Source: Thalassomonas actiniarum (GTDB taxonomy: Bacteria; Pseudomonadota; Gammaproteobacteria; Enterobacterales; Alteromonadaceae). From it: a stretch of DNA of 64,000 nt. A model generated the notes under the pieces. That model was not told the origin of the DNA and searched no databases. It saw only the letters and a program-made list of their open reading frames with translations. Positions 1 through 64,000 of the stretch are shown here, one piece after another. Location of the stretch: positions 310,001 through 374,000 of the forward strand of contig NZ_CP059735.1 of assembly GCF_000948975.2 (NCBI RefSeq). Direction: 5' to 3'. The first letter of the stretch is position 1. Every line of letters starts with the position of its first letter. The translations under genes were made by a program, and so were the position numbers.

Positions 1-275
1 ACGGGCCGTTAGAGCAATATATGGCCAGAGAAGTCATTTCCCAGTTTATGGCTTCGGGTTTTAACAGCGAGCATAGCTTTCGTTTTTATTTGCGCGGCAC
101 CTACTCCCAATCTTCCATTGAAATCATCCAAAGGAAACTTAACCAGCTGACCAAGGAAGCGGCGCTGCTGAACCAGGAGGATGCCAAGTTATCCCTGGAC
201 AGCCGGGAACATATAGGTTTGTTGGTGGCCATGAGGCCGTGGGAGCTCTCCCGTTTTGCCCAAATGCGTAAATAA
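1..275 (+). CDS. C-terminal part of an unidentified protein (5' truncated by window edge)
   Basis: The frame is open from the first bases of the window to a TAA ending at 275, so this is the last ~90 residues of a longer protein. The visible part is helical and charged, with a Q/L/N-rich amphipathic stretch and a short motif ending MRPWEL. The tail resembles the C-terminal, non-DNA-binding part of some HTH-type regulators, but the N-terminal half is missing. No function can be assigned. An internal ATG at 21 has no convincing ribosome binding site. Confidence 0.5.
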   Translation, partial: GPLEQYMAREVISQFMASGFNSEHSFRFYLRGTYSQSSIEIIQRKLNQLTKEAALLNQEDAKLSLDSREHIGLLVAMRPWELSRFAQMRK

Positions 276-307
276 GCTTAATAATAACAATCGATAAGAG
301 AAGTAAG

Positions 308-1705
308 ATGTTTCAAAGGATAATAAACCGGCTGTTTGTTTGCCTGATTTTTGTGTTGGCATATAACCCGTTGGTATTGGCGGCGGATAAAGCCGGTAAC
401 TGTATGGCCATAAATCAGGACTACACCGCTATCCAGCAAATGATCGACGATGGCCGTTACCGTTATAGCCGGGCGGTATCCGCGCAGCAATTGCCTGAAT
501 TTTCCTATCAAGACGGTCAGGAGTTTTCCCTGTATCTTAAGTATGCCGCTAAGCTTGTCGAAAGTGCCAACCCCCAGGCGCAGCTGCCATGCCCCGTGCT
601 CACCGATACCTATAAGTTGCTGGCGCAGCAAAACAACTGGTCCGCTACCCCGGTGGTGAGCCAGCTGGTGGCACCGTTTGAGCTCAGGCAGGAAAAAACG
701 GCGAAAGCCATCTTGTTGATCCACGGATTAACGGATTCGCCTTTTATGTTTCATGATCTGGCTAATTTCTATTACCGGCAGGGATTTAGCGTCAGGACCT
801 TATTATTGCCGGGCCACGGCACCGCCGCCTCGGATCTGCTCGAGGTGGAATTGGCGCAATGGCAGCAGGCGGCCGGTTATGGCATCACCCGTATGTTAAA
901 AGATTTTGATCAGGTCTACCTGGGGGGCTTTTCCACCGGAGGGGCGCTGATTTTAGATTACCTGCAGCGGCAACAGGCGCCGGATGAAAAGATCAAGGGG
1001 GTGTTTATGTGGTCTCCTGCCTCCAAAGCCTATAGCGAGCTGGCCTGGCTGGCGCAATATCTGGATTATGTGCCTATGCTCGACTGGCTGGATCTTGATG
1101 CCGATATTGATTTTGCCAAATATGAGTCGTTTCCCTATAACGCCGCCGCCCAGGTGAACCGCCTGATGCAGGGCTTGTCCAAGGCAAAGCCAAAGTCTCA
1201 AAACAGAGTTTATGATATTCCGCTGTTTGTGGTGGCGAGTGAACATGACCGTACCATAGATACCCGGGCAACTTTGGATATTATCGGCTCGTGGCAGCAG
1301 GACAGCAAGCATAAAGCCGTCGCCGATACCCTGATGTATTTTGGCGACAGGAAAAAAGCGCTGGATGTGCTGCCGGCTTCGGTGAATATAGTCGTGCCAG
1401 AATGCGGTCAAAACCAGCTCTGCCAGGGGATTGCTGATATTGCCCATACCGCGCCCACTAATGCGCCGGACAACCCCCATTACGGGTTGGCGGGGTTATA
1501 CCGCAACTGCAGCCATTATTTGGCTGATATTGAAAGCTATCGCTTATGTAAAACCGGCAAGCAGGTGATCCTGGGGGAAAAAACCGAAGAAAACCTTAAT
1601 AAAACACTTCCCCTGCAGCGGTTAACCTTTAATCCTTATTATTATCAGATGCTGGATTTGATGCGCGAATTTATGGCGGAAACATCCTCAGGTATAGGAA
1701 AGTGA
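308..1705 (+). CDS. Secreted alpha/beta hydrolase (serine esterase/lipase-like)
   Basis: A 465-residue protein with an N-terminal signal peptide (hydrophobic core about residues 9-22, ending VLAAD). The alpha/beta-hydrolase fold is shown by the oxyanion strand LLIHGLTDSPFMF near residue 137, a PGHG motif, and a nucleophile elbow G-F-S-T-G near residue 208. An Asp in EHDRTID and a His in NCSHYLAD near the C-terminus are plausible remaining triad members. The signal peptide implies export to the periplasm or beyond; the substrate is unknown. The gene starts with ATG 32 bp after the preceding stop. Confidence 0.85.
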   Translation: MFQRIINRLFVCLIFVLAYNPLVLAADKAGNCMAINQDYTAIQQMIDDGRYRYSRAVSAQQLPEFSYQDGQEFSLYLKYAAKLVESANPQAQLPCPVLTDTYKLLAQQNNWSATPVVSQLVAPFELRQEKTAKAILLIHGLTDSPFMFHDLANFYYRQGFSVRTLLLPGHGTAASDLLEVELAQWQQAAGYGITRMLKDFDQVYLGGFSTGGALILDYLQRQQAPDEKIKGVFMWSPASKAYSELAWLAQYLDYVPMLDWLDLDADIDFAKYESFPYNAAAQVNRLMQGLSKAKPKSQNRVYDIPLFVVASEHDRTIDTRATLDIIGSWQQDSKHKAVADTLMYFGDRKKALDVLPASVNIVVPECGQNQLCQGIADIAHTAPTNAPDNPHYGLAGLYRNCSHYLADIESYRLCKTGKQVILGEKTEENLNKTLPLQRLTFNPYYYQMLDLMREFMAETSSGIGK

Positions 1706-1804
1706 TACTTAAGGTGACTATATTTCAACTTTTTTCATAAAGGTTTACCCCGGGTAGGCTTTGTTCCATAGTGTGGCCATCAAATGAAATGAGGAAACCA
1801 CATA

Positions 1805-2269
1805 ATGGAATCAACAAAAACTACATCTGGACACACAGTCACACCTACCCGCTCTTTTGTCTTGGCATCCATTGCCGCCCTGGCCATCGGCGCCGGGGCT
1901 TATGTCTTAGGCCTGTTCAATGCAGCAATGGCATTAAACGAAAAAGGCTATTATTTGATCATCTTACTTTACGGTCTGTTTTCCATGGTTTCGTTGCAAA
2001 AGTCGGTGCGGGACCAGAAAGAGGGCATCGCCACCTCGGCGATCTATGTGAATTTATGCTGGCTTTCATCCGCCATTGCCATAGCTCTGCTGGTGATCGG
2101 TTTGTATAACGCCGAGTTAATGCTGAGCGAGAAAGGCTTTTATGCCATGGCCTATACCTTAAGTTTATTTGCCGCCGTGGTGGTGCAAAAAAATACCCGG
2201 GACAGCAAAGCCGCAGACGAAAATATCGATATCAGCGATGAGGTTATCCAATCTGAGGCTGCCCAGTAA
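1805..2269 (+). CDS. YiaA/YiaB-family inner membrane protein
   Basis: A 154-residue protein with two copies of a two-helix hairpin unit. Each copy has the pattern helix - LF/LYNA - EKG(Y/F)Y - helix - Q-K-(S/N)-x-R-D, around residues 20-75 and 80-135. This duplicated pattern is the hallmark of the YiaAB two-helix domain family. An acidic tail follows. The function of the family is not established. The start has a good AGGAAA ribosome site, and a strong hairpin follows the gene. Confidence 0.85.
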   Translation: MESTKTTSGHTVTPTRSFVLASIAALAIGAGAYVLGLFNAAMALNEKGYYLIILLYGLFSMVSLQKSVRDQKEGIATSAIYVNLCWLSSAIAIALLVIGLYNAELMLSEKGFYAMAYTLSLFAAVVVQKNTRDSKAADENIDISDEVIQSEAAQ

Positions 2270-2310
2270 AGCCTCTTTCAAATCTCGCTGTCTAAAAACA
2301 TTTCCATCCT

Positions 2311-2338
2311 TAGCAGGCAGTCCAAGGGCTGCCTGCTA
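2311..2338 (+). terminator. Hairpin terminator after the YiaA-like gene
   Basis: A perfect 10-bp inverted repeat (TAGCAGGCAG / CTGCCTGCTA) with an 8-nt loop, followed by a T-rich stretch (CATTTATTTACATT), 42 bp after the stop codon. It separates this gene from the ABC transporter genes downstream. Confidence 0.6.
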
Positions 2339-2469
2339 CATTTATTTACATTATTGTCTGGCAATGGGTTTTACATAAAATTAACAATGGATTAGGGTTA
2401 AGGGAATAATAAATGATGGCCTTATTTCATTTATTCAAAAAACAATAATTAAAATCAATAAGAGGAATA

Positions 2470-3348
2470 ATGATGTTATCCATAAAAGGTTTATCGAAAA
2501 CGTACGACAATGGCGTTAAAGCCCTCGATAACGTAGTCCTGGATATCCCCAAAGGCATGTTTGGTCTGCTAGGTCCCAACGGCGCAGGCAAGTCTTCCCT
2601 GATGCGCACCATAGCCACCTTACAAAATGCCGATGCCGGTTCGATTTTCTTTGATGACGTCGATGTCTTTAATGATCCCCAGGCATTAAGGCAGCGTTTA
2701 GGTTATCTGCCCCAGGACTTTGGGGTTTACCCCCGTATCGGCGCTTATGATCTGCTGGATCATCTTGCCATTTTAAAAGGTATTCAAAACAAGGGAGAGC
2801 GCAAAGAGGCGGTGGAAGGTTTGCTGGCGCAAACCAATTTATATCAGCACAAGAAAAAAGCCGTCAGCGGCTTTTCCGGCGGCATGCGGCAGCGCTTTGG
2901 TATTGCCCAGGCATTATTGGGAGATCCGGATTTACTCATTGTTGATGAGCCCACGGCGGGCTTAGATCCGGAAGAGCGTAACCGTTTCCATAACTTGCTG
3001 GTGAGCCTGGGGGAAGAAAAAGTCATTATCCTCTCGACCCATATCGTTGAGGATGTCTCCGAGCTTTGTCCCAATATGGCGGTGCTGGCCTCGGGTAAAA
3101 TTATCCTCGAGGGTAATCCGGTATTGCTGACGGAAAAAGTGAAAGGGCAAATCTGGCGTAAAGCGGTCTCGCAACAGGAGGCGTTGGCAATAGAGCAAGA
3201 GCTGACGGTGATCTCAAAACGCCTGTTTGCCGGACAAACCATTATCCATGTGATGGCAGAGCAGGCGCCGGAAGGTTTTGAAGTTGCCCCTGCCAATCTC
3301 GAAGATGTCTATTTCTCTACCTTGAACCAGCACCGCCGCGTCGCTTAA
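2470..3348 (+). CDS. ABC transporter ATP-binding protein
   Basis: A 292-residue ABC ATPase. Walker A is GPNGAGKS at residues 35-42, the signature region SGFSGGMRQR lies near residue 135, Walker B is LLIVDEP followed by TAGLDP, and the H-loop His is in LSTHIVED. The final ~80 residues form an extra domain as in the multidrug/gliding (CcmA/NatA-like) group. The start is ATG at 2470 behind AGAGGA. Its stop codon overlaps the Shine-Dalgarno of the next gene, a permease, so the two are surely cotranscribed and form one transporter. Confidence 0.92.
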   Translation: MMLSIKGLSKTYDNGVKALDNVVLDIPKGMFGLLGPNGAGKSSLMRTIATLQNADAGSIFFDDVDVFNDPQALRQRLGYLPQDFGVYPRIGAYDLLDHLAILKGIQNKGERKEAVEGLLAQTNLYQHKKKAVSGFSGGMRQRFGIAQALLGDPDLLIVDEPTAGLDPEERNRFHNLLVSLGEEKVIILSTHIVEDVSELCPNMAVLASGKIILEGNPVLLTEKVKGQIWRKAVSQQEALAIEQELTVISKRLFAGQTIIHVMAEQAPEGFEVAPANLEDVYFSTLNQHRRVA

Positions 3349-3358
3349 GGAGCAAGCC

Positions 3359-6300
3359 ATGTTATTGAAAATGTTTGCTTTTGAATGGCGCTATTTTACC
3401 CGCCAGCCCTCTTTTTATGTTACCGCTTTAATTTTTTTCCTGCTGACGTTTTTTGCCACCGTCAGTGAAAATGTGCAAATTGGCGGCGGCGGCAATGTGG
3501 TCTACAACGGGCCTTTTTCCATTGCCCAAACCCTGTTGATCATGGGGATATTTGCCATGTTTTTGGTGGTGAATTTTGTCGCCAGCACGGCAACCCGTAA
3601 CGAAAGCAGCCAGATGTCGGAGCTGCTTTACTCTAAACCCATTAACCCGGTGAGTTATCAGTTGGGGCGTTTCCTCGGGGCGTTTGCCGTGGTGCTGACG
3701 GTATTTGCTTTTGTGCCGCTGGGCATCTTGCTGGGCTGTTTTATCGGCAGCTTTACCGGCTGGGTTGATCCCGAGCGCTTGGGGCCGACTGTGCTCAGCC
3801 ATTATTTCAGCGCGTTTTTCTACCTTTCCCTGCCGACCTTACTGGTACTGTCCTGCTTTTTTTATGCGGTGGCGATCCGTTTCCGCTCTATGATGGCGGT
3901 GTACCTGGCTGCGGTGGCGGTTTTTATTCTTTATGTTATTGCCGGGCAGTTTGCGTCCGAGCCAGAGTACCGGACATTGGCAGCCCTGCTCGATCCTTTT
4001 GCTTCCAATACCTTTATGGAAGTAACCCGCTACTGGACCATGTTTGATAAAAATAACAGTGCGATAGAGTTATCCGGGATTTTATTGCAAAACCGCTTGT
4101 TATGGCTGGCGGTGGCTGTGGTGATCATGGCCTTGTTTGGTGGTTTCCGCTCGGGTATACGTTTGCCTAAAGTAAAAGCGGCTAAAAAATCTTCCACACA
4201 ATCGGGCAGCGATTTCAGCGCTTTGCTTAATAATGATATTTCTTTTAAAAGCGGCGGTATCCAAACCTGGGCACATCTGGCCCTGCGTACTAAATTTGAA
4301 ATCAAACAGGTGATCTTCAGCGCCCCTTTTGTGGTGCTGATGCTGATGACGGTCTTTTTCCTGGTCACCCCCTTAGTAGATCCAAGCGGCATGTTTGGTA
4401 CGCCGAACTGGCCGTTAACCCAGATCATGGTAGACCTTATTATCGGCTCTACCCGTTTGTTTATGTTTATCGTGCTGGCCTATTACAGCGCGGAGATTGT
4501 CTGGCGTGAACGCAACTCGGGTATGGGGGATATCGTTGATTCCCTGCCGGTGAATAATATCACTTTCTGGCTCTCGAAGATGGTGGCCATTACCTTAGTG
4601 GTGGCCCTGTTGTTTGTTTTTGCCATGGCGGTGACTATAGCCAACCAGTTGATACAAGGTTATAGCAACCTGGAGGTTTCCCAATACCTGATACGTTTAG
4701 GTTATCTCAATGTATTGCCGCTGATGATGGTGGCAATACTGGCGTTTTTCCTGCAGGTGATCAGCCCGAATAAGTATGTCGGTATGTTATTGTTTGTGCT
4801 CTTTATTATCAGCTCTATCGTGCTAAGCAATTTTGGCTTTAGCCATAAGATGTTCCAGTTTGCCGATTCCCCGCAGCTGTTTTATTCGGACATCAATGGT
4901 TACGGCGGCTTTTTGGACAGCCATTTCTGGTATATGTTGTATTGGGGCGGCTTCAGCCTGATACTCGCGGCCCTGACCCATGCCTTATGGCACCGGGGGC
5001 CGGTACAGCCGCTGAAGGTGCGGATGAAAAATGTCGGTTATTATCTCGGGGCCCCGGGAAAATCAGCCATCGCCATGGGCTTGCTGGTCTTTATCGGCGC
5101 CGGTAGCTATATCCACTACAATACCCGGGTGTTAAATGAGTTTGTGATCCAGGACGACAGGGAAGCCTTGCAGGCGGAATATGAAAAGCAGTATGTGCAA
5201 TATAAAGAGGCCAACATCCCGACCATCACCAAAACTTTTGCCAAGGTGGACATGTATCCGGCACAGCGCAGGATTGAGGCGGAAGCCGAAATCAGCGTCA
5301 CCAATAGCGGCAATGAACCTATCAGCCGTTTCCTGGTCTCCAAGCCGGAATTCACCGGGGAGTGGGGAGTAGAAATTGCCGGCGGGCATTTAGGTTTGCT
5401 GGATGAGACCTTTGATCTTGCCTGGTTCGAATTTGAACAGCCGCTGATGCCGGGCGAAAGCCGTAAGGGTAAACTTTTAGCCCACCGGGCCCATCAAGGT
5501 TTTAGTGACGGCAACAATGATTTTACCCTGGTGGAAAACGGCAGCTTTATCAATAACTATGAACTTTTCCCTACCTTTGGTTACCGCCAGGACCAACAGT
5601 TAAGCGATCGTCATAAGCGCCGTAAATATGGCCTGGAGCCATTGCAGCGCGCCAATAAGCTTGAAGATACTAACTTCTACAATGAGAGTTTCTTCGGTAA
5701 AGGCGTTGGCTTTATCGATTTTGAAGCCAGGGTTTCCACCTCGGCAGATCAGTTCGCCATCGCCCCGGGTTATTTGCAAAGTGAAAAGCTTGAGGGGGAT
5801 CGCCGCATTTATCACTATAAGATGGATGCCCCTATGGTGAACTTTTACTCGATTATGTCCGCCCGGTTAACGGCGAAAAAGCATGAGTATAAAGGCATTG
5901 ATATCGAAGTCTATTATCATCCGGACCATGGTATGAACGTCGATACTATGATTACCTCGGTACAGGACAGCATAGATTATTTCACCGGGCACTTCGGCCC
6001 GTATCAGCACAGGCAAATGCGTATTATCGAATATCCGGGTTATCGCACCTTTGCCCAGAGTTTTGCCAATACCGTGCCTTATTCGGAGCGCATCGGCTTT
6101 ATCAGCGACTTGCGCGATGCGGACAATATCGATCCCGCCTATTATGTTACCGCCCATGAAGTGGCCCATCAGTGGTGGGGGCACCAGGTGGGGGCCGCCA
6201 ATGTTCAGGGCAGCGCCATTATTTCCGAAACCCTGTCGCAATACGGTGCGCTTATGGTGATGGAGAAGAAATACGGTCAGGAAAAAATCCGTAAGTTCTT

Positions 6301-6952
6301 GAAATATGAACTGGACCGTTATCTACGTGGCCGCAGCGAGGAGTTTCTTGAGGAAATGCCGCTGTTTCGCAGTGAGAGCCAGAGTTATATCCATTACCGC
6401 AAGGGCTCGGTGGTGATGATGTCCTTGAAGGACCGCCTGGGGGAACTAAAGTTAAACCGGGCGCTGAAAGGCTTTTTGGCCGAGTTTAAATATCAGAGCA
6501 GTCCTTACCCGACCACATTGGATTTGATGGCTTATATTAACCGTGAAGCCAGTGAGCAGGAGCAGGCCTTTGTCAGCAACCTGTTCGAGCATATCAGCCT
6601 TTATGATCTGAAAACCACAGATGTTAAGGTGGTGGCTGTGGATGAGGGCAGTGAGGGGGAAAATACGCTGTTTGATGTCACCCTGACCATAGAAGCGGCA
6701 CTGAAGCAGGCGGACGGCCAGGGCAAAGAAACGGATGTTGAATTCAGCGACCTGGTGGATATCGGCTTGTTTAATGCCGATCCCGAAGATTTAAGTGCAC
6801 AGGATTATGTACTTTATCTGGCTAAGCACGCCATTAAAACCGGCACCAATGAAATCACCATCCGGGTGAAAGGCAAACCCGAATATGCCGGTGTTGATCC
6901 TTTTGTGAAACTGGTAGACAGGGACAGCGCCGATAATATTTATCGCCTGTAA
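3359..6952 (+). CDS. ABC permease fused to an M1-family aminopeptidase
   Basis: A 1197-residue two-part protein. Residues 1 to about 600 contain two blocks of hydrophobic helices like ABC-2 type permeases (roughly 15-270 and 310-600). The remainder is an M1 metallopeptidase domain with HEVAHQWWGHQ (zinc motif from residue 933) and a downstream Glu in ISETLSQY near 957. An upstream Tyr/Glu-rich stretch fits the peptidase fold. The GAMEN-type exopeptidase motif is not obvious. The gene follows its ATPase by 10 bp with AAGGAG spanning the previous stop. This permease-peptidase fusion is a recurrent family in marine gammaproteobacteria; the transported substrate is unknown, and export coupled to peptide trimming is inference. 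Confidence 0.88.
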   Translation: MLLKMFAFEWRYFTRQPSFYVTALIFFLLTFFATVSENVQIGGGGNVVYNGPFSIAQTLLIMGIFAMFLVVNFVASTATRNESSQMSELLYSKPINPVSYQLGRFLGAFAVVLTVFAFVPLGILLGCFIGSFTGWVDPERLGPTVLSHYFSAFFYLSLPTLLVLSCFFYAVAIRFRSMMAVYLAAVAVFILYVIAGQFASEPEYRTLAALLDPFASNTFMEVTRYWTMFDKNNSAIELSGILLQNRLLWLAVAVVIMALFGGFRSGIRLPKVKAAKKSSTQSGSDFSALLNNDISFKSGGIQTWAHLALRTKFEIKQVIFSAPFVVLMLMTVFFLVTPLVDPSGMFGTPNWPLTQIMVDLIIGSTRLFMFIVLAYYSAEIVWRERNSGMGDIVDSLPVNNITFWLSKMVAITLVVALLFVFAMAVTIANQLIQGYSNLEVSQYLIRLGYLNVLPLMMVAILAFFLQVISPNKYVGMLLFVLFIISSIVLSNFGFSHKMFQFADSPQLFYSDINGYGGFLDSHFWYMLYWGGFSLILAALTHALWHRGPVQPLKVRMKNVGYYLGAPGKSAIAMGLLVFIGAGSYIHYNTRVLNEFVIQDDREALQAEYEKQYVQYKEANIPTITKTFAKVDMYPAQRRIEAEAEISVTNSGNEPISRFLVSKPEFTGEWGVEIAGGHLGLLDETFDLAWFEFEQPLMPGESRKGKLLAHRAHQGFSDGNNDFTLVENGSFINNYELFPTFGYRQDQQLSDRHKRRKYGLEPLQRANKLEDTNFYNESFFGKGVGFIDFEARVSTSADQFAIAPGYLQSEKLEGDRRIYHYKMDAPMVNFYSIMSARLTAKKHEYKGIDIEVYYHPDHGMNVDTMITSVQDSIDYFTGHFGPYQHRQMRIIEYPGYRTFAQSFANTVPYSERIGFISDLRDADNIDPAYYVTAHEVAHQWWGHQVGAANVQGSAIISETLSQYGALMVMEKKYGQEKIRKFLKYELDRYLRGRSEEFLEEMPLFRSESQSYIHYRKGSVVMMSLKDRLGELKLNRALKGFLAEFKYQSSPYPTTLDLMAYINREASEQEQAFVSNLFEHISLYDLKTTDVKVVAVDEGSEGENTLFDVTLTIEAALKQADGQGKETDVEFSDLVDIGLFNADPEDLSAQDYVLYLAKHAIKTGTNEITIRVKGKPEYAGVDPFVKLVDRDSADNIYRL

Positions 6953-6963
6953 TGGCTGTCTGG

Positions 6964-6998
6964 TTCATCTGCACCCGGCGAAAGCCGGGTCAGATGAA
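6964..6998. terminator. Bidirectional hairpin between convergent genes
   Basis: TTCATCTG pairs with CAGATGAA and CCCGGC pairs with GCCGGG around a GAAA tetraloop, giving a stem of about 15 bp with one bulged C. It lies exactly between the plus-strand permease/peptidase stop (6952) and the minus-strand stop at 7008. Neither side has a strong U-tract. Confidence 0.55.
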
Positions 6999-7007
6999 TT
7001 GAGCTGC

Positions 7008-7922
7008 TTACTTCAGGGAAAAGTCCACTTGCCTGACTTTGATATTCACTCCTGAGGCAAGCAATTCATCATAGAAATCGACAATATTGCACTCAGGCAC
7101 CTGCTTGCAGACGATGCCGTATTTTAGCACCCCAGGTTTATGGCTTTGCAGTGCGGCACGTTTAAACCAAAATAATGCCTGACTGAAGTCCTGCTGTACA
7201 TGCTGGCCGTTTAAATACATCTGTGCCAGATTCACTTGTCCCTCAGCATAACCTAGTTCGGCAGAGGCCTGAAATTGCTCAAACGCCGATTGTAAACTTG
7301 TTTCCAGGGCCGTTTGTTTTAGAAAAGCCATACCCGAGTAATTCTGTTTTTTACCGGGAATAAAAGCGCTGCTGTTATAAACCGGTTTTGACGGGCCGAC
7401 CAGGTTGCCGTCCAGGGTATTTAATACTGGGCGTTTTACCATATAAATAGCGCCGCTGTCTTTCATTGTTGCTAATTCACTGCTGGTGAAATCGTAACGC
7501 CTGGTTTCGAAATATTCCGGGTACCTTAAGTGGCCGTAGCGAATACTCTTTTCCATGGCCCGTTGTCTGAGGTAGAAAAAGTTGCCGTAAAGTAAGGTGA
7601 CTACATCGCCTGTGATATCAACAACTTTTGCCAGGCGATATTTTTCGTTGGGCCGTAATTGTCCGGGAGTAATCCCGGGTAACAGGCGATAATCCAAAAA
7701 GTACAAATCATCAATCTTGGGCGAGCTGATATAAGTTTGAGTTTGTTGTGCTTCTAGGTGGTTGTTAAAAACCGTGTTCGCTGCTGTTAATATCAAGCCG
7801 GCAACAAGGGTAATACCTAGAAACAGGGGAAGATGGCGTAACCGGGTATTGGCTGATTTTCCCGGGAGAAGTTTGTTAAGGAAGGATGATTTTACCACAT
7901 TAGCGTTCAATGCTGCATTCAT
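7008..7922 (-). CDS. Membrane-anchored protein with Sel1-like repeats
   Basis: A 304-residue protein. A basic ~30-residue N-terminus precedes one transmembrane helix (LPLFLGITLVAGLILTAANT, about residues 31-50), so the bulk is probably periplasmic. The C-terminal third carries Sel1/TPR-type helical repeats (AFEQFQASAELGYAEGQVNLAQMY.. and ALFWFKRAALQSH..). The middle (about 65-190) matches no family I recognise. The start is ATG with GAGGG nine bases upstream. Just upstream lies an array of 9-bp repeats that would sit in its promoter. Sel1 repeats suggest a protein-protein interaction role. Confidence 0.65.
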   Translation of the reverse strand: MNAALNANVVKSSFLNKLLPGKSANTRLRHLPLFLGITLVAGLILTAANTVFNNHLEAQQTQTYISSPKIDDLYFLDYRLLPGITPGQLRPNEKYRLAKVVDITGDVVTLLYGNFFYLRQRAMEKSIRYGHLRYPEYFETRRYDFTSSELATMKDSGAIYMVKRPVLNTLDGNLVGPSKPVYNSSAFIPGKKQNYSGMAFLKQTALETSLQSAFEQFQASAELGYAEGQVNLAQMYLNGQHVQQDFSQALFWFKRAALQSHKPGVLKYGIVCKQVPECNIVDFYDELLASGVNIKVRQVDFSLK

Positions 7923-7950
7923 GTCGGCTTTCCCTCAGTGTGTTTTATTT

Positions 7951-7995
7951 CATGATAAACATGATAAACATGATAAACATGATAAACATGATAAT
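7951..7995. repeat. Tandem nonamer repeat CATGATAAA, 5 copies (last imperfect)
   Basis: Four exact copies of CATGATAAA followed by a fifth with one mismatch at its end. The array begins 29 bp upstream of the minus-strand Sel1 gene start. On the minus strand each unit reads TTTATCATG and contains TATCAT, close to a sigma-70 -10 hexamer. The array therefore lies in the probable promoter and could change length by slippage. Confidence 0.9.
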
Positions 7996-8089
7996 TTATT
8001 GTTATTCTTTATTAATATCACTGTTTATCCTCTTGCTCAAGATAAAACGAATCTCTTCGTATTTCTCGGGGTGAGTATCATAAAACTTA

Positions 8090-9247
8090 TTAATAGTTAA
8101 AAATGTGGATATTCGGGCTGTCGCTAAGTTTCATGTTGTAAATGAGGGCGAAGCTGCTCGGCGATAAGGCTAATAGTTTGACCAAATAAGATTGAGTATT
8201 GACTTGTATCAGTTTGCTAAGTCCCTGCTTTGTTTGCCAGCTCCATAAACTATGGTTGCGCCAGAAGAAAATCTTGTCGCCTGCCAGCTGCAATAATTTG
8301 GCAATGTGGTGATTGCCGTCAGGAAAGGACTGGTTGTGCTTCATTAAACTGCCCTCAGGCGCCAGCTCAAGCAGCTGCTGGTGATCACTGCTGCTGTCAC
8401 CGCTTTGCAGCAACATAAGTCTTCCTTCACCGGTTTTAAAGCAAGGACCATTTGCAGGCCAGTGATTGGTGATATTGTTTTCTGCAGCAAATAAGTAACT
8501 GTCGAAGGCGCCATAGCCGCTGGTGCCTAAAATAAAACGTCCGTCGCTTAGCGCCGTGGTATGGTCTAAGGGTTCAGATCTGCTTTGCCAGAGTAACCGG
8601 CCGCTGCCCGTATGGATTGCATACCAGGCACCCAGGCCAGTGGTGGCGTAGTCGGCATATGAAACCATCAATATATGATCGGATATCAGCAGTTCCTGAA
8701 CGCCAGGCAGCCAATAACGCGGCTCTTGCTCTCTTGTCCGGGGCAGATCTTCGGGTAATAGATTCGCAGAGCAAACAAGAATATGTTTTTCATTAACCAC
8801 AGGGAACCGGGTTTGCCAGATCAAATCGCCGGATAAAGACAGGCACAACAAACGCGGTTGCAAGCCAAATGTCGGGTGTTTTTTCATTTGGAACAGCCGA
8901 ACAATGATTTCCTGGCGGTCAATTTTGACCTTGCCCAAGCGTTCCTCGGGCTCCAGAGGGACAGCTATTTCGGTAAAACTACCGCCGGTATCTGTGCTGA
9001 AAAAGAGGCTGCTGTTGCCGATAAGTACGCAAATATCATCTTTGACATCACCAAAACGGCATGGCTGCGGCAAGCGGGTGCTGAATAACAGATAACGGTC
9101 GAGCCGGATCACTATAAAACAATGGTTATCTTCACTATTGATGCTGCACAAGGTTTGCGGATCAAGGCAAAAGGGAGCAGATAATTGCCGCGGTAAAAGA
9201 TACCGGGTTTCACTGCCGCTATGACCGGGCGTATGCTTATTATTCAT
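8090..9247 (-). CDS. Beta-propeller-like protein of unknown function
   Basis: A 385-residue protein with no signal peptide or transmembrane segment. The sequence is a series of short beta-strand units typical of PQQ/WD-like propellers (GDLIWQTRFP, GRLLWQSRSE, IFFWRNHSLWSWQ). One Asp-box is seen (SLFFSTDTGGSFTEI, near residue 80), as in BNR/sialidase-like propellers. No catalytic residues can be identified. It lies on the same strand as the Sel1 gene, ~170 bp upstream of it, and as the HlyD-like and leader-peptide genes further upstream. A shared role is possible but unproven. Confidence 0.6.
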   Translation of the reverse strand: MNNKHTPGHSGSETRYLLPRQLSAPFCLDPQTLCSINSEDNHCFIVIRLDRYLLFSTRLPQPCRFGDVKDDICVLIGNSSLFFSTDTGGSFTEIAVPLEPEERLGKVKIDRQEIIVRLFQMKKHPTFGLQPRLLCLSLSGDLIWQTRFPVVNEKHILVCSANLLPEDLPRTREQEPRYWLPGVQELLISDHILMVSYADYATTGLGAWYAIHTGSGRLLWQSRSEPLDHTTALSDGRFILGTSGYGAFDSYLFAAENNITNHWPANGPCFKTGEGRLMLLQSGDSSSDHQQLLELAPEGSLMKHNQSFPDGNHHIAKLLQLAGDKIFFWRNHSLWSWQTKQGLSKLIQVNTQSYLVKLLALSPSSFALIYNMKLSDSPNIHIFNY

Positions 9248-9390
9248 ATCTTTAATAAGGCCGGTGCTAATAAGATAGCGGATATCAGGGGGCTATGTTG
9301 TTATTGCTGGCCGCCTGCATAAGTTGATTATTGATAACGTTACCAAAAATTGCCCGTTTTGGCAGCACTATCAGGGCTTGATGTTTTAAA

Positions 9391-10062
9391 TCAACTTAAT
9401 AACTGGGCGAGTGTTTTCGGGTGCTCTTTTACCGAGAGGATTAATTTTGATCCCGGCGACATTAACGACAGATCACGGGCCTCATTGAGGCGGATTGAAA
9501 TTTTTTGCCCTTTGTCTTTAGTAAATGGCCCGAAGATCATTGAGATACGTCCGGTGATGCTTTGTTCGCCGAGTTTGATGGTGACGTCCGCTCCCGCCTT
9601 GAGTGGATTTTTAGGATGTTCCTGCAGCCAGAATAAATATTCATCTGAGGAATTGTTGTTTAACAGGTAACCTATAGGTTGGTGTGCCGGAATAATCTTT
9701 GACCCTGCCGGCGACTGGAAGTAATAACCGGCTTTTTCTGCACGTAAATAATGGCTTTCGGATTGCTGTTCGCCCAGGTCAACAATACCCAGTTTAGCAA
9801 CCGCCTGATCTTTATCGACCTGGGTACCTTGGGTGATCAGTTGTTCGTTAATCACTACCTTTTCCTGCATCATCATCGGCTGGTAATTTTCTATGCTGAT
9901 CTGCACCTTGTAGTCTTGCTTGGGGGTGAGTGTAATAAATTGAATGCCAACGGCTGCAATGAAGGCAATGAAACACAGGGCTAATATGGATTTGCCAATA
10001 ATGGAGGTTTGTTTGCAAGCGTCTTGATTGGTTTGTTCGCTGAATCTTTTAATAACTGACAT
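9391..10062 (-). CDS. Short HlyD-like membrane-fusion-type protein lacking the coiled-coil hairpin
   Basis: A 223-residue protein. A short cytoplasmic N-terminus is followed by one transmembrane helix (SILALCFIAFIAAVGIQFI, about residues 25-45) and a periplasmic part. That part resembles the lipoyl/barrel-sandwich halves of HlyD-family adaptors (VVINEQLITQGTQVDKDQAVAKLG.. and ..EKAGYYFQSPAGSKIIPAHQPIGYLL). The long alpha-hairpin that normally separates the halves is absent. HlyD proteins work with peptidase-type ABC exporters, and a double-glycine peptide gene lies just upstream on the same strand, but no C39 ABC transporter is in the window. The adaptor assignment is inference from pattern only. 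Confidence 0.5.
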   Translation of the reverse strand: MSVIKRFSEQTNQDACKQTSIIGKSILALCFIAFIAAVGIQFITLTPKQDYKVQISIENYQPMMMQEKVVINEQLITQGTQVDKDQAVAKLGIVDLGEQQSESHYLRAEKAGYYFQSPAGSKIIPAHQPIGYLLNNNSSDEYLFWLQEHPKNPLKAGADVTIKLGEQSITGRISMIFGPFTKDKGQKISIRLNEARDLSLMSPGSKLILSVKEHPKTLAQLLS

Positions 10063-10281
10063 AGGGAGAACCTGTTTCTTCTTAAGATATGGTCGATAGT
10101 TAAATGGGGTGTTACCAACCCCGGGGCTGAGTCGTTTGTTTGCTATCGGGGGAGAAAAATGCCTCTGGCCCGGTTATGAAACTCTTGATGCCGAAAGTCC
10201 CGCCGTTATTAATTATGATGAAATGACATAAATTTAAAACTGTTAGATCTGACAGGTTAATCATCGGCATCTGCACTTGCC

Positions 10282-10473
10282 TTATATGGTTTCAGCTAAG
10301 CAGACCTTGCCGGCAGAGGTTTTATTCCCCCGGTGCAGTTGTGAAAGTGATGACTGTGAATCGATTAATCCGCCCACCATATCGTTTAGCAGTTCTAAGC
10401 TGCTAAGTTCAATAAAGCCTTTATTTACTTTGAAGCTGTCCGCCTGGGTGGAAGTTAATTTTGCGTGTTTCAT
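10282..10473 (-). CDS. Small double-glycine-leader peptide precursor (candidate)
   Basis: A 63-residue peptide with a strong Shine-Dalgarno (AGAGGA, 8-nt spacer) and ATG start. Residues 23-35 (LSSLELLNDMVGG) resemble the leader of exported bacteriocin/microcin-type peptides: hydrophobic residues at -4 and -7 and Gly-Gly at -2/-1, though the acidic residue is at -9 rather than the usual -8. Cleavage after G35 would release a 28-residue core with one Cys. A HlyD-like gene follows on the same strand, and a winged-helix regulator is divergent. Without a C39 peptidase nearby, processing is inferred. Confidence 0.55.
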   Translation of the reverse strand: MKHAKLTSTQADSFKVNKGFIELSSLELLNDMVGGLIDSQSSLSQLHRGNKTSAGKVCLAETI

Positions 10474-10587
10474 TGATGATTTCCTCTTTCATTTACCGAC
10501 AAAGGCAACAAGCATTATTGGGCTGTGTTGCTGTCTGTTATGGCAAATAAAGTAAGTGTCCCCATCGAAATCGAGCAATAAATAACC

Positions 10588-10619
10588 TGTGACTTTTGCG
10601 TAACCAGAGTGTGACTTTC
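10588..10619. promoter_or_regulatory. Conserved motif TGTGACTTTT-NN-GTAACCA with a second half repeat
   Basis: The 22-bp block at 10588-10609 recurs with 19 of 22 identities at 13829-13850 upstream of a secreted-peptide gene. Directly after it, TGTGACTTTC (10610-10619) repeats the left half with a 22-bp period, about two helical turns. The site lies between the leader-peptide gene (start 10473, minus) and the regulator gene (start 10728, plus), a natural place for an operator of that regulator. Confidence 0.5.
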
Positions 10620-10727
10620 TTTATTATCAGTTACTTATAATGACCTCTGGTATCTGAAAACTAATTAGGTTACTATCTTGTTAACAGGAGTAAGCTGTTG
10701 CATTAGGAAGTAAGGACGACAGGTCAA

Positions 10728-12911
10728 GTGATTGTATTGGGTAGTTACAATTTGGATGTAGAGGAAATGACGTTAACCCGGGACGGGGTGGATGTCATAC
10801 TCGAACCTAAAGTTTTAGCGGTATTACTTTATCTCTATCAGCATCATGATACTTATATTTCAATGGAAGAGTTGCATGAAAAAGTCTGGCAGGGACGAGT
10901 GGTTTCTGATGCTGCAGTGCGCCGGACCATAAGTAAGCTACGCCTGTTATTTAAAGACGACCACAAAGTGCCGCGTTATATCAAGTCATTGCCGAAACGG
11001 GGCTATAAATTGATTTGTCCTGTTTCGGGTAGCCATAATCAAGGTGATAGCGCAGCGGAAGCGACTGGCGGCAAAGGCGAGCCCCAGGCTCAGCTTGAAG
11101 GAGAAGAAATATCAGGCCGGACTGCTGCCGGCGACAAGGCAAATACTCAGATTGCGGATAATCACCAGGCTAACTCAATTCCTGTTGCCGGGACTCAAGC
11201 TAAAAAATCGGCAAAGCCGCTTACTTTATCGGCGCTTTTTCTTGTTATCTTATTTTTGGCCGGTTTTATCTATTATTTTACCGGCAATGACTCTGTAACC
11301 CCGGAAAAGTCAGCGGTTTCCTCAGAAGTACTCCATTCTCTGCCCGGAGATAAATTAGCCCTGGCACAGTCGCCTAACCGGCAGTATTTTGCTTTTTCCG
11401 GACAGGTTAGCGAACATACCGGCTATCAGGTGTATATTAAACGGGAAAACGGACATGATTTTTTGCCTGTTACCCATAATGCCCATGTGCCAATTTCACT
11501 GGCTTTTTCAGTAAATAACGATGCGCTGTTTTATTCGGATATGAAAGAAGGCAGCTCGTCATTAAACAGCATAACCCTTAGCGACAGCACAGATTATCAA
11601 ACGCAGCCCTTGTTGGAAAACTACTTTAAGATAGGCAATATCTTTACCTCTAATGACCCGCAATTGGTTTATTTTTCCGGGCAAAAAAAGGCAAACGAAC
11701 CCAGATATATTTACCGCTATAACCGCAGCACGCAGCAAACTGTCAGGGTGACATCAAGCACCAATATCAAAGATTTAGACATTAAAGGCACCATCACACC
11801 GGACGGTAAATTGATGGCTGTGCTCCGTTATTCTGAATTTGAGAATGCCGATGAAATCAGGATCATCGATTTAGACAGTAAAACTGTTATTTACCGCCGT
11901 CAGCAAAGCAATATTGTTTATGATCTGCGTTGGTTTGATAATGAAAATTTACTGATTTTGAATAAAGAACAATTGTTTAAGCTTGATTATAAGCAGGATG
12001 CCGCGTTTGCAGTACTGGGGCGGGAGCATAACCTTATTGCTTTGGCGAACGTAGATCAACAGCAAGTATTGGCGGTTTCTACGCAGCAATCGGCACCGAA
12101 GAACTTGTTCTTTGAGCAGGAACTGCCTTTTAACGACTGGACTACCCGGAAAATTTACAATGTTGACCCTGATGTCCTTTATATGGCGCATCAGGCCGAC
12201 GATAAAACAAAGACGATTTTGGTGAATAAGGATAATATTGCCACCCTGGGTAAATTGCATACCGTCAGCAATGAAAGCACGCCTTACATTGAAACTGAAT
12301 ACCATTTGCTTCCCGTTGCCTCGGCTTCATCCGGGTTGCAGGAATTAATTAAAATCAATCATCGTTTTGCCTTGCTTAATACCGAGACCAGCAGTTTGAC
12401 TTATATCACCTCCGGGGATGATTATGTCGGCGATGCCAGTTTTACTGATGATGAAAGCCATATTTTATTTTCGGTTAAAGGTTATGAACAGTGGGAGGTC
12501 TACCGTTATAACATAGCGAGTAAAACTTCCAGTTTGTTGTTGGGCGGTTTTCGTTATATACGCCCCTATGGTGATGATTTTATCCTGGGGACGGCCGAAG
12601 GAGAGTTGTTCTGGCATAATGGCCAAACCGGGGAGCAGGTTGCACTTGATAACCAATTATCTACCGAGCCCAATACCCATTGGGATGTTAACGGCAACTT
12701 CATTTTTTGGAGTAGCCATGATCTGGTACAAACCGTTTTTTATCAGCTGGATATCAGCGATATCAACAAGCCGGTCAAGCTAAGCAAAACTTTTGATTAT
12801 AATAAGATCAAGCCTTATTTTTCCGTTAAAAAGGATGGTTCATCCCTGTTATATTCTGTAAGGCAAAAGGGGAAATCTGAGATATTGGCGTTAAGGCTAG
12901 ATCAAACATAG
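10728..12911 (+). CDS. Membrane-anchored winged-helix regulator with periplasmic beta-propeller (CadC/ToxR-like)
   Basis: A 727-residue protein. Residues 1-105 form an OmpR/PhoB-type winged helix (ILEPKVLAVLLYLYQ.., AVRRTISKLRLLFKDD, YIKSLPKRGYKL). A polar linker leads to one transmembrane helix around 165-185 (LSALFLVILFLAGFIYYF). The remaining ~540 residues are propeller-like strands, probably periplasmic and sensory. The start is GTG with AGG close upstream. This one-component design binds DNA from the membrane. The gene is divergent from the leader-peptide gene and followed by the two CxDSPTRCE peptide genes, which makes it their likely regulator (inference). It is one of three such proteins in the window. 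Confidence 0.8.
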   Translation: MIVLGSYNLDVEEMTLTRDGVDVILEPKVLAVLLYLYQHHDTYISMEELHEKVWQGRVVSDAAVRRTISKLRLLFKDDHKVPRYIKSLPKRGYKLICPVSGSHNQGDSAAEATGGKGEPQAQLEGEEISGRTAAGDKANTQIADNHQANSIPVAGTQAKKSAKPLTLSALFLVILFLAGFIYYFTGNDSVTPEKSAVSSEVLHSLPGDKLALAQSPNRQYFAFSGQVSEHTGYQVYIKRENGHDFLPVTHNAHVPISLAFSVNNDALFYSDMKEGSSSLNSITLSDSTDYQTQPLLENYFKIGNIFTSNDPQLVYFSGQKKANEPRYIYRYNRSTQQTVRVTSSTNIKDLDIKGTITPDGKLMAVLRYSEFENADEIRIIDLDSKTVIYRRQQSNIVYDLRWFDNENLLILNKEQLFKLDYKQDAAFAVLGREHNLIALANVDQQQVLAVSTQQSAPKNLFFEQELPFNDWTTRKIYNVDPDVLYMAHQADDKTKTILVNKDNIATLGKLHTVSNESTPYIETEYHLLPVASASSGLQELIKINHRFALLNTETSSLTYITSGDDYVGDASFTDDESHILFSVKGYEQWEVYRYNIASKTSSLLLGGFRYIRPYGDDFILGTAEGELFWHNGQTGEQVALDNQLSTEPNTHWDVNGNFIFWSSHDLVQTVFYQLDISDINKPVKLSKTFDYNKIKPYFSVKKDGSSLLYSVRQKGKSEILALRLDQT

Positions 12912-13038
12912 ACATAAAATAATTCTTTGAATTCATAAGGATGTGATAATTCAACGACGACGCAGTTATTGTGAAAGTCCCTGCCGGGCAGGGGGCTGAC
13001 AATGGCATATTTGCACTGGTTTCAGGAAGAAAATAGTC

Positions 13039-13209
13039 GTGTTCAAAATAATAATAATAACCTTCAAAGCACTGCTTTTAACCCTTAATCTATTGATCAC
13101 GCTTCAGGAGTTGGCCTATCTCAGTGAATTTGGCGCTCAAGGGGCCGGGAGGGTTGATCCCTTCTACCTTTGCACCGATAGCCCGACAAGATGTGAAAGA
13201 AAAATATAA
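13039..13209 (+). CDS. Small secreted-type peptide with C-T-D-S-P-T-R-C-E motif (56 aa)
   Basis: A short GTG-initiated gene. AGGAAG lies nine bases before the start, and no ATG is available in the open frame back to the TGA at 12997. Residues 2-22 are basic then strongly hydrophobic (FKIIIITFKALLLTLNLLI), like a signal sequence, though no clean cleavage site is visible. The C-terminus is FYLCTDSPTRCERKI. The Cys pair is at residues 45 and 52, the same positions as the first pair in the longer paralogue at 13984. The region before the start (GGAAGAAA.. AGTCGTG) also matches that paralogue. It appears to be a short paralogue or a decayed copy of a peptide precursor. Confidence 0.65.
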   Translation: MFKIIIITFKALLLTLNLLITLQELAYLSEFGAQGAGRVDPFYLCTDSPTRCERKI

Positions 13210-13983
13210 ACCTGGAGTTTGTTTATTTTTGCCCTAAGTGTTTATTTCGGCGGTCAAGGCTTGATGCTAAAAGGCTGGGACCGCAGCCGGTAAGTGCGCC
13301 TGCCAGATATGATCTAAGCCGCAGTAAATCTTACATCGAATATTTTTTAAAGCTCCTCATCTGTAACTATTGCCTGCTGAGCTGTTACCGATTGAATATG
13401 CCAGTCTGCACCGGCATCGGGCGGCAAGTCTTTTTTAATTGGTTAAGAGGCTAAGCCATAAAGCTAAGGCTATTGCCTGGCTGCACTACCGCTCCTTCTT
13501 TTATTTTTCCTGCCATTAATCCTTTTTCTAAACGGGAATGAATTTTTATGGCCGTTATTGTTATCCCGGCTGAAGAATTTTTTATTGGCTAAGGCATGAC
13601 TTGATGATTTTTTCTTCAAATAGGTTTGTTGCCTGCAGTTTACTTTGAACATGCGTGCAGTAAAACGCCATAAAGTCATGTTAAAGCTGCAGGGCAGGAG
13701 TAATGCAAACATTTCAGTGCTTGACAGTAAGCCCGGGTTCAAGAAAAAAAGCATTTTTTCGCAATTATGCTTTGTTAGCTGAAAGTTAATGGCTTCTTGT
13801 ATCTATATGATTGCTAAGGTGTTTTTGTTGTGACTTTTCTGTAACCAAAGGAAGTTATGGGAAGATTATAAGGAAATAACTGCTAAATCACGGCGCCATT
13901 ATTGGTGAATGGCCTGGTTACTTGCAAATTGGAGTTGCTTTGAAACAACGCCGATTTGGCACCAATAACTGGAAGAAACAGTC
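13210..13983. other. Intergenic region with shared motif and inverted repeat
   Basis: No convincing gene is seen in these 774 bp; a 94-codon minus-strand frame at 13470-13754 has a biased, low-complexity composition and no family resemblance. The 3' part is probably the promoter of the next peptide gene. It holds the 22-bp motif at 13829-13850 shared with 10588-10609, and a 9-bp inverted repeat TTATTGGTG (13899-13907) / CACCAATAA (13960-13968) whose right arm abuts the Shine-Dalgarno. Confidence 0.6.
13829..13850. promoter_or_regulatory. Second copy of the TGTGACTTTT-NN-GTAACCA motif
   Basis: This block is identical in 19 of 22 positions to 10588-10609. It lies 134 bp before the start of the secreted peptide gene at 13984. 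Recurrence at two promoters of the same cluster suggests a common regulator, most simply the winged-helix protein encoded at 10728. Confidence 0.45.
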
Positions 13984-14283
13984 GTGATGAAAACAATAAA
14001 AACAACATTAAAAACATTCACTTTATCTTTTGCTTTATTAGCAGCCAGCGGGCAGTCAGCCGTAGCCAATGAAAATATCAGTCAAGAGTTAGCGAACATC
14101 TCCAGTAACTTTGTTTGTACGGACAGCCCGACAAGATGTGAAATTCAGCTTCAGGAGCAGTTAGCCGCTGCAGCCGCTGCTGCTGAATATAGCAGCCAGG
14201 AATCTGAGACATTTCCCAACCAGGAGTCTGCGACTCAGTCCAGTGCCTTTATCTGTGCGGACAGCCCGACCAGATGTGAATAG
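13984..14283 (+). CDS. Secreted peptide precursor with two C-x-D-S-P-T-R-C-E repeats (99 aa)
   Basis: Begins GTG-ATG behind GGAAG; the GTG is preferred because it aligns with the only start of the paralogue at 13039. Residues 1-28 form a Sec signal peptide (KTTLKTFTLSFALLAASG.., cleavage after AVA). The mature part has FVCTDSPTRCE at residues 43-53, a spacer rich in Ala, Gln, Glu and Ser including seven consecutive Ala, and FICADSPTRCE at 89-99, ending the protein exactly. Each motif encloses six residues between two Cys and could form a small disulfide loop or be released as an identical unit. I recognise no known family. A LuxR-type regulator starts 46 bp downstream. Confidence 0.75.
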   Translation: MMKTIKTTLKTFTLSFALLAASGQSAVANENISQELANISSNFVCTDSPTRCEIQLQEQLAAAAAAAEYSSQESETFPNQESATQSSAFICADSPTRCE

Positions 14284-14329
14284 GGCTACAACCCTCTGGC
14301 TTGAGTATTAAAGAGAAAAAGGCAATAGC

Positions 14330-15025
14330 ATGAAACATATAGAGCAAATGATCGAGAAAATTGAGTCAATCGATTCCAAAAAAGGTTTAAACGACTTTTT
14401 TCAGGAAGTCGGGAAAACTTTTCATTATGCCTGGTCAGGCCTTGTGATATTTGAACCTAGCTCCAGTAAACATTTTATCCCGAAGTTTTTTGGTGATGTT
14501 CCTGCCGGGCTACGTACTTTTATTAGTCAGGATGACAACATCAAGCGCTATTGCCTTAATGAAAGCAAGCCGGTTGATTATCGAAAGCTCTTGCTGGAAA
14601 AAAAGGCTCTAATACCATCGAATGAGACGGAGGGGGTTTTTTCCCGGGAGGAATGTCAGCTGGTTGTCCCGGTGAATGGATCAGGCAGTGAATTTGCCTG
14701 TTTGATCTTCTCTATGCCACAGCAGCTGATGGAAGAAGAAATATTAGAAAAACTCGGTTGGTACTGGGTGATGTTGTCCCCTTTTATCTATTCAAGGTAT
14801 CGAAAAAAGGTGATGGAGCAGGGGACCAAGATGACCAAAAGAGAGCTGGAATGTATCAAATGGGCGTCTGAAGGGAAAACCTCATGGGAAATCAGTCAGT
14901 TGCTTACCATTAGCCAAAGGACGGTTGATTTTCATCTGGCTAATTGTATTACTAAAACCGACAGCATTAATCGCCAGCAGGCGGTGGTGAAGTGTATTTT
15001 ACATGGCCATTTACTGGCGGTTTAA
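14330..15025 (+). CDS. Solo LuxR-type transcriptional regulator
   Basis: A 231-residue protein. The C-terminal ~65 residues are a LuxR/GerE helix-turn-helix of the quorum-sensing type (MTKRELECIKWASEGKTSWEIS.., ISQRTVDFHLANCITK, NRQQAVVKCILHG). The N-terminal ~160 residues are about the size of an autoinducer-binding domain and include VVPVNGSGSEFACLIF, but the Trp/Tyr/Asp set usual for acyl-homoserine-lactone contact is not clear. No luxI-type synthase is in the window. The gene lies 46 bp after the CxDSPTRCE precursor on the same strand, so it may be cotranscribed and respond to, or control, that peptide (inference). Confidence 0.75.
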   Translation: MKHIEQMIEKIESIDSKKGLNDFFQEVGKTFHYAWSGLVIFEPSSSKHFIPKFFGDVPAGLRTFISQDDNIKRYCLNESKPVDYRKLLLEKKALIPSNETEGVFSREECQLVVPVNGSGSEFACLIFSMPQQLMEEEILEKLGWYWVMLSPFIYSRYRKKVMEQGTKMTKRELECIKWASEGKTSWEISQLLTISQRTVDFHLANCITKTDSINRQQAVVKCILHGHLLAV

Positions 15026-15565
15026 ATCCTTCTGAAAGTTTAATGGATAATTACCGCCGCTTGACCTTATTGTGCCAGTAGTGCCTTTAACTTGGCCATG
15101 ATGTCACGGTACATTCGGCGGTTTCCCCTTGTCAGCAATGCTATCTAACAGCTCAGCCGGGCTTGGTCGAACTTAAAGCTCTGGTTGACGATCTCCACTT
15201 GTGCGTGCCCCTGCCTGTTAACAAGCAGAATTTCCTCGCGGCTAATGCCGGTTTTCACAAGTTCTGCAACCGAACTTATAGTAACCTTATGTTTATAAAT
15301 GAGTTTACCTTATGCTGCCTTAAACCCGGATCTAAGATCGCTAGATTAAGATAAACAGTTATTTAGGAGGTGTCATAAATACACTGAGTTGTTTAGCAGA
15401 CAGTTAAGTGTTAATTAGACACTTTGTTCAACGATAAAAATTTTAGCTGTTCAGCATGCTTTTCTTGTTATCTGATTGTTTCTTAATGTATTTGTTTTTG
15501 TGGTTCACTTGTTGCTATTCATCTAGAGAAATTACAGATTATTTGATCGATTGAGGGTAACCAAG
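15026..15565. other. Intergenic region, possible decayed gene on the minus strand
   Basis: No intact gene is supported. On the minus strand, about 15135-15310 reads as a ~50-codon frame without a proper start codon (..SSVAELVKTGISREEILLV..), followed in another frame by a short stretch starting MYRDIMAKLKALL. This is like the remains of a small antitoxin-type gene, but the resemblance is weak. The part just before 15566 is AT-rich and probably holds the next promoter. Confidence 0.3.
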
Positions 15566-15943
15566 ATGAAAAGCAAAATATTAATACTGACCGGCTTATT
15601 GGCGTTGACTGCACCTGTACAGGCGGATGAAATTGTTGAAGCCGTGCCTGATAACACCCTGGGCCAGGCTGTGGGCGGCTGGAGTTCCTTTTTGATCGGC
15701 GGGGCCGTCGGCGGTCCGATAGGCGCAATCGTTGGCGGTATTGCCGGAGCCTGGACCGGGGGCAATATCCAGCAGGCAGCAGACAAGAGTGAAAACGGTT
15801 ACCTGGTGAAGACAGAGGATGGCAGCACGCAATATATACGCTCTCCTAACCAGGCTTTTGCTGTGGGTGATCAGGTAAAAGTGACCGGAATTCGCATCAT
15901 TGCTGATGAAAATCAAAGTAGGCAAACGAAAAATGCTGAATAA
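15566..15943 (+). CDS. Secreted glycine-zipper protein
   Basis: A 125-residue protein. A signal peptide (MKSKILILTGLLALTAPVQA) is followed by a glycine-zipper segment (GGAVGGPIGAIVGGIAGAWTGG, about residues 45-67) and a C-terminal part (YLVKTEDGSTQYIRSPNQAFAVGDQVKV) like the small barrel found after glycine zippers in SlyB/RcpB-type envelope proteins. The ATG at 15566 is preferred over a TTG five codons upstream because GAGGG is nine bases before it. It is probably an outer-membrane or periplasmic structural protein. There is no lipobox. Confidence 0.75.
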   Translation: MKSKILILTGLLALTAPVQADEIVEAVPDNTLGQAVGGWSSFLIGGAVGGPIGAIVGGIAGAWTGGNIQQAADKSENGYLVKTEDGSTQYIRSPNQAFAVGDQVKVTGIRIIADENQSRQTKNAE

Positions 15944-16025
15944 TAGCCATCTGCGGTTATGAACCCCGGCAGACTTGCTAGTGGATAGCGCCGGTTCTTA
16001 TTTGATTTCACAAAAGGCTATATCA

Positions 16026-16640
16026 ATGACAACTTGCCTGACGACAAAGGAAATAGCGGTCGATACCCAGGTAAAACCGGCCGAACAACCCCGCTTGCCG
16101 GGGGATCTGGCAATGTGGTTTTTTATCCTGATGGAACTGACGGTTTTTGCGATCTTCTTTATCGGTTTTGCCGTGGCAGAGCGCCTTAATCCCCAGTTAT
16201 TTACCAGCGGCAGGGAAAGCTTGCACGTCTGGGTAGGTCTGGTTTGTACCTTGGCTCTAGTGATCAGCAGTTATTTTGTCGCCCTGGCCGTGGTCAGGGT
16301 GAGGGAAAACAATAACCCGGCGGCAAAAAAGCTGCTGTTAATGGCGTTATTGTTTGCCTGTGTTTATCTGGCGGTCAAACTTTGGGAATACCGACAGTTA
16401 ATCGGGCTGGGATATGACTTGTCGACCAATACCTTTTATACCCTGTATTTTTTTACCACAGCCTTTCATTTCATGCATGTGCTGCTGGGCATGATTATTT
16501 TAGGTTATATGGCGGTCAAAACCGGGAAAAATGTTTATTCGCGGCAAAACTGCCAAGGCTTTGAAGCCGGCGGTGCTTACTGGCATATGGTGGATCTGGT
16601 GTGGATACTGTTATTTTTTCTTGTTTATGTCGTTCATTAA
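16026..16640 (+). CDS. norE: NorE-like cytochrome c oxidase subunit III family protein
   Basis: A 204-residue membrane protein with five hydrophobic helices. It has the subunit III signatures LPGDLAMWFFILMELTVFA near the N-terminus, FHFMHVLLGM in the middle and GAYWHMVDLVWILLF at the end. The short five-helix form is typical of NorE, which accompanies nitric oxide reductase, rather than of a respiratory COX III. The ATG at 16026 is used with AAGG eight bases upstream. It is followed at 10 bp by a NorF-like gene. No norCB is present in the window. Confidence 0.75.
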   Translation: MTTCLTTKEIAVDTQVKPAEQPRLPGDLAMWFFILMELTVFAIFFIGFAVAERLNPQLFTSGRESLHVWVGLVCTLALVISSYFVALAVVRVRENNNPAAKKLLLMALLFACVYLAVKLWEYRQLIGLGYDLSTNTFYTLYFFTTAFHFMHVLLGMIILGYMAVKTGKNVYSRQNCQGFEAGGAYWHMVDLVWILLFFLVYVVH

Positions 16641-16650
16641 GGGGAGCTTG

Positions 16651-16917
16651 ATGTTGTCAAAATTCACCGAAGCCACCGGGATACATATCTCGGCAAGTTT
16701 GCTGCTGATATTAACCCTGCTGAGTATTGGCCTGAGTCGCTATTATCCGGCCTCCTGGTGGTTGACCGTTATTTTGGTATTGTTAACCGTCGTCAAGGGG
16801 CAGCAGATCACCGATGTCTTTATGGAATTAAGGCATGCCCCGGCTAACTGGCGACTTTTCCTGCTTGCCTATGCTGTGGTTATCCCGATTCTATTGGGGG
16901 CTATCCTATACCTGTAA
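16651..16917 (+). CDS. norF: NorF-like / prokaryotic cytochrome c oxidase subunit IV family protein
   Basis: An 88-residue protein with three hydrophobic segments and the conserved central motif KGQQITDVFMELRHAPANWR, typical of NorF/COX4_pro proteins. The ATG at 16651 sits behind GGGGAG, just after the norE-like stop, so the pair is an operon. NorE/NorF are reported to support nitric oxide reductase activity in denitrifiers; a role without linked norCB is inference. Confidence 0.7.
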   Translation: MLSKFTEATGIHISASLLLILTLLSIGLSRYYPASWWLTVILVLLTVVKGQQITDVFMELRHAPANWRLFLLAYAVVIPILLGAILYL

Positions 16918-16996
16918 GCAAGACATTTACTTTATTTTACTTTGCTTTAGCCAATTTTGTTGTATTTTAATTACAGAAAAAACTTAAGGAAAAAGG

Positions 16997-17458
16997 ATGA
17001 TGAAACCGAGTTTATTGCCATTGATATCTGCCGCCATGTTCTCACTTGTATTGTCTGTCGCACCGTCCGCTTTGGCGGCGGAACATTCCCATCACCATGA
17101 AGAATCAACCATGACCTTAGATCAAGGCAAGAAGTGGCCGATTGATGAAAGTTTGCATACCGGGATGGCCGGGATCAAAAAGCTGATGTCGGTCGCTATC
17201 GGTGATATTCATCACCATAAATTTACCGCTGAGAAATACCGGAACCTGGCGGATGAGCTGCAGGGACAGCTGGATTTTATTTTTAAAAACTGCAACTTGC
17301 CTCCTGCTGCCGATGGCCAGTTGCATATTCTGCTTTCCGGCATGCTCCGGGGCGTCGAACAAATGAAGGCTCATGAGAACGCACGCGGCGGAGCAATCAA
17401 GATCATGAAGGCATTACACGCTTATCCTGAGTATTTTGCCGACGGCAACTGGCAATAA
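16997..17458 (+). CDS. His-rich periplasmic protein (DnrO-like), function unknown
   Basis: A 153-residue protein with a signal peptide ending ALAAE. The mature N-terminus starts EHSHHHEE, a likely metal-binding cluster, and a second HHH is in IGDIHHHKF. The rest is helical with one conserved-looking Cys (KNCNLPPAADGQLH). Proteins of this pattern with a GKKWPIDESLHTGM-type segment are sometimes annotated DnrO-like; I do not assign a biochemical role. AAGGA lies six bases before ATG. It sits 80 bp after the norF-like gene, on the same strand, so a link to nitrogen-oxide metabolism is possible. Confidence 0.6.
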   Translation: MMKPSLLPLISAAMFSLVLSVAPSALAAEHSHHHEESTMTLDQGKKWPIDESLHTGMAGIKKLMSVAIGDIHHHKFTAEKYRNLADELQGQLDFIFKNCNLPPAADGQLHILLSGMLRGVEQMKAHENARGGAIKIMKALHAYPEYFADGNWQ

Positions 17459-17585
17459 GCTGTTCTAGCGGAGCTCATGCTTTAGTTGAATTTGTTGACT
17501 GTTTTTTGAGCAAGGTCAAGTTGGTCTTTCCTATACTTGTGGCATTCTATAATTATGATAGTGGTTGCCAAGAGTACAGGATGTT

Positions 17586-19067
17586 ATGGGACGCAATATA
17601 GATCAGCAGGAATATTCACCACAGGATTATTTCATTTTTCAACAGGCGCTCTACCGGCAGCTGGAGCAGCTTAAGGAGCTGATGAAACAGCCGTCTTTTG
17701 GCGACGGGGCGCTCAGCTTGGGGGCCGAGTTGGAAATGTACCTGGTGGACGATGAGGCCCAGGTCAGTTTAAGCAACCAGTTGTTATTAAAAGAACTGGG
17801 CGATCCGCAGTTCCAGCATGAACTTAACCAATATAATCTTGAACTTAACCTGAATGCGGTTCGGCAAAAAGGCAAACCTTTTACTGCGCTGCGACAGGAA
17901 ATCCTCAGTAAAACCGGCTACCTGGAAAAAGTTGCCGCTCGCCACGGCATTAATATTGTACCTGTGGGTATATTGCCCACCCTCAGAGCCGAACATCTCA
18001 ATACTGCTTATATGACGGATGTGCCCCGTTACCATTGCCTGTCCAGACACTTGTATCAACAGCGGGGGGAGAATTTCAGGGTTAATATCAATGGCGAAGA
18101 GCCGGTATCGGTTAACTTTGCCGACATTGGCTCGGAAGGGGCCAATACCTCTTTCCAGGTACATTTAATGACCCCCAAAGACAGTTTTGTCCGCATCTTT
18201 AATGCCGCGCAGCTCACCTCTCCCCTGGTGACCGCCATTGCCGGCAATTCCGGAATTTTCTTGGGCAATCGCTTATGGGATGAAACCCGGATCGCACTGT
18301 TTAAACAGTCTATCGATATTAGATTGGCGGATGCTTTCCAGTGGCAGCAGCCATCCCGGGTGAATTTTGGCCATGGCTGGCTGCGCACCAGTGCCTGGGA
18401 GCTTTTTGCGGAAGCGGTTTCCCTTTATCCCGTGATTTTGCCCTATATGAAGGCTGAAAGCGGCGAGGGAAAAGTGCCGGAGCTGGCGGAATTGTCCATG
18501 CATATGGGCACCATCTGGCCCTGGCACCGGCCGGTATTTTCCAACCAGGGCAATGGTCATATCCGTATCGAGTTTCGGGCGATCCCCGCCGGTCCCACCA
18601 GCTTAGATATGCTGGCCAATGCCGCCTTTGCCATAGGTCTGGCTTGTGGACTGGGGTTAAACGGCGAGATAGATGATTTGATTTCCTTTATCCCGTTTCG
18701 TTTTGCCGAATATAATTTTTACCGGGCGGCGCAGCACGGCCTTGATGCCAGGGTTTTGTGGCCGTTGAATAATCGCTATCACCCGGAAGAAGTCGCCATT
18801 ATCGATGTGATCAGGCAAATGCTGCCGCTGGCGGAAAAAGGTTTGTTGGCACTGGAAATAGCGCCGGATGAAATCAGCTTTTTTATTAATATTATCCGGC
18901 AAAGGCTGGCAGAAAAGGTCACCGGCGCCGTATGGCAAAAAAATACCCTGCGGGCACTGGAGCGGGATTTTGATAAAGATCTTGCCTGCCAGAAACTGGT
19001 GCAATTATATATCGAACATAGCCGAAGTTGTCGTCCGGTAGCAACCTGGGAGCGCATATGGCAATAG
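17586..19067 (+). CDS. Glutamate-cysteine ligase 2 family (GCS2-like carboxylate-amine ligase)
   Basis: A 493-residue protein with the GCS2/YbdK-type fold markers: LGAELEMYLVDD near the N-terminus (acidic metal-site residues), ANTSFQVHL, a TSAWELF segment, and the core GNGHIRIEFRAIPAGPTSLDMLANAAFAIGL. It is longer than E. coli YbdK (~370 residues). The family forms amide bonds with ATP; the substrates here are unknown. The ATG at 17586 (AGGA upstream) is preferred over the TTG at 17565. It overlaps the next gene by 10 bp, implying coupled translation with the desuccinylase-like enzyme. Confidence 0.75.
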   Translation: MGRNIDQQEYSPQDYFIFQQALYRQLEQLKELMKQPSFGDGALSLGAELEMYLVDDEAQVSLSNQLLLKELGDPQFQHELNQYNLELNLNAVRQKGKPFTALRQEILSKTGYLEKVAARHGINIVPVGILPTLRAEHLNTAYMTDVPRYHCLSRHLYQQRGENFRVNINGEEPVSVNFADIGSEGANTSFQVHLMTPKDSFVRIFNAAQLTSPLVTAIAGNSGIFLGNRLWDETRIALFKQSIDIRLADAFQWQQPSRVNFGHGWLRTSAWELFAEAVSLYPVILPYMKAESGEGKVPELAELSMHMGTIWPWHRPVFSNQGNGHIRIEFRAIPAGPTSLDMLANAAFAIGLACGLGLNGEIDDLISFIPFRFAEYNFYRAAQHGLDARVLWPLNNRYHPEEVAIIDVIRQMLPLAEKGLLALEIAPDEISFFINIIRQRLAEKVTGAVWQKNTLRALERDFDKDLACQKLVQLYIEHSRSCRPVATWERIWQ

Positions 19068-20092
19068 TGTTCAACGAAATCGGCTATTTTAAGGATCCTT
19101 CTCCCGGTTCTTTACCGCCGGACTATCAGGAGTTTTTATTATCCCTGGCGGGGCCGACGGTAATTGATATTTCCGGGCAAGATACCAGCCGGTGCCGGGT
19201 GATCACCAGCTTATTACACGGCAACGAGCCATCGGGTTTGATCGCCATCCACCGCTGGCTGACCTCGGCTGATAAGCTGGTGAAACCGATCACCAATATC
19301 CGTTTTATTCTCGGCTCACCCGAAGCCGCCAGCTTGGCTCCGCTGCTCAGCCACAGGTATCTGCCCGGCGGTAAAGATCTTAACCGTTGTTTCGGCAGCG
19401 GGAAAAATAGCGGTTATTACCTCAGGGCCAACTTGATTGCTGACGCTATCAGTCAGGTCTCTCCCGAAATTGTCGTCGATTTACACAATACCTCGGGTTC
19501 GGGACCCGCTTTTGCCGTTTGCCATGGCATCACCGCCAATGTGCTGTCGTTATCGTCATTTTTTTGTGAAACCATTATTTTATCTGCTATTCGCCTCGGG
19601 GCGCTGTTGGAGCAGGATTTCTCCTGTCCTACCATCACGGTGGAATGCGGCGGTTGCAACGACGAGTTTGCCCATGAACTTGCCTATGAAGGTATTTGCC
19701 ATATTTTAGCCTGTGAAACGACCCGCTATTTTCATCAGGAAAGAGAGGTGGAAGTCGTGTATCAACCCCACAGGTTAAGGCTCAGGGAAGATATTAACTT
19801 ATCCTATGGCGGGCAAAATTCAGGTTTTCACGGGGTAACACTCAAAGCCGATATCGAGCAATATAATTTCACCGGCGCCCGCAAGGGAGAGGTGTTGGGC
19901 TGGCTGGATCATAACCGGCTGAATAATTTACAGTTAACGGACGAACACGGGACAGATATTATCGGCGAGTACTTTTGCGTATCCGGGCACCGGTTGCTGT
20001 GCGCGGCCGATATGCGGATTTTTATGGCTACCACCATCAAAGATATCGCCATTAACGACTGTTTGTTTTATGTGATTAAAACCGGACACTAG
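19058..20092 (+). CDS. Succinylglutamate desuccinylase/aspartoacylase family zinc hydrolase
   Basis: A 344-residue protein beginning MAIVFNEIGY, with GGGAG-like Shine-Dalgarno (GGGAG at 19048). Family zinc ligands are visible: H and E in LLHGNEPSG (about residue 55) and a second His in IVVDLHNTSG (about 145). TITVECGG further on carries the likely catalytic Glu. The family removes acyl groups from amino acids. Pairing in one operon with a GCS2-type ligase suggests that one makes and the other cleaves a related amide, or that both act on one pathway (inference). Confidence 0.75.
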   Translation: MAIVFNEIGYFKDPSPGSLPPDYQEFLLSLAGPTVIDISGQDTSRCRVITSLLHGNEPSGLIAIHRWLTSADKLVKPITNIRFILGSPEAASLAPLLSHRYLPGGKDLNRCFGSGKNSGYYLRANLIADAISQVSPEIVVDLHNTSGSGPAFAVCHGITANVLSLSSFFCETIILSAIRLGALLEQDFSCPTITVECGGCNDEFAHELAYEGICHILACETTRYFHQEREVEVVYQPHRLRLREDINLSYGGQNSGFHGVTLKADIEQYNFTGARKGEVLGWLDHNRLNNLQLTDEHGTDIIGEYFCVSGHRLLCAADMRIFMATTIKDIAINDCLFYVIKTGH

Positions 20093-20120
20093 CCAACAGG
20101 TTTTTCGGTAGTTGGCCAGT
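20088..20120. terminator. Hairpin between convergent genes
   Basis: GCCAAC (20092-20097) pairs with GTTGGC (20111-20116), extended by ACT/AGT with one mismatch, around a 13-nt loop. It includes the stop codon of the desuccinylase-like gene. A short T-containing run follows on the plus strand. The minus-strand sugar porter ends at 20137. Confidence 0.4.
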
Positions 20121-20136
20121 GTCTTTAATAGAGCAA

Positions 20137-21576
20137 TTACATGGCTTCCAGAGATTTCCCCCGGGTTTCTTTGATATATTTCACCACAAAGAAGATGCTG
20201 ATAAAGGCGGAAAGGGCATATACACCATAGGCGCCCGATAAGCCGACATTACCCAGTAAAATCGGGAAGGTCATGGTAATGGCGAAGTTGGCCAGCCACT
20301 GGGCGCCCGCCGCCACCGCCAGTGCCGCGCCGCGGATACGGTTGTTAAAAATTTCCCCCAATAATACCCATACTACGGGCCCCCAGCTCAAGCCGAAAAA
20401 CACCACAAACAAATTGGCCATGATTAAGGCCAGGATTCCCATGTCTTCGCTTAAGGCAAGTTTCCCCGCCTGGTCAAAACCGCTGGTAGCAAAGATATAG
20501 GTCAGCGCCGCCAGGCTGATGAACATGCCCAGGCTGCCGATGAGCAACAAGGGTTTGCGGCCGAGTTTGTCGATCAGGGCAATGGCAATAAAGGTGGAGA
20601 TGATATTGGTGGTACCGGTCAGAACATTGATAAACAGGGACTGGGATTCGTCAAAGCCCGCCGCCTGCCAAAGCTCGGCGCCGTAATAAAAGACCACATT
20701 GATACCGACAAATTGCTGAAATACCGATAAGGCTATCCCCACCCAGATAATGGGGTGAATTTTTTTCTGCCCTTCAAGGAAGAGATCTTTTAATCCGGGT
20801 TTATGATCGCCGTGCAGGGATTGTTTTACCTGGTCGACTTGTCTGTTTTCAGCGCCTTTGCTGATGCGTTTAAATATGCTTCTGGCTTGTTCGGTTTTTC
20901 CTTGGGCCACTAAATAGCGGGGGGACTCGGGAATAAAAATAATACCGGTTAAAAACAGCAAAGAGGGGATAAGCTCTACCCAGAACATCCAGCGCCAGGC
21001 GGGCAGTTCCAGCAGAAAATTTGCTTCGGCGCCGCCGGCGGTGACGGCAATCAGGTAGTTGCTTAAAAAGGCAACAAACAAACCTAATACGATTGCCAGT
21101 TGCTGCAGGGTTGCCAGGCGTCCGCGTAAAGCCGGCGGGGCAACTTCGGCAATATAGGCGGGTGCCAGCACAGAAGCGGCGCCTATACCCAGGCCGCCAA
21201 GCAGGCGGTAAAAGATAAATTCTGCGGAAGAGGCAGAGATGCCGGAGCCGAAGGCGCTGACGGCAAAGATGATGGCAGTGATTATCATCACGGGTTTGCG
21301 GCCAAAGCGGTCTGACAGCGGTCCTGCCATCAGGGCGCCGATGGCGCAGCCTAAGAGCATGGAGGCAACATTAAAACCTGTGGTGACGTCATTGGAATTA
21401 AAGGCATTGCCTAAGGCGGTGACCGTGCCGTTGATCACACCCGAGTCGAAACCAAAGAGAAAGCCGCCGATTGCCGCCACCGAAGAAATAAATAAGACAT
21501 ATAAAACCGAGCTTGGATTTTCTTCAGTTACCGGCAAGGTGCTGGCGGTATTATCAGAAGAGACTTGCGTGGTCAT
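20137..21576 (-). CDS. Sugar porter family MFS transporter (proton-coupled sugar uptake)
   Basis: A 479-residue protein with twelve hydrophobic helices and the sugar-porter signatures. DRFGRKP lies after helix 2, PESPRYL precedes the central loop, QQFVGINVVFYYG is in helix 7, and DKLGRKPLLLIG follows. It ends KETRGKSLE, the typical terminal PET/ETKG-like motif. It belongs to the XylE/GalP/GLUT group of inner-membrane symporters; the specific sugar cannot be told from sequence. It appears monocistronic. Confidence 0.9.
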   Translation of the reverse strand: MTTQVSSDNTASTLPVTEENPSSVLYVLFISSVAAIGGFLFGFDSGVINGTVTALGNAFNSNDVTTGFNVASMLLGCAIGALMAGPLSDRFGRKPVMIITAIIFAVSAFGSGISASSAEFIFYRLLGGLGIGAASVLAPAYIAEVAPPALRGRLATLQQLAIVLGLFVAFLSNYLIAVTAGGAEANFLLELPAWRWMFWVELIPSLLFLTGIIFIPESPRYLVAQGKTEQARSIFKRISKGAENRQVDQVKQSLHGDHKPGLKDLFLEGQKKIHPIIWVGIALSVFQQFVGINVVFYYGAELWQAAGFDESQSLFINVLTGTTNIISTFIAIALIDKLGRKPLLLIGSLGMFISLAALTYIFATSGFDQAGKLALSEDMGILALIMANLFVVFFGLSWGPVVWVLLGEIFNNRIRGAALAVAAGAQWLANFAITMTFPILLGNVGLSGAYGVYALSAFISIFFVVKYIKETRGKSLEAM

Positions 21577-21732
21577 TAAGCTATTCCATGTTGTTATTTT
21601 TTGCCCAATGACTATACACCATAAAAAGACAAAAGCGGGGAAAAAACCGGTGAATAGGTATGCATCGGTTTTTTACAGGGAATTAGTACGGAAGTGGCTT
21701 TTACTTGTGTGCTTGCCGGGGTTTCCTTTGCT

Positions 21733-22242
21733 TTAGTCGGGCGAAATGATCTCAAACATATTGCCTTCGGGGTCAACGACCAATAATAAGCCTGCCGCCA
21801 GGTTAGTATCCTGAAATATTCTCGGTGCTTTGATGCCGTGTTGTTGCAGGCAGGTTTGCAGCTGAGGTAACTTGGCCCGGGTAAAAAAGCCGAACTTCAT
21901 TATACCGGGCTTATCCGGTATTTTTTCTGCGGCTTCGGTGAGTGCTTTTTTGTTAAACACCTCGACCACGAAATGTCCCCGTTTCATTAATATTCCTTTG
22001 GTATTGCCGTCGGGAAAAGTAAAAGTTTTGACCGTCTCCAGTTGGAACACTTGTTGGTACCAGGCGGCCAGCTCACTGTCAAAGCCGCTATCAAAAGCGA
22101 TAAAACTTTCCGGCAAGGAAATATCGTCAAAACAGCCGGTGTTTTTCCCCGCCTTACCGGCAGAGTGGGCTGCTGCCTGGCTCAGGGCTGAAAAGCCGAA
22201 TAAAGCCGACAGGATAAGAGGTTTTAGCTTAACCTTTTTCAT
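21733..22242 (-). CDS. Secreted VOC (glyoxalase-fold) protein
   Basis: A 169-residue protein with an unusual N-terminal signal peptide (LKPLILSALFGFSALSQAAAHS) before a VOC fold: SFIAFDSGFDSELAAWYQQVFQLETVKTF.., GILMKRGHFVVEVF.., and VDPEGNMFEIISPD at the end. VOC proteins are usually cytoplasmic metal enzymes or binding proteins, so export is noteworthy. It is 11 bp after the NTF2-like gene and in the same operon. Confidence 0.75.
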   Translation of the reverse strand: MKKVKLKPLILSALFGFSALSQAAAHSAGKAGKNTGCFDDISLPESFIAFDSGFDSELAAWYQQVFQLETVKTFTFPDGNTKGILMKRGHFVVEVFNKKALTEAAEKIPDKPGIMKFGFFTRAKLPQLQTCLQQHGIKAPRIFQDTNLAAGLLLVVDPEGNMFEIISPD

Positions 22243-22253
22243 GGTGTGTCCCG

Positions 22254-22724
22254 TTATTGATGCTTGCTGATATCATGGTATTGCCATAAGACATTGAGGA
22301 TTTTCCATTGCCCCTGAGCTGTTTTTACCAGGTGCATATAGTCAATCCAGTCATCGGCGCTGAGTTTCACCGAAGCAACACGCTGATCGATATCGAGTAT
22401 CGTTATTTCCACCCTGGGGTTTTCCGGAAACTTATCTCCGCTCTTGTTATAGCTTTCGGCGACTTTTAACATGGTCTCCCGGCTGGTTTCCATGATAAAT
22501 TCCTGCTGCTTGCCTTTACCCCAGTAGGTTCTTTTAGCGAGTACCGGATGCAGGGCCCCCGCCATTAATTCTTTTGAGCTGATATGCTGTGAAACGATAT
22601 AACTTCGGGCTGCCTCTGTTATTGCCTGCTTGTCAGTCAGCATAAGCTCTTTATCCGGCAGGGGAGTTGCCGCCAGGGCAAAGGAGGCCATGATAAAAAG
22701 TCCGGCGCTATATATAAATTTCAT
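22254..22724 (-). CDS. Secreted NTF2-like (lumazine-binding-type) protein
   Basis: A 156-residue protein with a signal peptide (KFIYSAGLFIMASFALAAT). The mature region has the SnoaL/NTF2-like pattern: a long N-terminal helix (DKQAITEAARSYIVSQHISS), AGALHPVLAKRTYWG, and paired strands ending WIDYMHLVKTAQGQWKILNVLWQY. It is first gene of a two-gene operon with the secreted VOC protein. The role is unknown; such folds bind small ligands. Confidence 0.75.
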   Translation of the reverse strand: MKFIYSAGLFIMASFALAATPLPDKELMLTDKQAITEAARSYIVSQHISSKELMAGALHPVLAKRTYWGKGKQQEFIMETSRETMLKVAESYNKSGDKFPENPRVEITILDIDQRVASVKLSADDWIDYMHLVKTAQGQWKILNVLWQYHDISKHQ

Positions 22725-22966
22725 CTTGTTTCCTTAATCATTATTGATTTTTTAATTGAGCTGTTGGCAAAATTTCGCGCTCCGGGATTGTTTTAGGAAG
22801 AGAGCGCGCCTGGTTTAAAAATATGCCGATATTTAATCACCTTTTGTGCTGAATTTTTCTGAAGGTTTTCTGAAATAACCTTTCTAAAGCTGATTTTCAT
22901 TGACTTAAAGCTGAAAAAGGTTATGTTCAGCTTTTATCTTATTTGCCCGCTTTATGTTGAACTTTG

Positions 22967-24985
22967 ATGTCTGCTGCCGTTAAAAAATACCGCTTTTTAC
23001 ACTGGGAATTTGATTGTCTGCAGGACAGTCTCAGGCATATTGACGAGCAGGCGAGTCAGAAGCTCGAACCCCAGGTAGCGGCACTATTGCTGCTGCTGAT
23101 CGAGAACCGGGAAAAGGTTTTGTCCAAAGAGGAATTGAGCCGGGCCTTATGGCCGGATACGGTTGTGGAAGAAAACAGTGTCTATCAGCTGCTGACCAAA
23201 TTACGTAAAGTGCTCAGGGATCCGCCGAAGCAGGCACAGATCATTAAAACCTTCCCGAAAAAAGGTTATCGCCTTATTTGCGAGGTAAAGAGTTGTGAGG
23301 TAGAAAGGTTCGAGGTAGAGGAAGGTGAGGCGACAAGCTACGAAGAAAAAAATGTTCAGGAGCCTGTTAGATCAAAGCAGGAAAAGCGCCTTCGCTTGAC
23401 CTTGATCACGGTTTTTTTCCTGTTATCGGGCTTTACCGCTATCGCCTATTTCTCCACTCAATCACCGCAAGAAATGCCTGTCAGTTACGCCTCGGTAGAG
23501 CTGACTACTGCTCTCGGGCTGGAGAGCTGGCCTTCCCCTAATCCCTCTGATGGGAGTATCGTTTATATCAAAGATGCCCATCAGCTGTGGCGTAAAAGAA
23601 AAAATACCGATGCACAGCTGATATTCGAAAGCCCGGACCGGCTGTTCTACCCGGCCTGGTCAATAAAAGGGGACAGCATAGCCTTGTGGCAGTTAAAAGA
23701 TAGCAGCTGTTTATTAACTGTTAAGGATGAACAGGGCAATGACATCACCCGCGCTCCCCTGGTGGAGTGTGACTATGTCGGGCGCTTGCTCTGGCTTGAT
23801 GACAAGCGCTTGGTTGCGCTTTATCGAACGGCCGGGGTGTACCGGGCATTTCAGTATGATGTGTCCGGGCAGGTTTTTACCGAAATACCGCTGGAACTTG
23901 ATAAGGGAGAGCGGTTGAAAACCGCCGTGAAAGCCTGGCAGGACAAGGTTTTTTATATCACCATAGACGCCAACTATCACAGCCGTTTAATCGATAAATC
24001 CGGCACGGCTTATTTAAGCTGGGATTACCCGTTGAAGTTTGCCGCTTTCGACAGGAAAAACCAGAAATTATTGATTAATGATAAATCCAAACACCAGGGG
24101 TTGAGTAGTGTCACGCTTGATGGCCATCAGCAAAATATTGCCGAAACCGCCCGGGGCATTTTTTCTGCCATCGCCGCCGATCACCGGGGGAACCTGTATG
24201 CGACAGTGGAGAACTGGCAGGTCAATATCCGGGATAAAGATAACCTGCCGGTCTTTTCCAGCACCAGCCTGGATTATCTGCCGGTGAGTAATGCCCTGGG
24301 GGAAACCGCCTTTATGTCTCGCCGTGGCGGTTTTTGTCAGATTTACCTGCATGAAGACGGTAAAGTAAAGCAGCTATCACAATTTACTAATTATGATACG
24401 GTAAAGTTTGTCCGCTGGAGCCCGGATTTAAGCCTGATTTTAACCAACCGCGATGACAGTGCCTATGTTTATAACCGTAACGGCCTGGTGAACAGTTTTG
24501 ACCTGGTGACCCCTCATTTACCCGTCAGTTTCGGCTGGCTCAGCAAAGATAAAATTTTTAGTTTTGACGGCGACTACCTCAGGTATTATCAGTTATCGGG
24601 GCAAAAAGTTGCTGAATTTCAAATTGATGCTGACAATTTATTTTACCAGGCGGGTCAACAAAGGTGGTGGCTGTTTAAGAACAATCGCTTATATTCGGTT
24701 GACGGCGAGTTATTAAATGCGGCGCAATTGACCGGGCAGGTGTCACTGAGCGGGCAGCAAGGCAGTAAAATTTCCGATATCCGCATGGTGGGCGACCGCA
24801 TGTACTGGAAAAGCCGTTATGACCACCAGGATTTTATCTGGCAATATCACCCTAATGATTTAACACCTAAGCTGATCAAGCGTGGCAGGTTTATCTGGAA
24901 TTATGATGTTAATGCCAGTTTCGAGTTATCGATTGCGGTAAAAGAGCATATCGAAGGCAATATCCGCTTTTATAAAAGTCCATAA
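22967..24985 (+). CDS. Membrane-anchored winged-helix regulator with propeller sensor (second copy)
   Basis: A 672-residue protein beginning MSAAVKKYRF. Residues ~5-105 are an OmpR-type winged helix (KLEPQVAALLLLLIEN, ALWPDTVVEENSVYQLLTKLRKVL, IKTFPKKGYRLICEV). A charged linker leads to one transmembrane helix near 140-160 (LTLITVFFLLSGFTAIAYF). The periplasmic ~500 residues are propeller-type strands with many Trp. The ATG is preferred to an adjacent TTG; the Shine-Dalgarno is weak. It is divergent from the NTF2/VOC secreted-protein operon, which is its likely target (inference). Confidence 0.8.
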   Translation: MSAAVKKYRFLHWEFDCLQDSLRHIDEQASQKLEPQVAALLLLLIENREKVLSKEELSRALWPDTVVEENSVYQLLTKLRKVLRDPPKQAQIIKTFPKKGYRLICEVKSCEVERFEVEEGEATSYEEKNVQEPVRSKQEKRLRLTLITVFFLLSGFTAIAYFSTQSPQEMPVSYASVELTTALGLESWPSPNPSDGSIVYIKDAHQLWRKRKNTDAQLIFESPDRLFYPAWSIKGDSIALWQLKDSSCLLTVKDEQGNDITRAPLVECDYVGRLLWLDDKRLVALYRTAGVYRAFQYDVSGQVFTEIPLELDKGERLKTAVKAWQDKVFYITIDANYHSRLIDKSGTAYLSWDYPLKFAAFDRKNQKLLINDKSKHQGLSSVTLDGHQQNIAETARGIFSAIAADHRGNLYATVENWQVNIRDKDNLPVFSSTSLDYLPVSNALGETAFMSRRGGFCQIYLHEDGKVKQLSQFTNYDTVKFVRWSPDLSLILTNRDDSAYVYNRNGLVNSFDLVTPHLPVSFGWLSKDKIFSFDGDYLRYYQLSGQKVAEFQIDADNLFYQAGQQRWWLFKNNRLYSVDGELLNAAQLTGQVSLSGQQGSKISDIRMVGDRMYWKSRYDHQDFIWQYHPNDLTPKLIKRGRFIWNYDVNASFELSIAVKEHIEGNIRFYKSP

Positions 24986-25115
24986 TATTGCCTCGGTGAA
25001 ATGCCGTGTAATTGACAAAAACCTTGTTATTCTATTTAATTGCTAACACTTTGAAGTTAATTGAAATATTGCTTTAAGGTGTTGTCCATTTATTTTTAAA
25101 AAGGTGATGTTCTGG

Positions 25116-25340
25116 ATGTCTAATTACGACGAATTTAAAGTTATACATATAGTTGAAGGCGGCTGCGGTACCTTATTGTTAGGAGCCAGCGGACTTCCGA
25201 TCAAAAAAATAGAATCAACCTTAAATGAAGAAGCTGCCGACGGTTGGCAGGTAGTATTTCAGGTTATCGAGAAAAAACGCTTTTTGCTGTTCTGGACCCG
25301 GGAAGCCTTGCTGGTCACTTTAGGCCGTAAACTTGGTTAA
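25116..25340 (+). CDS. DUF4177 domain protein
   Basis: A 74-residue protein (MSNYDEFKVIHIVEGGCGTLLLG..). Its shape, with an initial strand, a helix KKIESTLNEEAADGWQVVFQV and terminal strands, matches the DUF4177 family. The ATG at 25116 is chosen because AGGTGAT lies seven bases upstream; GTG/ATG codons at 25104/25107 overlap that site. The stop overlaps the TTG start of the yidD-like gene. Function unknown. Confidence 0.65.
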   Translation: MSNYDEFKVIHIVEGGCGTLLLGASGLPIKKIESTLNEEAADGWQVVFQVIEKKRFLLFWTREALLVTLGRKLG

Positions 25341-25557
25341 AGGCCTGGCTTTAGCTGCCATCCGAAAATATCAGCGCGGTGGCGGCTCTCTCAAATATTT
25401 TAATCTTGAATGTAATTTTGAACCTTCATGCTCAGAATACACCTATCAGGCGATCGACAAATATGGCCTGGTTAAGGGAGTAAAGCTGGGTTGGAACAGA
25501 ATTACCCGATGTAACGATCCCGATTGCGTTAAAAAGCACCAGGATCCTTTGTTGTAA
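25333..25557 (+). CDS. yidD: YidD-like membrane protein insertion efficiency factor
   Basis: A 74-residue protein with the YidD/haemolytic-domain pattern: ALAAIRKYQRGGG.., then C-x-F-x-P-S-C-S-E-Y-T, AIDKYGLVKGVKLGWNRITRCN and a C-terminal DPL. YidD assists membrane protein insertion by YidC. The start is TTG overlapping the previous stop by 8 bp, indicating translational coupling. Unlike classical yidD it is not between rnpA and yidC, so it is probably a second, paralogous copy. Confidence 0.75.
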   Translation: MVKGLALAAIRKYQRGGGSLKYFNLECNFEPSCSEYTYQAIDKYGLVKGVKLGWNRITRCNDPDCVKKHQDPLL

Positions 25558-25581
25558 ATCGACAGTTATAAAGAGGTGATT

Positions 25582-25962
25582 ATGAATATGGATGAACTCA
25601 AGCAAGAAGAGGACGCCCTCAGAGAAAGGGTCACAGCATTACCGGCAGAAAAACGCAAAGCCTATTACGCCCTGGAAAAAAAACGTATCAAAGATCCCGA
25701 CAACTATGCGGTATTGAATTACTTTTTTGTTGCCGGTTTGCATCATTTCTACCTGGGGAAAACCCTGTTTGGTTTTTTAAACCTGCTCGGTATGCTTATC
25801 GGCCTGCTTTTCATCGAGACTTTCGGAATCTTCATTTTTTTAGCGATTATCGTCATCGAATTGCCGCAATTATTTAGAAGCCAGCGCATTGTCTACCAGT
25901 ACAACAATAATGTTATGAGGCAAACACTCGAAGATGTCGAATCCAAGCCCCTGGCCAGTTAA
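25582..25962 (+). CDS. TM2-domain membrane protein
   Basis: A 126-residue protein. A charged helical N-terminus of ~45 residues is followed by a TM2 domain: VLNYFFVAGLHHFYLGKTLFGFLNLLGMLIGLLFIE, then a second helix ending ELPQLFRSQRIV. TM2 domains are two-helix membrane modules with a central FYLG motif. AGAGG lies five bases before ATG 25582. The 3' end overlaps the M48 peptidase gene by 29 bp. Confidence 0.75.
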   Translation: MNMDELKQEEDALRERVTALPAEKRKAYYALEKKRIKDPDNYAVLNYFFVAGLHHFYLGKTLFGFLNLLGMLIGLLFIETFGIFIFLAIIVIELPQLFRSQRIVYQYNNNVMRQTLEDVESKPLAS

Positions 25963-26725
25963 AGACACAAAAAAACAGCAGCCATGGCTACTTATTGCCC
26001 TGGCGGTGCTGCTGGTGTGTGCGGTTGCCGGTTATAAACTCTATAGCTCAATTATCCCTATGTCTGCGCAATATCTGGCGGAAAAAATCCCGCAGACAAT
26101 TTATCAGCAAATAGGTGAGCATGGGCTGAAATCCATGGATGAATCGACTTTTTCAGCTTCTGAGCTGTCTGCTGAGAAAAAACAGCAGGTTAGCGAGTTA
26201 TTCAGCTCCGTTGTTGAAAGGTTGCAGCTGGAGCCTGAATCGTATCAGCTGGAATTTCGCAGCTGGGAAGAGACGGCCAATGCCTTTGCCTTGCCCGGCG
26301 GGACTATTATTCTCACCGACGTTTTGGTTGAAAAAATGCAGAATAATGAACAGCTAACTGCCATTATCCTGCATGAAGTCGGCCATATAAAACAAAACCA
26401 TAACATGCAAAACATGATACGGACCTCTTTGTTTTATATTAGCTTGTCGGTTATTTTCGGCGACTTAAGCCTGGTGGCGGATCTCTTGATTGAAGCCTCG
26501 GTGATGGGGGTGAACCTGAGCTATTCCCGGGCATTTGAAAATGAAGCCGATGCCTTTTCGGCCTCAAGCATGCGCACCCTTTATGGTGATGTTTCTGCGT
26601 TGAAACAGGCGATGGAATTGCTGCATGAGGATAGCGGACAGGAAGACAGCGAGCAGGAAAATAGCTGGCTGAGCACTCACCCGGGTTTGGCTGAACGGTT
26701 GCAGACCATCAGTGCCTTTGATTGA
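25934..26725 (+). CDS. M48-family membrane metallopeptidase
   Basis: A 263-residue protein with an N-terminal transmembrane helix (WLLIALAVLLVCAVAGYKLY, about residues 18-38). The peptidase region contains FALPGGTIILTDVL, the zinc motif ILHEVGHIKQNH (HExxH about residues 148-152) and the third ligand in FENEADAFS. This is the Ste24/HtpX/LoiP (M48) class, working in envelope protein quality control. It overlaps the TM2 gene by 29 bp and ends the DUF4177-yidD-TM2-M48 operon. A short acidic repeat (EDSGQEDSEQENS) lies near the C-terminus. Confidence 0.85.
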   Translation: MSNPSPWPVKDTKKQQPWLLIALAVLLVCAVAGYKLYSSIIPMSAQYLAEKIPQTIYQQIGEHGLKSMDESTFSASELSAEKKQQVSELFSSVVERLQLEPESYQLEFRSWEETANAFALPGGTIILTDVLVEKMQNNEQLTAIILHEVGHIKQNHNMQNMIRTSLFYISLSVIFGDLSLVADLLIEASVMGVNLSYSRAFENEADAFSASSMRTLYGDVSALKQAMELLHEDSGQEDSEQENSWLSTHPGLAERLQTISAFD

Positions 26726-26737
26726 TGTTTTATGCTT

Positions 26738-28771
26738 TTAATGAAACATCACGATCTCTTTTTTGCCGCGCACATAATTTAAGTAGAGCAACCTTTGGTT
26801 GTTGAGATCTATATCATCAATCCTCACGGCGGCAGGACTCGGGCGATTCAGCAATTTTTTGCTGTTGCTGCCCGGGTGATATAACCAGATGCCGCCGGCG
26901 CTGTCGCTAAAGGCGATATTATCCGCGGCTATTAAAAACTTCTTATAAGCAATAACCTGGTCCAGTGGTATTTTTTCACCGGCAGCCAGTGTAAATACTT
27001 GCCCGGCGGCATTACTGAGATATAACTTCTTTCGGCTGTCCAGTTGAGCCCAGGAGGCCTGTCCCCGGTGTAATATTTGGGATTCGCCGCTGCCGATATC
27101 AAATAACCTTATTTCCTGATTTTGTCCCGAAGTGGTGTTTAATAGCAGCCGGCTATCATCTAACCATTGATAAATGTTGAGTACCGAAAAGGTGTGCGCT
27201 AACGGCTCTATAACCCCTTGGTGGTCCAGCAAGTGGAGTTGGTTGTTGATATTAAGGACCAGCAGTTTGCCTGTATCCGACCAGATAAAAGATTGCAGCT
27301 TTTGCTCCGCCTTTAGCCGGGTAAGTTGTTTCAGGTTATCGCCGTCGTCGTACCATACCTGGTAACTGCCGCTGCGATCTGAGGCAAAGGCGATCCCTTT
27401 ACCAAGCGGATGATATTTTGCCGTGCCTTCGTTGACTGTGCTGCGATATAACACCTGGCTGGTCGTTTCTTTATTATTGGTTTGCCCCCAGCTTAACTGG
27501 GCAATATCAAAATCGGCAATGCCCAGGGTTGCGGCAACCCGGTGGCCGTCGGGGTGATAGGCGGGGTCGGAAATGGTTTGATAGGTGGGGATCGGGTATT
27601 CGTGAAAGTTGCCGTCCAGTGACATTTCAAACAAGGAACTTCTGTTGGCCACCAGTACCTTGTCTCCCTCGGGGTGCCAGTCCATACCTATCCAGGTGTG
27701 AAATTGGAACTTCTTCGGCAGCCGCAATGGGGCTTGCTGAAAATTGCCGGATTGGGGATCCAGGGTGAGCAGGTTGATCCTGTTGCTGCTGTCAAACTGC
27801 AACAGGGCCAATTTATGCTTACGCGGGGAATAAGATAAGGCATAGGGATATTTGCCTTCTTGCTTATAGAGCAAGTTTGATTGTTGCGTTGAGCTATCTA
27901 ATGTTAATACCTCGGCGTAATCCTGGTGCTGCCGGGTAAACGCCAGCTTATGCCCGCTGAGCCAGCTCAGGGAATATATAAGGTGAGTACAGGAATATAA
28001 ACTTGTCGGGGATTGCGGCAGGTTTTTCGCCAGGGTAAACGATAAGGTGTTAATGCTCATACATTCGCCCCCGTCCCGGTTATCGGCAGCTAAGGTCATT
28101 TCGGTAAAAGCAAGGCGGCTGCCGTCGGTTGACCAGGCGACTTTGCCGTAAATGCTGCTGTCTTTTGTGATCCTGAATTCGCGGTTTTCCTGCAAATCTT
28201 TTACCCAGAGGTGATTTTTTTGCTGTCCCTGATGGCGCTGAAAAGCCAGGTAGCGGCCATCGGGTGAAAAGCTTGGCCGGTACTCGGTTTCATCTGTGGT
28301 CGTCACCGGGGTGACATGGGTAAATACCATAGGTTGGCGGGCGGGTTGTAAAGTAAAATAAAACGTCAGTGCAGTGATCAGCAGCAGGGAAAGCAGCGCG
28401 GTTACCTTTGCTGTTTTCGATAGCTTAGCCGTGTTTTTTTTGGATGTTGGTATTGTTGTAGGCCAGTGCACTCGGGCAACCAGGCTATAGCCCATTTTCG
28501 GATGAGTCGCGATATAGTTTTGCGCTTTGGCGCTGTCGTTAAATGCCTTGCGCAATTGGGCGATACAACGTTGCAGGGTATTGGCTTCCACCACCACATC
28601 CGGCCACACCTGCGCCAGCAATTCCTGATGAGAGACGATTTCCCCCGGCTTGTTAGCCAAAAGCAATAACACTTTTAACACCTTGGGCTCTAAGGTCAAT
28701 ACGGTTTGCTGATGGATGATTTCGCTGCGGTTAATATTAACGCGAAATTCTCCGATATAAACTTCACTCAT
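26738..28771 (-). CDS. Membrane-anchored winged-helix regulator with TolB-like propeller (third copy)
   Basis: A 677-residue protein. Residues 1-100 form an OmpR-type winged helix (LTLEPKVLKVLLLLANKPGEIVSHQELLAQVWPDVVVEANTL.. in part, and YIATHPKMGYSLVA). A transmembrane helix lies near 125-145 (VTALLSLLLITALTFYFTL). The rest contains PD40/TolB repeats (EYRPSFSPDGRYLAFQR, GKVAWSTDGSRLAFTE, YHPLGKGIAFASDRSGSYQVW). It faces away from the esterase gene at 28993, which is a plausible target. It is convergent with the M48 peptidase at a 12-bp interval. Confidence 0.85.
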   Translation of the reverse strand: MSEVYIGEFRVNINRSEIIHQQTVLTLEPKVLKVLLLLANKPGEIVSHQELLAQVWPDVVVEANTLQRCIAQLRKAFNDSAKAQNYIATHPKMGYSLVARVHWPTTIPTSKKNTAKLSKTAKVTALLSLLLITALTFYFTLQPARQPMVFTHVTPVTTTDETEYRPSFSPDGRYLAFQRHQGQQKNHLWVKDLQENREFRITKDSSIYGKVAWSTDGSRLAFTEMTLAADNRDGGECMSINTLSFTLAKNLPQSPTSLYSCTHLIYSLSWLSGHKLAFTRQHQDYAEVLTLDSSTQQSNLLYKQEGKYPYALSYSPRKHKLALLQFDSSNRINLLTLDPQSGNFQQAPLRLPKKFQFHTWIGMDWHPEGDKVLVANRSSLFEMSLDGNFHEYPIPTYQTISDPAYHPDGHRVAATLGIADFDIAQLSWGQTNNKETTSQVLYRSTVNEGTAKYHPLGKGIAFASDRSGSYQVWYDDGDNLKQLTRLKAEQKLQSFIWSDTGKLLVLNINNQLHLLDHQGVIEPLAHTFSVLNIYQWLDDSRLLLNTTSGQNQEIRLFDIGSGESQILHRGQASWAQLDSRKKLYLSNAAGQVFTLAAGEKIPLDQVIAYKKFLIAADNIAFSDSAGGIWLYHPGSNSKKLLNRPSPAAVRIDDIDLNNQRLLYLNYVRGKKEIVMFH

Positions 28772-28992
28772 TCATTATCTCAAATACAGGTGCCGGTAAT
28801 ACTTGATCAAGGAAAGAAAAAGTATATTTCAAGTCAAGATGAATACCTAGTGAAATCTGGCTGTAAGCCAGGTTTCACGCGTTCATCAGTTAATCATCAG
28901 CTTTTTATCAGCACTAAATCAGGCCGTTTGGCTTGTTGTCCGCAGGCATTTATTGACAATGAAAGCCGGTTTATTTTTTACGGACGATTTAT

Positions 28993-30204
28993 ATGAAAAA
29001 GCTTAGTTTGCATGCTGTTTTTATCCGGGGCTGTTTGACTCTGTTCTCTTTGCTCTCTCTTGCTGTCTTCGCCGGTGAGCCGGTTGTTTTTGGCCACAGT
29101 GAGAAGTTTTTCTCCAAGGTATTAAATGAAGAGCGCAGCTTACTGATTAAGCTGCCACAGGGATATCGGCAAAGCGGCAATAAAACATATCCCGTGCTTT
29201 ATACCCTGGATGGCCAAAGTCATTACCGCAGAGTTGCCGGCACCCTGGAATGGCTCAGCGATACCGCGGAAATGATCCCGCAGCACATAGTGGTTGGCCT
29301 GGTGGCCGATAACGGCAGGCAAAGGTTGCGTGATGCCAGTCCTTTTAAAAGGGCCAGTTATAAAAATGGCAGCGAAGCTTCCGGCGATACCTTCATCCGT
29401 TTTCTTAAGACAGAGCTTATCCCCTATATCGATAAGAAATACCGTACCCGGGCTTTTCGAACCCTGGCCGGACATTCTGCTATGGCCAGGGGGGTCTTGC
29501 ATATCATGAGCTCAACCGATAACTTGTTCCAGGCCTATATTGCCATGAGCCCGGCTTTATCCGATCGGGAGCGTAACAAAGCGTTTGTTGAGAATATTGG
29601 CAACAAAATCAGTGATCAGGATCGAAGTGCGACTTTTTATTACCAAACCTTGGGCAATGAAGCGGTTTACCGGGGAAATTTCGAGCGTCTGTCAAAAGTC
29701 TTTGCAAGCCGGGCCCCTGAAAATTTCACCTGGTTTAGCGAGTATTATCCGTTAGAGACCCATATGTCGGTGCCGAGTAAAACCCTGCACAATGCCATGC
29801 TGGCGTTAGCGCATTATCGCGGCTGGACAGCAGCGCCGTCGGTAGTTAATCAAGGCCTGGCTGCGGTAACAAAGCACTATCAAGCACTGGCTAAACAGCA
29901 AAACAGGGCGGTATCACCGCCGGAAGCGTTATTGATCAACATGTCTTACGACGCCTATTTTGCTAAAAAATATCAGCAGGCGGTAGCGGGGTTTGAGCTG
30001 GCGGTGAAACTTTATCCGGGATCCGTTAATGCCCGTGACAGTTTAGCCGACGGTTATGAAGCGGCCGGACAATTAGCAAGAGCCTTAAACCAGCAAAAAG
30101 TGGCGGTGAAGCTGGCCAAAGAGCAAAATGCCGATAATCTGCAACAGGTTCGGGAACATTTGCAGAGTCTGGCAGAAAAAATCCAGGCAAAGCCTTTGTC
30201 ATAA
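28993..30204 (+). CDS. Secreted esterase-D-type alpha/beta hydrolase with C-terminal TPR
   Basis: A 403-residue protein with a signal peptide (..LTLFSLLSLAVFAGE). The first ~270 residues are like the Esterase D/IroE family: INIKLPQGY-type start (LLIKLPQGYRQSG), YPVLYTLDGQSHY, FLKTELIPYIDKKYRT, then the elbow. Here the elbow reads AGHSAMARG instead of the usual GHSxGG, so the second Gly is lost. ETHMSVPSKTLHNAM carries the likely catalytic His. Residues ~300-395 form TPR-like helices. The substrate is unknown, and reduced activity is possible. It is divergent from the third winged-helix regulator. Confidence 0.75.
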   Translation: MKKLSLHAVFIRGCLTLFSLLSLAVFAGEPVVFGHSEKFFSKVLNEERSLLIKLPQGYRQSGNKTYPVLYTLDGQSHYRRVAGTLEWLSDTAEMIPQHIVVGLVADNGRQRLRDASPFKRASYKNGSEASGDTFIRFLKTELIPYIDKKYRTRAFRTLAGHSAMARGVLHIMSSTDNLFQAYIAMSPALSDRERNKAFVENIGNKISDQDRSATFYYQTLGNEAVYRGNFERLSKVFASRAPENFTWFSEYYPLETHMSVPSKTLHNAMLALAHYRGWTAAPSVVNQGLAAVTKHYQALAKQQNRAVSPPEALLINMSYDAYFAKKYQQAVAGFELAVKLYPGSVNARDSLADGYEAAGQLARALNQQKVAVKLAKEQNADNLQQVREHLQSLAEKIQAKPLS

Positions 30205-30253
30205 CAGGCCAACGGCAGGACATCTTTTAGCTAAGGGCGTGGTTATTTTTGAA

Positions 30254-30283
30254 GGGGTCAGGGCTTGAGTTGCGCCTGACCCC
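30254..30283. terminator. Hairpin between convergent genes (REP-like palindrome)
   Basis: GGGGTCAGG (30254-30262) pairs perfectly with CCTGACCCC (30275-30283), with a 12-nt loop. It lies between the esterase stop (30204, plus) and the VanZ stop (30295, minus). The GGGGTCAG.. palindrome resembles REP-type elements of gammaproteobacteria, so it could be a REP unit used as a terminator. Confidence 0.5.
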
Positions 30284-30294
30284 GGCAAGTTCAG

Positions 30295-30666
30295 CTAATG
30301 CCTGGCTTTTCGCTTATTGAACATCATGGTGAAGATGATGATACCAGCGATATCTGCGCTGATATCGGCAAAGTCAAAGGTTCTGTTGACTAAAAACAAC
30401 TGGCTCATTTCCTCGATAAGGGCCAGGGATAACACCAGCAGGGCGCCCAGCGGTAGCGGGTAGCCTTTAACCATCAGACATTTGTGGTTAAAGGCGATCA
30501 CGGTCAGCTGGCTCAGGGTGCCGTATAACACCAGGTGGCCCAACTTATCGCCGTATGGCAGTGAGCGCACCAGCTCGAAAAAGATATTGTTATCGCCCTT
30601 GTTGGCGGCAAAGATATTCCAGCTTATAAACAACAGGAACAGCAGTGCCGGTATGATACGCAACAT
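30295..30666 (-). CDS. VanZ-family membrane protein
   Basis: A 123-residue protein with four hydrophobic helices and the VanZ-type core LPYGDKLGHLVLYGTLSQL plus ALIEEMSQLF and RTFDFADISADIAG. The family is loosely linked to glycopeptide resistance by homology to VanZ, but most members have no proven role. It begins 1 bp after the creD stop and is the last gene of the cre cluster. Confidence 0.8.
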   Translation of the reverse strand: MLRIIPALLFLLFISWNIFAANKGDNNIFFELVRSLPYGDKLGHLVLYGTLSQLTVIAFNHKCLMVKGYPLPLGALLVLSLALIEEMSQLFLVNRTFDFADISADIAGIIIFTMMFNKRKARH

Positions 30667-30667
30667 G

Positions 30668-32089
30668 TTATGGCTCTTCTTTGGCAGCTAAGGCGGCATT
30701 GTGCTTGCTGTTTAACTGTTCGCCGACCTGGTACCAGTCGATGTTCCGGGTGGTGAACATCACAATCGCCAGGCAAACAAAGGTTAACAGTGCCCCCATA
30801 ACCAGGGCCAAGTCTTCGGCGCTGATGATGATATAAAGCGCGGTGTAAAGCAGCAGCAGTAAAGCGGCAAAGGCAAATGCCTGCTTAAAGCCTGCCAGGA
30901 CATAGCGTAAATACGAGAGCAGCAAACCGGTACAGGCAAGGGAGGCTACCAGGTAGGCCAGTAGAAAAGCAATATGCTCGGACAGGGAGATCAGCAATAA
31001 GTAAAAGATCGCGATGGCAAATCCCACCAGGGTGTATTGGATCGGATGTATCGGCAATTTCATGATGACTTCAAAGATAAAAAAGCTGATAAAACTTAAG
31101 CCGATAAATAACATGCTGTACTTTACCGAGCGTTCGGATTGCAGATAAATATCTACCGCTTCAATATGTTTGATGCCAAAATCGCTGGTAAATAAGGGCT
31201 GACAAACCCTGTTTTCACATTGTGTTATTTTGTCGCTGATATTGCTGGCAAATGACGTGATTTTCCAGTTCGCCCGGTAGCCGTCTTGGCTGATGTTACG
31301 GGATGCAGGTAAGAACTCGCCGATAAATTGCGGATGGGGCCAGGTCGAACTTGCCTGGACCTTGGCCGCTTGTCCAACCGGGATAAAGGAGATGGCTTCC
31401 ATACCCCGAAGTTCCAGCTGAAAAGTAAACTTGATAGGCTCGCTCAGGCTGCCGGTTGAAATATCTGCGGCGGGCTTGTCTGATATTGGCGGCATTTCAG
31501 GTAAGTAAGCATGCAGGCCTTTGTTATTTTCCAAAAGCTTGCTACCCGGTTGGAAGGGAATTTTTTTATCCTGCCACATCAGTGTCGGGATACTGTTGAT
31601 ACCCCTGGGATCTGAGACTGTGGTGGTGATATAAGGCCGGCCCAAACGGCCGCCGTGTGCTTCATTTTTGATCTCTTTTAGCATCGCCTGCCAGCTATCG
31701 GTATTGATTTGTCCGCTGATATCCAAACGGGTGGTATAAACCGGGATCTTGTAGATGCCTTTATGGCGAATGTCGTTGGTTATTTGGGCGTTGATCTTGA
31801 TGTTGTCGGGAATAAGAAACCTGCGCTTGGCAAGCTTACTGATGTGCAGGGTTTTCTTTTGGCTTACCTTATCCACCAGGGTGGTTTCCCGGTTGACCTC
31901 ATAGGGAAAAACCACCATGGCGGTCATGACTGTCTGCTGTCCGGTCCAGCTCTGGCTGACATCCTGTTTGGCCCGGGTTAAGAATTGCGATCTTTCGCTG
32001 ATTTTATCGGCAATCATGCCAAGCGGGATCAGCAACAGCAGGGTTACAAAGCCGATGATGGCGAGTTTTATCGATAAGTTTTTTTGCAT
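30668..32089 (-). CDS. creD: Cell envelope integrity protein CreD
   Basis: A 473-residue inner-membrane protein. An N-terminal helix (LAIIGFVTLLLLIPLGMIADKISER) is followed by a large periplasmic segment (~40-320, with GRPYITTTVSDPRGI and LRGMEAISFIPVGQ) and a C-terminal block of six helices. This is the CreD (inner membrane protein) layout. In Enterobacteria and Aeromonas creD expression is controlled by CreBC and linked to beta-lactam response. It lies downstream of creB-creC in the same orientation with 108 bp between. No direct-repeat cre-tag (TTCAC) was found in that gap. Confidence 0.88.
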   Translation of the reverse strand: MQKNLSIKLAIIGFVTLLLLIPLGMIADKISERSQFLTRAKQDVSQSWTGQQTVMTAMVVFPYEVNRETTLVDKVSQKKTLHISKLAKRRFLIPDNIKINAQITNDIRHKGIYKIPVYTTRLDISGQINTDSWQAMLKEIKNEAHGGRLGRPYITTTVSDPRGINSIPTLMWQDKKIPFQPGSKLLENNKGLHAYLPEMPPISDKPAADISTGSLSEPIKFTFQLELRGMEAISFIPVGQAAKVQASSTWPHPQFIGEFLPASRNISQDGYRANWKITSFASNISDKITQCENRVCQPLFTSDFGIKHIEAVDIYLQSERSVKYSMLFIGLSFISFFIFEVIMKLPIHPIQYTLVGFAIAIFYLLLISLSEHIAFLLAYLVASLACTGLLLSYLRYVLAGFKQAFAFAALLLLLYTALYIIISAEDLALVMGALLTFVCLAIVMFTTRNIDWYQVGEQLNSKHNAALAAKEEP

Positions 32090-32197
32090 AAGGCACTCCT
32101 GAGGGTTTTTTTGCTCAGGATAAATGCCTTGTGTGGGCGGATTATGTGTTTTGTGTGTGCTTGATAAAAATAACCAAGGTATTTATCTGTGCTCCGG

Positions 32198-33622
32198 CTA
32201 TGTAAGGTTAAGGGTTAACCGGGCGCAAACCCCTTTTTCCTTGTTGTTATCAAGTTCAATAGAGCCCAGGTGTAATTCGGCAATTTGTTTGACAAAACAC
32301 AGGCCGAGCCCCGAGCTTTTCTTTTGTGAATCAGGGCGTGGCAGGGAGTAAAAGCGCTGAAAAATCTTATCTAAAGCATACGCGGGAATACCGCAGCCCT
32401 GATCCCGGATAAGTATGCTGGTTTGTATCCCCGGGGAGACCTTAACCGAGATGGTGCCGCCTTCGGGACTGAAATCCAGGGCGTTTTGCAGCAGGTTATC
32501 TATGGCCTGTGCCAGCAGGAAGCTGTCTCCCGAGATAAATAATTGTGACGGCATCTCGCTGGTGATGGTTACCGAACATTTGGCCGCCCGGGTTTGTTTG
32601 CTGCTGATGACCTGATTGATCACCGGGATCAAATCCAGGCGTTCAACTTTTTCTAAAGCATCCTGTTTTTCCACCGTTACCAGGGCCAGCAAGCGGTTGA
32701 TCATTTCATCGATACGTTGTGCTTCATATTGAATATTGCCGATAAAGCGGCTTTGATCTGCTGCCGCCATTTGCGGGCTTAAGATCTCGCTGGCGCCTTT
32801 GATAGCGGAGACCGGGCTTTTTAGTTCATGGGTGAGGGCATGGACATATTTTTCCACATAGTCTTTGCCTTCAAGTTCGCGGCGCATATCATCGATGGCG
32901 GTGGCCAGTTTGGCCAATTCCGTTTCCCGAAGAGCCGGTACCTTTATTTGTTGTCCGCATCGGATAGCGTCGGCGTACTTGACCAGTTTGCGGATGGAGC
33001 GGGTCAGCCAGAACGACAGGGTTAAGGCGGCGATTAATGACAACAATACCAGGGAGAGGCCGCGTTTTTGGATGTTGGTGCGCGCCATCTCAATAAAAGG
33101 CTGTACGGTAACATTTGGTTTGGCGACCGTTAATACGCCGATGATTTGCTGTTTGTGTTTGATCGGCGCGGCGACATGCATCACGGTACTGAATTCATTA
33201 TCGGGATCTGACTTAGTGCTTCTTGCGCCGTATTGTCCCCGTAAAGTCAGGTAAACATCATTCCATTGGGAGTAATCTTTGCCGACATCCCGCCTGGCCG
33301 AGTCATATTTTACTGTGCCTTTGGCATCGGTAATATAAATGCGGATATCGCTGGTTTGTTTGTTTATCGAAGAGATTTTTGCCTTGTGTGAGCGCTGCAG
33401 AAAGCTGTCCATGTCGGCAGTAAGGTGGCGCAGATCATCCGGGGAGGCGATGTATTCCCGGGTGACCATTTCTGCCAGTAAATTCGACATGTCCACCAGG
33501 GCGTCTTCTGTCGACTGGCGCATGCCGGGTTTTAATTCCGACATAAAAACATCCAGCAACAGGTAGGCGGCTACACCGAGGATCATGAAATAAGCCAGAA
33601 ATATCCGTAAGTTGAGACTCAC
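32198..33622 (-). CDS. creC: Two-component sensor histidine kinase CreC
   Basis: A 474-residue kinase. A first transmembrane helix (about 7-27) is followed by a periplasmic sensor domain to ~180, a second helix (LVLLSLIAALTLSFWLT) and a HAMP-like segment. The H-box is HALTHELKSPVSAIKG with the phosphorylated His near 265, the N-box is NLLQNALDFSPEGG, and the G-boxes are IRDQGCGIP and GLGLCFVKQI. It starts with a GTG sharing one base with the creB TAG stop, so translation is coupled. Confidence 0.9.
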   Translation of the reverse strand: MSLNLRIFLAYFMILGVAAYLLLDVFMSELKPGMRQSTEDALVDMSNLLAEMVTREYIASPDDLRHLTADMDSFLQRSHKAKISSINKQTSDIRIYITDAKGTVKYDSARRDVGKDYSQWNDVYLTLRGQYGARSTKSDPDNEFSTVMHVAAPIKHKQQIIGVLTVAKPNVTVQPFIEMARTNIQKRGLSLVLLSLIAALTLSFWLTRSIRKLVKYADAIRCGQQIKVPALRETELAKLATAIDDMRRELEGKDYVEKYVHALTHELKSPVSAIKGASEILSPQMAAADQSRFIGNIQYEAQRIDEMINRLLALVTVEKQDALEKVERLDLIPVINQVISSKQTRAAKCSVTITSEMPSQLFISGDSFLLAQAIDNLLQNALDFSPEGGTISVKVSPGIQTSILIRDQGCGIPAYALDKIFQRFYSLPRPDSQKKSSGLGLCFVKQIAELHLGSIELDNNKEKGVCARLTLNLT

Positions 33623-34317
33623 TAGTGATGTACCCGGCGCAACTGAATGCTGTAACCGACACCCCTGTGGGTCACTAATGAGGAATCATTGGGGTCTACG
33701 GCTCGCAGCTTGGCGCGTATGGTTTTTATATGGGTATCGACGGCGCGATCAAAACTTTCTTCCGGGGTCGGCCACACCGCATTCATCAGCTGTTCCCGGG
33801 TAAATACCCGTTCCGGCTGGCTCAGCAGCAGCTTTAAGATGCCGTATTCATAAGCGGTAAGTTCAAGCTGGCTGTTGCAGTAGCTGATTTGCCGTTTTTC
33901 TTCATCTAAGGTGAAGGTTTGCCCTGAGGCGGCAGACTGATTTGTTTGGGCGCGTTGGCGCTTTAAAATGACTTTCACCCGGGCAACCAGTTCGCGGGGG
34001 CTGAAAGGTTTAACCACATAATCATCACCGCCAATTTCCAGGCCGACTACACGGTCGATTTCTTCACCGCGGGCGGTTAAAAAGATGATCGGTACCTCTG
34101 AGTTTTTGCGGATGGTTTTACACACTTCAAAACCGTTGATGTCCGGCAGGCCGACATCGAGAATAACCAGATCGACATGACTGGCGCTTAACCGCTGCAG
34201 GGCTTCTTCTCCCAGGCTGACCCAGGTAGCAGCAAACCCTTCTGATTTCAGGGCATAGGTGATGTTGTCGGCAATGCTGGATTCGTCTTCGATGACCAGG
34301 ATATGTTTTTTTACCAC
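33622..34317 (-). CDS. creB: Two-component response regulator CreB
   Basis: A 231-residue OmpR/PhoB-type regulator. The receiver domain (1-120) has acidic pocket residues EDE near 10, phosphoacceptor Asp in VDLVILDVGLPD, and Lys in DDYVVKPFSPREL. The winged-helix DNA-binding domain covers ~130-228 (LTAYEYGILKLLLSQPERVFTREQL, VDTHIKTIRAKLR, THRGVGYSIQL). The start is GTG with AAGGA just upstream. It forms an operon with creC and probably creD and vanZ. Confidence 0.9.
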   Translation of the reverse strand: MVKKHILVIEDESSIADNITYALKSEGFAATWVSLGEEALQRLSASHVDLVILDVGLPDINGFEVCKTIRKNSEVPIIFLTARGEEIDRVVGLEIGGDDYVVKPFSPRELVARVKVILKRQRAQTNQSAASGQTFTLDEEKRQISYCNSQLELTAYEYGILKLLLSQPERVFTREQLMNAVWPTPEESFDRAVDTHIKTIRAKLRAVDPNDSSLVTHRGVGYSIQLRRVHH

Positions 34318-34447
34318 TTGTCCTTCTTATGCCTTATATCTGAATAGCTGACGGATAAATATCAGGTTTCAAGGTTACAGCACAGGAGCAAAACCGTAAA
34401 CCCGGTTTAAGGAGCTATTAACCGGATCAGAAAGTTGAGCCAATAGC

Positions 34448-35209
34448 TTAGAAGGTAAAACCGTACTTGACCAACATGGCAAAACACATAGTCACCACAA
34501 GGTATCTCAGGTATTTTACCTTAATGGTAAACAGGCAATGGGAGCCGAGCCTGGCGCCGATAACCTGCCCCAGGATCATGATGAAGCCCAAGGCCCAAAT
34601 TACCTGCCCGGCAACAAGGAAAACCAGCAGTGATGCCATATTGGTGGAAAAATTCAGGGTTTTGGCGATGGCGGTTGCATCAATAAAGCCCCGTCCGTTT
34701 AAAGAAACCCCGGCAAGGGCAAAGAAGGAACCGGTTCCCGGACCAAAAAAACCGTCGTAGCAACCAATCGAAGGGACAACCAGTCTTTGATAGTTTTTGG
34801 CAGACACTTTTGCCTGCTTGCTTTGCTTATCCAGGGCCGGGGCCATAAGAAAATAAATACCAATAAAAAGCATCACCAGCGGAATAACAAAACTTAATAC
34901 CCGGGTATCAACAAACTGGATCATCGTTGTACCAACAGCTGCCCCGATAAAAGCAAACAACATCAGCGGCTTAATTTCATCCCAGCTTACCTTTTTGTTT
35001 TTCAACATCATATAGCTTGCCGTTGCGGTGCCGGTACTGGCCTGTAACTTGTTGGTTGCCAGGGCGGCAACCGGCGGTATGCCGCTCATCATTAATGCCG
35101 GTACGGTCAGTAAACCGCCGCCACCGGCTAAGGTATCAAGAAACCCGGCGACAATAGCGATAAAAAACAAAAAGGCTAATAACTCGATGGAGAAATGGGC
35201 GAGTTCCAA
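34448..35209 (-). CDS. TSUP-family transporter (TauE/SafE-like, YfcA type)
   Basis: A 253-residue membrane protein with about eight helices. It shows the TSUP signatures GFLDTLAGGGGLLTVPAL near residue 25 and CYDGFFGPGTGSFFALAG near 150. The family exports or imports sulfur oxyanions and organosulfonates; the substrate here is unknown. No sulfur gene is adjacent. Confidence 0.88.
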   Translation of the reverse strand: MELAHFSIELLAFLFFIAIVAGFLDTLAGGGGLLTVPALMMSGIPPVAALATNKLQASTGTATASYMMLKNKKVSWDEIKPLMLFAFIGAAVGTTMIQFVDTRVLSFVIPLVMLFIGIYFLMAPALDKQSKQAKVSAKNYQRLVVPSIGCYDGFFGPGTGSFFALAGVSLNGRGFIDATAIAKTLNFSTNMASLLVFLVAGQVIWALGFIMILGQVIGARLGSHCLFTIKVKYLRYLVVTMCFAMLVKYGFTF

Positions 35210-35310
35210 AATAAGCTCCCTAAAAATAATGGTTACCTTTGTGTTTGGAAAAGTAACTTAAAAGTTTGGCTATAAGATCAGCCGGGCAGCACCTGACTGA
35301 TCTCGAGTGG

Positions 35311-36663
35311 TTACCAGGTTTGCATTAATTTATTAACCAGTTGCCGCGGCCGGGTTTTATCATAAGCGATAGTAATATCCGGTGTTACCGGCTCCATGTG
35401 GTGGCCTCCTTTAGGGCGTGTCAGCATAAAGCGCGGGGCAAAAACCTTTAATTGAGAATGCGGTAAAACAAATCTTTGTATCCCGCCGGTCTGGCCGCTT
35501 TTGCCGCCGGTTGCTTCCCCTACTAAGGTGGCAAATCCGTGATCTTGTAGTGTATTGGCAAGTAATATTGATGAGGAGTAGGTATAAGCACCGATCAACA
35601 GATAAACTTCACCTGCAAATCTAAGGGGGTTATCATTTTCTACCAGGTTGTTGGCGCTCAGCTCACCTGAAATTACTTTGCCTAACGGCTTGTCTTCACT
35701 TTGCCTGCCTTCAATCACTTTTACTTTATAGGTAGAGGCGTGGCGCCAGGGTTGCGTAGCAATATAAGAGACTATGCCTTTTTTCCACATATCATCGTCA
35801 CCGCCGCCGTTTTCCCTGATATCAATGATGAGCTTTTGTATGTTAAGGGCTTTTATCTCTTTAAATGCCGCTTCGATAAAGGAAAAATAACGTTTTCTAT
35901 CGGGCCAGTTAAAGGTCTTGATGGTTAACATGGCGCTTTTGTTGTCTAAAATTTCAAATTGAAAGTTATCTTCAAAGATCTTATTGCTATTAACTGCGGC
36001 ATGGCTGGCAGCTACGGTGATATTGTTGATGGCCGTCTTTTCACTTTTATCAGTTATATCAAGGGTGAAGGTTTCAGTATTACCAAAATACAGCCAGTAA
36101 TAGCTGGCAAAACGTCTGGCTAATATCGCCCGGCGATGACGCAGGCTGTCGCCGTGTAAGCGAGTTAATAATGGTTTCAGCACATCGTCAATTGGCATGC
36201 CGTTGATTTTGTTAATGGCATAACCTTTAAGCTTTGATGGCTGGCCGTCAATTTTACCTGTGATCACTAACTTGGACTCATTGAAAACCAATGCAAAGGG
36301 AAAAAGCGCGCCGCCATTTTCGACATGTTGTCGGGTTAAGGCGCGGGTATCATCAAAGGCTATCCCGGTATGACCATCGGTTAGCTGGCTATTTAAAACT
36401 GTAACCTGACGCCAGAATTGTTGGACTGAAACCGGCTTTTTGATGTTTTCTTTTAAGGTGGCAACATTCCGGTAAAATTTTTTTGGATCTTTAACCGTAT
36501 AGGATAAATCCGGGTGGGTTTTTTCCAGCCATTGCAGCCATGATGTCAGATCTTCTTGTATTTGCTTGGGTTGTAGTTTGCTCTCTAAGTGACTAAGTGG
36601 TTCTGCCGCCAGCGGTAAGGCTAACAGCCCAGTCATTATTGTTATTAATAGTCTTGTAAACAT
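35311..36663 (-). CDS. Secreted S41-family peptidase (tail-specific protease-like)
   Basis: A 450-residue protein with a signal peptide (LLITIMTGLLALPLAAEP). The N-terminal helical region contains LEKTHPDLSYTVKDPKKF. The S41 peptidase core includes KLIIDIRENGGGDD and YLLIGAYTYSSSILLANTLQDHG carrying the likely nucleophile Ser, then LVGEATGGKSGQTGG. A PDZ domain is not obvious. It is divergent from a LysR gene at 36798, a classic regulator-target arrangement. Confidence 0.85.
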   Translation of the reverse strand: MFTRLLITIMTGLLALPLAAEPLSHLESKLQPKQIQEDLTSWLQWLEKTHPDLSYTVKDPKKFYRNVATLKENIKKPVSVQQFWRQVTVLNSQLTDGHTGIAFDDTRALTRQHVENGGALFPFALVFNESKLVITGKIDGQPSKLKGYAINKINGMPIDDVLKPLLTRLHGDSLRHRRAILARRFASYYWLYFGNTETFTLDITDKSEKTAINNITVAASHAAVNSNKIFEDNFQFEILDNKSAMLTIKTFNWPDRKRYFSFIEAAFKEIKALNIQKLIIDIRENGGGDDDMWKKGIVSYIATQPWRHASTYKVKVIEGRQSEDKPLGKVISGELSANNLVENDNPLRFAGEVYLLIGAYTYSSSILLANTLQDHGFATLVGEATGGKSGQTGGIQRFVLPHSQLKVFAPRFMLTRPKGGHHMEPVTPDITIAYDKTRPRQLVNKLMQTW

Positions 36664-36797
36664 TTGTGATCCCTTGGTGATCTCGTCTTTGCTCGATTTA
36701 ATAAGTCTCGGCTTATCTCGCCGGTGAAAAGATTGTACCCGGACTCAATGTAGATTAAAATTAACATAAACTAACTATAAGATTAGGTTTGCACTTA

Positions 36798-37709
36798 ATG
36801 ATAAACAGTGATGATTTGCGCTTTTTCCGCATTATTGCCAATCATTCTTCGCTGGCGGCCACGGCAAGAGCGTTAAATGTAACGCCGCCTACGGTTACGC
36901 AAAGACTGCAAATAATTGAACAAAAACTTAAGCTTAAACTGGTTGAGCGACATGCAAGACAGATCAGCTTAACCGACGAAGGTTTGTTGCTGGCGGAACG
37001 CGCCCGGCTGATTTTGGCGGAAATGGATGACCTGCATGAGGTGCTTAACAGCCAGCAGCATGAAATTTCCGGATGCTTAAAAATATTAGCGCCTTTGGGC
37101 TTTGGCCAGGAATATATTGCGCCCTTAGTTACCGAGTTCCAGGGGCAGCATCAGAGCCTTTCGGTAGAACTTGAACTCTCAGATAATCCCGACTGGTCAA
37201 GCGGCCACGCCTGGGACATTATGATCTATATCGGAGAGTTGAGAAGTTCGTCGTTGAAACTGTCCGTACTGGCAGCGAACAGACGTTTTTTATGTGCCTC
37301 TCCGGCTTATATTGCCAGATATGGCCAGCCGGAAACACCGGCGGATTTACGTCAACATGCCTGTATTGCTTTAAGAGAGAATGCCGAGGATGTCACTATG
37401 TGGCGTTTTACGGCTAACGGCAGCGATAAGCAGGAGGCTGTCCGTATTAATCCCAGACTTGCCAGTAATGACGGCCGGGTCATCAAGCAATGGGCATTGG
37501 CTGGTTGCGGCATCATACAGCGCTCCGAGTGGGATGTAGCCGCACAGTTAAAAAGTGGTGAGTTAGTCAGGTTATTAAGCGATTACCAACTCCCCTCTGC
37601 CGATATCGTGGCTTTACTGGGCACCGACTTACGCGCGCGCTCCGCCAGAACCAGTAAATTTCTTGAATTGCTGAAGGAGAGGTTTGTGCAGCAACCCTGG
37701 AATCAATAA
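36798..37709 (+). CDS. LysR-family transcriptional regulator
   Basis: A 303-residue protein. Residues 1-60 form the LysR winged helix (DLRFFRIIANHSSLAATARALNVTPPTVTQRLQIIEQKL), followed by the effector-binding domain with RFLCASPAYIARYGQPETPADLRQHACI and the C-terminal IVALLGTDLRARSARTSKFLELL. The ATG at 36798 is chosen over an upstream in-frame TTG. It is divergent from the S41 peptidase, which it probably controls. Confidence 0.88.
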   Translation: MINSDDLRFFRIIANHSSLAATARALNVTPPTVTQRLQIIEQKLKLKLVERHARQISLTDEGLLLAERARLILAEMDDLHEVLNSQQHEISGCLKILAPLGFGQEYIAPLVTEFQGQHQSLSVELELSDNPDWSSGHAWDIMIYIGELRSSSLKLSVLAANRRFLCASPAYIARYGQPETPADLRQHACIALRENAEDVTMWRFTANGSDKQEAVRINPRLASNDGRVIKQWALAGCGIIQRSEWDVAAQLKSGELVRLLSDYQLPSADIVALLGTDLRARSARTSKFLELLKERFVQQPWNQ

Positions 37710-37738
37710 CGGTCAGCTTACTATGTTAGGCCGTTATT
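37705..37738 (+). terminator. Intrinsic terminator of the LysR gene
   Basis: AATAACGG (37705-37712) pairs with CCGTTATT (37731-37738), followed by TTTTAGG. It overlaps the LysR stop codon. Confidence 0.5.
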
Positions 37739-37907
37739 TTAGGTAAAAAAACGGGGCATAAAATATTAGGGCATGATAACTATTGGTTATAGCAGCTTAA
37801 TTAGAGGGGCGTTGATGTGTTTTAACAATATAAGAGATTGTCAAAGCAAACCATTTGCCCCAGAATGGCTTGTTTGGATTTAACGTTTCCATTGATTAGG
37901 ATGTTCA

Positions 37908-38600
37908 TTGGCTAATTTTTCTACCCATATAAGCGCAAGTATTATCTCCAGCTCGGTATTAGGCACTGTGGTGCTGGCCACGAAAATTGCCTCTATGCCG
38001 GAAAGTTTATTGCTCATTGTGATCGGTGCGCTGTCTGGGTTGTTGCCCGACCTTGATGCCGACGATTCAACCTCGATTGGCTGGCTGTTTTCCATCCTGG
38101 CCTTTACCCTTGCCGCCAGCTTTGTCTTGGTTTATCCCTTGTCTTCGCTGCTGGGGATCTGGGCGGCAGCCGTCACTATTTATGCAACCACCTGGTATAT
38201 TATCAAACCCTTATTTGAAAAAATTACCGTACACAGGGGCTGTTTGCATTCCATCTTGGCGGTGGTGATGTTTGCGCTGCTTGGCATTATCATCAGCCTG
38301 CAATTGAACGCTTCATTGAATATGGCTTTGCTGGTGGCGCTGTTTGTTATTTTAGGGTCGCTGACACATTTACTGCTGGATGAGTGCTATAGCGTTGATT
38401 TATCCAATAACCGCTTAAAATCATCTTTTGGCACGGCGATGAAGCTGCTTGAAATTCGCTATCCGCTGGCGAGCTTGAGCCAGTTTATCATCGTCTGTAG
38501 TGCAGGCTATTACCTGTATCCGCAACTTCAGCCAATATTAACCGTCTTGGCCCGTTGGCAAGAAAAACTGCAGCATTTAACGATCATGCCGAGCTTTTAA
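37908..38600 (+). CDS. Membrane-bound metal-dependent hydrolase, YdjM/LexA-regulated type
   Basis: A 230-residue protein with about six helices. It carries the YdjM-family conserved acidic/His pattern: THISASI at the N-terminus, GALSGLLPDLDADDST, HRGCLHSILAVV and LGSLTHLLLDECY. The start is TTG at 37908 with AGGATG seven bases upstream; no in-frame ATG is better placed. The family members are predicted inner-membrane hydrolases with unproven substrates. No LexA box was identified upstream. Confidence 0.8.
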   Translation: MANFSTHISASIISSSVLGTVVLATKIASMPESLLLIVIGALSGLLPDLDADDSTSIGWLFSILAFTLAASFVLVYPLSSLLGIWAAAVTIYATTWYIIKPLFEKITVHRGCLHSILAVVMFALLGIIISLQLNASLNMALLVALFVILGSLTHLLLDECYSVDLSNNRLKSSFGTAMKLLEIRYPLASLSQFIIVCSAGYYLYPQLQPILTVLARWQEKLQHLTIMPSF

Positions 38601-38640
38601 CCTGCCCCCGGGCGTAATCATCGACCAGGTCTGCGGTTTG

Positions 38641-39723
38641 CTATAACACCACAGCTTCGCCTTCATTGAGGATATGTAAAGGGATTTCAGATTTCATTTC
38701 CTGATGCATATTTAATAACCGCAGCAGGGCAGAGTGAGTGCTGTGATCACCCATTTTCCAGCTGGCGTTGCCATAACCCCAGGGGATCATCACTTTACAG
38801 TTCAGCTCTTTGGCCGCCAGCAGCGAGTCTTCCGGGGTGGTATGCACATAGCGGTACCAGTCACCGTTTTGTTCATGGAAATAGGAGGCTATCGGCATTA
38901 AGCAGACATCCATATCACCGTAACGTTGTTGGATATCGCTAAAGTGTTTGGAATAACCTGTGTCGCCGGCAAAAAACAGCCGCTGGCCCCGGTGCTCGAT
39001 AACCCAGCCGCCCCATAGCGCGGCATTGTTGTCTTCGTACAGGTAAGGTACCCAGATACGGCTGCTGAAATGGTGCGCCGGGACAAAATGAATGTTCAGA
39101 TCGCCTAAGGATTTTGACGAGAACCAGGTCATTTCATTGATACGGTAACCGTCCTGGGGGAAGTGCTCGGCAAAGCCGAGAGGCACAAAGTATTCGGCCT
39201 TGCTGCCTACCTGGGCGATATCATCTTTATTGAAATGATCGTAGTGGATATGTGAGTACAGGACGGCATCTGTGTTGGTGATTTCCGATTTTGTCGGCCA
39301 GGCGCCCGGTCGGCGGTTGAATCCTTCGCTGAGGCGAAACGCCCAGTTGACCGGCCAGTCAAACTGCTCGCTAACGGGATCAAACAACAAGCTGGTGCCG
39401 TCGGGGTTTTCAATATAGAAGCTGGCATGCCCGAGCCAGCGGATAGCAAAGCCGGTATTTAAGTCGGGTGGGGTCTGCTGGCCAATAAAACGGCAATTTT
39501 CTGCAGGTGTCTTGCAGGCAACTAGCTTTGATGGCCGGTAACAATTTTCAGTACAAGTTTTTGGATAAGTTTTTTTGCCCGGATATAAATTGGAAAAACG
39601 TGTGGGATCCTTTGAGTCATCCTGGTATCTGACAACTGAATCAGGCTGCTTGACATGTTCTACGGTATTGTTTGTGCATCCAAGTAACACAAAAACAATT
39701 AAGCTTAAAACTGGCCATTTCAT
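38641..39723 (-). CDS. MBL-fold metallo-hydrolase lipoprotein (NAPE-PLD/UlaG-like)
   Basis: A 360-residue protein with a type II signal peptide and lipobox LLGC (Cys at residue 16). The metallo-beta-lactamase fold is shown by IRWLGHASFYIENPDGTSLLFDP, the zinc motif YSHIHYDHFNKDD (HxHxDH), PAHHFSSR and LFFAGDTGYSKHF. The last His of the set is probably in MIPWGYGNASW or nearby. The layout matches N-acyl-phosphatidylethanolamine phospholipase D-like lipoproteins, anchored in the envelope. Substrate unknown. Confidence 0.85.
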   Translation of the reverse strand: MKWPVLSLIVFVLLGCTNNTVEHVKQPDSVVRYQDDSKDPTRFSNLYPGKKTYPKTCTENCYRPSKLVACKTPAENCRFIGQQTPPDLNTGFAIRWLGHASFYIENPDGTSLLFDPVSEQFDWPVNWAFRLSEGFNRRPGAWPTKSEITNTDAVLYSHIHYDHFNKDDIAQVGSKAEYFVPLGFAEHFPQDGYRINEMTWFSSKSLGDLNIHFVPAHHFSSRIWVPYLYEDNNAALWGGWVIEHRGQRLFFAGDTGYSKHFSDIQQRYGDMDVCLMPIASYFHEQNGDWYRYVHTTPEDSLLAAKELNCKVMIPWGYGNASWKMGDHSTHSALLRLLNMHQEMKSEIPLHILNEGEAVVL

Positions 39724-39832
39724 CTAACGCTTTCCTTCGACGTTTATACTGCTCGGCGCTATGTTACGGATATCAGGTGGTTTGGCAAGTATTAGCATCA
39801 TTTTTGCTGATGTGAATGATGCGGATGTGTTC

Positions 39833-39863
39833 AGCTAAAAATAACAACCTGTTATTTTTAGCT
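39833..39863. terminator. Perfect 13-bp hairpin
   Basis: AGCTAAAAATAAC pairs with GTTATTTTTAGCT around a 5-nt loop (AACCT). The stem is AT-rich, so the arms themselves supply T-runs on both strands. It lies upstream of the MBL lipoprotein and downstream of the efflux operon. Confidence 0.5.
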
Positions 39864-39961
39864 CGCCTGAGGGGGCTTGTGTATGGTGCCGGGCGGCTAG
39901 TAACGTGAGGCTGTTTGTGCTTCAAGCTCATCATCGGGCTGGAGCTATTGTGAATAAATAA

Positions 39962-39995
39962 AAAGAAGAATGGCCATCGCCGGCCATTCTTCTTT
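39962..39995 (-). terminator. Intrinsic terminator for the minus-strand efflux operon
   Basis: A 14-bp stem (AAAGAAGAATGGCC / GGCCATTCTTCTTT) with a 6-nt loop. On the minus strand it is followed by TTTTTATTTATT. It lies ~300 bp after the last gene of the MacAB-like operon. Confidence 0.7.
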
Positions 39996-40294
39996 GAGGG
40001 CGTTGGCTTATTTTATTTGATGAGGTAAGAAAGCAGCGTGCCCCAGATAAATATGCAGGGCAAAATCTGAGCATGAGTGAGATTAGCTATCATTTGGGTT
40101 TTTAGCCATATCACCTGTTTTATACTGCGTTTAATCGTTGGACGGGTATGGCGTCGGTGCAATAGCGAACTGAATATTTGGCCGGTTAAAATAAGTGATT
40201 GTTCAAAGAGCAACGTTTTGTCTATTAACTCCCTCCTGGTCCAGAGGAAATTATACCAGCTGAAATGGTGCCCAGGAGCAACAGGCCACTACCT

Positions 40295-40984
40295 TCAGCG
40301 CAATACACCATCTTCTAATTGGACAACCCGCTGACTGCGTTTTGCAAACCTGGCGTCATGGGTCACCATACAGATAGTTCGTCCTTCATCATGTAGTTCA
40401 TCGAATAAGTCCATGATGGCGCCGCCATTTGCGGTATCGAGATTACCCGTAGGTTCATCCGCCAGCAAAATAGACGGATCCACCACTAAACTTCTTGCGA
40501 CAGCAATACGTTGCTGTTGGCCTCCGGATAACTGTGCTGGGTAGTATTTGGCACGATCGGCCATATTCACTTTTTCCAGTGAATTCATCGCAATTTCATG
40601 ACGCTCTGCTTTTTTCATTTTCCGGTAAGACAAAGGCAAAGCGACGTTTTCTAAAACCGTTAAATCACCTATTAAATTAAAGGCTTGAAAAATAAAGCCG
40701 ATTTCTTTATTTCGAATTTCAGCGCGTTGATAAACATCCAAGTCGTGTACTTTATAGCCGTTCAACAAATATTGCCCGCTGGACGAGGTTTCAAGCAATC
40801 CCAGAATAGACAGCAAGGTAGACTTACCACAACCTGAAGGACCTGCAATACTTAAGTATTCACCGGCATTGATAGTTAAATCAACTCCCTTTATTGCACT
40901 GGTTACCCCGGCATCGCTGGTAAAGTCTTTGGTCAGTTTTGTTAATTTAATTAAAGCTTCATCAGTCATTATTTTTTCCTTCAT
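40295..40984 (-). CDS. ABC exporter ATP-binding protein (MacB/LolD-type)
   Basis: A 229-residue ATPase. Walker A is GPSGCGKST, the signature is LSGGQQQRIAVARSLV, Walker B is ILLADEPTGNLD, and the H-loop is MVTHDARFAKR. GFIFQAFNLIGDLTVLENV in the Q-loop region is typical of the LolD/MacB ATPases. It is the last gene of a three-gene operon with a MacB-type permease and an HlyD-type adaptor. Confidence 0.9.
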   Translation of the reverse strand: MKEKIMTDEALIKLTKLTKDFTSDAGVTSAIKGVDLTINAGEYLSIAGPSGCGKSTLLSILGLLETSSSGQYLLNGYKVHDLDVYQRAEIRNKEIGFIFQAFNLIGDLTVLENVALPLSYRKMKKAERHEIAMNSLEKVNMADRAKYYPAQLSGGQQQRIAVARSLVVDPSILLADEPTGNLDTANGGAIMDLFDELHDEGRTICMVTHDARFAKRSQRVVQLEDGVLR

Positions 40985-41026
40985 TTTTATATAAGCGAGC
41001 TGTCAGTTCTAGCTTAGTCATTGTTT

Positions 41027-43456
41027 TTATTGTTCTCTCAACGCATGGCTTGGCTGGACAGCCGTTGCTTGCTTCACCGGTAGTAAAATAGCCAATGCTG
41101 CAAACAGCGAAATGGCTGTTCCGGTAATTAAATACATAGATAAATTCAGCGCCTGCGTTTCAAATAGCACCCTAGCTAACATCGGTGATATAAACACCAT
41201 AATGAATGCCCCTATGGCTATACCTATTGCACAAAGTGACATACCTTGCACCGCAAAGAGCATACGTATACGTTTTGGATTTGCCCCCAGTGCCACTCGT
41301 ATGCCTATTTCTTTTCTTCTTTGACTGACGTTATAGGCAACAATGCCAACAACGCCACTGAGTGCAATAGCAAATGCCAACACCGCAAACATAGTGACTA
41401 ATTGACCGACCAGGTTAGCCGATGACAACGACTCGTCTTTAAGGGTCTTAAGTGTCGTTATGCCCTGGACCGCTTGCTGAGGATTAATTTCATGGATGGC
41501 ATCCGTGATACTGGTGCTTATGGTGTTTAATGGTACTTTTGTTCTGATCAGCATCTTGATCCAGCTCCAGCGAGTATATTCGATAAAGGTGCTGTAAAAT
41601 GTTGGCACGGGGGCGATATCAACGCCCATTTCTCTGGTATCGGCAACTACACCCCGTACGCTCAACCAGGTTTTGCCTTTATCTAAAGAAATTCGTTTAT
41701 CAATAGGGTTTTCAGCGGCGAAAAATAATTCCGCAAAACGTTTATTAATCAAGATAGAACCTGGATTATTTTCATCGTCACTTTCTTGAAGGTATCTCCC
41801 TTGCAATAAAGGGATAGCAAGTACCTGGTGATAGTTGGGTGAAACCACCGCTCTTAACGCATCGGGACGCTCGCTGCTGTCTATTGGAGGACGTCCTTCA
41901 ATTTGAAAAAAGCTTAATTGCCGGCGACCTTCGGTCATTGGAAAAGTGGTCGAGAAAGCAACTTGCTCTATTTCAGCTTTACGCTCTAAGCGGTGCGCCG
42001 TTTCCCGTGCAAAGTAATGCCACTGTTTCACTGTGTCATTAGAAGCTCCCGGCCCCATTTGCAGGGCAACGATTTCGCTACTGTTAAAGCCGGTATCTTG
42101 GTTATTCAAGCGATACAAACTCAGGCTAACCAGGGTCGCACTGGTGATAACGATAAACGCCAAACTAAACTGAATGATAAGTAATACTTTACGAAGTCGG
42201 TTACTTGCACCACTTGCCGTGATATTGCCACTGCCTTCCTTTAATGATTCATTGATATGGCGCTTTTGAAAGGCTGCTGTGGCGCCGCTAATAACCCCGG
42301 TTAACATTGAAATGACTAAACAAAATACAAATACACTCCAATTAATTTTAACTTCACTTGCCAGTGAGGTGTAATGGGCTGCAAAACCAGCGAGCAAATC
42401 ATTGGTAAAAATGGCAATAATCAGTCCGAGTAAGCCACCCGTTAATGACAAAAGAATACTCTCAGTTAATACTTGCCGTGCAATTCGTCTGGGGTTGGCA
42501 CCGAGTGCCTCTCGTATCGCAAATTCTTGTTTGCGGTTAGCGGTGCGGACTAAGTTGAGATTAGCCACATTGGCACAAGCAATAAGTAATACCAGTGCGG
42601 TAATAGCCATTAACAGGTAAAACGTCGGGCCTGACTGAGCTGCCATTTCGGTTTTTAAGGGGATCAAGGTGTTACTTAGTCCTTGATTTTCAGGGTAAAC
42701 ATCTGGGTATTCTGCGATTAAGTGTTTTGATATGTTGTTAAGCTCCAAACTCGCTTTTGCCAGGCTAGAGTTTGCTTTTAATTTGCCATACAAGGTCAGC
42801 ATGGTTCGGCTTCGATCATTTATTGCATTACTACTGCCTCGGACAGGGCATGAAGGGGCCGTTACCCAGATGTCGTTTTTAACCGGATATGCTGCCATTG
42901 GTGGTAAAACCCCGATAACTTGATGAGCCTTATTATTCATCTGTAAGCTCGTACCAATAATGTCAGGGTCACTGCCAAACATTTCACGCCAATAATGGTG
43001 TGATAAAACAATCAAGGGTCTCGCACCCTGCTTATCTTCTCCCGGTAAGAATGTTCTCCCTAGTATCGGCTTAACGTTCAGCATCTCAAAATAGTCCCAG
43101 CTGACAGTACCCGTTTTCAAGCTTTTAGGATCGCCATGGCCAAGTAAGGTGAAACTCATTTGATGGTATTCAACTAAGTGAGATAAATGCTCATTTTTCT
43201 GACGATAGTCGAGCATGGTTGGAACGGAAACCTGAACGTCATTTCTATTTATTTTTGGCTTGTTGGTATTGATCTTTACCAGGCGCTCTCCGCCACTAAA
43301 AGGCAAAGGGGCCACTAATACGTTGTAAACGACATTAAATATTGCTGCATTAGCACCAATTCCCAGTGCCAGAGTCGTCACTATGAGGGCACAAACCGCC
43401 GGAGTTTTCATAAAACTCCGATAAGCAAATTGTATGTCTTCTATTAGCGTCTGCAT
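41027..43456 (-). CDS. MacB-like ABC transporter permease (FtsX/MacB_PCD)
   Basis: An 809-residue permease with duplicated halves. Each half has one N-terminal helix, a large periplasmic (MacB_PCD) domain and three further helices. The first half shows LALGIGANAAIFNVVYNVLVAPL and FGSDPDIIGTSLQMNNKAHQVIGVLPP. The second has GIRVALGANPKRIRMLFAVQGM near the end, repeating ALGANPRRIARQVLTESI in the middle. This long form (ADOP-like) acts with a separate ATPase and adaptor for efflux of peptides, lipids or drugs. Confidence 0.88.
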   Translation of the reverse strand: MQTLIEDIQFAYRSFMKTPAVCALIVTTLALGIGANAAIFNVVYNVLVAPLPFSGGERLVKINTNKPKINRNDVQVSVPTMLDYRQKNEHLSHLVEYHQMSFTLLGHGDPKSLKTGTVSWDYFEMLNVKPILGRTFLPGEDKQGARPLIVLSHHYWREMFGSDPDIIGTSLQMNNKAHQVIGVLPPMAAYPVKNDIWVTAPSCPVRGSSNAINDRSRTMLTLYGKLKANSSLAKASLELNNISKHLIAEYPDVYPENQGLSNTLIPLKTEMAAQSGPTFYLLMAITALVLLIACANVANLNLVRTANRKQEFAIREALGANPRRIARQVLTESILLSLTGGLLGLIIAIFTNDLLAGFAAHYTSLASEVKINWSVFVFCLVISMLTGVISGATAAFQKRHINESLKEGSGNITASGASNRLRKVLLIIQFSLAFIVITSATLVSLSLYRLNNQDTGFNSSEIVALQMGPGASNDTVKQWHYFARETAHRLERKAEIEQVAFSTTFPMTEGRRQLSFFQIEGRPPIDSSERPDALRAVVSPNYHQVLAIPLLQGRYLQESDDENNPGSILINKRFAELFFAAENPIDKRISLDKGKTWLSVRGVVADTREMGVDIAPVPTFYSTFIEYTRWSWIKMLIRTKVPLNTISTSITDAIHEINPQQAVQGITTLKTLKDESLSSANLVGQLVTMFAVLAFAIALSGVVGIVAYNVSQRRKEIGIRVALGANPKRIRMLFAVQGMSLCAIGIAIGAFIMVFISPMLARVLFETQALNLSMYLITGTAISLFAALAILLPVKQATAVQPSHALREQ

Positions 43457-43518
43457 GGGAGAATTATCCTTATTATTATCTTGTAAAAAGTATATCGATT
43501 GCGTTGCTAAATTTTCAG

Positions 43519-44769
43519 CTAGCGTAAGTGTATTTGTCCTAATTCATCATATTTATTCGTTGAAGATATGATCACTTGATCACCTGCCCTAAGCGAGGAA
43601 AGCACCTCAATATCGTCAACAGAACTACGGCCAAACTTAATTTTCTTACGCGCCGCAACGGTTTGAGTTTCATTCAACACAAAAAGACTGCTTGAGGAGT
43701 ATTCCTGTGTGAATACCGGTCGTTTTAACTTTAAGATATTTTTTAAATGCTCGAGTTCTATCACGCCATCAATACGCAGATCAGGACGGGCACCTTGAAG
43801 TGCGCCATCGTTAAAGAAAACGTCGACCTTAACAACTCCCTGTTGTACCGAAGGGTTGATGCGCCTGACTACGCCTTGAGCCATATTGCCGCCAGCCGAT
43901 AACATCACCGCCTGGCCTTTTTCTACCTCTTTCACCTGGCTTTCCTGGACCAGTAACTCGGCCTTTAAATTATCCTGTTCGGCAATGCGCGCGAGCACGG
44001 TACCAACTTTGAAAGGCTCGCCAACCTGTAAAGTGACTTCTTGTATGATGCCTTTGGTGCTGGCTTTCACCGTTAAGTCATCGGCAAGCTTTTCTTGCAA
44101 GGCTAAATGGCGCGTTGCTTTGTTGATTTGCGCTTTAGCAGCCGAAAGTTCTGCTTGTTTTAATGCCGGCAGGCTTGCCAGTAACTCAAGTTCTAATTCA
44201 TGCTGAAATTTAAGTTGCTGTTCTAACAGTATTGATTCGTTGTAGTCGATATTGGACACGGCTCCTGTATTTAACAATCGCTGATTCGCTTCTCTTCTTA
44301 ACCTGGTCATTTCATACCGGGCATTAAAGTCTGCCACTACAATACGTTGCTTTAATATCGATTGCTGCCATCGCTGTTGAAGTGAGTGATATCCGGCCCG
44401 GAGTACTTCAACTTCAAATTTAGCTTTATCAACGGCCTGGCTCAATTCAGGATTATCAAGCACCATTACCACTGTGCCTATGTCAACTTCATCGCTGGCT
44501 TCAAGCAATATTTCTTTGACCCGCCCGTTAGAAGTTGCAGATAAAAAGTTCGAGGCAATGGGCACTAAAGTTCCCGGTGCCCTCACTTCCCGAATCAAGT
44601 CACCATTTTCTACCGTGGCAATGATAAAGTCTTCTTGAGATACCAGGGTATTATTACTCATTGCCTGTATACGGCCCCATGCCAGAGCCAATATTGTTAC
44701 AACAGCGATAACCATAAAAGCTTGCTTAAAAGAGATAAGTCGATTTGAATTTTTGTCTGGGATCTGCAT
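43519..44769 (-). CDS. HlyD/MacA-type periplasmic adaptor of efflux pump
   Basis: A 416-residue protein with one N-terminal transmembrane helix (FMVIAVVTILALAWG). A lipoyl half (GDLIREVRAPGTLVPI) is followed by a coiled-coil hairpin at ~110-230, then LTVKASTKGIIQEVTLQVGEPFKVGTVLARIAEQ and beta-barrel domains. It is first gene of the adaptor-permease-ATPase operon. The outer-membrane partner (TolC) is not in the window. Confidence 0.88.
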   Translation of the reverse strand: MQIPDKNSNRLISFKQAFMVIAVVTILALAWGRIQAMSNNTLVSQEDFIIATVENGDLIREVRAPGTLVPIASNFLSATSNGRVKEILLEASDEVDIGTVVMVLDNPELSQAVDKAKFEVEVLRAGYHSLQQRWQQSILKQRIVVADFNARYEMTRLRREANQRLLNTGAVSNIDYNESILLEQQLKFQHELELELLASLPALKQAELSAAKAQINKATRHLALQEKLADDLTVKASTKGIIQEVTLQVGEPFKVGTVLARIAEQDNLKAELLVQESQVKEVEKGQAVMLSAGGNMAQGVVRRINPSVQQGVVKVDVFFNDGALQGARPDLRIDGVIELEHLKNILKLKRPVFTQEYSSSSLFVLNETQTVAARKKIKFGRSSVDDIEVLSSLRAGDQVIISSTNKYDELGQIHLR

Positions 44770-44898
44770 ATAAGTTCACTCAACTAACATTCATGTTTTT
44801 ATCTTATTGCTAATAGCTTGCCTTCATAAAATAAAGGAAACAAAGAAAGCAGGTTTATAAAGTTTGATGAGTAAATTAGACAAATTCAGCTGATTGGC

Positions 44899-44965
44899 AA
44901 AGGCCCAATATGTGTCAATTATTGGTTTATTTCCGGTAGAAAAGGCCAATTATGTGTCTATTTTG
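44899..44965. promoter_or_regulatory. Two 25-bp imperfect direct repeats upstream of the efflux operon
   Basis: AAAGGCC-x-A-x-TATGTGTC-x-ATT occurs at 44899-44923 and 44941-44965, with about 20 of 25 positions identical. The two copies are 42 bp apart, about four helical turns. The region lies between the membrane HTH gene (ends 45058) and the adaptor start (44769), so it is a candidate operator for that HTH protein. Confidence 0.45.
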
Positions 44966-45057
44966 TCTAAAAAACACTCATTTAACAAGTATGGGGGGTT
45001 GAGTCAAGTGGTTGTTGTTAAAGGTGTTTTATAAATACGGAGGCAAAAGTTAGCACA

Positions 45058-45954
45058 CTAACGCAATTTGTCTGCAATTTTTGCCGTATAAATTGATATT
45101 TCAGTCGACATTTGCGGGCTTGGTTCAGGTAAAGCCGTTAACATCTCACTTGCATTACGAAAATATGATTGGGCTGTCTGATAGTTTGAACGGTACATCT
45201 CACTTTTACCAAGTTCGATGTTAAGGGTAATATTATCCCGGATCCTGCGATACTCTAATTGTTCAGATAGAAAGGTGATATAAGCTTGGTTTTGGGAGGG
45301 CTCGGTTATAGGCAAAGATGAATTCAGGCTATTATTTTCAGCTTTTAACTGCATTAAAGCATTATGAAACAATTTGCCATAATGGCAGGGGTCGGCCTTA
45401 TCTTCTTCCTCAAAAACACCGAGCGATGGGGAATAACCGGTCCAGCACTGCGAATCATTTGCTGTTATGTTATTTTCAGTGGTTATCGAGTTTGAATCAT
45501 TGAAAGGAAGGAGGGTGATAACATACCATGCCGCCACGAATAATATAACCAGAGTAAAAATAATTAGAACCGGCCTTTTATTTTGGTCTGTTGAATAATC
45601 CGTGATGTTTAATTTTCTTTGCAAGGCGTATTCTTGTCTTAATTTTTCCTTCTGCTCTAAATCGCTTTGATGATTACTTTTTGTCAAAGAGTTTTCAAAA
45701 CAATAATGACGAAACTCTTCATCATTTAAACTCAAACTTTGCGGATCTAATTTAAATAGCTGAAGGATTTTAGTGACATGTCGATCTGGTACTACGGGGT
45801 ATCTTGGATTACCCAACCGATCCCGGCTTGCGAACCATCGGGTCAGTGAGGTGGGATCTAAACTTAAATGTGTTGCCAGTTGCTTGCGGGTTTTAATTTC
45901 AGGATTTAAACCGCTACGCAACAGGGTATTAAGCTTGTTTCGATCTATTTTCAC
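45058..45954 (-). CDS. Membrane-anchored HTH protein, probable regulator of the efflux operon
   Basis: A 298-residue protein. The N-terminal ~70 residues look like a helix-turn-helix (TRKQLATHLSLDPTSLTRWFASRDRLG). A charged linker (~90-125) leads to one transmembrane helix (VLIIFTLVILFVAAWYVITLL). A periplasmic domain has two Cys (DSQCWTGYSPS.., KADPCHYGKLF) and a C-terminal TPR-like helical tail (ELGKSEMYRSNYQTAQSYFRNAS). I know no named family for this arrangement. It precedes the MacAB-like operon on the same strand, with direct repeats between. Confidence 0.65.
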   Translation of the reverse strand: MKIDRNKLNTLLRSGLNPEIKTRKQLATHLSLDPTSLTRWFASRDRLGNPRYPVVPDRHVTKILQLFKLDPQSLSLNDEEFRHYCFENSLTKSNHQSDLEQKEKLRQEYALQRKLNITDYSTDQNKRPVLIIFTLVILFVAAWYVITLLPFNDSNSITTENNITANDSQCWTGYSPSLGVFEEEDKADPCHYGKLFHNALMQLKAENNSLNSSLPITEPSQNQAYITFLSEQLEYRRIRDNITLNIELGKSEMYRSNYQTAQSYFRNASEMLTALPEPSPQMSTEISIYTAKIADKLR

Positions 45955-46100
45955 AATAATATGCCGATAACGTTCACCTCTCGGTGATGAGTACTGTTTA
46001 GCTTCGAATAGTAAAAATTATATAGTTAAATAATGTTAAGCGGAAGCGTATTTAAACGAACTTGTATATCTTAGATATTTTTGATTTGAGAGAAGAAAGA

Positions 46101-46177
46101 TGGGGTGGCTAATGGGACTTGAACCCACGACAACCGGAATCACAATCCGGGGCTCTACCAACTGAGCTATAGCCACC
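46101..46177 (-). tRNA. tRNA-His (anticodon GTG)
   Basis: The minus strand folds as a full cloverleaf: G-1 plus acceptor GTGGCTA, D arm GCTCAGTTGGTAGAGC, anticodon arm CCGGA-TTGTGAT-TCCGG with GTG, T arm GTGGG-TTCAAGT-CCCAT-like, and encoded CCA at the 3' end. It differs from E. coli tRNA-His at only a few positions. The extra 5' G expected for tRNA-His is present. Confidence 0.97.
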
Positions 46178-46496
46178 ACTGAGGTGTGTCTACTGCTGTT
46201 TTCAAACAGTGCGCGGATTCTATATCGGTATTTGGGCTTTGACAAGAGCCTTTTTAAAGTTTTTTTACTTTTTTCGTTTATTTGCTTTTTATTTGTGCTT
46301 TCTGCACATTTTTTCTGATTTTTCTGGTGGAGCTGATAGTTCATTAAAGAAATGGCTGTTTATGCTGTTGGTTGAAGCAGGGTTGTTTGGGAAAGGTTTT
46401 TCGGATTGAGTTGGTTTTTCTATCCGGCAGGGAAAAATAAAAAAGGCGCCGAAAGAAAGCTCCCGGTGCCTTTTTGCTCGCTTTGTTCGTTGGGGT
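46178..46496. other. Intergenic region between tRNA-His and hemN
   Basis: It holds the probable promoter side of tRNA-His (minus strand) and the hemN terminator at 46440-46475. Short open frames here are low-complexity T-rich runs and are not supported as genes. Confidence 0.6.
46440..46475 (-). terminator. Intrinsic terminator of hemN
   Basis: AAAAGGCGCCG pairs with CGGTGCCTTTT (one G-T pair) around a 12-nt loop. On the minus strand the stem is followed by TTTTTTATTTTT. It lies 22 bp after the hemN stop. Confidence 0.75.
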
Positions 46497-47867
46497 TTAA
46501 ATCACCCGGGAAAAACGCTGGTGATTGCGCTGTTCTTTCATATAGGCGTCAAAAGTCATGCAGATGTTGCGGATCAATAACCGTGCTTTCTGGCTGACGG
46601 TGATGGCTTGGTCGGTATTGGTCAGCAAACCGTCGCTGATGAAAGTGCTTAGCGACGGCAGGTCGTCACTGAAATAATCGTCGAAATCGATAGCGAATTT
46701 GTCATTGATGGCTTTTTTGCTGACATAGTGGTTGCACATCAACTCGCGGATCACTTCGCCGCGGATGATATCGTCGTTTGTTAACGCCAGGCCTTTTTCC
46801 TGGGCGTGCTGGTGGTTTTCTATTTCTTGGTAATAGCTGTTGAGCTCTTTGACATTCTGGCTATAGCTGTTGCCGATGGCGCTGATGGCGGAAACCCCCA
46901 GGCCGAGCAAGTCACAATTGCCTTTGGTGGTATAACCCTGGAAGTTTCTGTGCAGGGTGCCGTTTTTCTGGGCGACGGCCAGCTCGTCGTCCGGTTTGGC
47001 GAAATGATCCATGCCGATAAAGTCATAGCCGAAACCGCACAGGGTTTCTATCGCCAGTTTCATCAGCGCGAATTTTTCATCGACGCTGGGTAACCATTCG
47101 TCCCGTAATTTTCTTTGCGCGGCGAAGCGGCTGGGTAAATGGGCGTAGCTGAACAGGGAAATGCGGTCTACGTCCATTTCATGGGCTTTGTTCAGGGTAC
47201 GGGTGAAGGTGTCTATGCTCTGGTGGGGCAGGCCGTAGATTAAATCGATATTGATGGACTTAAAGCCGACCGCTTTTGCCTCGCGGATAAACTGGTGAAT
47301 AAACTCGGTATCCTGCACCCGGTTAATGGCCTGCTGCACTTTAAGATCTATGTCTTGAACCCCTATGCTCAGGCGGTTAAAGCCGAGATCAAACAGGTGC
47401 TGAGCCAGATCCAGTTCAATTTCCCTGGGATCGATTTCAATGCTCATTTCCAGCTCATCGGAAAAGTTGAATTTTTTCTTGAGCAGGGTAACCAGCAAGG
47501 TGATTTGTTCATGGGTTAAAAAACTTGGCGTGCCGCCGCCCCAGTGTAGCTGTTTCACGGTATAGTCGGTAAATAGTGCCGCACGGGAAGAGATTTCCGC
47601 CGCTAAATATTCCAGGTAAGTATCGGCTTTATCGCGGTGACGGGTAACGACCTTGTTGCAGCCGCAGTAATAACAAAGGCTGTGACAAAAAGGAATATGC
47701 ACATACAGGGACAGCTCGCGGTTTTCCGAATGGGTTATGGCCTGTACCATATCCTCTTGATTGAATTGGTCGTTAAATTCCAGCGCGGTCGGATACGAGG
47801 TATATCTGGGGCCGCTGGTATTGTACTTCTTCAGTAATTTGTTATCGAAAAACTGGCTTACTTGCAT
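46497..47867 (-). CDS. hemN: Oxygen-independent coproporphyrinogen III oxidase HemN
   Basis: A 456-residue radical-SAM enzyme oxidising coproporphyrinogen III to protoporphyrinogen IX for anaerobic heme synthesis. The N-terminus KYNTSGPRYTSYPTALEF, the Fe-S motif HIPFCHSLCYYCGCNKV (CxxxCxxC), LHWGGGTPSFL and NIDLIYGLPHQ are diagnostic, and the C-terminal HemN domain is present. The ATG at 47867 (GGTG six bases before) is preferred; 47879 is an in-frame alternative. Its position next to yihI matches E. coli. Confidence 0.95.
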   Translation of the reverse strand: MQVSQFFDNKLLKKYNTSGPRYTSYPTALEFNDQFNQEDMVQAITHSENRELSLYVHIPFCHSLCYYCGCNKVVTRHRDKADTYLEYLAAEISSRAALFTDYTVKQLHWGGGTPSFLTHEQITLLVTLLKKKFNFSDELEMSIEIDPREIELDLAQHLFDLGFNRLSIGVQDIDLKVQQAINRVQDTEFIHQFIREAKAVGFKSINIDLIYGLPHQSIDTFTRTLNKAHEMDVDRISLFSYAHLPSRFAAQRKLRDEWLPSVDEKFALMKLAIETLCGFGYDFIGMDHFAKPDDELAVAQKNGTLHRNFQGYTTKGNCDLLGLGVSAISAIGNSYSQNVKELNSYYQEIENHQHAQEKGLALTNDDIIRGEVIRELMCNHYVSKKAINDKFAIDFDDYFSDDLPSLSTFISDGLLTNTDQAITVSQKARLLIRNICMTFDAYMKEQRNHQRFSRVI

Positions 47868-48178
47868 TGTATTCACCATAGAAAACGCTGGGTGCAAAAT
47901 TCAGACAGCCAGTATAATCCGACGAGAGATTTGTACCTTGATCAAGCGCAAGCTTAGGCTAAAAAAGCCTAGAACCTGTAGGGTTTTTGTTTGATTGATA
48001 AGCGGTTTTGAGGTTAACTTGTCGCCTGGCAATTAAACCTGATGATAATGCAACTGCAACTGCAACTGCAACTGCAACTGCAACTGCTGCTCAAGCTCAG
48101 TCCCTTGATGCTTGAGCCGACTTTTTCTTTTGTGCTTAGGTTTTAGCTGGAAAAGAAAAGCGGGGATTCAAGTCGGGG
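47868..48178. other. Intergenic region with hexamer repeat and hairpin
   Basis: The region upstream of hemN holds the TGCAAC tandem repeat at 48049-48086. Directly after it is an 8-bp hairpin GCTCAAGC (48089-48096) / GCTTGAGC (48110-48117), followed on the plus strand by CGACTTTTTCTTTT like an intrinsic terminator. No plus-strand gene precedes it. Confidence 0.6.
48049..48086. repeat. Hexamer tandem repeat (TGCAAC), six exact copies
   Basis: Six exact TGCAAC units in a row at 48049-48084 with a partial seventh. It is non-coding, between the hemN start and the end of the DksA-like gene. Such arrays are prone to slippage. Confidence 0.92.
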
Positions 48179-48490
48179 TCAGTCGGCACATTGAATGCAT
48201 TTAATCGCCGCCGGTTGCACATGCAATCTTTTCTCGGCAATTTCTTCGCCGCATTCCAGGCAGATGCCATAGTTGCCGCTATCTATGCGGGTAATGGCAT
48301 TGGATAACTGCTGGATTTCTATTTTTGCCTCAGACTCCAGGGCGTTGAGGACTTCGTCGTTTTCTCTTTCTCCCGCTTGTTCCGACCAGTCGGCATTGCG
48401 GCCTTCGGCAAAGTCCTGATGGATGGAATCTATCCGCTGCTGAAGTGCAACAATGCGTTGGGTAAATTGTGTTTTCAGTTGCTCACTCAT
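48179..48490 (-). CDS. TraR/DksA-family zinc-finger protein
   Basis: A 103-residue protein (MSEQLKTQFTQRIVALQQ..). An N-terminal coiled-coil carries DWSEQAGERENDEVLNALE, and a C-terminal four-Cys zinc finger reads GICLECGEEIAEKRLHVQPAAIKCIQC. The size is shorter than DksA (~150), like YbiI/TraR-type paralogues. It may bind the RNA polymerase secondary channel. The start at 48490 has GAGGGG upstream; codons before it lack support. Confidence 0.85.
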   Translation of the reverse strand: MSEQLKTQFTQRIVALQQRIDSIHQDFAEGRNADWSEQAGERENDEVLNALESEAKIEIQQLSNAITRIDSGNYGICLECGEEIAEKRLHVQPAAIKCIQCAD

Positions 48491-48645
48491 AATGTGCCCC
48501 TCAAAGTCTCTCTGGCCTGTATTCATGGCTTATTAATGCTGTTGCGGCTGATGGAGCTAAGCCGGCGGACAAAATTAACAGAGTAGAATTTTCACCAGAA
48601 TTATTTGAATAAAGTACCGGACGATTAAGGTGAGCAGCGTCGAGA

Positions 48646-49134
48646 TTATTTGCTTAGCAGCCGGTAGCGCTCGTTGGCGTACTGGTGTAAGAGTTCAAGA
48701 TCCTGACTTACCTTATCCCGTAATTCGGCCTCAACCTTCATACGTTCCAGATCCTGTTTCATACGTTGCTGCTTAGCGAGTTGTTTACGCTCATCTAAAA
48801 TCGTCAAATGCTTTATGCGATTATATAATTCAAATATAGCAGGAAATTGCTGATCCAGTGCGCTGCTCTTCTTTAATGAATCCAATAATACGCTTAAACG
48901 CCAGCAACCTTCGCTGTAATCGCATTGCTCTTCCTTCATCGCCCGGACTATGATGATAACGCTGTTAAGCACTTTCGCGTCGTGCTTGTCCAGGGCGGCC
49001 TGATGCTTTTGTTCGGCCTTTTGCTGTAAGAGCGTTTGCTGCTTTAACTGGCGCAATAATTTACCGGCATAAAATGCCAGTGCGGCTATGATGATAACCG
49101 CAACGATAATGGCTATTAACCAGGGGGTGGACAT
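48646..49134 (-). CDS. DUF2489 membrane-anchored protein
   Basis: A 162-residue protein with one N-terminal transmembrane helix (WLIAIIVAVIIIAALAFYAGKLL) followed by a coiled-coil-rich cytoplasmic part. The conserved-looking segment VLNSVIIIVRAMKEEQCDYSEGCWRLSVLLD is typical of DUF2489 proteins found next to yihI and hemN in Vibrio and relatives. Function unknown. It is 10 bp downstream of yihI. Confidence 0.8.
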   Translation of the reverse strand: MSTPWLIAIIVAVIIIAALAFYAGKLLRQLKQQTLLQQKAEQKHQAALDKHDAKVLNSVIIIVRAMKEEQCDYSEGCWRLSVLLDSLKKSSALDQQFPAIFELYNRIKHLTILDERKQLAKQQRMKQDLERMKVEAELRDKVSQDLELLHQYANERYRLLSK

Positions 49135-49144
49135 GGTTTATCCC

Positions 49145-49714
49145 TTATTCGAATTCCGACAGATCGCTGTTATCGAACTTATCCCAAAGCTCGTCTTCAG
49201 ATGACGCTTTCTGCCCGGTTTCGCTTTCTTCGTCTTCATCATCCCAGCCCAGTAATTCACGCAATTGCTGGTGGCGGGTCATTTTTTCATTGAAGTAGTC
49301 GACTTCGGCTTCGCTCAGGGCGATCTCTTCTTCCTGTTTTTCGAGAATGCTTTGTAATTGCGCATCTTCTTCAATGGCGTATAACTCTTGCTCCAGCGAA
49401 GTATCCGGCTCGACATCGCGTATTGCGGCGATAGGCGAGGCCTGAACTTTGGCTTTCTTCGGCTGTTTCGTCATTGGCTGGGCCGGCTTACCCAAAGCTA
49501 TCGGGGTTTTGCTGCCGATACGCGGATCTTTTTTAATTCCCGGACCCTGAGATCCTTTGGTTTTCTTTTTCGCTTCCGTTTGGCGGTTGCCCGGTTTATT
49601 GCCGGTTTGTTTTTTCGGTTTTTTATCGCTGCGCGGCGTTGTTTTTGTTTTGTCGTCTTTGACTATGCCGATGGAGCCGACTCCCGGCTTCCTGGATTTT
49701 CTTTTACGGGTCAT
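49145..49714 (-). CDS. yihI: Der GTPase-activating protein YihI
   Basis: A 189-residue protein beginning MTRKRKSRKPG. A very basic low-complexity N-terminal half (KK/PKK/TGNK repeats, GSKTPIALG) is followed by an acidic C-terminal half containing ELYAIEEDAQLQSILEKQEEEI and RHQQLRELLGWDDEDEE. This two-part charge pattern is characteristic of YihI, which stimulates the GTPase Der in ribosome assembly. The ATG at 49714 matches the family N-terminus; longer frames run into the sRNA gene and are rejected. Confidence 0.88.
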   Translation of the reverse strand: MTRKRKSRKPGVGSIGIVKDDKTKTTPRSDKKPKKQTGNKPGNRQTEAKKKTKGSQGPGIKKDPRIGSKTPIALGKPAQPMTKQPKKAKVQASPIAAIRDVEPDTSLEQELYAIEEDAQLQSILEKQEEEIALSEAEVDYFNEKMTRHQQLRELLGWDDEDEESETGQKASSEDELWDKFDNSDLSEFE

Positions 49715-49793
49715 AGGGAAAATAATCTTAATGCTGTTTGTGGCGGGTATTTTACGACATAAGTCAGCAATAGAAAAATAAAAGCGTATAAAG

Positions 49794-49822
49794 AAAAAAA
49801 GCGATGGCCATTGCCATCGCTT
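49794..49822 (-). terminator. Terminator of the CsrB/CsrC-type RNA
   Basis: AAGCGATGGC pairs with GCCATCGCTT (10 bp, 4-nt loop), followed on the minus strand by TTTTTTTCTTT. It sits upstream of yihI, so it must end a separate upstream transcript. Confidence 0.85.
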
Positions 49823-50110
49823 CTGGAGATTATCATTGCAGGCTTTGCCTGCAACTTTTAGTTTCCGATATAACCGGTTTCCCAACCTATTAGCACAGTC
49901 CCTGTAATCTCTGAACGCTTCCTATTTGTTTTTAATGCTTCCGTACTATATTTTTTTATTCTTGGTCTTCCTGACGCCTTATTGGCTGTCCATAAGGTCC
50001 TCTTGGACCTAAAAAGTACATCATCCTGATATTGAATAAACCATCCTTATTCAAAAATATTTATTCAAAATGCGAATAAACGATTGCTTTCCTTGCACAT
50101 CAGTTCCCTG
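49794..50110 (-). ncRNA. CsrB/CsrC-family regulatory RNA (CsrA-sequestering), ~317 nt
   Basis: Reading the minus strand, about a dozen GGA motifs occur in ~290 nt (ACAGGGAAC, AAGGAAAG, AAGGATGG, CAGGATGATG, GAGGACC, CAGGAAGACC, ACGGAAGC, TAGGAAGC, CAGGGAC, TTGGGAAACC, TCGGAAAC), several in small hairpin loops. This is the hallmark of CsrB/CsrC/RsmZ RNAs that titrate CsrA. It ends in a strong intrinsic terminator (GCGATGGC-CATT-GCCATCGC on the plus strand, then T7 on the minus strand). In E. coli csrC lies directly upstream of yihI, as here. A sigma-70-like promoter precedes it. Confidence 0.85.
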
Positions 50111-50115
50111 TTTTT

Positions 50116-50143
50116 ATTATTTGCTGCCTGAGCAGCTGTTCAA
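50116..50143 (-). promoter_or_regulatory. Predicted sigma-70-type promoter of the CsrB/CsrC-type RNA
   Basis: On the minus strand, -35 TTGAAC (50143-50138) and -10 AATAAT (50121-50116) are separated by 16 bp. Transcription would start near 50109, just at the first GGGA motif. The region further upstream (50200-50220, AGTAAG) could hold a GacA/UvrY site, but no full palindrome is seen. Confidence 0.5.
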
Positions 50144-50438
50144 TACTTTACCCGAGATGAGCGCGGCAGCAAGTTATAAATGAAACTTTTTTAACGTTTT
50201 TTTATCGCGGAAATCTTACTTGCCTGTTTTTACTGGTAAAAAAAATGTAAAAAAATCTTTCGTTAATTAGAAAAAAAACCGTTAATGGCGAATGTCTTAC
50301 AAAAAATCGGGTTATTGTCCTACGCTTGATTTGTTGTCTTTTTATACGAAAAACTTCGTTTATTTGCTTGTTTTTCAAGAGTGTCTGAATTCTTTACAAC
50401 TTAATGCCGGTGCCGCCTGCGCACAGATCGGCAGATCA

Positions 50439-50469
50439 AAAAAACCAGCAAATGGCTTGCTGGTTTTTT
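50439..50469. terminator. Bidirectional terminator downstream of the VOC gene
   Basis: ACCAGCAA / TTGCTGGT stem (8 bp) with a 5-nt loop, extended by A6 and T6 on the two sides so that both strands carry a U-tract. It lies 76 bp after the VOC gene stop (50545, minus). Confidence 0.75.
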
Positions 50470-50544
50470 CAAAAATATCACTCAAAAATTGGCTGAATTT
50501 CAGGTCATTCCTAAATGTAACCCAAATGTAGTCGCATCCGGCTG

Positions 50545-51075
50545 TTAATCCTGTTCATGTAACCAGGCAGCATGTCTGGGAGCGCGTTTGGTTTGTGACC
50601 ATTCTTCTACCATTAGCGGTGCCACACGCTTGAGTTCGGCAAACTGCTCGGGTGTGCCGGTATTGGCAGCAAGCTCCAGGCGGTGACCGTTGGGATCGAA
50701 GAAATAGATAGATTTAAACACGCCGTGGTTTACCGGCCCCAGTACTTCTACGCCTTTGCCTTCAAGCTCTTCCTTGGCGGCAACCAGGGCATCAAGATCT
50801 TCCACTTCCAGGGCGATGTGCTGCACCCAGGTCGGGGTGTTTTCGTCACGGCCCATTTTCGGAGAGTTGGGGATCTCGAAAAATGCCAGGACATTGCCCA
50901 TGCCGGCATCCAAGAAGGTATGCATATAAGGATCCGGCGCTTTCGTTGACGGTACTTCGTTTTCCGCGATAGCAACGGTAAGCTCCATATTTAACTTGTC
51001 TTTATACCATTCGACCGTTTCTTTGGTGTCCATGCAGCGGTAGGCCACGTGATGAAAGCGTTTTAAATTAATCAT
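50545..51075 (-). CDS. VOC-family protein (glyoxalase/dioxygenase fold)
   Basis: A 176-residue cytoplasmic protein with two beta-alpha-beta-beta-beta modules. Metal-ligand-like positions are His in RFHHVAYRCMD (about residue 8), His in WVQHIALEVED (about 105) and Glu in GHRLELAANTG (about 150). The set 2-His-1-Glu resembles extradiol dioxygenases or related VOC enzymes. Substrate unknown. It appears monocistronic. Confidence 0.82.
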   Translation of the reverse strand: MINLKRFHHVAYRCMDTKETVEWYKDKLNMELTVAIAENEVPSTKAPDPYMHTFLDAGMGNVLAFFEIPNSPKMGRDENTPTWVQHIALEVEDLDALVAAKEELEGKGVEVLGPVNHGVFKSIYFFDPNGHRLELAANTGTPEQFAELKRVAPLMVEEWSQTKRAPRHAAWLHEQD

Positions 51076-51187
51076 AATCTTCCGGGGGGTTAGTTATCCT
51101 CATGGCGTTAGTTTGTACCATAAAGGGGGATTTTTCCCAAAATTTCGTGTGAGTTAACTGCCGGGGCAGGCGTCAGCTATTTAATAC

Positions 51188-51211
51188 GGGTGTACAAATA
51201 ATTGTACACCC
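51188..51211. terminator. Perfect 10-bp hairpin downstream of the M61 peptidase gene
   Basis: GGGTGTACAA pairs with TTGTACACCC around ATAA. Outer AGCTAT/ATAGCT sequences extend the palindrome. It lies between the M61 stop (51250, minus) and the VOC start. No long U-tract is present, so it could also be a protein-binding palindrome. Confidence 0.45.
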
Positions 51212-51249
51212 CTTGATAGCTATGGCGCTTCAGCCTTTCTCCGGGCAGA

Positions 51250-53043
51250 TCAGGCAATGATGTTCTGCCAGTTGGCGGCCCGTTCGGCATCGGTTACGCT
51301 GATCTTGATTGCCGACAACGGTGAATCGGTAAAGGCTATTTCGGAACACAACAACTGGTCATCGCGGAAATAAAAACAGCTGACCGCTTGCCCGGCACTT
51401 AAGTGTTCGCCAAGCTGCTGCAGGGACTTTTCCGTGACCTTAAGGTTGTCCACGGCAATGAGCACATCATTGACTGCCAGCCCCGCTTTGGCGGCGGGGG
51501 AGCCTTCCACCACCACAGATATTTTCAAGCCGCCTGCCTGCTCTTTATATTGTGCCCCCAGGTAAGGAACGTAATCTTCGCTGCCTATGGTGTCCAGGCT
51601 GTTCAGGCTTTTGAATTTTTGTCCCTCAAAGCTTACCCCGACTTTCTCCAGTAAAGGCGCCAGGGCTACCCGGTCCGGGGTATGTAGCAGGGCTTTAAAG
51701 GGGGCACCGATATCTTCACCGCATAAAATGTTGGCGATATTGATAAAGTCGTCTTCCTGGGTGCCGATACCGGGACGGCCGAAGTGGATCCATAACTCCC
51801 GCATCAGGGTATCCAAACTGTATAATCCGGCGGATTTCTCCCTGATGGTCAGATCCAGCCATAAGGCGATTAACGAGCCTTTGGTGTAATAGCTGACGAT
51901 ATTGTTGACCGCATCCGGTCCCTGTTGATAGAACTTGGTCCAGGCATCAAAGCTGGACTCGGTCACGCTCTGTTTGAGCTCGCCGCCGCCGCGGTAAACC
52001 CGGGTGGCGGTTTTGCTGAGCAACTCCAAATATTGCTCAAACGGGATGATGCCGGCGCGGAACAGGGAAAAGTCGTCATAATAGGAAGTGATGCCTTCAT
52101 AGGCCCATAACTGCTTGGTATGGGATTCTTTTTGCAGATTATAGGGGACAAACTCTTTTGGTTTGATGCGGCAGACATTCCAGGCGTGGAAATACTCGTG
52201 CGAGCATAAGCTGAGGAACGTTTTGTAGTTATCGCTTAATTCCTCCGGTTTGTTCGGGTTGGGCAGGTCAAAGCGGCTGGCCTGCAACACGGTCGAGTTT
52301 TTATGCTCCAACCCGCCAAAACCGCTGGCAAGCAAATGGGTGATAAACCAGTACTCGGTAAACGGTACTTCGCCGAACAGCTTGATATGGTGCTGGCACA
52401 ACTTGGCGACATCATCCGCCAGGCGCTGGTGGTCGCCGTAATGGCCGCTGGTAAAGACCAGGTGATGCACCACGCCTTCGACGGTAAATTCAAAGGTGTC
52501 CAGTACCCCTATGGCTACCGGGCAGTCGATCAATTCATGGTAATCGGCGGCAATATAGTCGCCGAAGGCATATTTTTCGGTACCTGTTGCCCGGGACATG
52601 CCGGTGGCCACCTGCCAGTTATCGGCTTGTCCGGGAGGATTGATGGTGAGCTGGCAGGCATGATCCCTCAGCTCTTCCACCGCCAGGAAAGTGGAGCTGC
52701 CGTTAAAGAAACCCCGCTGGCTGTCTAAGTAGGCGGTGCGCACCGAAAGATCGAAAGCAAACACCTGGTAGCTCAGGCTCACTTGCTCATCAGTTGCGGT
52801 AATATGCCAGGTTTGCTTATCGCTCTTCTCTGTCGCCAGGGCCTGGCCGTCGGCGGAAACTGCGCTTAGTTCAATGATATTTTTCGCAAAGTCCCTGATC
52901 ATATAGCTGCCGGGCAACCAGGCGGGCAGGTTCAGGGTATAGCTTTTTCCCGGCTCGCTGGCAAAGGTCATTTCTACGCCGAACAGATGGCTGTGAATAT
53001 TGTCCGGGGTGATCTGATAACAAATTTTATTTTTATGTTTCAT
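51250..53043 (-). CDS. M61-family metallopeptidase with PDZ domain
   Basis: A 597-residue protein. The N-terminal beta-rich part (LNLPAWLPGSYMIRDFAKNI) is typical of M61 glycyl aminopeptidases. The zinc site is SHEYFHAWNVCRIKPKEF (HExxH near residue 281) with the downstream Glu in LWAYEGITSYYDDF. A PDZ domain occupies ~485-570 (GGLKISVVVEGSPAAKAGLAVNDVLIAVDN). No signal peptide is seen, suggesting cytoplasmic location. Confidence 0.88.
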   Translation of the reverse strand: MKHKNKICYQITPDNIHSHLFGVEMTFASEPGKSYTLNLPAWLPGSYMIRDFAKNIIELSAVSADGQALATEKSDKQTWHITATDEQVSLSYQVFAFDLSVRTAYLDSQRGFFNGSSTFLAVEELRDHACQLTINPPGQADNWQVATGMSRATGTEKYAFGDYIAADYHELIDCPVAIGVLDTFEFTVEGVVHHLVFTSGHYGDHQRLADDVAKLCQHHIKLFGEVPFTEYWFITHLLASGFGGLEHKNSTVLQASRFDLPNPNKPEELSDNYKTFLSLCSHEYFHAWNVCRIKPKEFVPYNLQKESHTKQLWAYEGITSYYDDFSLFRAGIIPFEQYLELLSKTATRVYRGGGELKQSVTESSFDAWTKFYQQGPDAVNNIVSYYTKGSLIALWLDLTIREKSAGLYSLDTLMRELWIHFGRPGIGTQEDDFINIANILCGEDIGAPFKALLHTPDRVALAPLLEKVGVSFEGQKFKSLNSLDTIGSEDYVPYLGAQYKEQAGGLKISVVVEGSPAAKAGLAVNDVLIAVDNLKVTEKSLQQLGEHLSAGQAVSCFYFRDDQLLCSEIAFTDSPLSAIKISVTDAERAANWQNIIA

Positions 53044-53246
53044 ATAGGTAACCAGGGTAATTGTAATCTTGCTTGATTGGTTGGCTTATTCGCCGGGCCA
53101 AAGGAAGTAGGTGAAGTCTGGTTTGCACTTGATTTCAGCACCGTCCCTTAGCGCACTGTATTACTTAACTAATAATAGTAGCGATACCGGAGCAGGATAA
53201 AGAAAACTCCTGTTCCGGCATATTTGATTGCTTGTTTTGGCTTTTA

Positions 53247-54107
53247 TTAAGCCAGGATAACGGTTTTGTCGCCGTTGAGGCAGATACGTTGCTGGGCATG
53301 CATTTTCACGGCATGGCACAGGGCGGTGGCTTCTAAGTCATGGCCCGAGTGCACCATTTGTTCAACGGTGAAGGTATGGTTAATGGGTTTGACTTCCTGC
53401 ACGATAATCGGACCTTCATCAAGATCTGCGGTCACATAGTGGGCGGTGGCGCCGATCACTTTCACCCCGCGGGCATGGGCCTGGTGATAAGGTTTCGCGC
53501 CCTTGAAACTGGGCAAAAACGAGTGATGGATATTAATGGCATTGCCCTGGAGTTTGACACACATATCGTCGGATAAAATCTGCATATAACGGGCAAGCAC
53601 CAGCAGTTCGGCATCGGCGCTTTTCATCACGTCCAGGATGGCGGCTTCCTGTTGGGGTTTATTTTCCTTGTTGACCGGCAGGTGATGGTAGGGAATGCCA
53701 TGCCACTCCACTAAAGACTGACAATCCGGGTGGTTGGATACCACGGCAACAATATTCACCGGCAGCACGCCAGCTTTCCACTTGGTTAATAACGAGACCA
53801 GGCAGTGATCGTCTTTGGATACGGCAATCACGATATTGGGCAAGTCGTTGGCATTTCTGATGCGATAGCTCAGGTTCAGCGGTTTGGCCAGCTCGTCGAT
53901 GGCGCTGACAAATTCTTCAAACGGCACTTTCAGGTTGCGGTCGTCAAAGGCGATACGGGAAAAAAAGGTATCGGTAGAGGGGTCGCTGTACTGTGAAGTT
54001 TCGGTAATAAAGGCGCCGTGTTCAAACAGATTATGGGTAACTTTTGCTAAGACGCCTGAAGTATCAGGACATTGCCAGGTTAAAACGTATTGATTATTGA
54101 TTTGCAT
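53247..54107 (-). CDS. purU: Formyltetrahydrofolate deformylase PurU
   Basis: A 286-residue enzyme that hydrolyses 10-formyl-THF to THF and formate. An N-terminal ACT domain (YVLTWQCPDTSGVLAKVTHNLFEHGAFI, residues 1-85) precedes the formyltransferase fold. Catalytic residues are in INIHHSFLPSF (Asn/His) and TADLDEGPII (Asp). VSNHPDCQSLVEWHGIPYHHLPV is diagnostic for PurU. A PurR-like box lies ~80 bp upstream. Confidence 0.93.
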   Translation of the reverse strand: MQINNQYVLTWQCPDTSGVLAKVTHNLFEHGAFITETSQYSDPSTDTFFSRIAFDDRNLKVPFEEFVSAIDELAKPLNLSYRIRNANDLPNIVIAVSKDDHCLVSLLTKWKAGVLPVNIVAVVSNHPDCQSLVEWHGIPYHHLPVNKENKPQQEAAILDVMKSADAELLVLARYMQILSDDMCVKLQGNAINIHHSFLPSFKGAKPYHQAHARGVKVIGATAHYVTADLDEGPIIVQEVKPINHTFTVEQMVHSGHDLEATALCHAVKMHAQQRICLNGDKTVILA

Positions 54108-54183
54108 AATGTCTCACTTGATAGAAAAAGTTATTGTTTACCTTGCTTGGTCCTGATTGATTCTTATCCGATTTTTCCCGGTT

Positions 54184-54199
54184 GTGAAAACGTTTGCGT
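54184..54199 (-). promoter_or_regulatory. PurR-type operator upstream of purU
   Basis: The minus strand reads ACGCAAACGTTTTCAC. This matches the E. coli PurR consensus (ACGCAAACGTTTNCGT) at all but the last two positions. It is 76-91 bp upstream of the purU start codon, a fitting promoter location. Purine control of purU is inference. Confidence 0.6.
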
Positions 54200-54353
54200 T
54201 ACCCCTGATAACTATGCTCTATGTCCTTTTACAGGTAAAAAGAGAGCAACAGTAAAGCCTAAGCCCCATATTCCGGGTTAACGGCGAGGTGTGCTGAAAG
54301 TTTTCGACAACAGAGAAGCGATTTAAATTTGAAAACGGCAAAGTCTGAGCTTA

Positions 54354-54561
54354 ATACCAAATGAAATAATGAATTAACCATCTTCAACGGTCTAAACTTT
54401 CAATTTCTTCGTTGCGCTCAATCCCAATAGCTGGCTATTGCTCAATCACGCGCCTCGCCTGCATGGATGCAGGTGCTTAGCTATAGTCTGGAACCATATA
54501 GCTGTGAACTTGAATGCTTATCTTCATTGAATCTTGGTCACTTCTTTATTACGTTTGGTAT
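54354..54561. mobile_element. MITE-like non-coding repeat with terminal inverted repeats
   Basis: The ~208-bp segment begins ATACCAAATG-AAATAATGA and ends with the near inverse complement (TTTATTACGTTTGGTAT), giving imperfect terminal inverted repeats of ~18 bp. The interior has no reading frame and includes the palindromic-looking GCTCAATC..TTGCTCAATCACG. Similar ATACCAAA-ended elements are common in Alteromonadales as I recall. A target duplication is not clear. Confidence 0.55.
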
Positions 54562-54617
54562 GCAGGTTATTTCCTGCCCGGTTAATTTACGACAGAAACT
54601 CACTTGTAGGCAAGGGC

Positions 54618-54845
54618 TCAGTGGCTGAATTTGTGTTTATTTTTTATATAGAGGTTTTCTACTTTGGTCCGGGCCCAGGGGGTCTTGCGTAAGAACTTCA
54701 GTGATGACTTGATGCTGGGATCGTGGGTAAAGCAGCGTATCTTGATGATTTGCCCTAATTCTTCAAAACCGTAATGCTCCACCAGCTCAGTGACTATGGT
54801 TTGTAAGGTAATGCCGTGCAAGGGATTAAAGGGTTGTTCGTTCAT
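54618..54845 (-). CDS. VF530-family DNA-binding protein (DUF2132)
   Basis: A 75-residue protein matching the VF530 pattern: [26 protein letters not shown], then [31 protein letters not shown]. The family is named after a Vibrio fischeri protein with a double-stranded-DNA-binding-like fold. Role unknown. Monocistronic. Confidence 0.88.
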
Positions 54846-55064
54846 GTTTTTCTCTGTGGTGATATCGGCCTGCCGTTATTGTATCAAGTTAAGGACGGGG
54901 AGCGCGAAAAATTATCTGCAAGAAAAATCTCTGTACGCAGCCCATTAATTAGTTAAGAATGAATCAACAGTATTTTTGCGTACAGCCAGGGAAATTGCTT
55001 TGGTTATTCTTGCCGGATAACTAAGCTTGAGTCGGCCTCTGGCGATAAACGGATAGTTTTTGTT

Positions 55065-56954
55065 ATGTTCAGCCAATTAAAATTTGCCCATAAAATCATC
55101 TTAACCGCAGCGGCCTTGCTTATTCTAACCCTGACGGTGTCAAGCGCTTACCACTACCTTAAAATCAACCAGCAAACCGAAACCAACCTGGAGCGGGGCA
55201 TTAATGAAATCGCCCGCTCGGTGTCGGGGAATATTGCCAACTGGCTCAACAGCAAACTGCAAATCGTCAATGCCATCGCCCAAAGCACCCGGGAAAGCAG
55301 CGACAGCGCCACCATTTTAGCGACGGTGCAGCAGGCACAGGTGGCCGGCTTGTTTAAAAACACCTATGTCGGGGTGGAACGCAGCGGCGAGTTTATTGTT
55401 GATGATGTCAGCATTAAACTGCCGGATGACTTTGATGCCAGGCAAAGGCCCTGGTATACCCAGGTAAAACAGGACAGAAAGTCTTCCTATACCGAACCAT
55501 ATGTCGATGCCTCGGTGAATAAACTGATTATTTCTGCGGTGGCGCCGATTGAGGATAACGGCCGTTTTATCGGGGCTGCCGGCGGTGATATTGAGCTGGA
55601 TGAAATTGCCGACATTATCAATGCCATCGATTTCCTGGAATTGGGCTATGCCTATCTGGTGAGCGATAACGGTAAAATTCTCAGCCATCCGCAAAAACAA
55701 TATCTGGATAAAAACATCGACACACTTTTTGGCTATCAACCCAGCTTTTCCCGTGAGTTGGTGGAAATTCCCGAGAAAGAGCAAATTGTCTCTTTTATCC
55801 CGGTAGAGGGCATTAGTTCGGTAAAATGGTATGTGGGTGTGGTGCTGGATCGCGATAAAGCTTATGCCCCTATGGTGACAGCAAGAAACAACGCCATCTT
55901 ATCCGGTTTTATCAGTGTGGTGGCGACCATAGTCATTTTGCATTTATTGCTTAATCACCTGATGCGCCCCATCAATCACCTGACGCTGGCGATCAAAGAT
56001 ATTTCCCAGGGAGACGGCGATTTAACCAAGCGCCTGTCGGTAGACTCGCAAGATGAAATCGGCCAGTTATCCCATCATTTTAATGCCTTTATCGATACCA
56101 TTCATGACTCCATGAAGCAGGTACACCAAACCGCCAGCGCCCTGGATCAACATATCAACAGCGTGCGCCAGAGCGCACTGTCCGGGATTGAAATGGCGGA
56201 GCAACAACTAAGCCGGGGCGACAGTGTCTCCAGCGCCATCTCCGAGCTTAACAGTTCGGCGCAAGAAATTTCCTCTAATGCGGTAACCGCCTCTAATTTA
56301 ACCTCGGCGATGCAGGAACAGTCAAGGGAAGGGGTGGATGCCCTGAGCAATAACATTCATTCAATTGAGCACTTATCCACGACCATGGGGCAGTCGAGCG
56401 GCGAAATCGAAAAGCTGGCCACCGAAGCCCAGAATATCGGCAATATTCTCGATGTGATCAAAGGGGTCAGTTCGCAAACTAATTTGTTGGCATTAAATGC
56501 CGCCATTGAAGCGGCCCGGGCGGGGGAAGCCGGCCGCGGTTTTGCCGTGGTCGCCGATGAAGTGCGTCAACTGGCACAGCGTACCCAGGACGCCACCGGG
56601 GAAATTGAAGTGATGATCGAAAACCTGCAAAACGGCACCGGCGCCGTGGTCAGCAGTATGAGTCAAAGCCAGGAGAACAGCACTGCCAGTGTGGAAATGG
56701 CGGGGCTGGCCGATGAAAAAATGCAGCAGATTATCCAGTCCCTGACCCAGGTGGATATTGAAAATCATGCAGTATCCGACGCCACCCAGCAACAGGCGGC
56801 AGTGATCAAAAGCATAGACGAAGATATATTGCAGCTGATGGAGTTAAATCAGCAGGGGGTAAGCAACCTGCAGCAAACCCAGGATGCCTGCGATGGTCTG
56901 CAACAGGAATTTGCCGGGTTAAATACCCTGGTGGGGCAATTTAAAGTGTCTTGA
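55065..56954 (+). CDS. Methyl-accepting chemotaxis protein with dCache sensor
   Basis: A 629-residue chemoreceptor. TM1 is at ~12-32, the periplasmic dCache domain covers ~35-275 ([38 protein letters not shown] in part), TM2 lies at ~282-305, HAMP follows to ~355 ([24 protein letters not shown]), and the cytoplasmic signalling helix bundle contains the hairpin tip [20 protein letters not shown]. It senses a small ligand, often an amino or organic acid, and signals to CheA. No CheR/CheB docking pentapeptide is seen at the C-terminus (VGQFKVS). Confidence 0.93.
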
Positions 56955-57054
56955 TAAGGTATATTTTTTTGCCGGGGGAATTTTATTCTAAGTTGCAGGG
57001 TCTTGTGCTGCAATCCATTAACATAGAATAATAACTCAGAGAGAGTACCCCAGG

Positions 57055-57693
57055 ATGAAATGTATATATAAACTCTTAACCGCCGGTCTGGCTTTGTTGT
57101 TGACGCTTAGCGTTCAGGCAGCTAAGCCGATTGCTGAAGAGGCCGCTATGGTCAGCCCGCTGCTGAACGGTCAGCAGGTTCCGTCAGTGATGGCCACTAC
57201 GGTGGCAGGCAAGCAGGTGAACTTACAGCAAGTGCTTACCGGCAAGAAAACCATTTTGTTTTTTTACCGCGGCGGCTGGTGTCCGTTTTGTAATACCCAG
57301 ATGGGACAGCTAAAGCAGATCAGCAGTCGCTTAAATGGCATGGGGTTCCAGTTAATCGGCATATCTACCGATGCCCCGGAAGGCCTTCAAGCCAGCATCA
57401 AAGAGCGTGATTTAGACTATACCCTGCTTTCTGACTTTAACTCTAAAGTCAGCCAAAGTTTTGGCCTGGCGTTTTTTGCTTCACAAAAAACCACAGAGCG
57501 TTATGTCTCAAAAATGAAGCTCACCAATCCGCTGCAAAAAAACCGCCAGGGTGAAGAGCGCCTGGTATTACCGGCTCCTGCCGTTTATGTGTTTGATGCT
57601 AAAGGTTTGGTTCAGTTTAATTATGTAAATCCAAACTTTAGAGTGCGCTTAGATGAAGAGTTGTTACTGAAAGCGGCTGAATTGGTTAAGTAG
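57055..57693 (+). CDS. Secreted peroxiredoxin-like (AhpC/TSA) thioredoxin-fold protein
   Basis: A 212-residue protein with a signal peptide (YKLLTAGLALLLTLSVQAAK). The thioredoxin/peroxiredoxin fold shows TILFFYRGGWCPFCNTQMGQL with CxxC at residues 76 and 79, and LIGISTDAPEGLQASIKERDLDYTLLSD. The PxxxT/SxxC peroxiredoxin motif is replaced by WCPFC, as in the peroxiredoxin-like family proteins. It is likely a periplasmic redox or peroxide-handling protein. A hairpin follows the stop. Confidence 0.82.
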   Translation: MKCIYKLLTAGLALLLTLSVQAAKPIAEEAAMVSPLLNGQQVPSVMATTVAGKQVNLQQVLTGKKTILFFYRGGWCPFCNTQMGQLKQISSRLNGMGFQLIGISTDAPEGLQASIKERDLDYTLLSDFNSKVSQSFGLAFFASQKTTERYVSKMKLTNPLQKNRQGEERLVLPAPAVYVFDAKGLVQFNYVNPNFRVRLDEELLLKAAELVK

Positions 57694-58011
57694 GTTTCGG
57701 GCCTTATGCAACCAGGCATAAGGCAAACATAAAGGAACAAGCAGGGATATTTTTGCAACATTCCCTGAGGCGAAATTTTAAAGCCATTTATTTATAGGTT
57801 AATTTCTTATTATTACTTTACTTTTATAAGTTGGGGCTGCTGTCAGCAACGGCCGGGAAGTCTGATTGTTGTACTAATAAAAACAATGGTTGATAATGAG
57901 ATGTTAAATATTTGTTGTTAATATTTGTATGGTAATTATACTGGCAGAGTCTTACTTATAAGATGCACAGCTTTATAGCTCTGGAAAACTAATACAAAGG
58001 AAAGTAATAAA
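57694..58011. other. Intergenic region, terminator and promoter
   Basis: It holds the hairpin at 57701-57724. The remainder is AT-rich and probably contains the promoter of the six-Cys peptide gene at 58012. No gene is seen. Confidence 0.6.
57701..57724 (+). terminator. Hairpin after the peroxiredoxin-like gene
   Basis: GCCTTATGC and GCATAAGGC form a perfect 9-bp stem with a 6-nt loop, 8 bp after the stop. No U-tract follows. Confidence 0.5.
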
Positions 58012-58221
58012 ATGATAAATAAAAATAAAAAATTTTTAAAAATGGCTTTATTAGGCATGTCTGTAGCCTTGGCGCCGACGATATCAACTGCCGCCGGTAG
58101 CTGTGGTAGTTATTGTCTGACTGAAGCGCGTAACTGTATCAGTGAAGGCAATAGCTCAAGCCATTGTTTTTCCGAATATGAAACTTGTATGATCAGAAAC
58201 GGCTGTCCCGGCTGGGCATAA
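58012..58221 (+). CDS. Six-cysteine small secreted peptide
   Basis: A 69-residue precursor. The signal peptide (basic start, core MALLGMSVALAPTI, cleavage near STA-AG about residue 27) leaves a ~41-residue mature peptide with Cys at 31, 35, 42, 52, 59 and 65. This C-x3-C-x6-C-x9-C-x6-C-x5-C pattern can form three disulfides. AAAGGAA precedes the ATG. I recognise no family. It is monocistronic and in an accessory stretch. Defence, adhesion or signalling are all possible; none is shown. Confidence 0.7.
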   Translation: MINKNKKFLKMALLGMSVALAPTISTAAGSCGSYCLTEARNCISEGNSSSHCFSEYETCMIRNGCPGWA

Positions 58222-58443
58222 CGCCCGCTCAGCTGTTGAGTTTTGAAGGATGGGTTCCTTAAATTGATGCCGTTATTTTAAAACGCTAATTTATAGAACC
58301 CAATTTATACATTTTCGATAAACAAAGAACCCTTTAAAGCAACGGCGTTGTTTTTAATGCTTTTTTTTGATTCATATTTGTTGCTTGTATAAGAGTTGGC
58401 GACAACCCTCTGCCATTGTTTGATGGTTGAACAGAGCCATTTG

Positions 58444-58716
58444 CTAAAAACGTGAATCATTCTCACATGGTTGTCCGTCATGGTCGCCATCCATCTTAGT
58501 GTTGGGACAGTTATTGATAAAATATATGGCTTATTCACGCGAGGTCATTTGGCTACAGTATTGGCGACCATCACATGAAAAGTGTGGCTTAGGGGTGTAA
58601 CCGGGCGATGGTGTCTGTACCGGTTCGGGAGTGGGATTATTAGTTGAACTTTGGTAGTACTGCCATCCGACGGCGGCAATGAAAACCAGCAATAGTCGCT
58701 TTATCAAAGTAAACAT
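58444..58716 (-). pseudogene. Excalibur-domain secreted protein broken by an in-frame stop
   Basis: The frame opens with an N-terminal membrane/signal segment (LIKRLLLVFIAAVGWQYY) and a Pro-rich linker, then FSCDGRQYCSQMTSRE and a TAA at 58531-58533. After that stop the same frame continues AIYFINNCPNTKMDGDHDGQPCEND to a TAG at 58444. This is the remainder of the excalibur-like domain, with its DxDxDGxxCE calcium-binding motif. The frame is unbroken apart from the TAA, which fits a nonsense change. A family Cys is also replaced by Arg just before the stop. Confidence 0.75.
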
Positions 58717-59173
58717 CCTTATTTAAATAACGGCCAAAAGCAAAATTAATGCTTATCTATGATATTAGGCCAGCAGTGTTCACATCACCTGAGTTGAGCT
58801 AACCAACAAACCCTGGCACTAATATTACCCGCTATCTTATTCTTTTCTTTCAGCTACTGATATCAGCAAGTGTAGTGTCGGTTTTCTTTGCATTATAGCG
58901 GGCACTGCCTGAGCTTGCTTTTACTACAGTTTGTTTTATCAGCTTATTCTGTGATGGTATGTCGCTTGCTCTGGCAGTGCGAAGTAAAAATTCAGCGTGA
59001 GATATAAACCGGGCTTTAATCTCACTCTGAAGCCAAAACGATAATGGTTATGTAGGAGGCGGTTCATTCGGGCTTGCCAGATAACGCCGGCTAAGCATTT
59101 TTGACCGGGAGCCTTCCTGTATTCCTCCTACTTCACCGATGGATATCGTTTAAATACGTGAAAGGAGAGAGTA
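58717..59173. other. Intergenic region upstream of the PEP-CTERM gene
   Basis: No gene is seen in 457 bp. Near its 3' end GTAGGAGG (59052-59059) and CCTCCTAC (59124-59131) form an 8-bp inverted repeat 64 bp apart that could shape the leader of the PEP-CTERM transcript. No sigma-54 (-24/-12) element with correct spacing was found. Confidence 0.5.
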
Positions 59174-59947
59174 ATGAAAAGTAAACTATTGAAGAACCTG
59201 TTTATTGTTATCCTGACCCTTAGCTACACTGCCCACGCAGTTTTAATTGAAGACAACCTCGACGACTATTTGTATTTACACTCTGCCAGCAATGATATAT
59301 CGGGCTATTTTGACATGACCGGGCAAGAATATGAGCATGCCTGGGTAACCCTTTCTTTTGTTGATGATACCTACCTTTTTGCTGAGCAATATCCTTTCAA
59401 CGATCAACGTCCTGTTGATGAGGGCGAACTTGATAATAGCCTGGGAGTGCAATCTTTTTATCGTCATAGTGCAGCTCAAGGTTCGTTCTTTTTTGATGGC
59501 TGGGAGCAGGTGACACATATACAGCAGGATATTATCGAAACGGCCTATATTAGCTTTGCTGATATTGCTGGCAATATCAGTATCGATTACATGGAGACAC
59601 ATACTATAGGGTTTCATGAACATAATGAGCCTGGCCATGATTGGAGTTTAGGTAGAAGGGATTGTCATCTGCCATGTCAGTTTTTCAATTTACAACATAG
59701 CGTAGAAACCTCGGGTTATACCGGCTATTTTACGGTGAGAGAGAGACTGTCGAAAGGCTTGATAGATCACGTGCTGGTTGACGGTAAACTTGAATTTGAC
59801 ATTGGTGTGGTCTCGGGAGATTTTTACCTGGCCTCGGCAACGATAAGAACTATCCCGGAGCCCGCCAGCTTAGGTTTGTTTCTGCTTGCCTTATTCGGAC
59901 TGGTGTCTGTACAGCGAAAAAACAGCAGGACTTTGTCTGATTGTTAG
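59174..59947 (+). CDS. PEP-CTERM sorting-signal protein
   Basis: A 257-residue protein with an N-terminal signal peptide (LLKNLFIVILTLSYTAHAV) and a C-terminal PEP-CTERM signal. The latter has the IPEPASLG motif at ~229-236, a transmembrane helix LFLLALFGLVSV and a basic end QRKNSR. Such proteins are sorted and cleaved by an exosortase (EpsH-type), often with exopolysaccharide. The middle part is beta-rich with no known domain. No exosortase gene is in the window. AGGAGAG lies before the ATG. Confidence 0.88.
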   Translation: MKSKLLKNLFIVILTLSYTAHAVLIEDNLDDYLYLHSASNDISGYFDMTGQEYEHAWVTLSFVDDTYLFAEQYPFNDQRPVDEGELDNSLGVQSFYRHSAAQGSFFFDGWEQVTHIQQDIIETAYISFADIAGNISIDYMETHTIGFHEHNEPGHDWSLGRRDCHLPCQFFNLQHSVETSGYTGYFTVRERLSKGLIDHVLVDGKLEFDIGVVSGDFYLASATIRTIPEPASLGLFLLALFGLVSVQRKNSRTLSDC

Positions 59948-59996
59948 TGCTATTAGCCCTTACCTTCAACTTTCAGGCGATTGTGAAAGTAGGGGC

Positions 59997-60254
59997 TTAA
60001 AGTGATTTCTTCTTTAATTTTTTCTGATACAAAGCGTCAAATTCAACAATGTTCAGCTTAAAAACCTGACAAATTTCAATAAGCTCAATATAGTCAAGTT
60101 TACGTTCGCCACTCTCATATTTAGAAACAAAACTTTGGGGTTTTCCGAGTAGTTCACCTAATTGTTCTTGCGTCATATCATCGTTTTGCTTGCGAAGCTC
60201 TCTGAGTAACTTCCTCAATATTACCCTTCTTTCATCCCAGGATTTGTTGGTCAT
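59997..60254 (-). CDS. XRE/Cro-type HTH repressor
   Basis: An 85-residue protein that is almost entirely a Cro/C1 helix-turn-helix domain: LLRELRKQNDDMTQEQLGELLGKPQSFVSKYESGERKLDYIELIEICQVF. The tail is basic (KKLKKKSL). It is transcribed away from the peptide locus, and its start codon is 22 bp from two palindromic operators (60276-60325), so it very likely autoregulates and controls the divergent genes. Confidence 0.85.
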   Translation of the reverse strand: MTNKSWDERRVILRKLLRELRKQNDDMTQEQLGELLGKPQSFVSKYESGERKLDYIELIEICQVFKLNIVEFDALYQKKLKKKSL

Positions 60255-60275
60255 TTGATATTTCAGCCGTGGTGG

Positions 60276-60325
60276 AAATATCCCAATTTAGTATATTTTT
60301 TCAAATATCCCATTTTGGGATATTT
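60276..60325. promoter_or_regulatory. Tandem palindromic operators (AAATATCCCA-N3-TGGGATATTT)
   Basis: O2 at 60303-60325 is a perfect 10-3-10 inverted repeat, AAATATCCCA-TTT-TGGGATATTT. O1 at 60276-60298 has the same left arm and an imperfect right arm (TAGTATATTT, 8 of 10). Centres are 27 bp apart. They lie between the divergent XRE gene and the downstream peptide locus, as expected for a Cro-type repressor. Confidence 0.75.
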
Positions 60326-60349
60326 ACTCTCAGGAAAAAGAGGTTTATC

Positions 60350-60439
60350 ATGCCACTGGTTAACAGCGCCGGTAACATTAGCAAGCTCGAACAACTTGGA
60401 TCCTCGTTCATCTGCTTCGCCGACAGGTTGGCAACTTGA
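60350..60439 (+). CDS. Possible very small peptide gene after the operators (29 aa), uncertain
   Basis: ATG at 60350 has a good AAAAGAGG site six bases upstream and encodes MPLVNSAGNISKLEQLGSSF.. to a TGA at 60437. In another frame the DNA continues as a hydrophobic stretch (IVIVKSVFVLMCCLALLTTL) to a TAG ending at 60521. So the locus may be either a short peptide or a frameshifted small membrane protein. It is the first reading frame after the operators. Evidence is limited to the ribosome site and position. Confidence 0.3.
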   Translation: MPLVNSAGNISKLEQLGSSFICFADRLAT

Positions 60440-60578
60440 TGCTCAAGACATTGTTATTGTTAAAAGTGTCTTTGTGTTGATGTGCTGCCTTGCCCTGTTA
60501 ACCACACTGGCAAACCGCTAGATAAACACGCCTTCCTTTAAGGCAATACGGACATAAAAAGAGTAAGTAGGGACATTT

Positions 60579-60905
60579 ATGTTTAGATTCATGACTGGTG
60601 ATGACTTACGGCGCATGAGATTGTCTTGCAACCGTACCACTGAAGATATGGCTAAAAAGATCTCGGTTAGCCGCACCACCTATGAAAAGTACGAGGCTGG
60701 CCTGGAGCAACCTACACCAGCTCATGCCTTTGCCCTGAATATTTATTGCCGGGTAAACATTATTCCCTTGTTCACGCAACTTCGTGAGCTCATAAACCAT
60801 TTCAACCAATACAAGGATTTTAAAAATGATAAAGCCAACACTTACCGCATGCCAGCAGAGAAAAAACACCGCGAAACTGAATCGGACGAAGCTGAGCATA
60901 AGTGA
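60579..60905 (+). CDS. Second HTH (XRE-like) protein overlapping the leader-peptide gene
   Basis: A 108-residue protein. Residues ~5-50 read as a helix-turn-helix (MTGDDLRRMRLSCNRTTEDMAKKISVSRTTYEKYEAGLEQPTPA), followed by a helix and a hydrophilic Lys/Glu-rich tail. TAGGGA is five bases before the ATG. The last 80 bp overlap, in another frame, the start of the double-glycine peptide gene, which may explain the low-complexity tail. It is likely a local regulator of the peptide operon. Confidence 0.7.
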   Translation: MFRFMTGDDLRRMRLSCNRTTEDMAKKISVSRTTYEKYEAGLEQPTPAHAFALNIYCRVNIIPLFTQLRELINHFNQYKDFKNDKANTYRMPAEKKHRETESDEAEHK

Positions 60906-61044
60906 TCTCAAAATGATTTTTGGCGGCAGCGGTATTCATAACGGTGACGATCCGGCGGCAGCTACTATTGTTGTACCTGTAGCAGACAGCCAAGCGATGG
61001 AGCCTTTTAACCGTGATAGTGACAAGGATGTTATAGGCAAGTAG
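60826..61044 (+). CDS. Double-glycine-leader peptide precursor (bacteriocin/signal type)
   Basis: A 72-residue precursor. Residues 23-34 (LSISDLKMIFGG) match the canonical double-glycine leader: L at -12, S at -11, D at -8, L at -7, I at -4, GG at -2/-1. Cleavage after G34 by a C39 peptidase ABC exporter would release a 38-residue acidic core beginning SGIHNGDDPAAATIVV, without Cys. AAGGA lies nine bases before the ATG. A membrane protein gene follows 46 bp later. No C39 exporter is in the window, so export would need one elsewhere. Confidence 0.75.
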   Translation: MIKPTLTACQQRKNTAKLNRTKLSISDLKMIFGGSGIHNGDDPAAATIVVPVADSQAMEPFNRDSDKDVIGK

Positions 61045-61090
61045 CGTAGCTGCTTGCCGGCAAGGTCAATAAACGAAGGATAAGGCTACA

Positions 61091-61711
61091 ATGGCAAAAT
61101 TAATTTTGATATTTCTGGGCGTCTGCTATGCAATCATAAGTCAGAACCCCTTGCATGTATCTGTTTTGATAAACATTTCATTATTACTGATCATCTTCAT
61201 GAACAGGCATAATGTTAATATTGTGCATGTATGTGCAGCCTTGCTGGCGGTGTACTTGATTGAAATGCTCATTTTTGAAAACTTGATCGTCACCAAGAGT
61301 GAGTCTATGAGCCAGGTGTGGGTTAATGCCATTATCTATACGACACATTTAGTGATAGACCTGGTGTTATTCCTGCTGTTGGCTTTTAGGGCGCCTCTTA
61401 CCAGGGCCAGGTTGCAGGCACAGGGTAAGCCTTATTGCCACGTTTTTACCTATAATAGTGAATTCGCTTTAGCCAGCTTGTTTGTTGTTTTTATGCTGGT
61501 AGATATGCTCGCATTAGCTGAGAATTTTATCAGGCATTTAGACGAGTTCGACCTGAGCGCAGAAACAGTGCAAATTTTTTCAAATTGGACCCTGGTCTTT
61601 TATAGCTATGTACCGGTAAAGAGTGTGCTGCTCGGCATCACCTTCTTGCTGATCTGGACTATGGCAACCTCAGTAGGTCAGGACAAATATGAAAAAGCAG
61701 CTGTGAGCTGA
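61091..61711 (+). CDS. Multi-spanning membrane protein of the peptide operon (possible immunity protein)
   Basis: A 206-residue protein with about six hydrophobic segments (LILIFLGVCYAII, VLINISLLLIIFM, VCAALLAVYLIEMLIF, LVIDLVLFLLLAF, FALASLFVVFMLVDMLAL, SVLLGITFLLIWTM). No family is recognised. AAGGATAAGG precedes the ATG. Its place after a double-glycine peptide, before a terminator, is that expected of an immunity or accessory transport protein (inference). Confidence 0.65.
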   Translation: MAKLILIFLGVCYAIISQNPLHVSVLINISLLLIIFMNRHNVNIVHVCAALLAVYLIEMLIFENLIVTKSESMSQVWVNAIIYTTHLVIDLVLFLLLAFRAPLTRARLQAQGKPYCHVFTYNSEFALASLFVVFMLVDMLALAENFIRHLDEFDLSAETVQIFSNWTLVFYSYVPVKSVLLGITFLLIWTMATSVGQDKYEKAAVS

Positions 61712-61736
61712 TTTTTTACCTATCAAACAACACAGG

Positions 61737-61780
61737 GGATGAAATAGGCTCTGGCTGCCTGCTTCATCCTTTATTTATTT
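61737..61780 (+). terminator. Intrinsic terminator of the peptide operon
   Basis: GGATGAA (61737-61743) pairs with TTCATCC (61763-61769) and AGGC with GCCT inside, followed by TTTATTTATTTT. It closes the 60579-61711 operon. Confidence 0.75.
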
Positions 61781-62144
61781 TACTATCAACAAACAATAGT
61801 TAACTGAGCAGGAGCAAGGGATCAGCTATTGTTCTTGCTATTTTATTTGCCGGTGCAAATGCAGAATTGAACAGCCAAAATCTGATTTCTTTCTTTTTTC
61901 TGCAGCTGTCGATAAGGGAAATTTGACAGCTGCGCGCCTGAGTTATTGTTTACTCCACGACAATCAAAAAATAATCCTGGTATAAAAGGCTGTTCAGCTT
62001 TTTAACAGTGTAAGTTTATGCATGTCCCGCTTTGTACTACTTTTAACCTCCACGCTTCTAAAATTACTAAAGAAAAAATAAATATTGACTTTTAATTGAG
62101 AAAACTATAATCCTTTGAATAACTTCATAAAAAGGATGTATAAC
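61781..62144. other. Intergenic region with a palindrome
   Basis: GCAGCTGTC (61902-61910) and GACAGCTGC (61925-61933) form a perfect 9-bp inverted repeat with a 14-nt spacer. Neither side has a U-tract, so it may be an operator rather than a terminator. The rest becomes AT-rich toward the SGNH hydrolase gene. No gene is seen. Confidence 0.5.
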
Positions 62145-62933
62145 ATGCATAAAAAATTACTAACCGCAACACTACTAGCTTCATTAACAACTTTTTCTGC
62201 ATTTTCTAAGGACAACATAATCGTTGATGTTAATAACCCAGTTGTTGGTCTGATCGGTGCGAGTTATGTCGACCCAGAAGCATCAATAAATAACACCGTA
62301 GGTTTAACCAGTTTAAATGGCTCATCTTACCGCGGTATTGCCGACTATTTAAAAGCGACAACCATCACAAAAGCAAAAGGTTTAGTGTATCGAGAAAATG
62401 CTGAAGGTGGTGCCACCAGTGGTGGTGCTAATGGCTTTAAATCAATGTTACAACAAGCGCAAGAATTGGTAGAGCACACCACACAATGGGCTGACGGTAC
62501 ACATATGAAAGCCGCGGTTATATTTTCATTTAATGACTGCAAACATACCTTAGCAGGTTTGTGTCCAAGTCAAAGTGACGTTATTAGCGCTTCAATAAAC
62601 AATACACTTGATACGATAAATTACCTGCAAAGTAATAACGTTAAGGTTTTTATTGTACGTGCTCCAAGTTACGATGATCTAGACTTCCCATTAACAGAGC
62701 AAATATTTTCAGACGTTATTCCTGGTTTTGCAATGGTTGATGAGCAAGGTTATCAATTGATTCAAGATACTTTCCAAGAATATGTTCATAACCTTGATGG
62801 CGTAACAGTTATTGATGCATGGCAAGAATTTGACCATATGGGTGATGGCTTACACCCTGATCACAAAACAAAGCGAAAAGCGGCTAAAGTTATTAACAAA
62901 GTACTTGAAAAAGCACTAAAAGATAAAATGTAG
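62145..62933 (+). CDS. Secreted SGNH/GDSL-type hydrolase
   Basis: A 262-residue protein with a signal peptide (KKLLTATLLASLTTFSAFSK). Block I is VVGLIGASYVDPE (GDS replaced by GAS with Ser retained), Asn in FSFNDCKH is a block-III candidate, and block V is GDGLHPDHKT (DxxH). The ATG at 62145 with AAGGA eight bases before is preferred to a TTG at 62115. The gene is more AT-rich than the rest of the window, suggesting recent acquisition. Substrate unknown. Confidence 0.75.
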   Translation: MHKKLLTATLLASLTTFSAFSKDNIIVDVNNPVVGLIGASYVDPEASINNTVGLTSLNGSSYRGIADYLKATTITKAKGLVYRENAEGGATSGGANGFKSMLQQAQELVEHTTQWADGTHMKAAVIFSFNDCKHTLAGLCPSQSDVISASINNTLDTINYLQSNNVKVFIVRAPSYDDLDFPLTEQIFSDVIPGFAMVDEQGYQLIQDTFQEYVHNLDGVTVIDAWQEFDHMGDGLHPDHKTKRKAAKVINKVLEKALKDKM

Positions 62934-63099
62934 TTTGTGTTTTATTGAATGCTCCATCAACTGTATTTTGAAGTGCTTTCATTGGGAAATAGATACCTCT
63001 GAATAAATGCAAACTTCCAATAACAAAAGTTATAGGAAATATAATTACGGGCATCAGTTCGATTATCTGTTATAAACTAAAAAATACCAACGTCTTGCT

Positions 63100-63173
63100 C
63101 AGTGGCGTGGTGAAGATGGCTGCTTTTGTGCAGTATTTTTGAACAAAAGAAGACAGCTTTACCACGTCCGCTG
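63100..63173. repeat. Long imperfect inverted repeat after the small membrane gene
   Basis: Arms of ~30 bp (63100-63129 and 63143-63173) match in about 24 positions. Cores are CGTGGT-x-AAG and CTTTTGT, with a 13-nt loop. It lies 4 bp past the stop of the minus-strand gene ending at 63177, and the minus strand continues to TATTTTTTAG, so it may act as that operon's terminator. Confidence 0.55.
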
Positions 63174-63176
63174 GAG

Positions 63177-63353
63177 CTACTTGTCAGGCTTTTTTTTATG
63201 ACCAAACTTTGGCTTACCAACACGAGACAGCAAAAGAGCAATAGCTATGAGCAACATAATCGTGAAGCTATACATACCAAATGTTTGGAAAAACAGTAAT
63301 GAAAGCCCAAATATTACTATGGCTACAAGTAGAAAAAGAAAGTTATTAATCAT
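63177..63353 (-). CDS. Small two-helix membrane protein coupled to the 154-aa gene (58 aa)
   Basis: Starts at the ATG of a TAATG overlap with the preceding gene, so translation is coupled. The product has two hydrophobic helices (NFLFLLVAIVIFGLSLLF and TIMLLIAIALLLS) and a basic tail (KPKFGHKKKPDK). The size, topology and coupling are those of an immunity protein for a membrane-active toxin. No family is recognised. Confidence 0.65.
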   Translation of the reverse strand: MINNFLFLLVAIVIFGLSLLFFQTFGMYSFTIMLLIAIALLLSRVGKPKFGHKKKPDK

Positions 63354-63817
63354 TATGCGTACTCAAAACTAAGTGGTGAGTTTTTCGCTCTCATACCGAC
63401 GCTTTTTCTGAAAAGATGAGTTTTATCTAAAACTTGAGGATTACGAGTATAAAAAGAATGCCAACCTTTAAATTGTAATTGGTTCTGATAGGTAAATACA
63501 AACATATCAGATATTCGAGAACCACAGCTTAAAGATCTGCCACTAGCAACAGCAATACTACCAATTACAATACCTGTATAACCTGCTGCCCCAAAAGCGG
63601 CGGCAACGGCTAACTTTTCAAGCCCTATAGTGGCACCAATTAATTCCCCCATAGTTGCACCTTTACCTAGGGTACTTAAAGTACTAACAAGAATAGTAGC
63701 AGTGCCTATAGCTGTTTGATAACTATCAAACAATGTTGTCGGAACCGGTGCCCCAAGCTCTTTCATGTTTTCATTGAAGTATTTTTTGAAATCACCTGAT
63801 GCGTAACATGTAGCCAT
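63353..63817 (-). CDS. Hydrophobic 154-aa protein, candidate membrane-active effector
   Basis: A 154-residue protein without a signal peptide. The N-terminal ~30 residues are polar. The central part (~31-95) is two Gly/Ala-rich hydrophobic segments (TAIGTATILVSTLSTLG and KLAVAAAFGAAGYTGIVIGSIAV), and a polar C-terminus has SCGSRISDMFVFTYQNQLQFKGWHSFYTRNP. I recall similar orphan proteins in marine gammaproteobacteria but no named function. Coupling to a small two-helix membrane protein suggests a toxin/immunity or effector pair (inference). Confidence 0.55.
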   Translation of the reverse strand: MATCYASGDFKKYFNENMKELGAPVPTTLFDSYQTAIGTATILVSTLSTLGKGATMGELIGATIGLEKLAVAAAFGAAGYTGIVIGSIAVASGRSLSCGSRISDMFVFTYQNQLQFKGWHSFYTRNPQVLDKTHLFRKSVGMRAKNSPLSFEYA

Positions 63818-64000
63818 TGTAGTTCCTTTACCTTATGCGCTTCCCTATATTTATAGCCTATTAAGCCTTGGATGCAAGCAAGTCTAACGCCACGCAGGGG
63901 GGCATCCATCTGGCTGGTTTTGTTATGTTTTACTGCTATTTACGATACCTTTCATAACTGCGATTAGTGTTTGAGTAATACCGTTGTAATAATTCGTAAA

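Follow-up and report, generated by a model that had tools for sequence, protein, structure and literature searches.

The agr system of Gram-positive bacteria carries a hypervariable block, and peptide-regulated class II bacteriocin clusters combine an inducing peptide with a kinase and a response regulator. In a section of the review PMC13220807, peptide quorum sensing is cast as a Gram-positive paradigm 'and beyond', with examples that are Gram-positive only, and a system of the kind set out below was not found described in the open-licence literature, passages of PMC11856585, PMC13220807 and PMC10134790 included. Here we analyse a stretch of 64,000 nucleotides of Thalassomonas DNA (the window), in which two short peptide genes lie between the genes for a ToxR/CadC-like membrane transcription factor (TF) and a LuxR-type regulator (Table 1). 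Comparison with related loci leads us to propose that a peptide signal which amplifies itself, and which the membrane TF perceives in the periplasm, probably controls a RiPP/bacteriocin-type gene cluster.

Table 1. Features around the peptide genes, in window positions
Feature	Position	Strand	Remarks
HlyD-like protein	9391..10062	-	weak sub-threshold PF12700 match; blastp cluster across the cassettes of 5 genera
Putative double-glycine precursor (...GFIELSSLELLNDMVGG / LIDSQ...)	10282..10473	-	leader type as in G002, G003 and other genera
Putative operator, three TGTRAC half-sites	10588..10615	+	11-bp period, one mismatch per match; between precursor and TF
ToxR/CadC-like membrane TF; proposed peptide receptor	10728..12911	+	winged helix, membrane segment ~165-183, C-terminal propeller-like domain
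Peptide gene 1, 56 aa	13039..13209	+	loop CTDSPTRC at 13171-13194
Putative operator, perfect TGTRAC-N5-TGTRAC	13829..13845	+	ahead of peptide 2 and luxR; equally perfect in G002 and G003
Peptide gene 2, 99 aa	13984..14283	+	loops CTDSPTRC 14116-14139, CADSPTRC 14254-14277
LuxR-type regulator	14330..15025	+	GerE DNA-binding domain; N-terminal domain not recognised as AHL-binding

The two peptide genes are codirectional and together contain three copies of the motif C-[TA]-D-S-P-T-R-C-E, to which an earlier note on this DNA had drawn attention. When the ORFs were read again, the copies stood exactly where the note had placed them, at residues 45-53 of the first product (DNA 13171-13197) and at residues 45-53 and 91-99 of the second (14116-14142 and 14254-14280), the residue numbering of the 99-aa product depending on a GTG start. 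This start is supported by G003, where the gene begins GTG ATT with no adjacent ATG, and by a similar leader, GGAAGAAA...CGTG, before both peptide genes in the three Thalassomonas genomes. The orthologous pair was found in G002 (Thalassomonas sp. RHCl1) and G003, and DSPTRCE is kept in 9/9 copies across the three genomes; overall, the long precursors of G000 and G003 share 63% identity. In G000 and G002 the long precursor stops with the motif, as the note had remarked of the window, but in G003 it continues with IRM. Six of the nine motif codons show synonymous differences with the amino acids kept, which indicates that constraint acts on the protein, and as judged from these alignments the motif copies are more than a chance coincidence, being conserved and constrained as protein. 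The pair is absent from G001, the fourth genome of the genus searched, where the long precursor, the LuxR and the TF gave no match at the thresholds used, the precursor reaching only a chance-level match (E 0.74).

The absence of significant matches to the window peptides in Pfam, NCBIfam and PHROGs agrees with the note's view of a peptide family without described relatives. A Bowman-Birk identity of the Thalassomonas peptide was rejected, the match being sub-threshold (E 0.031, 15 bits against a Pfam cut-off of 20.4). The pattern search that the note had suggested, run in relaxed form (C-x-D-S-P-x-R-C-E type) over 295 genomes of the family, recovered all 9 Thalassomonas copies, but outside the genus it gave only 4 single matches. 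The motif by itself thus failed as a route to the peptide family, which was reached through the neighbours of LuxR relatives.

In other genera, relatives of the window LuxR are directly preceded by a small Sec-type ORF that ends in a different two-cysteine loop (Sec-type signal peptides were assigned by hydropathy and by eye). Full-length first-tier LuxR genes, drawn from relatives of the window LuxR and from genus-wide searches, define 29 cassettes in six genera (3 in g1, 9 in g18, 8 in g17, 6 in g61, 2 in g40 and 1 in g21), a set that leaves out G233 and G109, whose LuxR matches are fragmentary. The order TF - peptide(s) - LuxR on one strand is found in 29/29. Under fixed criteria (40-110 aa, a hydrophobic segment, C-x3-6-C near the C-terminus, at most 130 bp from the LuxR start), a peptide is present in 29/29 cassettes, as against 0/20 second-tier LuxR loci (20 of the 21 g18 control loci were entered) and 35/2900 dinucleotide shuffles. 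Eighteen of the cassettes came from the first search for LuxR relatives; the other 11 were located after the hypothesis had been noted, and 11/11 carry the peptide (for example CIMVPKLC in G797). The arrangement recurs in a different family of the order, where G408 has a TF, a peptide (CQSVPTLC) and a LuxR-type gene with a GerE score of 28.5 bits against a cut-off of 23.5. It might be objected that such short ORFs, which are small and match no family in Pfam, NCBIfam or PHROGs, are spurious or mark a DNA or RNA element, but their occurrence in all cassettes as against the control loci and shuffles, together with synonymous variation under amino-acid conservation, leaves this hardly credible. 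The family is recognised by its gene context, TF - peptide - LuxR, and not by the CTDSPTRCE motif. In plasmid records neither the window TF nor the LuxR of G163 had a relative spanning 80% of it, and viral contigs yielded a single partial LuxR relative.

The loops follow the pattern C-x3-6-C and vary both between and within genera. Eight-residue rings in cassettes are CTDSPTRC, CADSPTRC, CILLPQLC, CIMVPKLC, CVIYPILC, CVVFPILC, CILAPDGC, CTISPIFC, CILAPDLC, CILVPELC, CRLAPQLC and CIWFLQNC, and those from TF copies without an adjacent LuxR and from the other family are CYLLPARC, CKLLPQVC, CLVSPHMC and CQSVPTLC; 15/16 forms have proline at ring position 5 (C-xxx-P-xx-C). The smaller rings are CWFIC, CVWFVC, CIWMGC, CGWFLC, CGILNC, CWINNTC, CKLTSSC, CQVLSTC, CKILDTC and CKITGTC, in a list that omits short C-x2-6-C ORFs at G251 and G002 that overlap or are unlike the family. 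Some loci carry multiple loops: Thalassomonas has three near-identical ones in two genes, and G042 has three genes with one loop. The earlier idea of a secreted peptide family is upheld in that the peptides are probably secreted and the cysteine loop is the conserved unit; CTDSPTRCE itself, which that idea took as the family motif, is merely the Thalassomonas form of a variable loop.

On the downstream side, the luxR start lies 46 bp beyond peptide 2. A GerE/LuxR DNA-binding domain was found in 14/14 members scanned (of 29), and Autoind_bind is absent from the 12 families that match any of these 14 at E 0.1. As an observation apart, second-tier g18 LuxR genes (L081, L082, L086-L088, L090) adjoin short double-glycine-type ORFs with a recurring ...I[NH]GG...SSDT[ST]VT.PS, possibly another peptide family.

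The TF is the one further gene common to 22/22 neighbourhoods compared and stands upstream of the peptide in 29/29 cassettes. In the window its N-terminal winged helix matches Trans_reg_C (PF00486, E 2.3e-12), and each of the 29 homologues has one dominant hydrophobic segment, with 19-residue windows starting at residues 126-183 as judged by hydropathy only. Profile matches of the periplasmic domain include the WD-40 repeat protein 2ymu (E 6e-10) and TolB (7mx5, E 1e-9), both with partial coverage; structure predictions from two sequences each were unusable (pLDDT 46.2 and 42.5), the AF2 model of the propeller-like domain (42.5) being too poor for fold confirmation. This topology would place the sensor where a Sec-exported, disulfide-closed peptide is expected to be.

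A search with the periplasmic domain gave 32 TF copies that are not beside a first-tier LuxR (17 + 12 + 3, including G233, G109 and G113), and a Cys-loop peptide lies downstream of 4/32, as TF and peptide pairs without an adjacent LuxR in G270 (two), G246 and G258. TF and peptide are thus found together whether or not a LuxR adjoins them. None was found after the remaining 28/32, two of which (L180, L184) end less than 190 bp from a contig end, where a peptide could be missed; the 28 include G233 and G109, with no peptide seen after the TF, and G113, in which a LuxR-type ORF comes next after the TF and the gap holds no Cys-loop peptide. Since most copies outside the cassettes have no peptide, the TF family extends beyond the peptide system and must have other things to sense as well. 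Other ToxR-like genes were noted in passing. L176 (G200) has three tandem paralogues about 40 bp apart, then an insulinase-like protein (named by eye) and no Cys-loop peptide, and the window itself encodes two further Trans_reg_C regulators (22964-24985 and 26738-28771), the second with PD40 propeller repeats.

Pairs of close relatives with different loops indicate which protein may read the peptide. G292 (CVVFPILC) and G657 (CILAPDGC) have similar precursors, with most differences in and beside the loop; their LuxR proteins differ at 5 residues, the winged helices at 5/105 and the periplasmic domains at 103/533. Between G724 (CTISPIFC) and G655 (CILAPDLC) there are 6 differences in LuxR, 4/105 in the winged helix and 160/531 in the periplasmic domain. 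Identities in the two pairs are accordingly 97-99% for the LuxR domains and 95-96% for the winged helix, as against 81% and 70% for the periplasmic domain; same-loop pairs show no comparable periplasmic drop. At the DNA level both changed-loop pairs have an identity of 0.93-1.00 as far as roughly base 250 of the TF gene. From there to about base 1150 it is 0.58-0.87 in G292/G657; in G724/G655 it is mostly 0.58-0.79 from about base 550, with 0.89-0.90 at bases 1298-1598. The main peptide window stands at 0.75 or 0.51, and LuxR again at 0.93-1.00. In G292/G657 most of the change falls within TF residues 201-400, beyond the linker, and in G724/G655 almost all of the domain is altered; the linker that precedes the membrane helix diverges in G292/G657 and is likewise variable in same-loop pairs.

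Among the 16 pairs closest by LuxR distance, the first-half periplasmic distance does not exceed 0.104 in the 13 that share the same (last) loop and is 0.30-0.31 in the 3 changed-loop pairs; the 3 represent two independent events and the 13 four groups of relatives. Over all 29 cassettes the partial correlation of loop distance with the two periplasmic halves is 0.31 and 0.28, compared with -0.06 for the LuxR N-domain and 0.18 for the LuxR C-domain, with a permutation that ignores phylogeny. The receptor does not simply follow loop similarity: the loops of G201 and G292 are similar, yet their first-half periplasmic distance (0.376) exceeds that of G201 and G657 (0.321). Five TF columns, all within residues 204-256, group G201 and G292 against G657 and G655, the other groupings having 11 and 22. 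Taken together, the alignments point to a joint change of the loop and the TF periplasmic domain, with the regulatory rest conserved.

These comparisons bear on two other readings of the cassette. The receptor could be the LuxR protein itself, the peptide being re-imported and bound in the manner of RRNPP pheromones while the membrane TF only controls expression; the peptide gene lies directly upstream of luxR in 29/29 cassettes and no Autoind_bind match occurs in the 14/14 LuxR members scanned, as this would have it. We nevertheless regard it as quite improbable, since loops have changed while the LuxR domains stayed 97-99% identical, loop distance shows no partial correlation with the LuxR N-domain, and TF and peptide pairs exist with no adjacent LuxR. 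LuxR as the specificity receptor was set second because of the loop-change pairs with near-identical LuxR. It is also unlikely, if less so, that the peptide acts only in the periplasm of its producer, where it would sense status or secretion for the membrane TF, and not as a cell-to-cell signal. ToxS is a partner-type analogue for such a role, a periplasmic receptor needs no passage through the outer membrane, and no exporter or protease dedicated to the Sec peptide was recognised among the shared neighbours. A private partner would, however, be expected to be conserved, whereas here the loop and the proposed receptor domain change together, resembling pheromone specificity groups, and Thalassomonas and G042 have several loop copies per locus.

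Aligning the TF promoters brought out a direct repeat, TGTRAC-N5-TGTRAC, with a period of 11 bp. Such a period is what one would expect of OmpR-type winged helices. Over the 565,272 bases of the 29 loci, scanned on both strands with at most 1 mismatch, there are 23 matches in 14 genomes. All 23 read along the coding strand and lie in the promoter of a TF gene (-300 to 0) or of a peptide gene (-350 to 0); with the spacing set to other values from 2 to 11, these promoters gave 0-3 matches. The pattern was defined on TF promoters and on the Thalassomonas peptide-2 promoter, so that those matches are not independent; nor are related genomes independent of one another. The peptide-promoter matches in G042, G163, G797, G706 and G715 played no part in its definition. 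The 64-kb window has 3 matches against 0.64 expected, a number reached in 5/100 shuffles. Neither G201 nor any of the 14 g17/g61 cassettes has the repeat. Of ten further loci, six lack it, three have it ahead of the TF (G233, G109 and the first copy in G270), and G408 has it once, downstream and on the other strand. Separately, TATAACTTT[GA]GTTATA stands right after the TF stop in 7/7 peptide promoters compared (six g17 genomes and G238), and is perhaps the g17 counterpart of the TGTRAC repeat. An imperfect dyad seen by eye upstream of peptide 2 was dropped when an exact 7-base dyad scan gave nothing consistent.

Across the putative operator, and divergent from the TF, lies the putative double-glycine precursor gene, which adjoins the HlyD-like gene. 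The precursor has no Pfam match, and its GG leader is of the same type as at g18 and g61/g17 loci with a C39 ABC exporter. No C39 domain was found in window ORFs of at least 500 aa, so that the exporter of the window precursor, if any, would be elsewhere. In 22 neighbourhoods compared through ORFs of at least 80 aa, the genes shared between some of them (named by eye) include C39-peptidase ABC exporters, HlyD-like proteins, MacA/MacB-like proteins and radical-SAM enzymes. By Pfam, selected neighbours comprise a C39 exporter and a radical SAM in G201, a LanKC-like enzyme (RamC_N + kinase + LANC) and a C39 exporter in G019, and an MvdD-type ATP-grasp and a radical-SAM/SPASM protein in G181; these differing modification genes indicate that the same cassette accompanies several unrelated RiPP chemistries. 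Double-glycine-type precursors occur in most loci, the script finding none in G042, G163, G797, G200 and G127. AgrB and AgrC were not recognised among the genes shared across genera or in the selected cassette-neighbour proteins scanned, and the window has a histidine kinase/response regulator pair, together with CreD, at a distance of about 15-17 kb.

The window holds some further genes of interest: a 1197-aa protein with ABC-2 membrane segments and a peptidase M1 (3359-6952) adjoins an ABC ATPase gene (2470-3348), and a pair of MacB-type permease and HlyD-type protein (41027-44769) stands 26 kb from the cassette. Directly after the cassette is a small protein with a weak sub-threshold glycine-zipper match (15551-15943), which is followed by genes for cytochrome oxidase subunits III and IV.

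The peptide could instead be a small antimicrobial or a protease inhibitor in its own right, as Sec-type, variable sequences with two cysteines, and the weak Bowman-Birk match of a Thalassomonas copy, might suggest. This we find very doubtful, because many clusters have double-glycine precursors and modification genes of their own, of unrelated chemistries, with the peptide staying with the regulators, and because loops such as CWFIC and CILLPQLC are unlike the Bowman-Birk motif.

We favour a peptide signal, which is also the likelier half of the signalling or defence role that the earlier note had offered while leaving the two flanking regulators and the double-glycine precursor unconnected. 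The model draws on gene order, on the conservation and variability of the loops, on their joint change with the receptor domain, on the repeat positions and on the cluster context, all read from the sequences. The peptides would be precursors of a disulfide-closed signal; Sec would export them, and the loop, closed in the periplasm, would serve as the recognition element. The receptor would be the periplasmic propeller-like domain of the ToxR/CadC-like TF encoded just upstream. Once occupied, the TF may bind the tandem TGTRAC repeats that precede its own gene and the peptide-luxR genes, and in the window the repeats at the TF gene would also lie in the promoter region of the divergent double-glycine precursor. 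If binding activates rather than represses, a positive feedback loop would result that, with LuxR as co-regulator or output, may turn on the RiPP/bacteriocin-type export cluster, and the signal could act between cells.

If the model is true, peptide signalling through a one-component membrane receptor in a Gram-negative cell would constitute a new signalling architecture and provide a handle to wake silent RiPP clusters of marine bacteria. The proposed inducers contain disulfide rings of 5-8 residues, which are amenable to synthesis, and the two natural loop changes would make receptor specificity accessible to domain swaps.

As far as could be found, the signalling logic is a known one, that of peptide-induced bacteriocin-type clusters, and the parts are without homology to described peptide-signalling systems. 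With class II bacteriocin clusters the system shares a small peptide and dedicated regulators beside double-glycine precursors, along with a C39-peptidase ABC exporter in several genera, but the proposed inducer has a Sec-type leader and not a double-glycine one, and the receptor and regulator families are others. The TF resembles ToxR/CadC one-component regulators in its cytoplasmic OmpR-type winged helix, single membrane segment and periplasmic sensor domain, and differs from them in a sensor that resembles TolB/WD40 propellers and in a proposed ligand that is a co-encoded peptide. Like LuxR solos, the cassette LuxR has a LuxR-type DNA-binding domain and no LuxI recognised beside its gene; unlike them, its N-terminal domain is not recognised as AHL-binding, and the first-tier members go together with a peptide and a ToxR-like TF. 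The closest parallel is with agr (AgrD/AgrC, Gram-positive), taken here as its architecture is outlined in a section of PMC13220807: in both, a small ring peptide varies together with the sensor domain of its receptor, or proposed receptor, the other regulatory parts are conserved, and positive feedback, here a proposed one, closes the circuit. The cassette differs in having no recognised AgrB or AgrC, no expected thiolactone and a Sec-type leader, and in a proposed receptor that is a membrane-bound TF in a Gram-negative cell. The fullest reading of this comparison, which to us seems as apt to be wrong as right, is a Gram-negative counterpart of agr built without agr parts, in which a Sec-exported, disulfide-closed, hypervariable pheromone would be read directly by a membrane TF with a propeller domain, specificity groups would arise as receptor domain and peptide are replaced in one block, and the whole would serve marine Gammaproteobacteria as a portable switch for RiPP clusters of unrelated chemistry.
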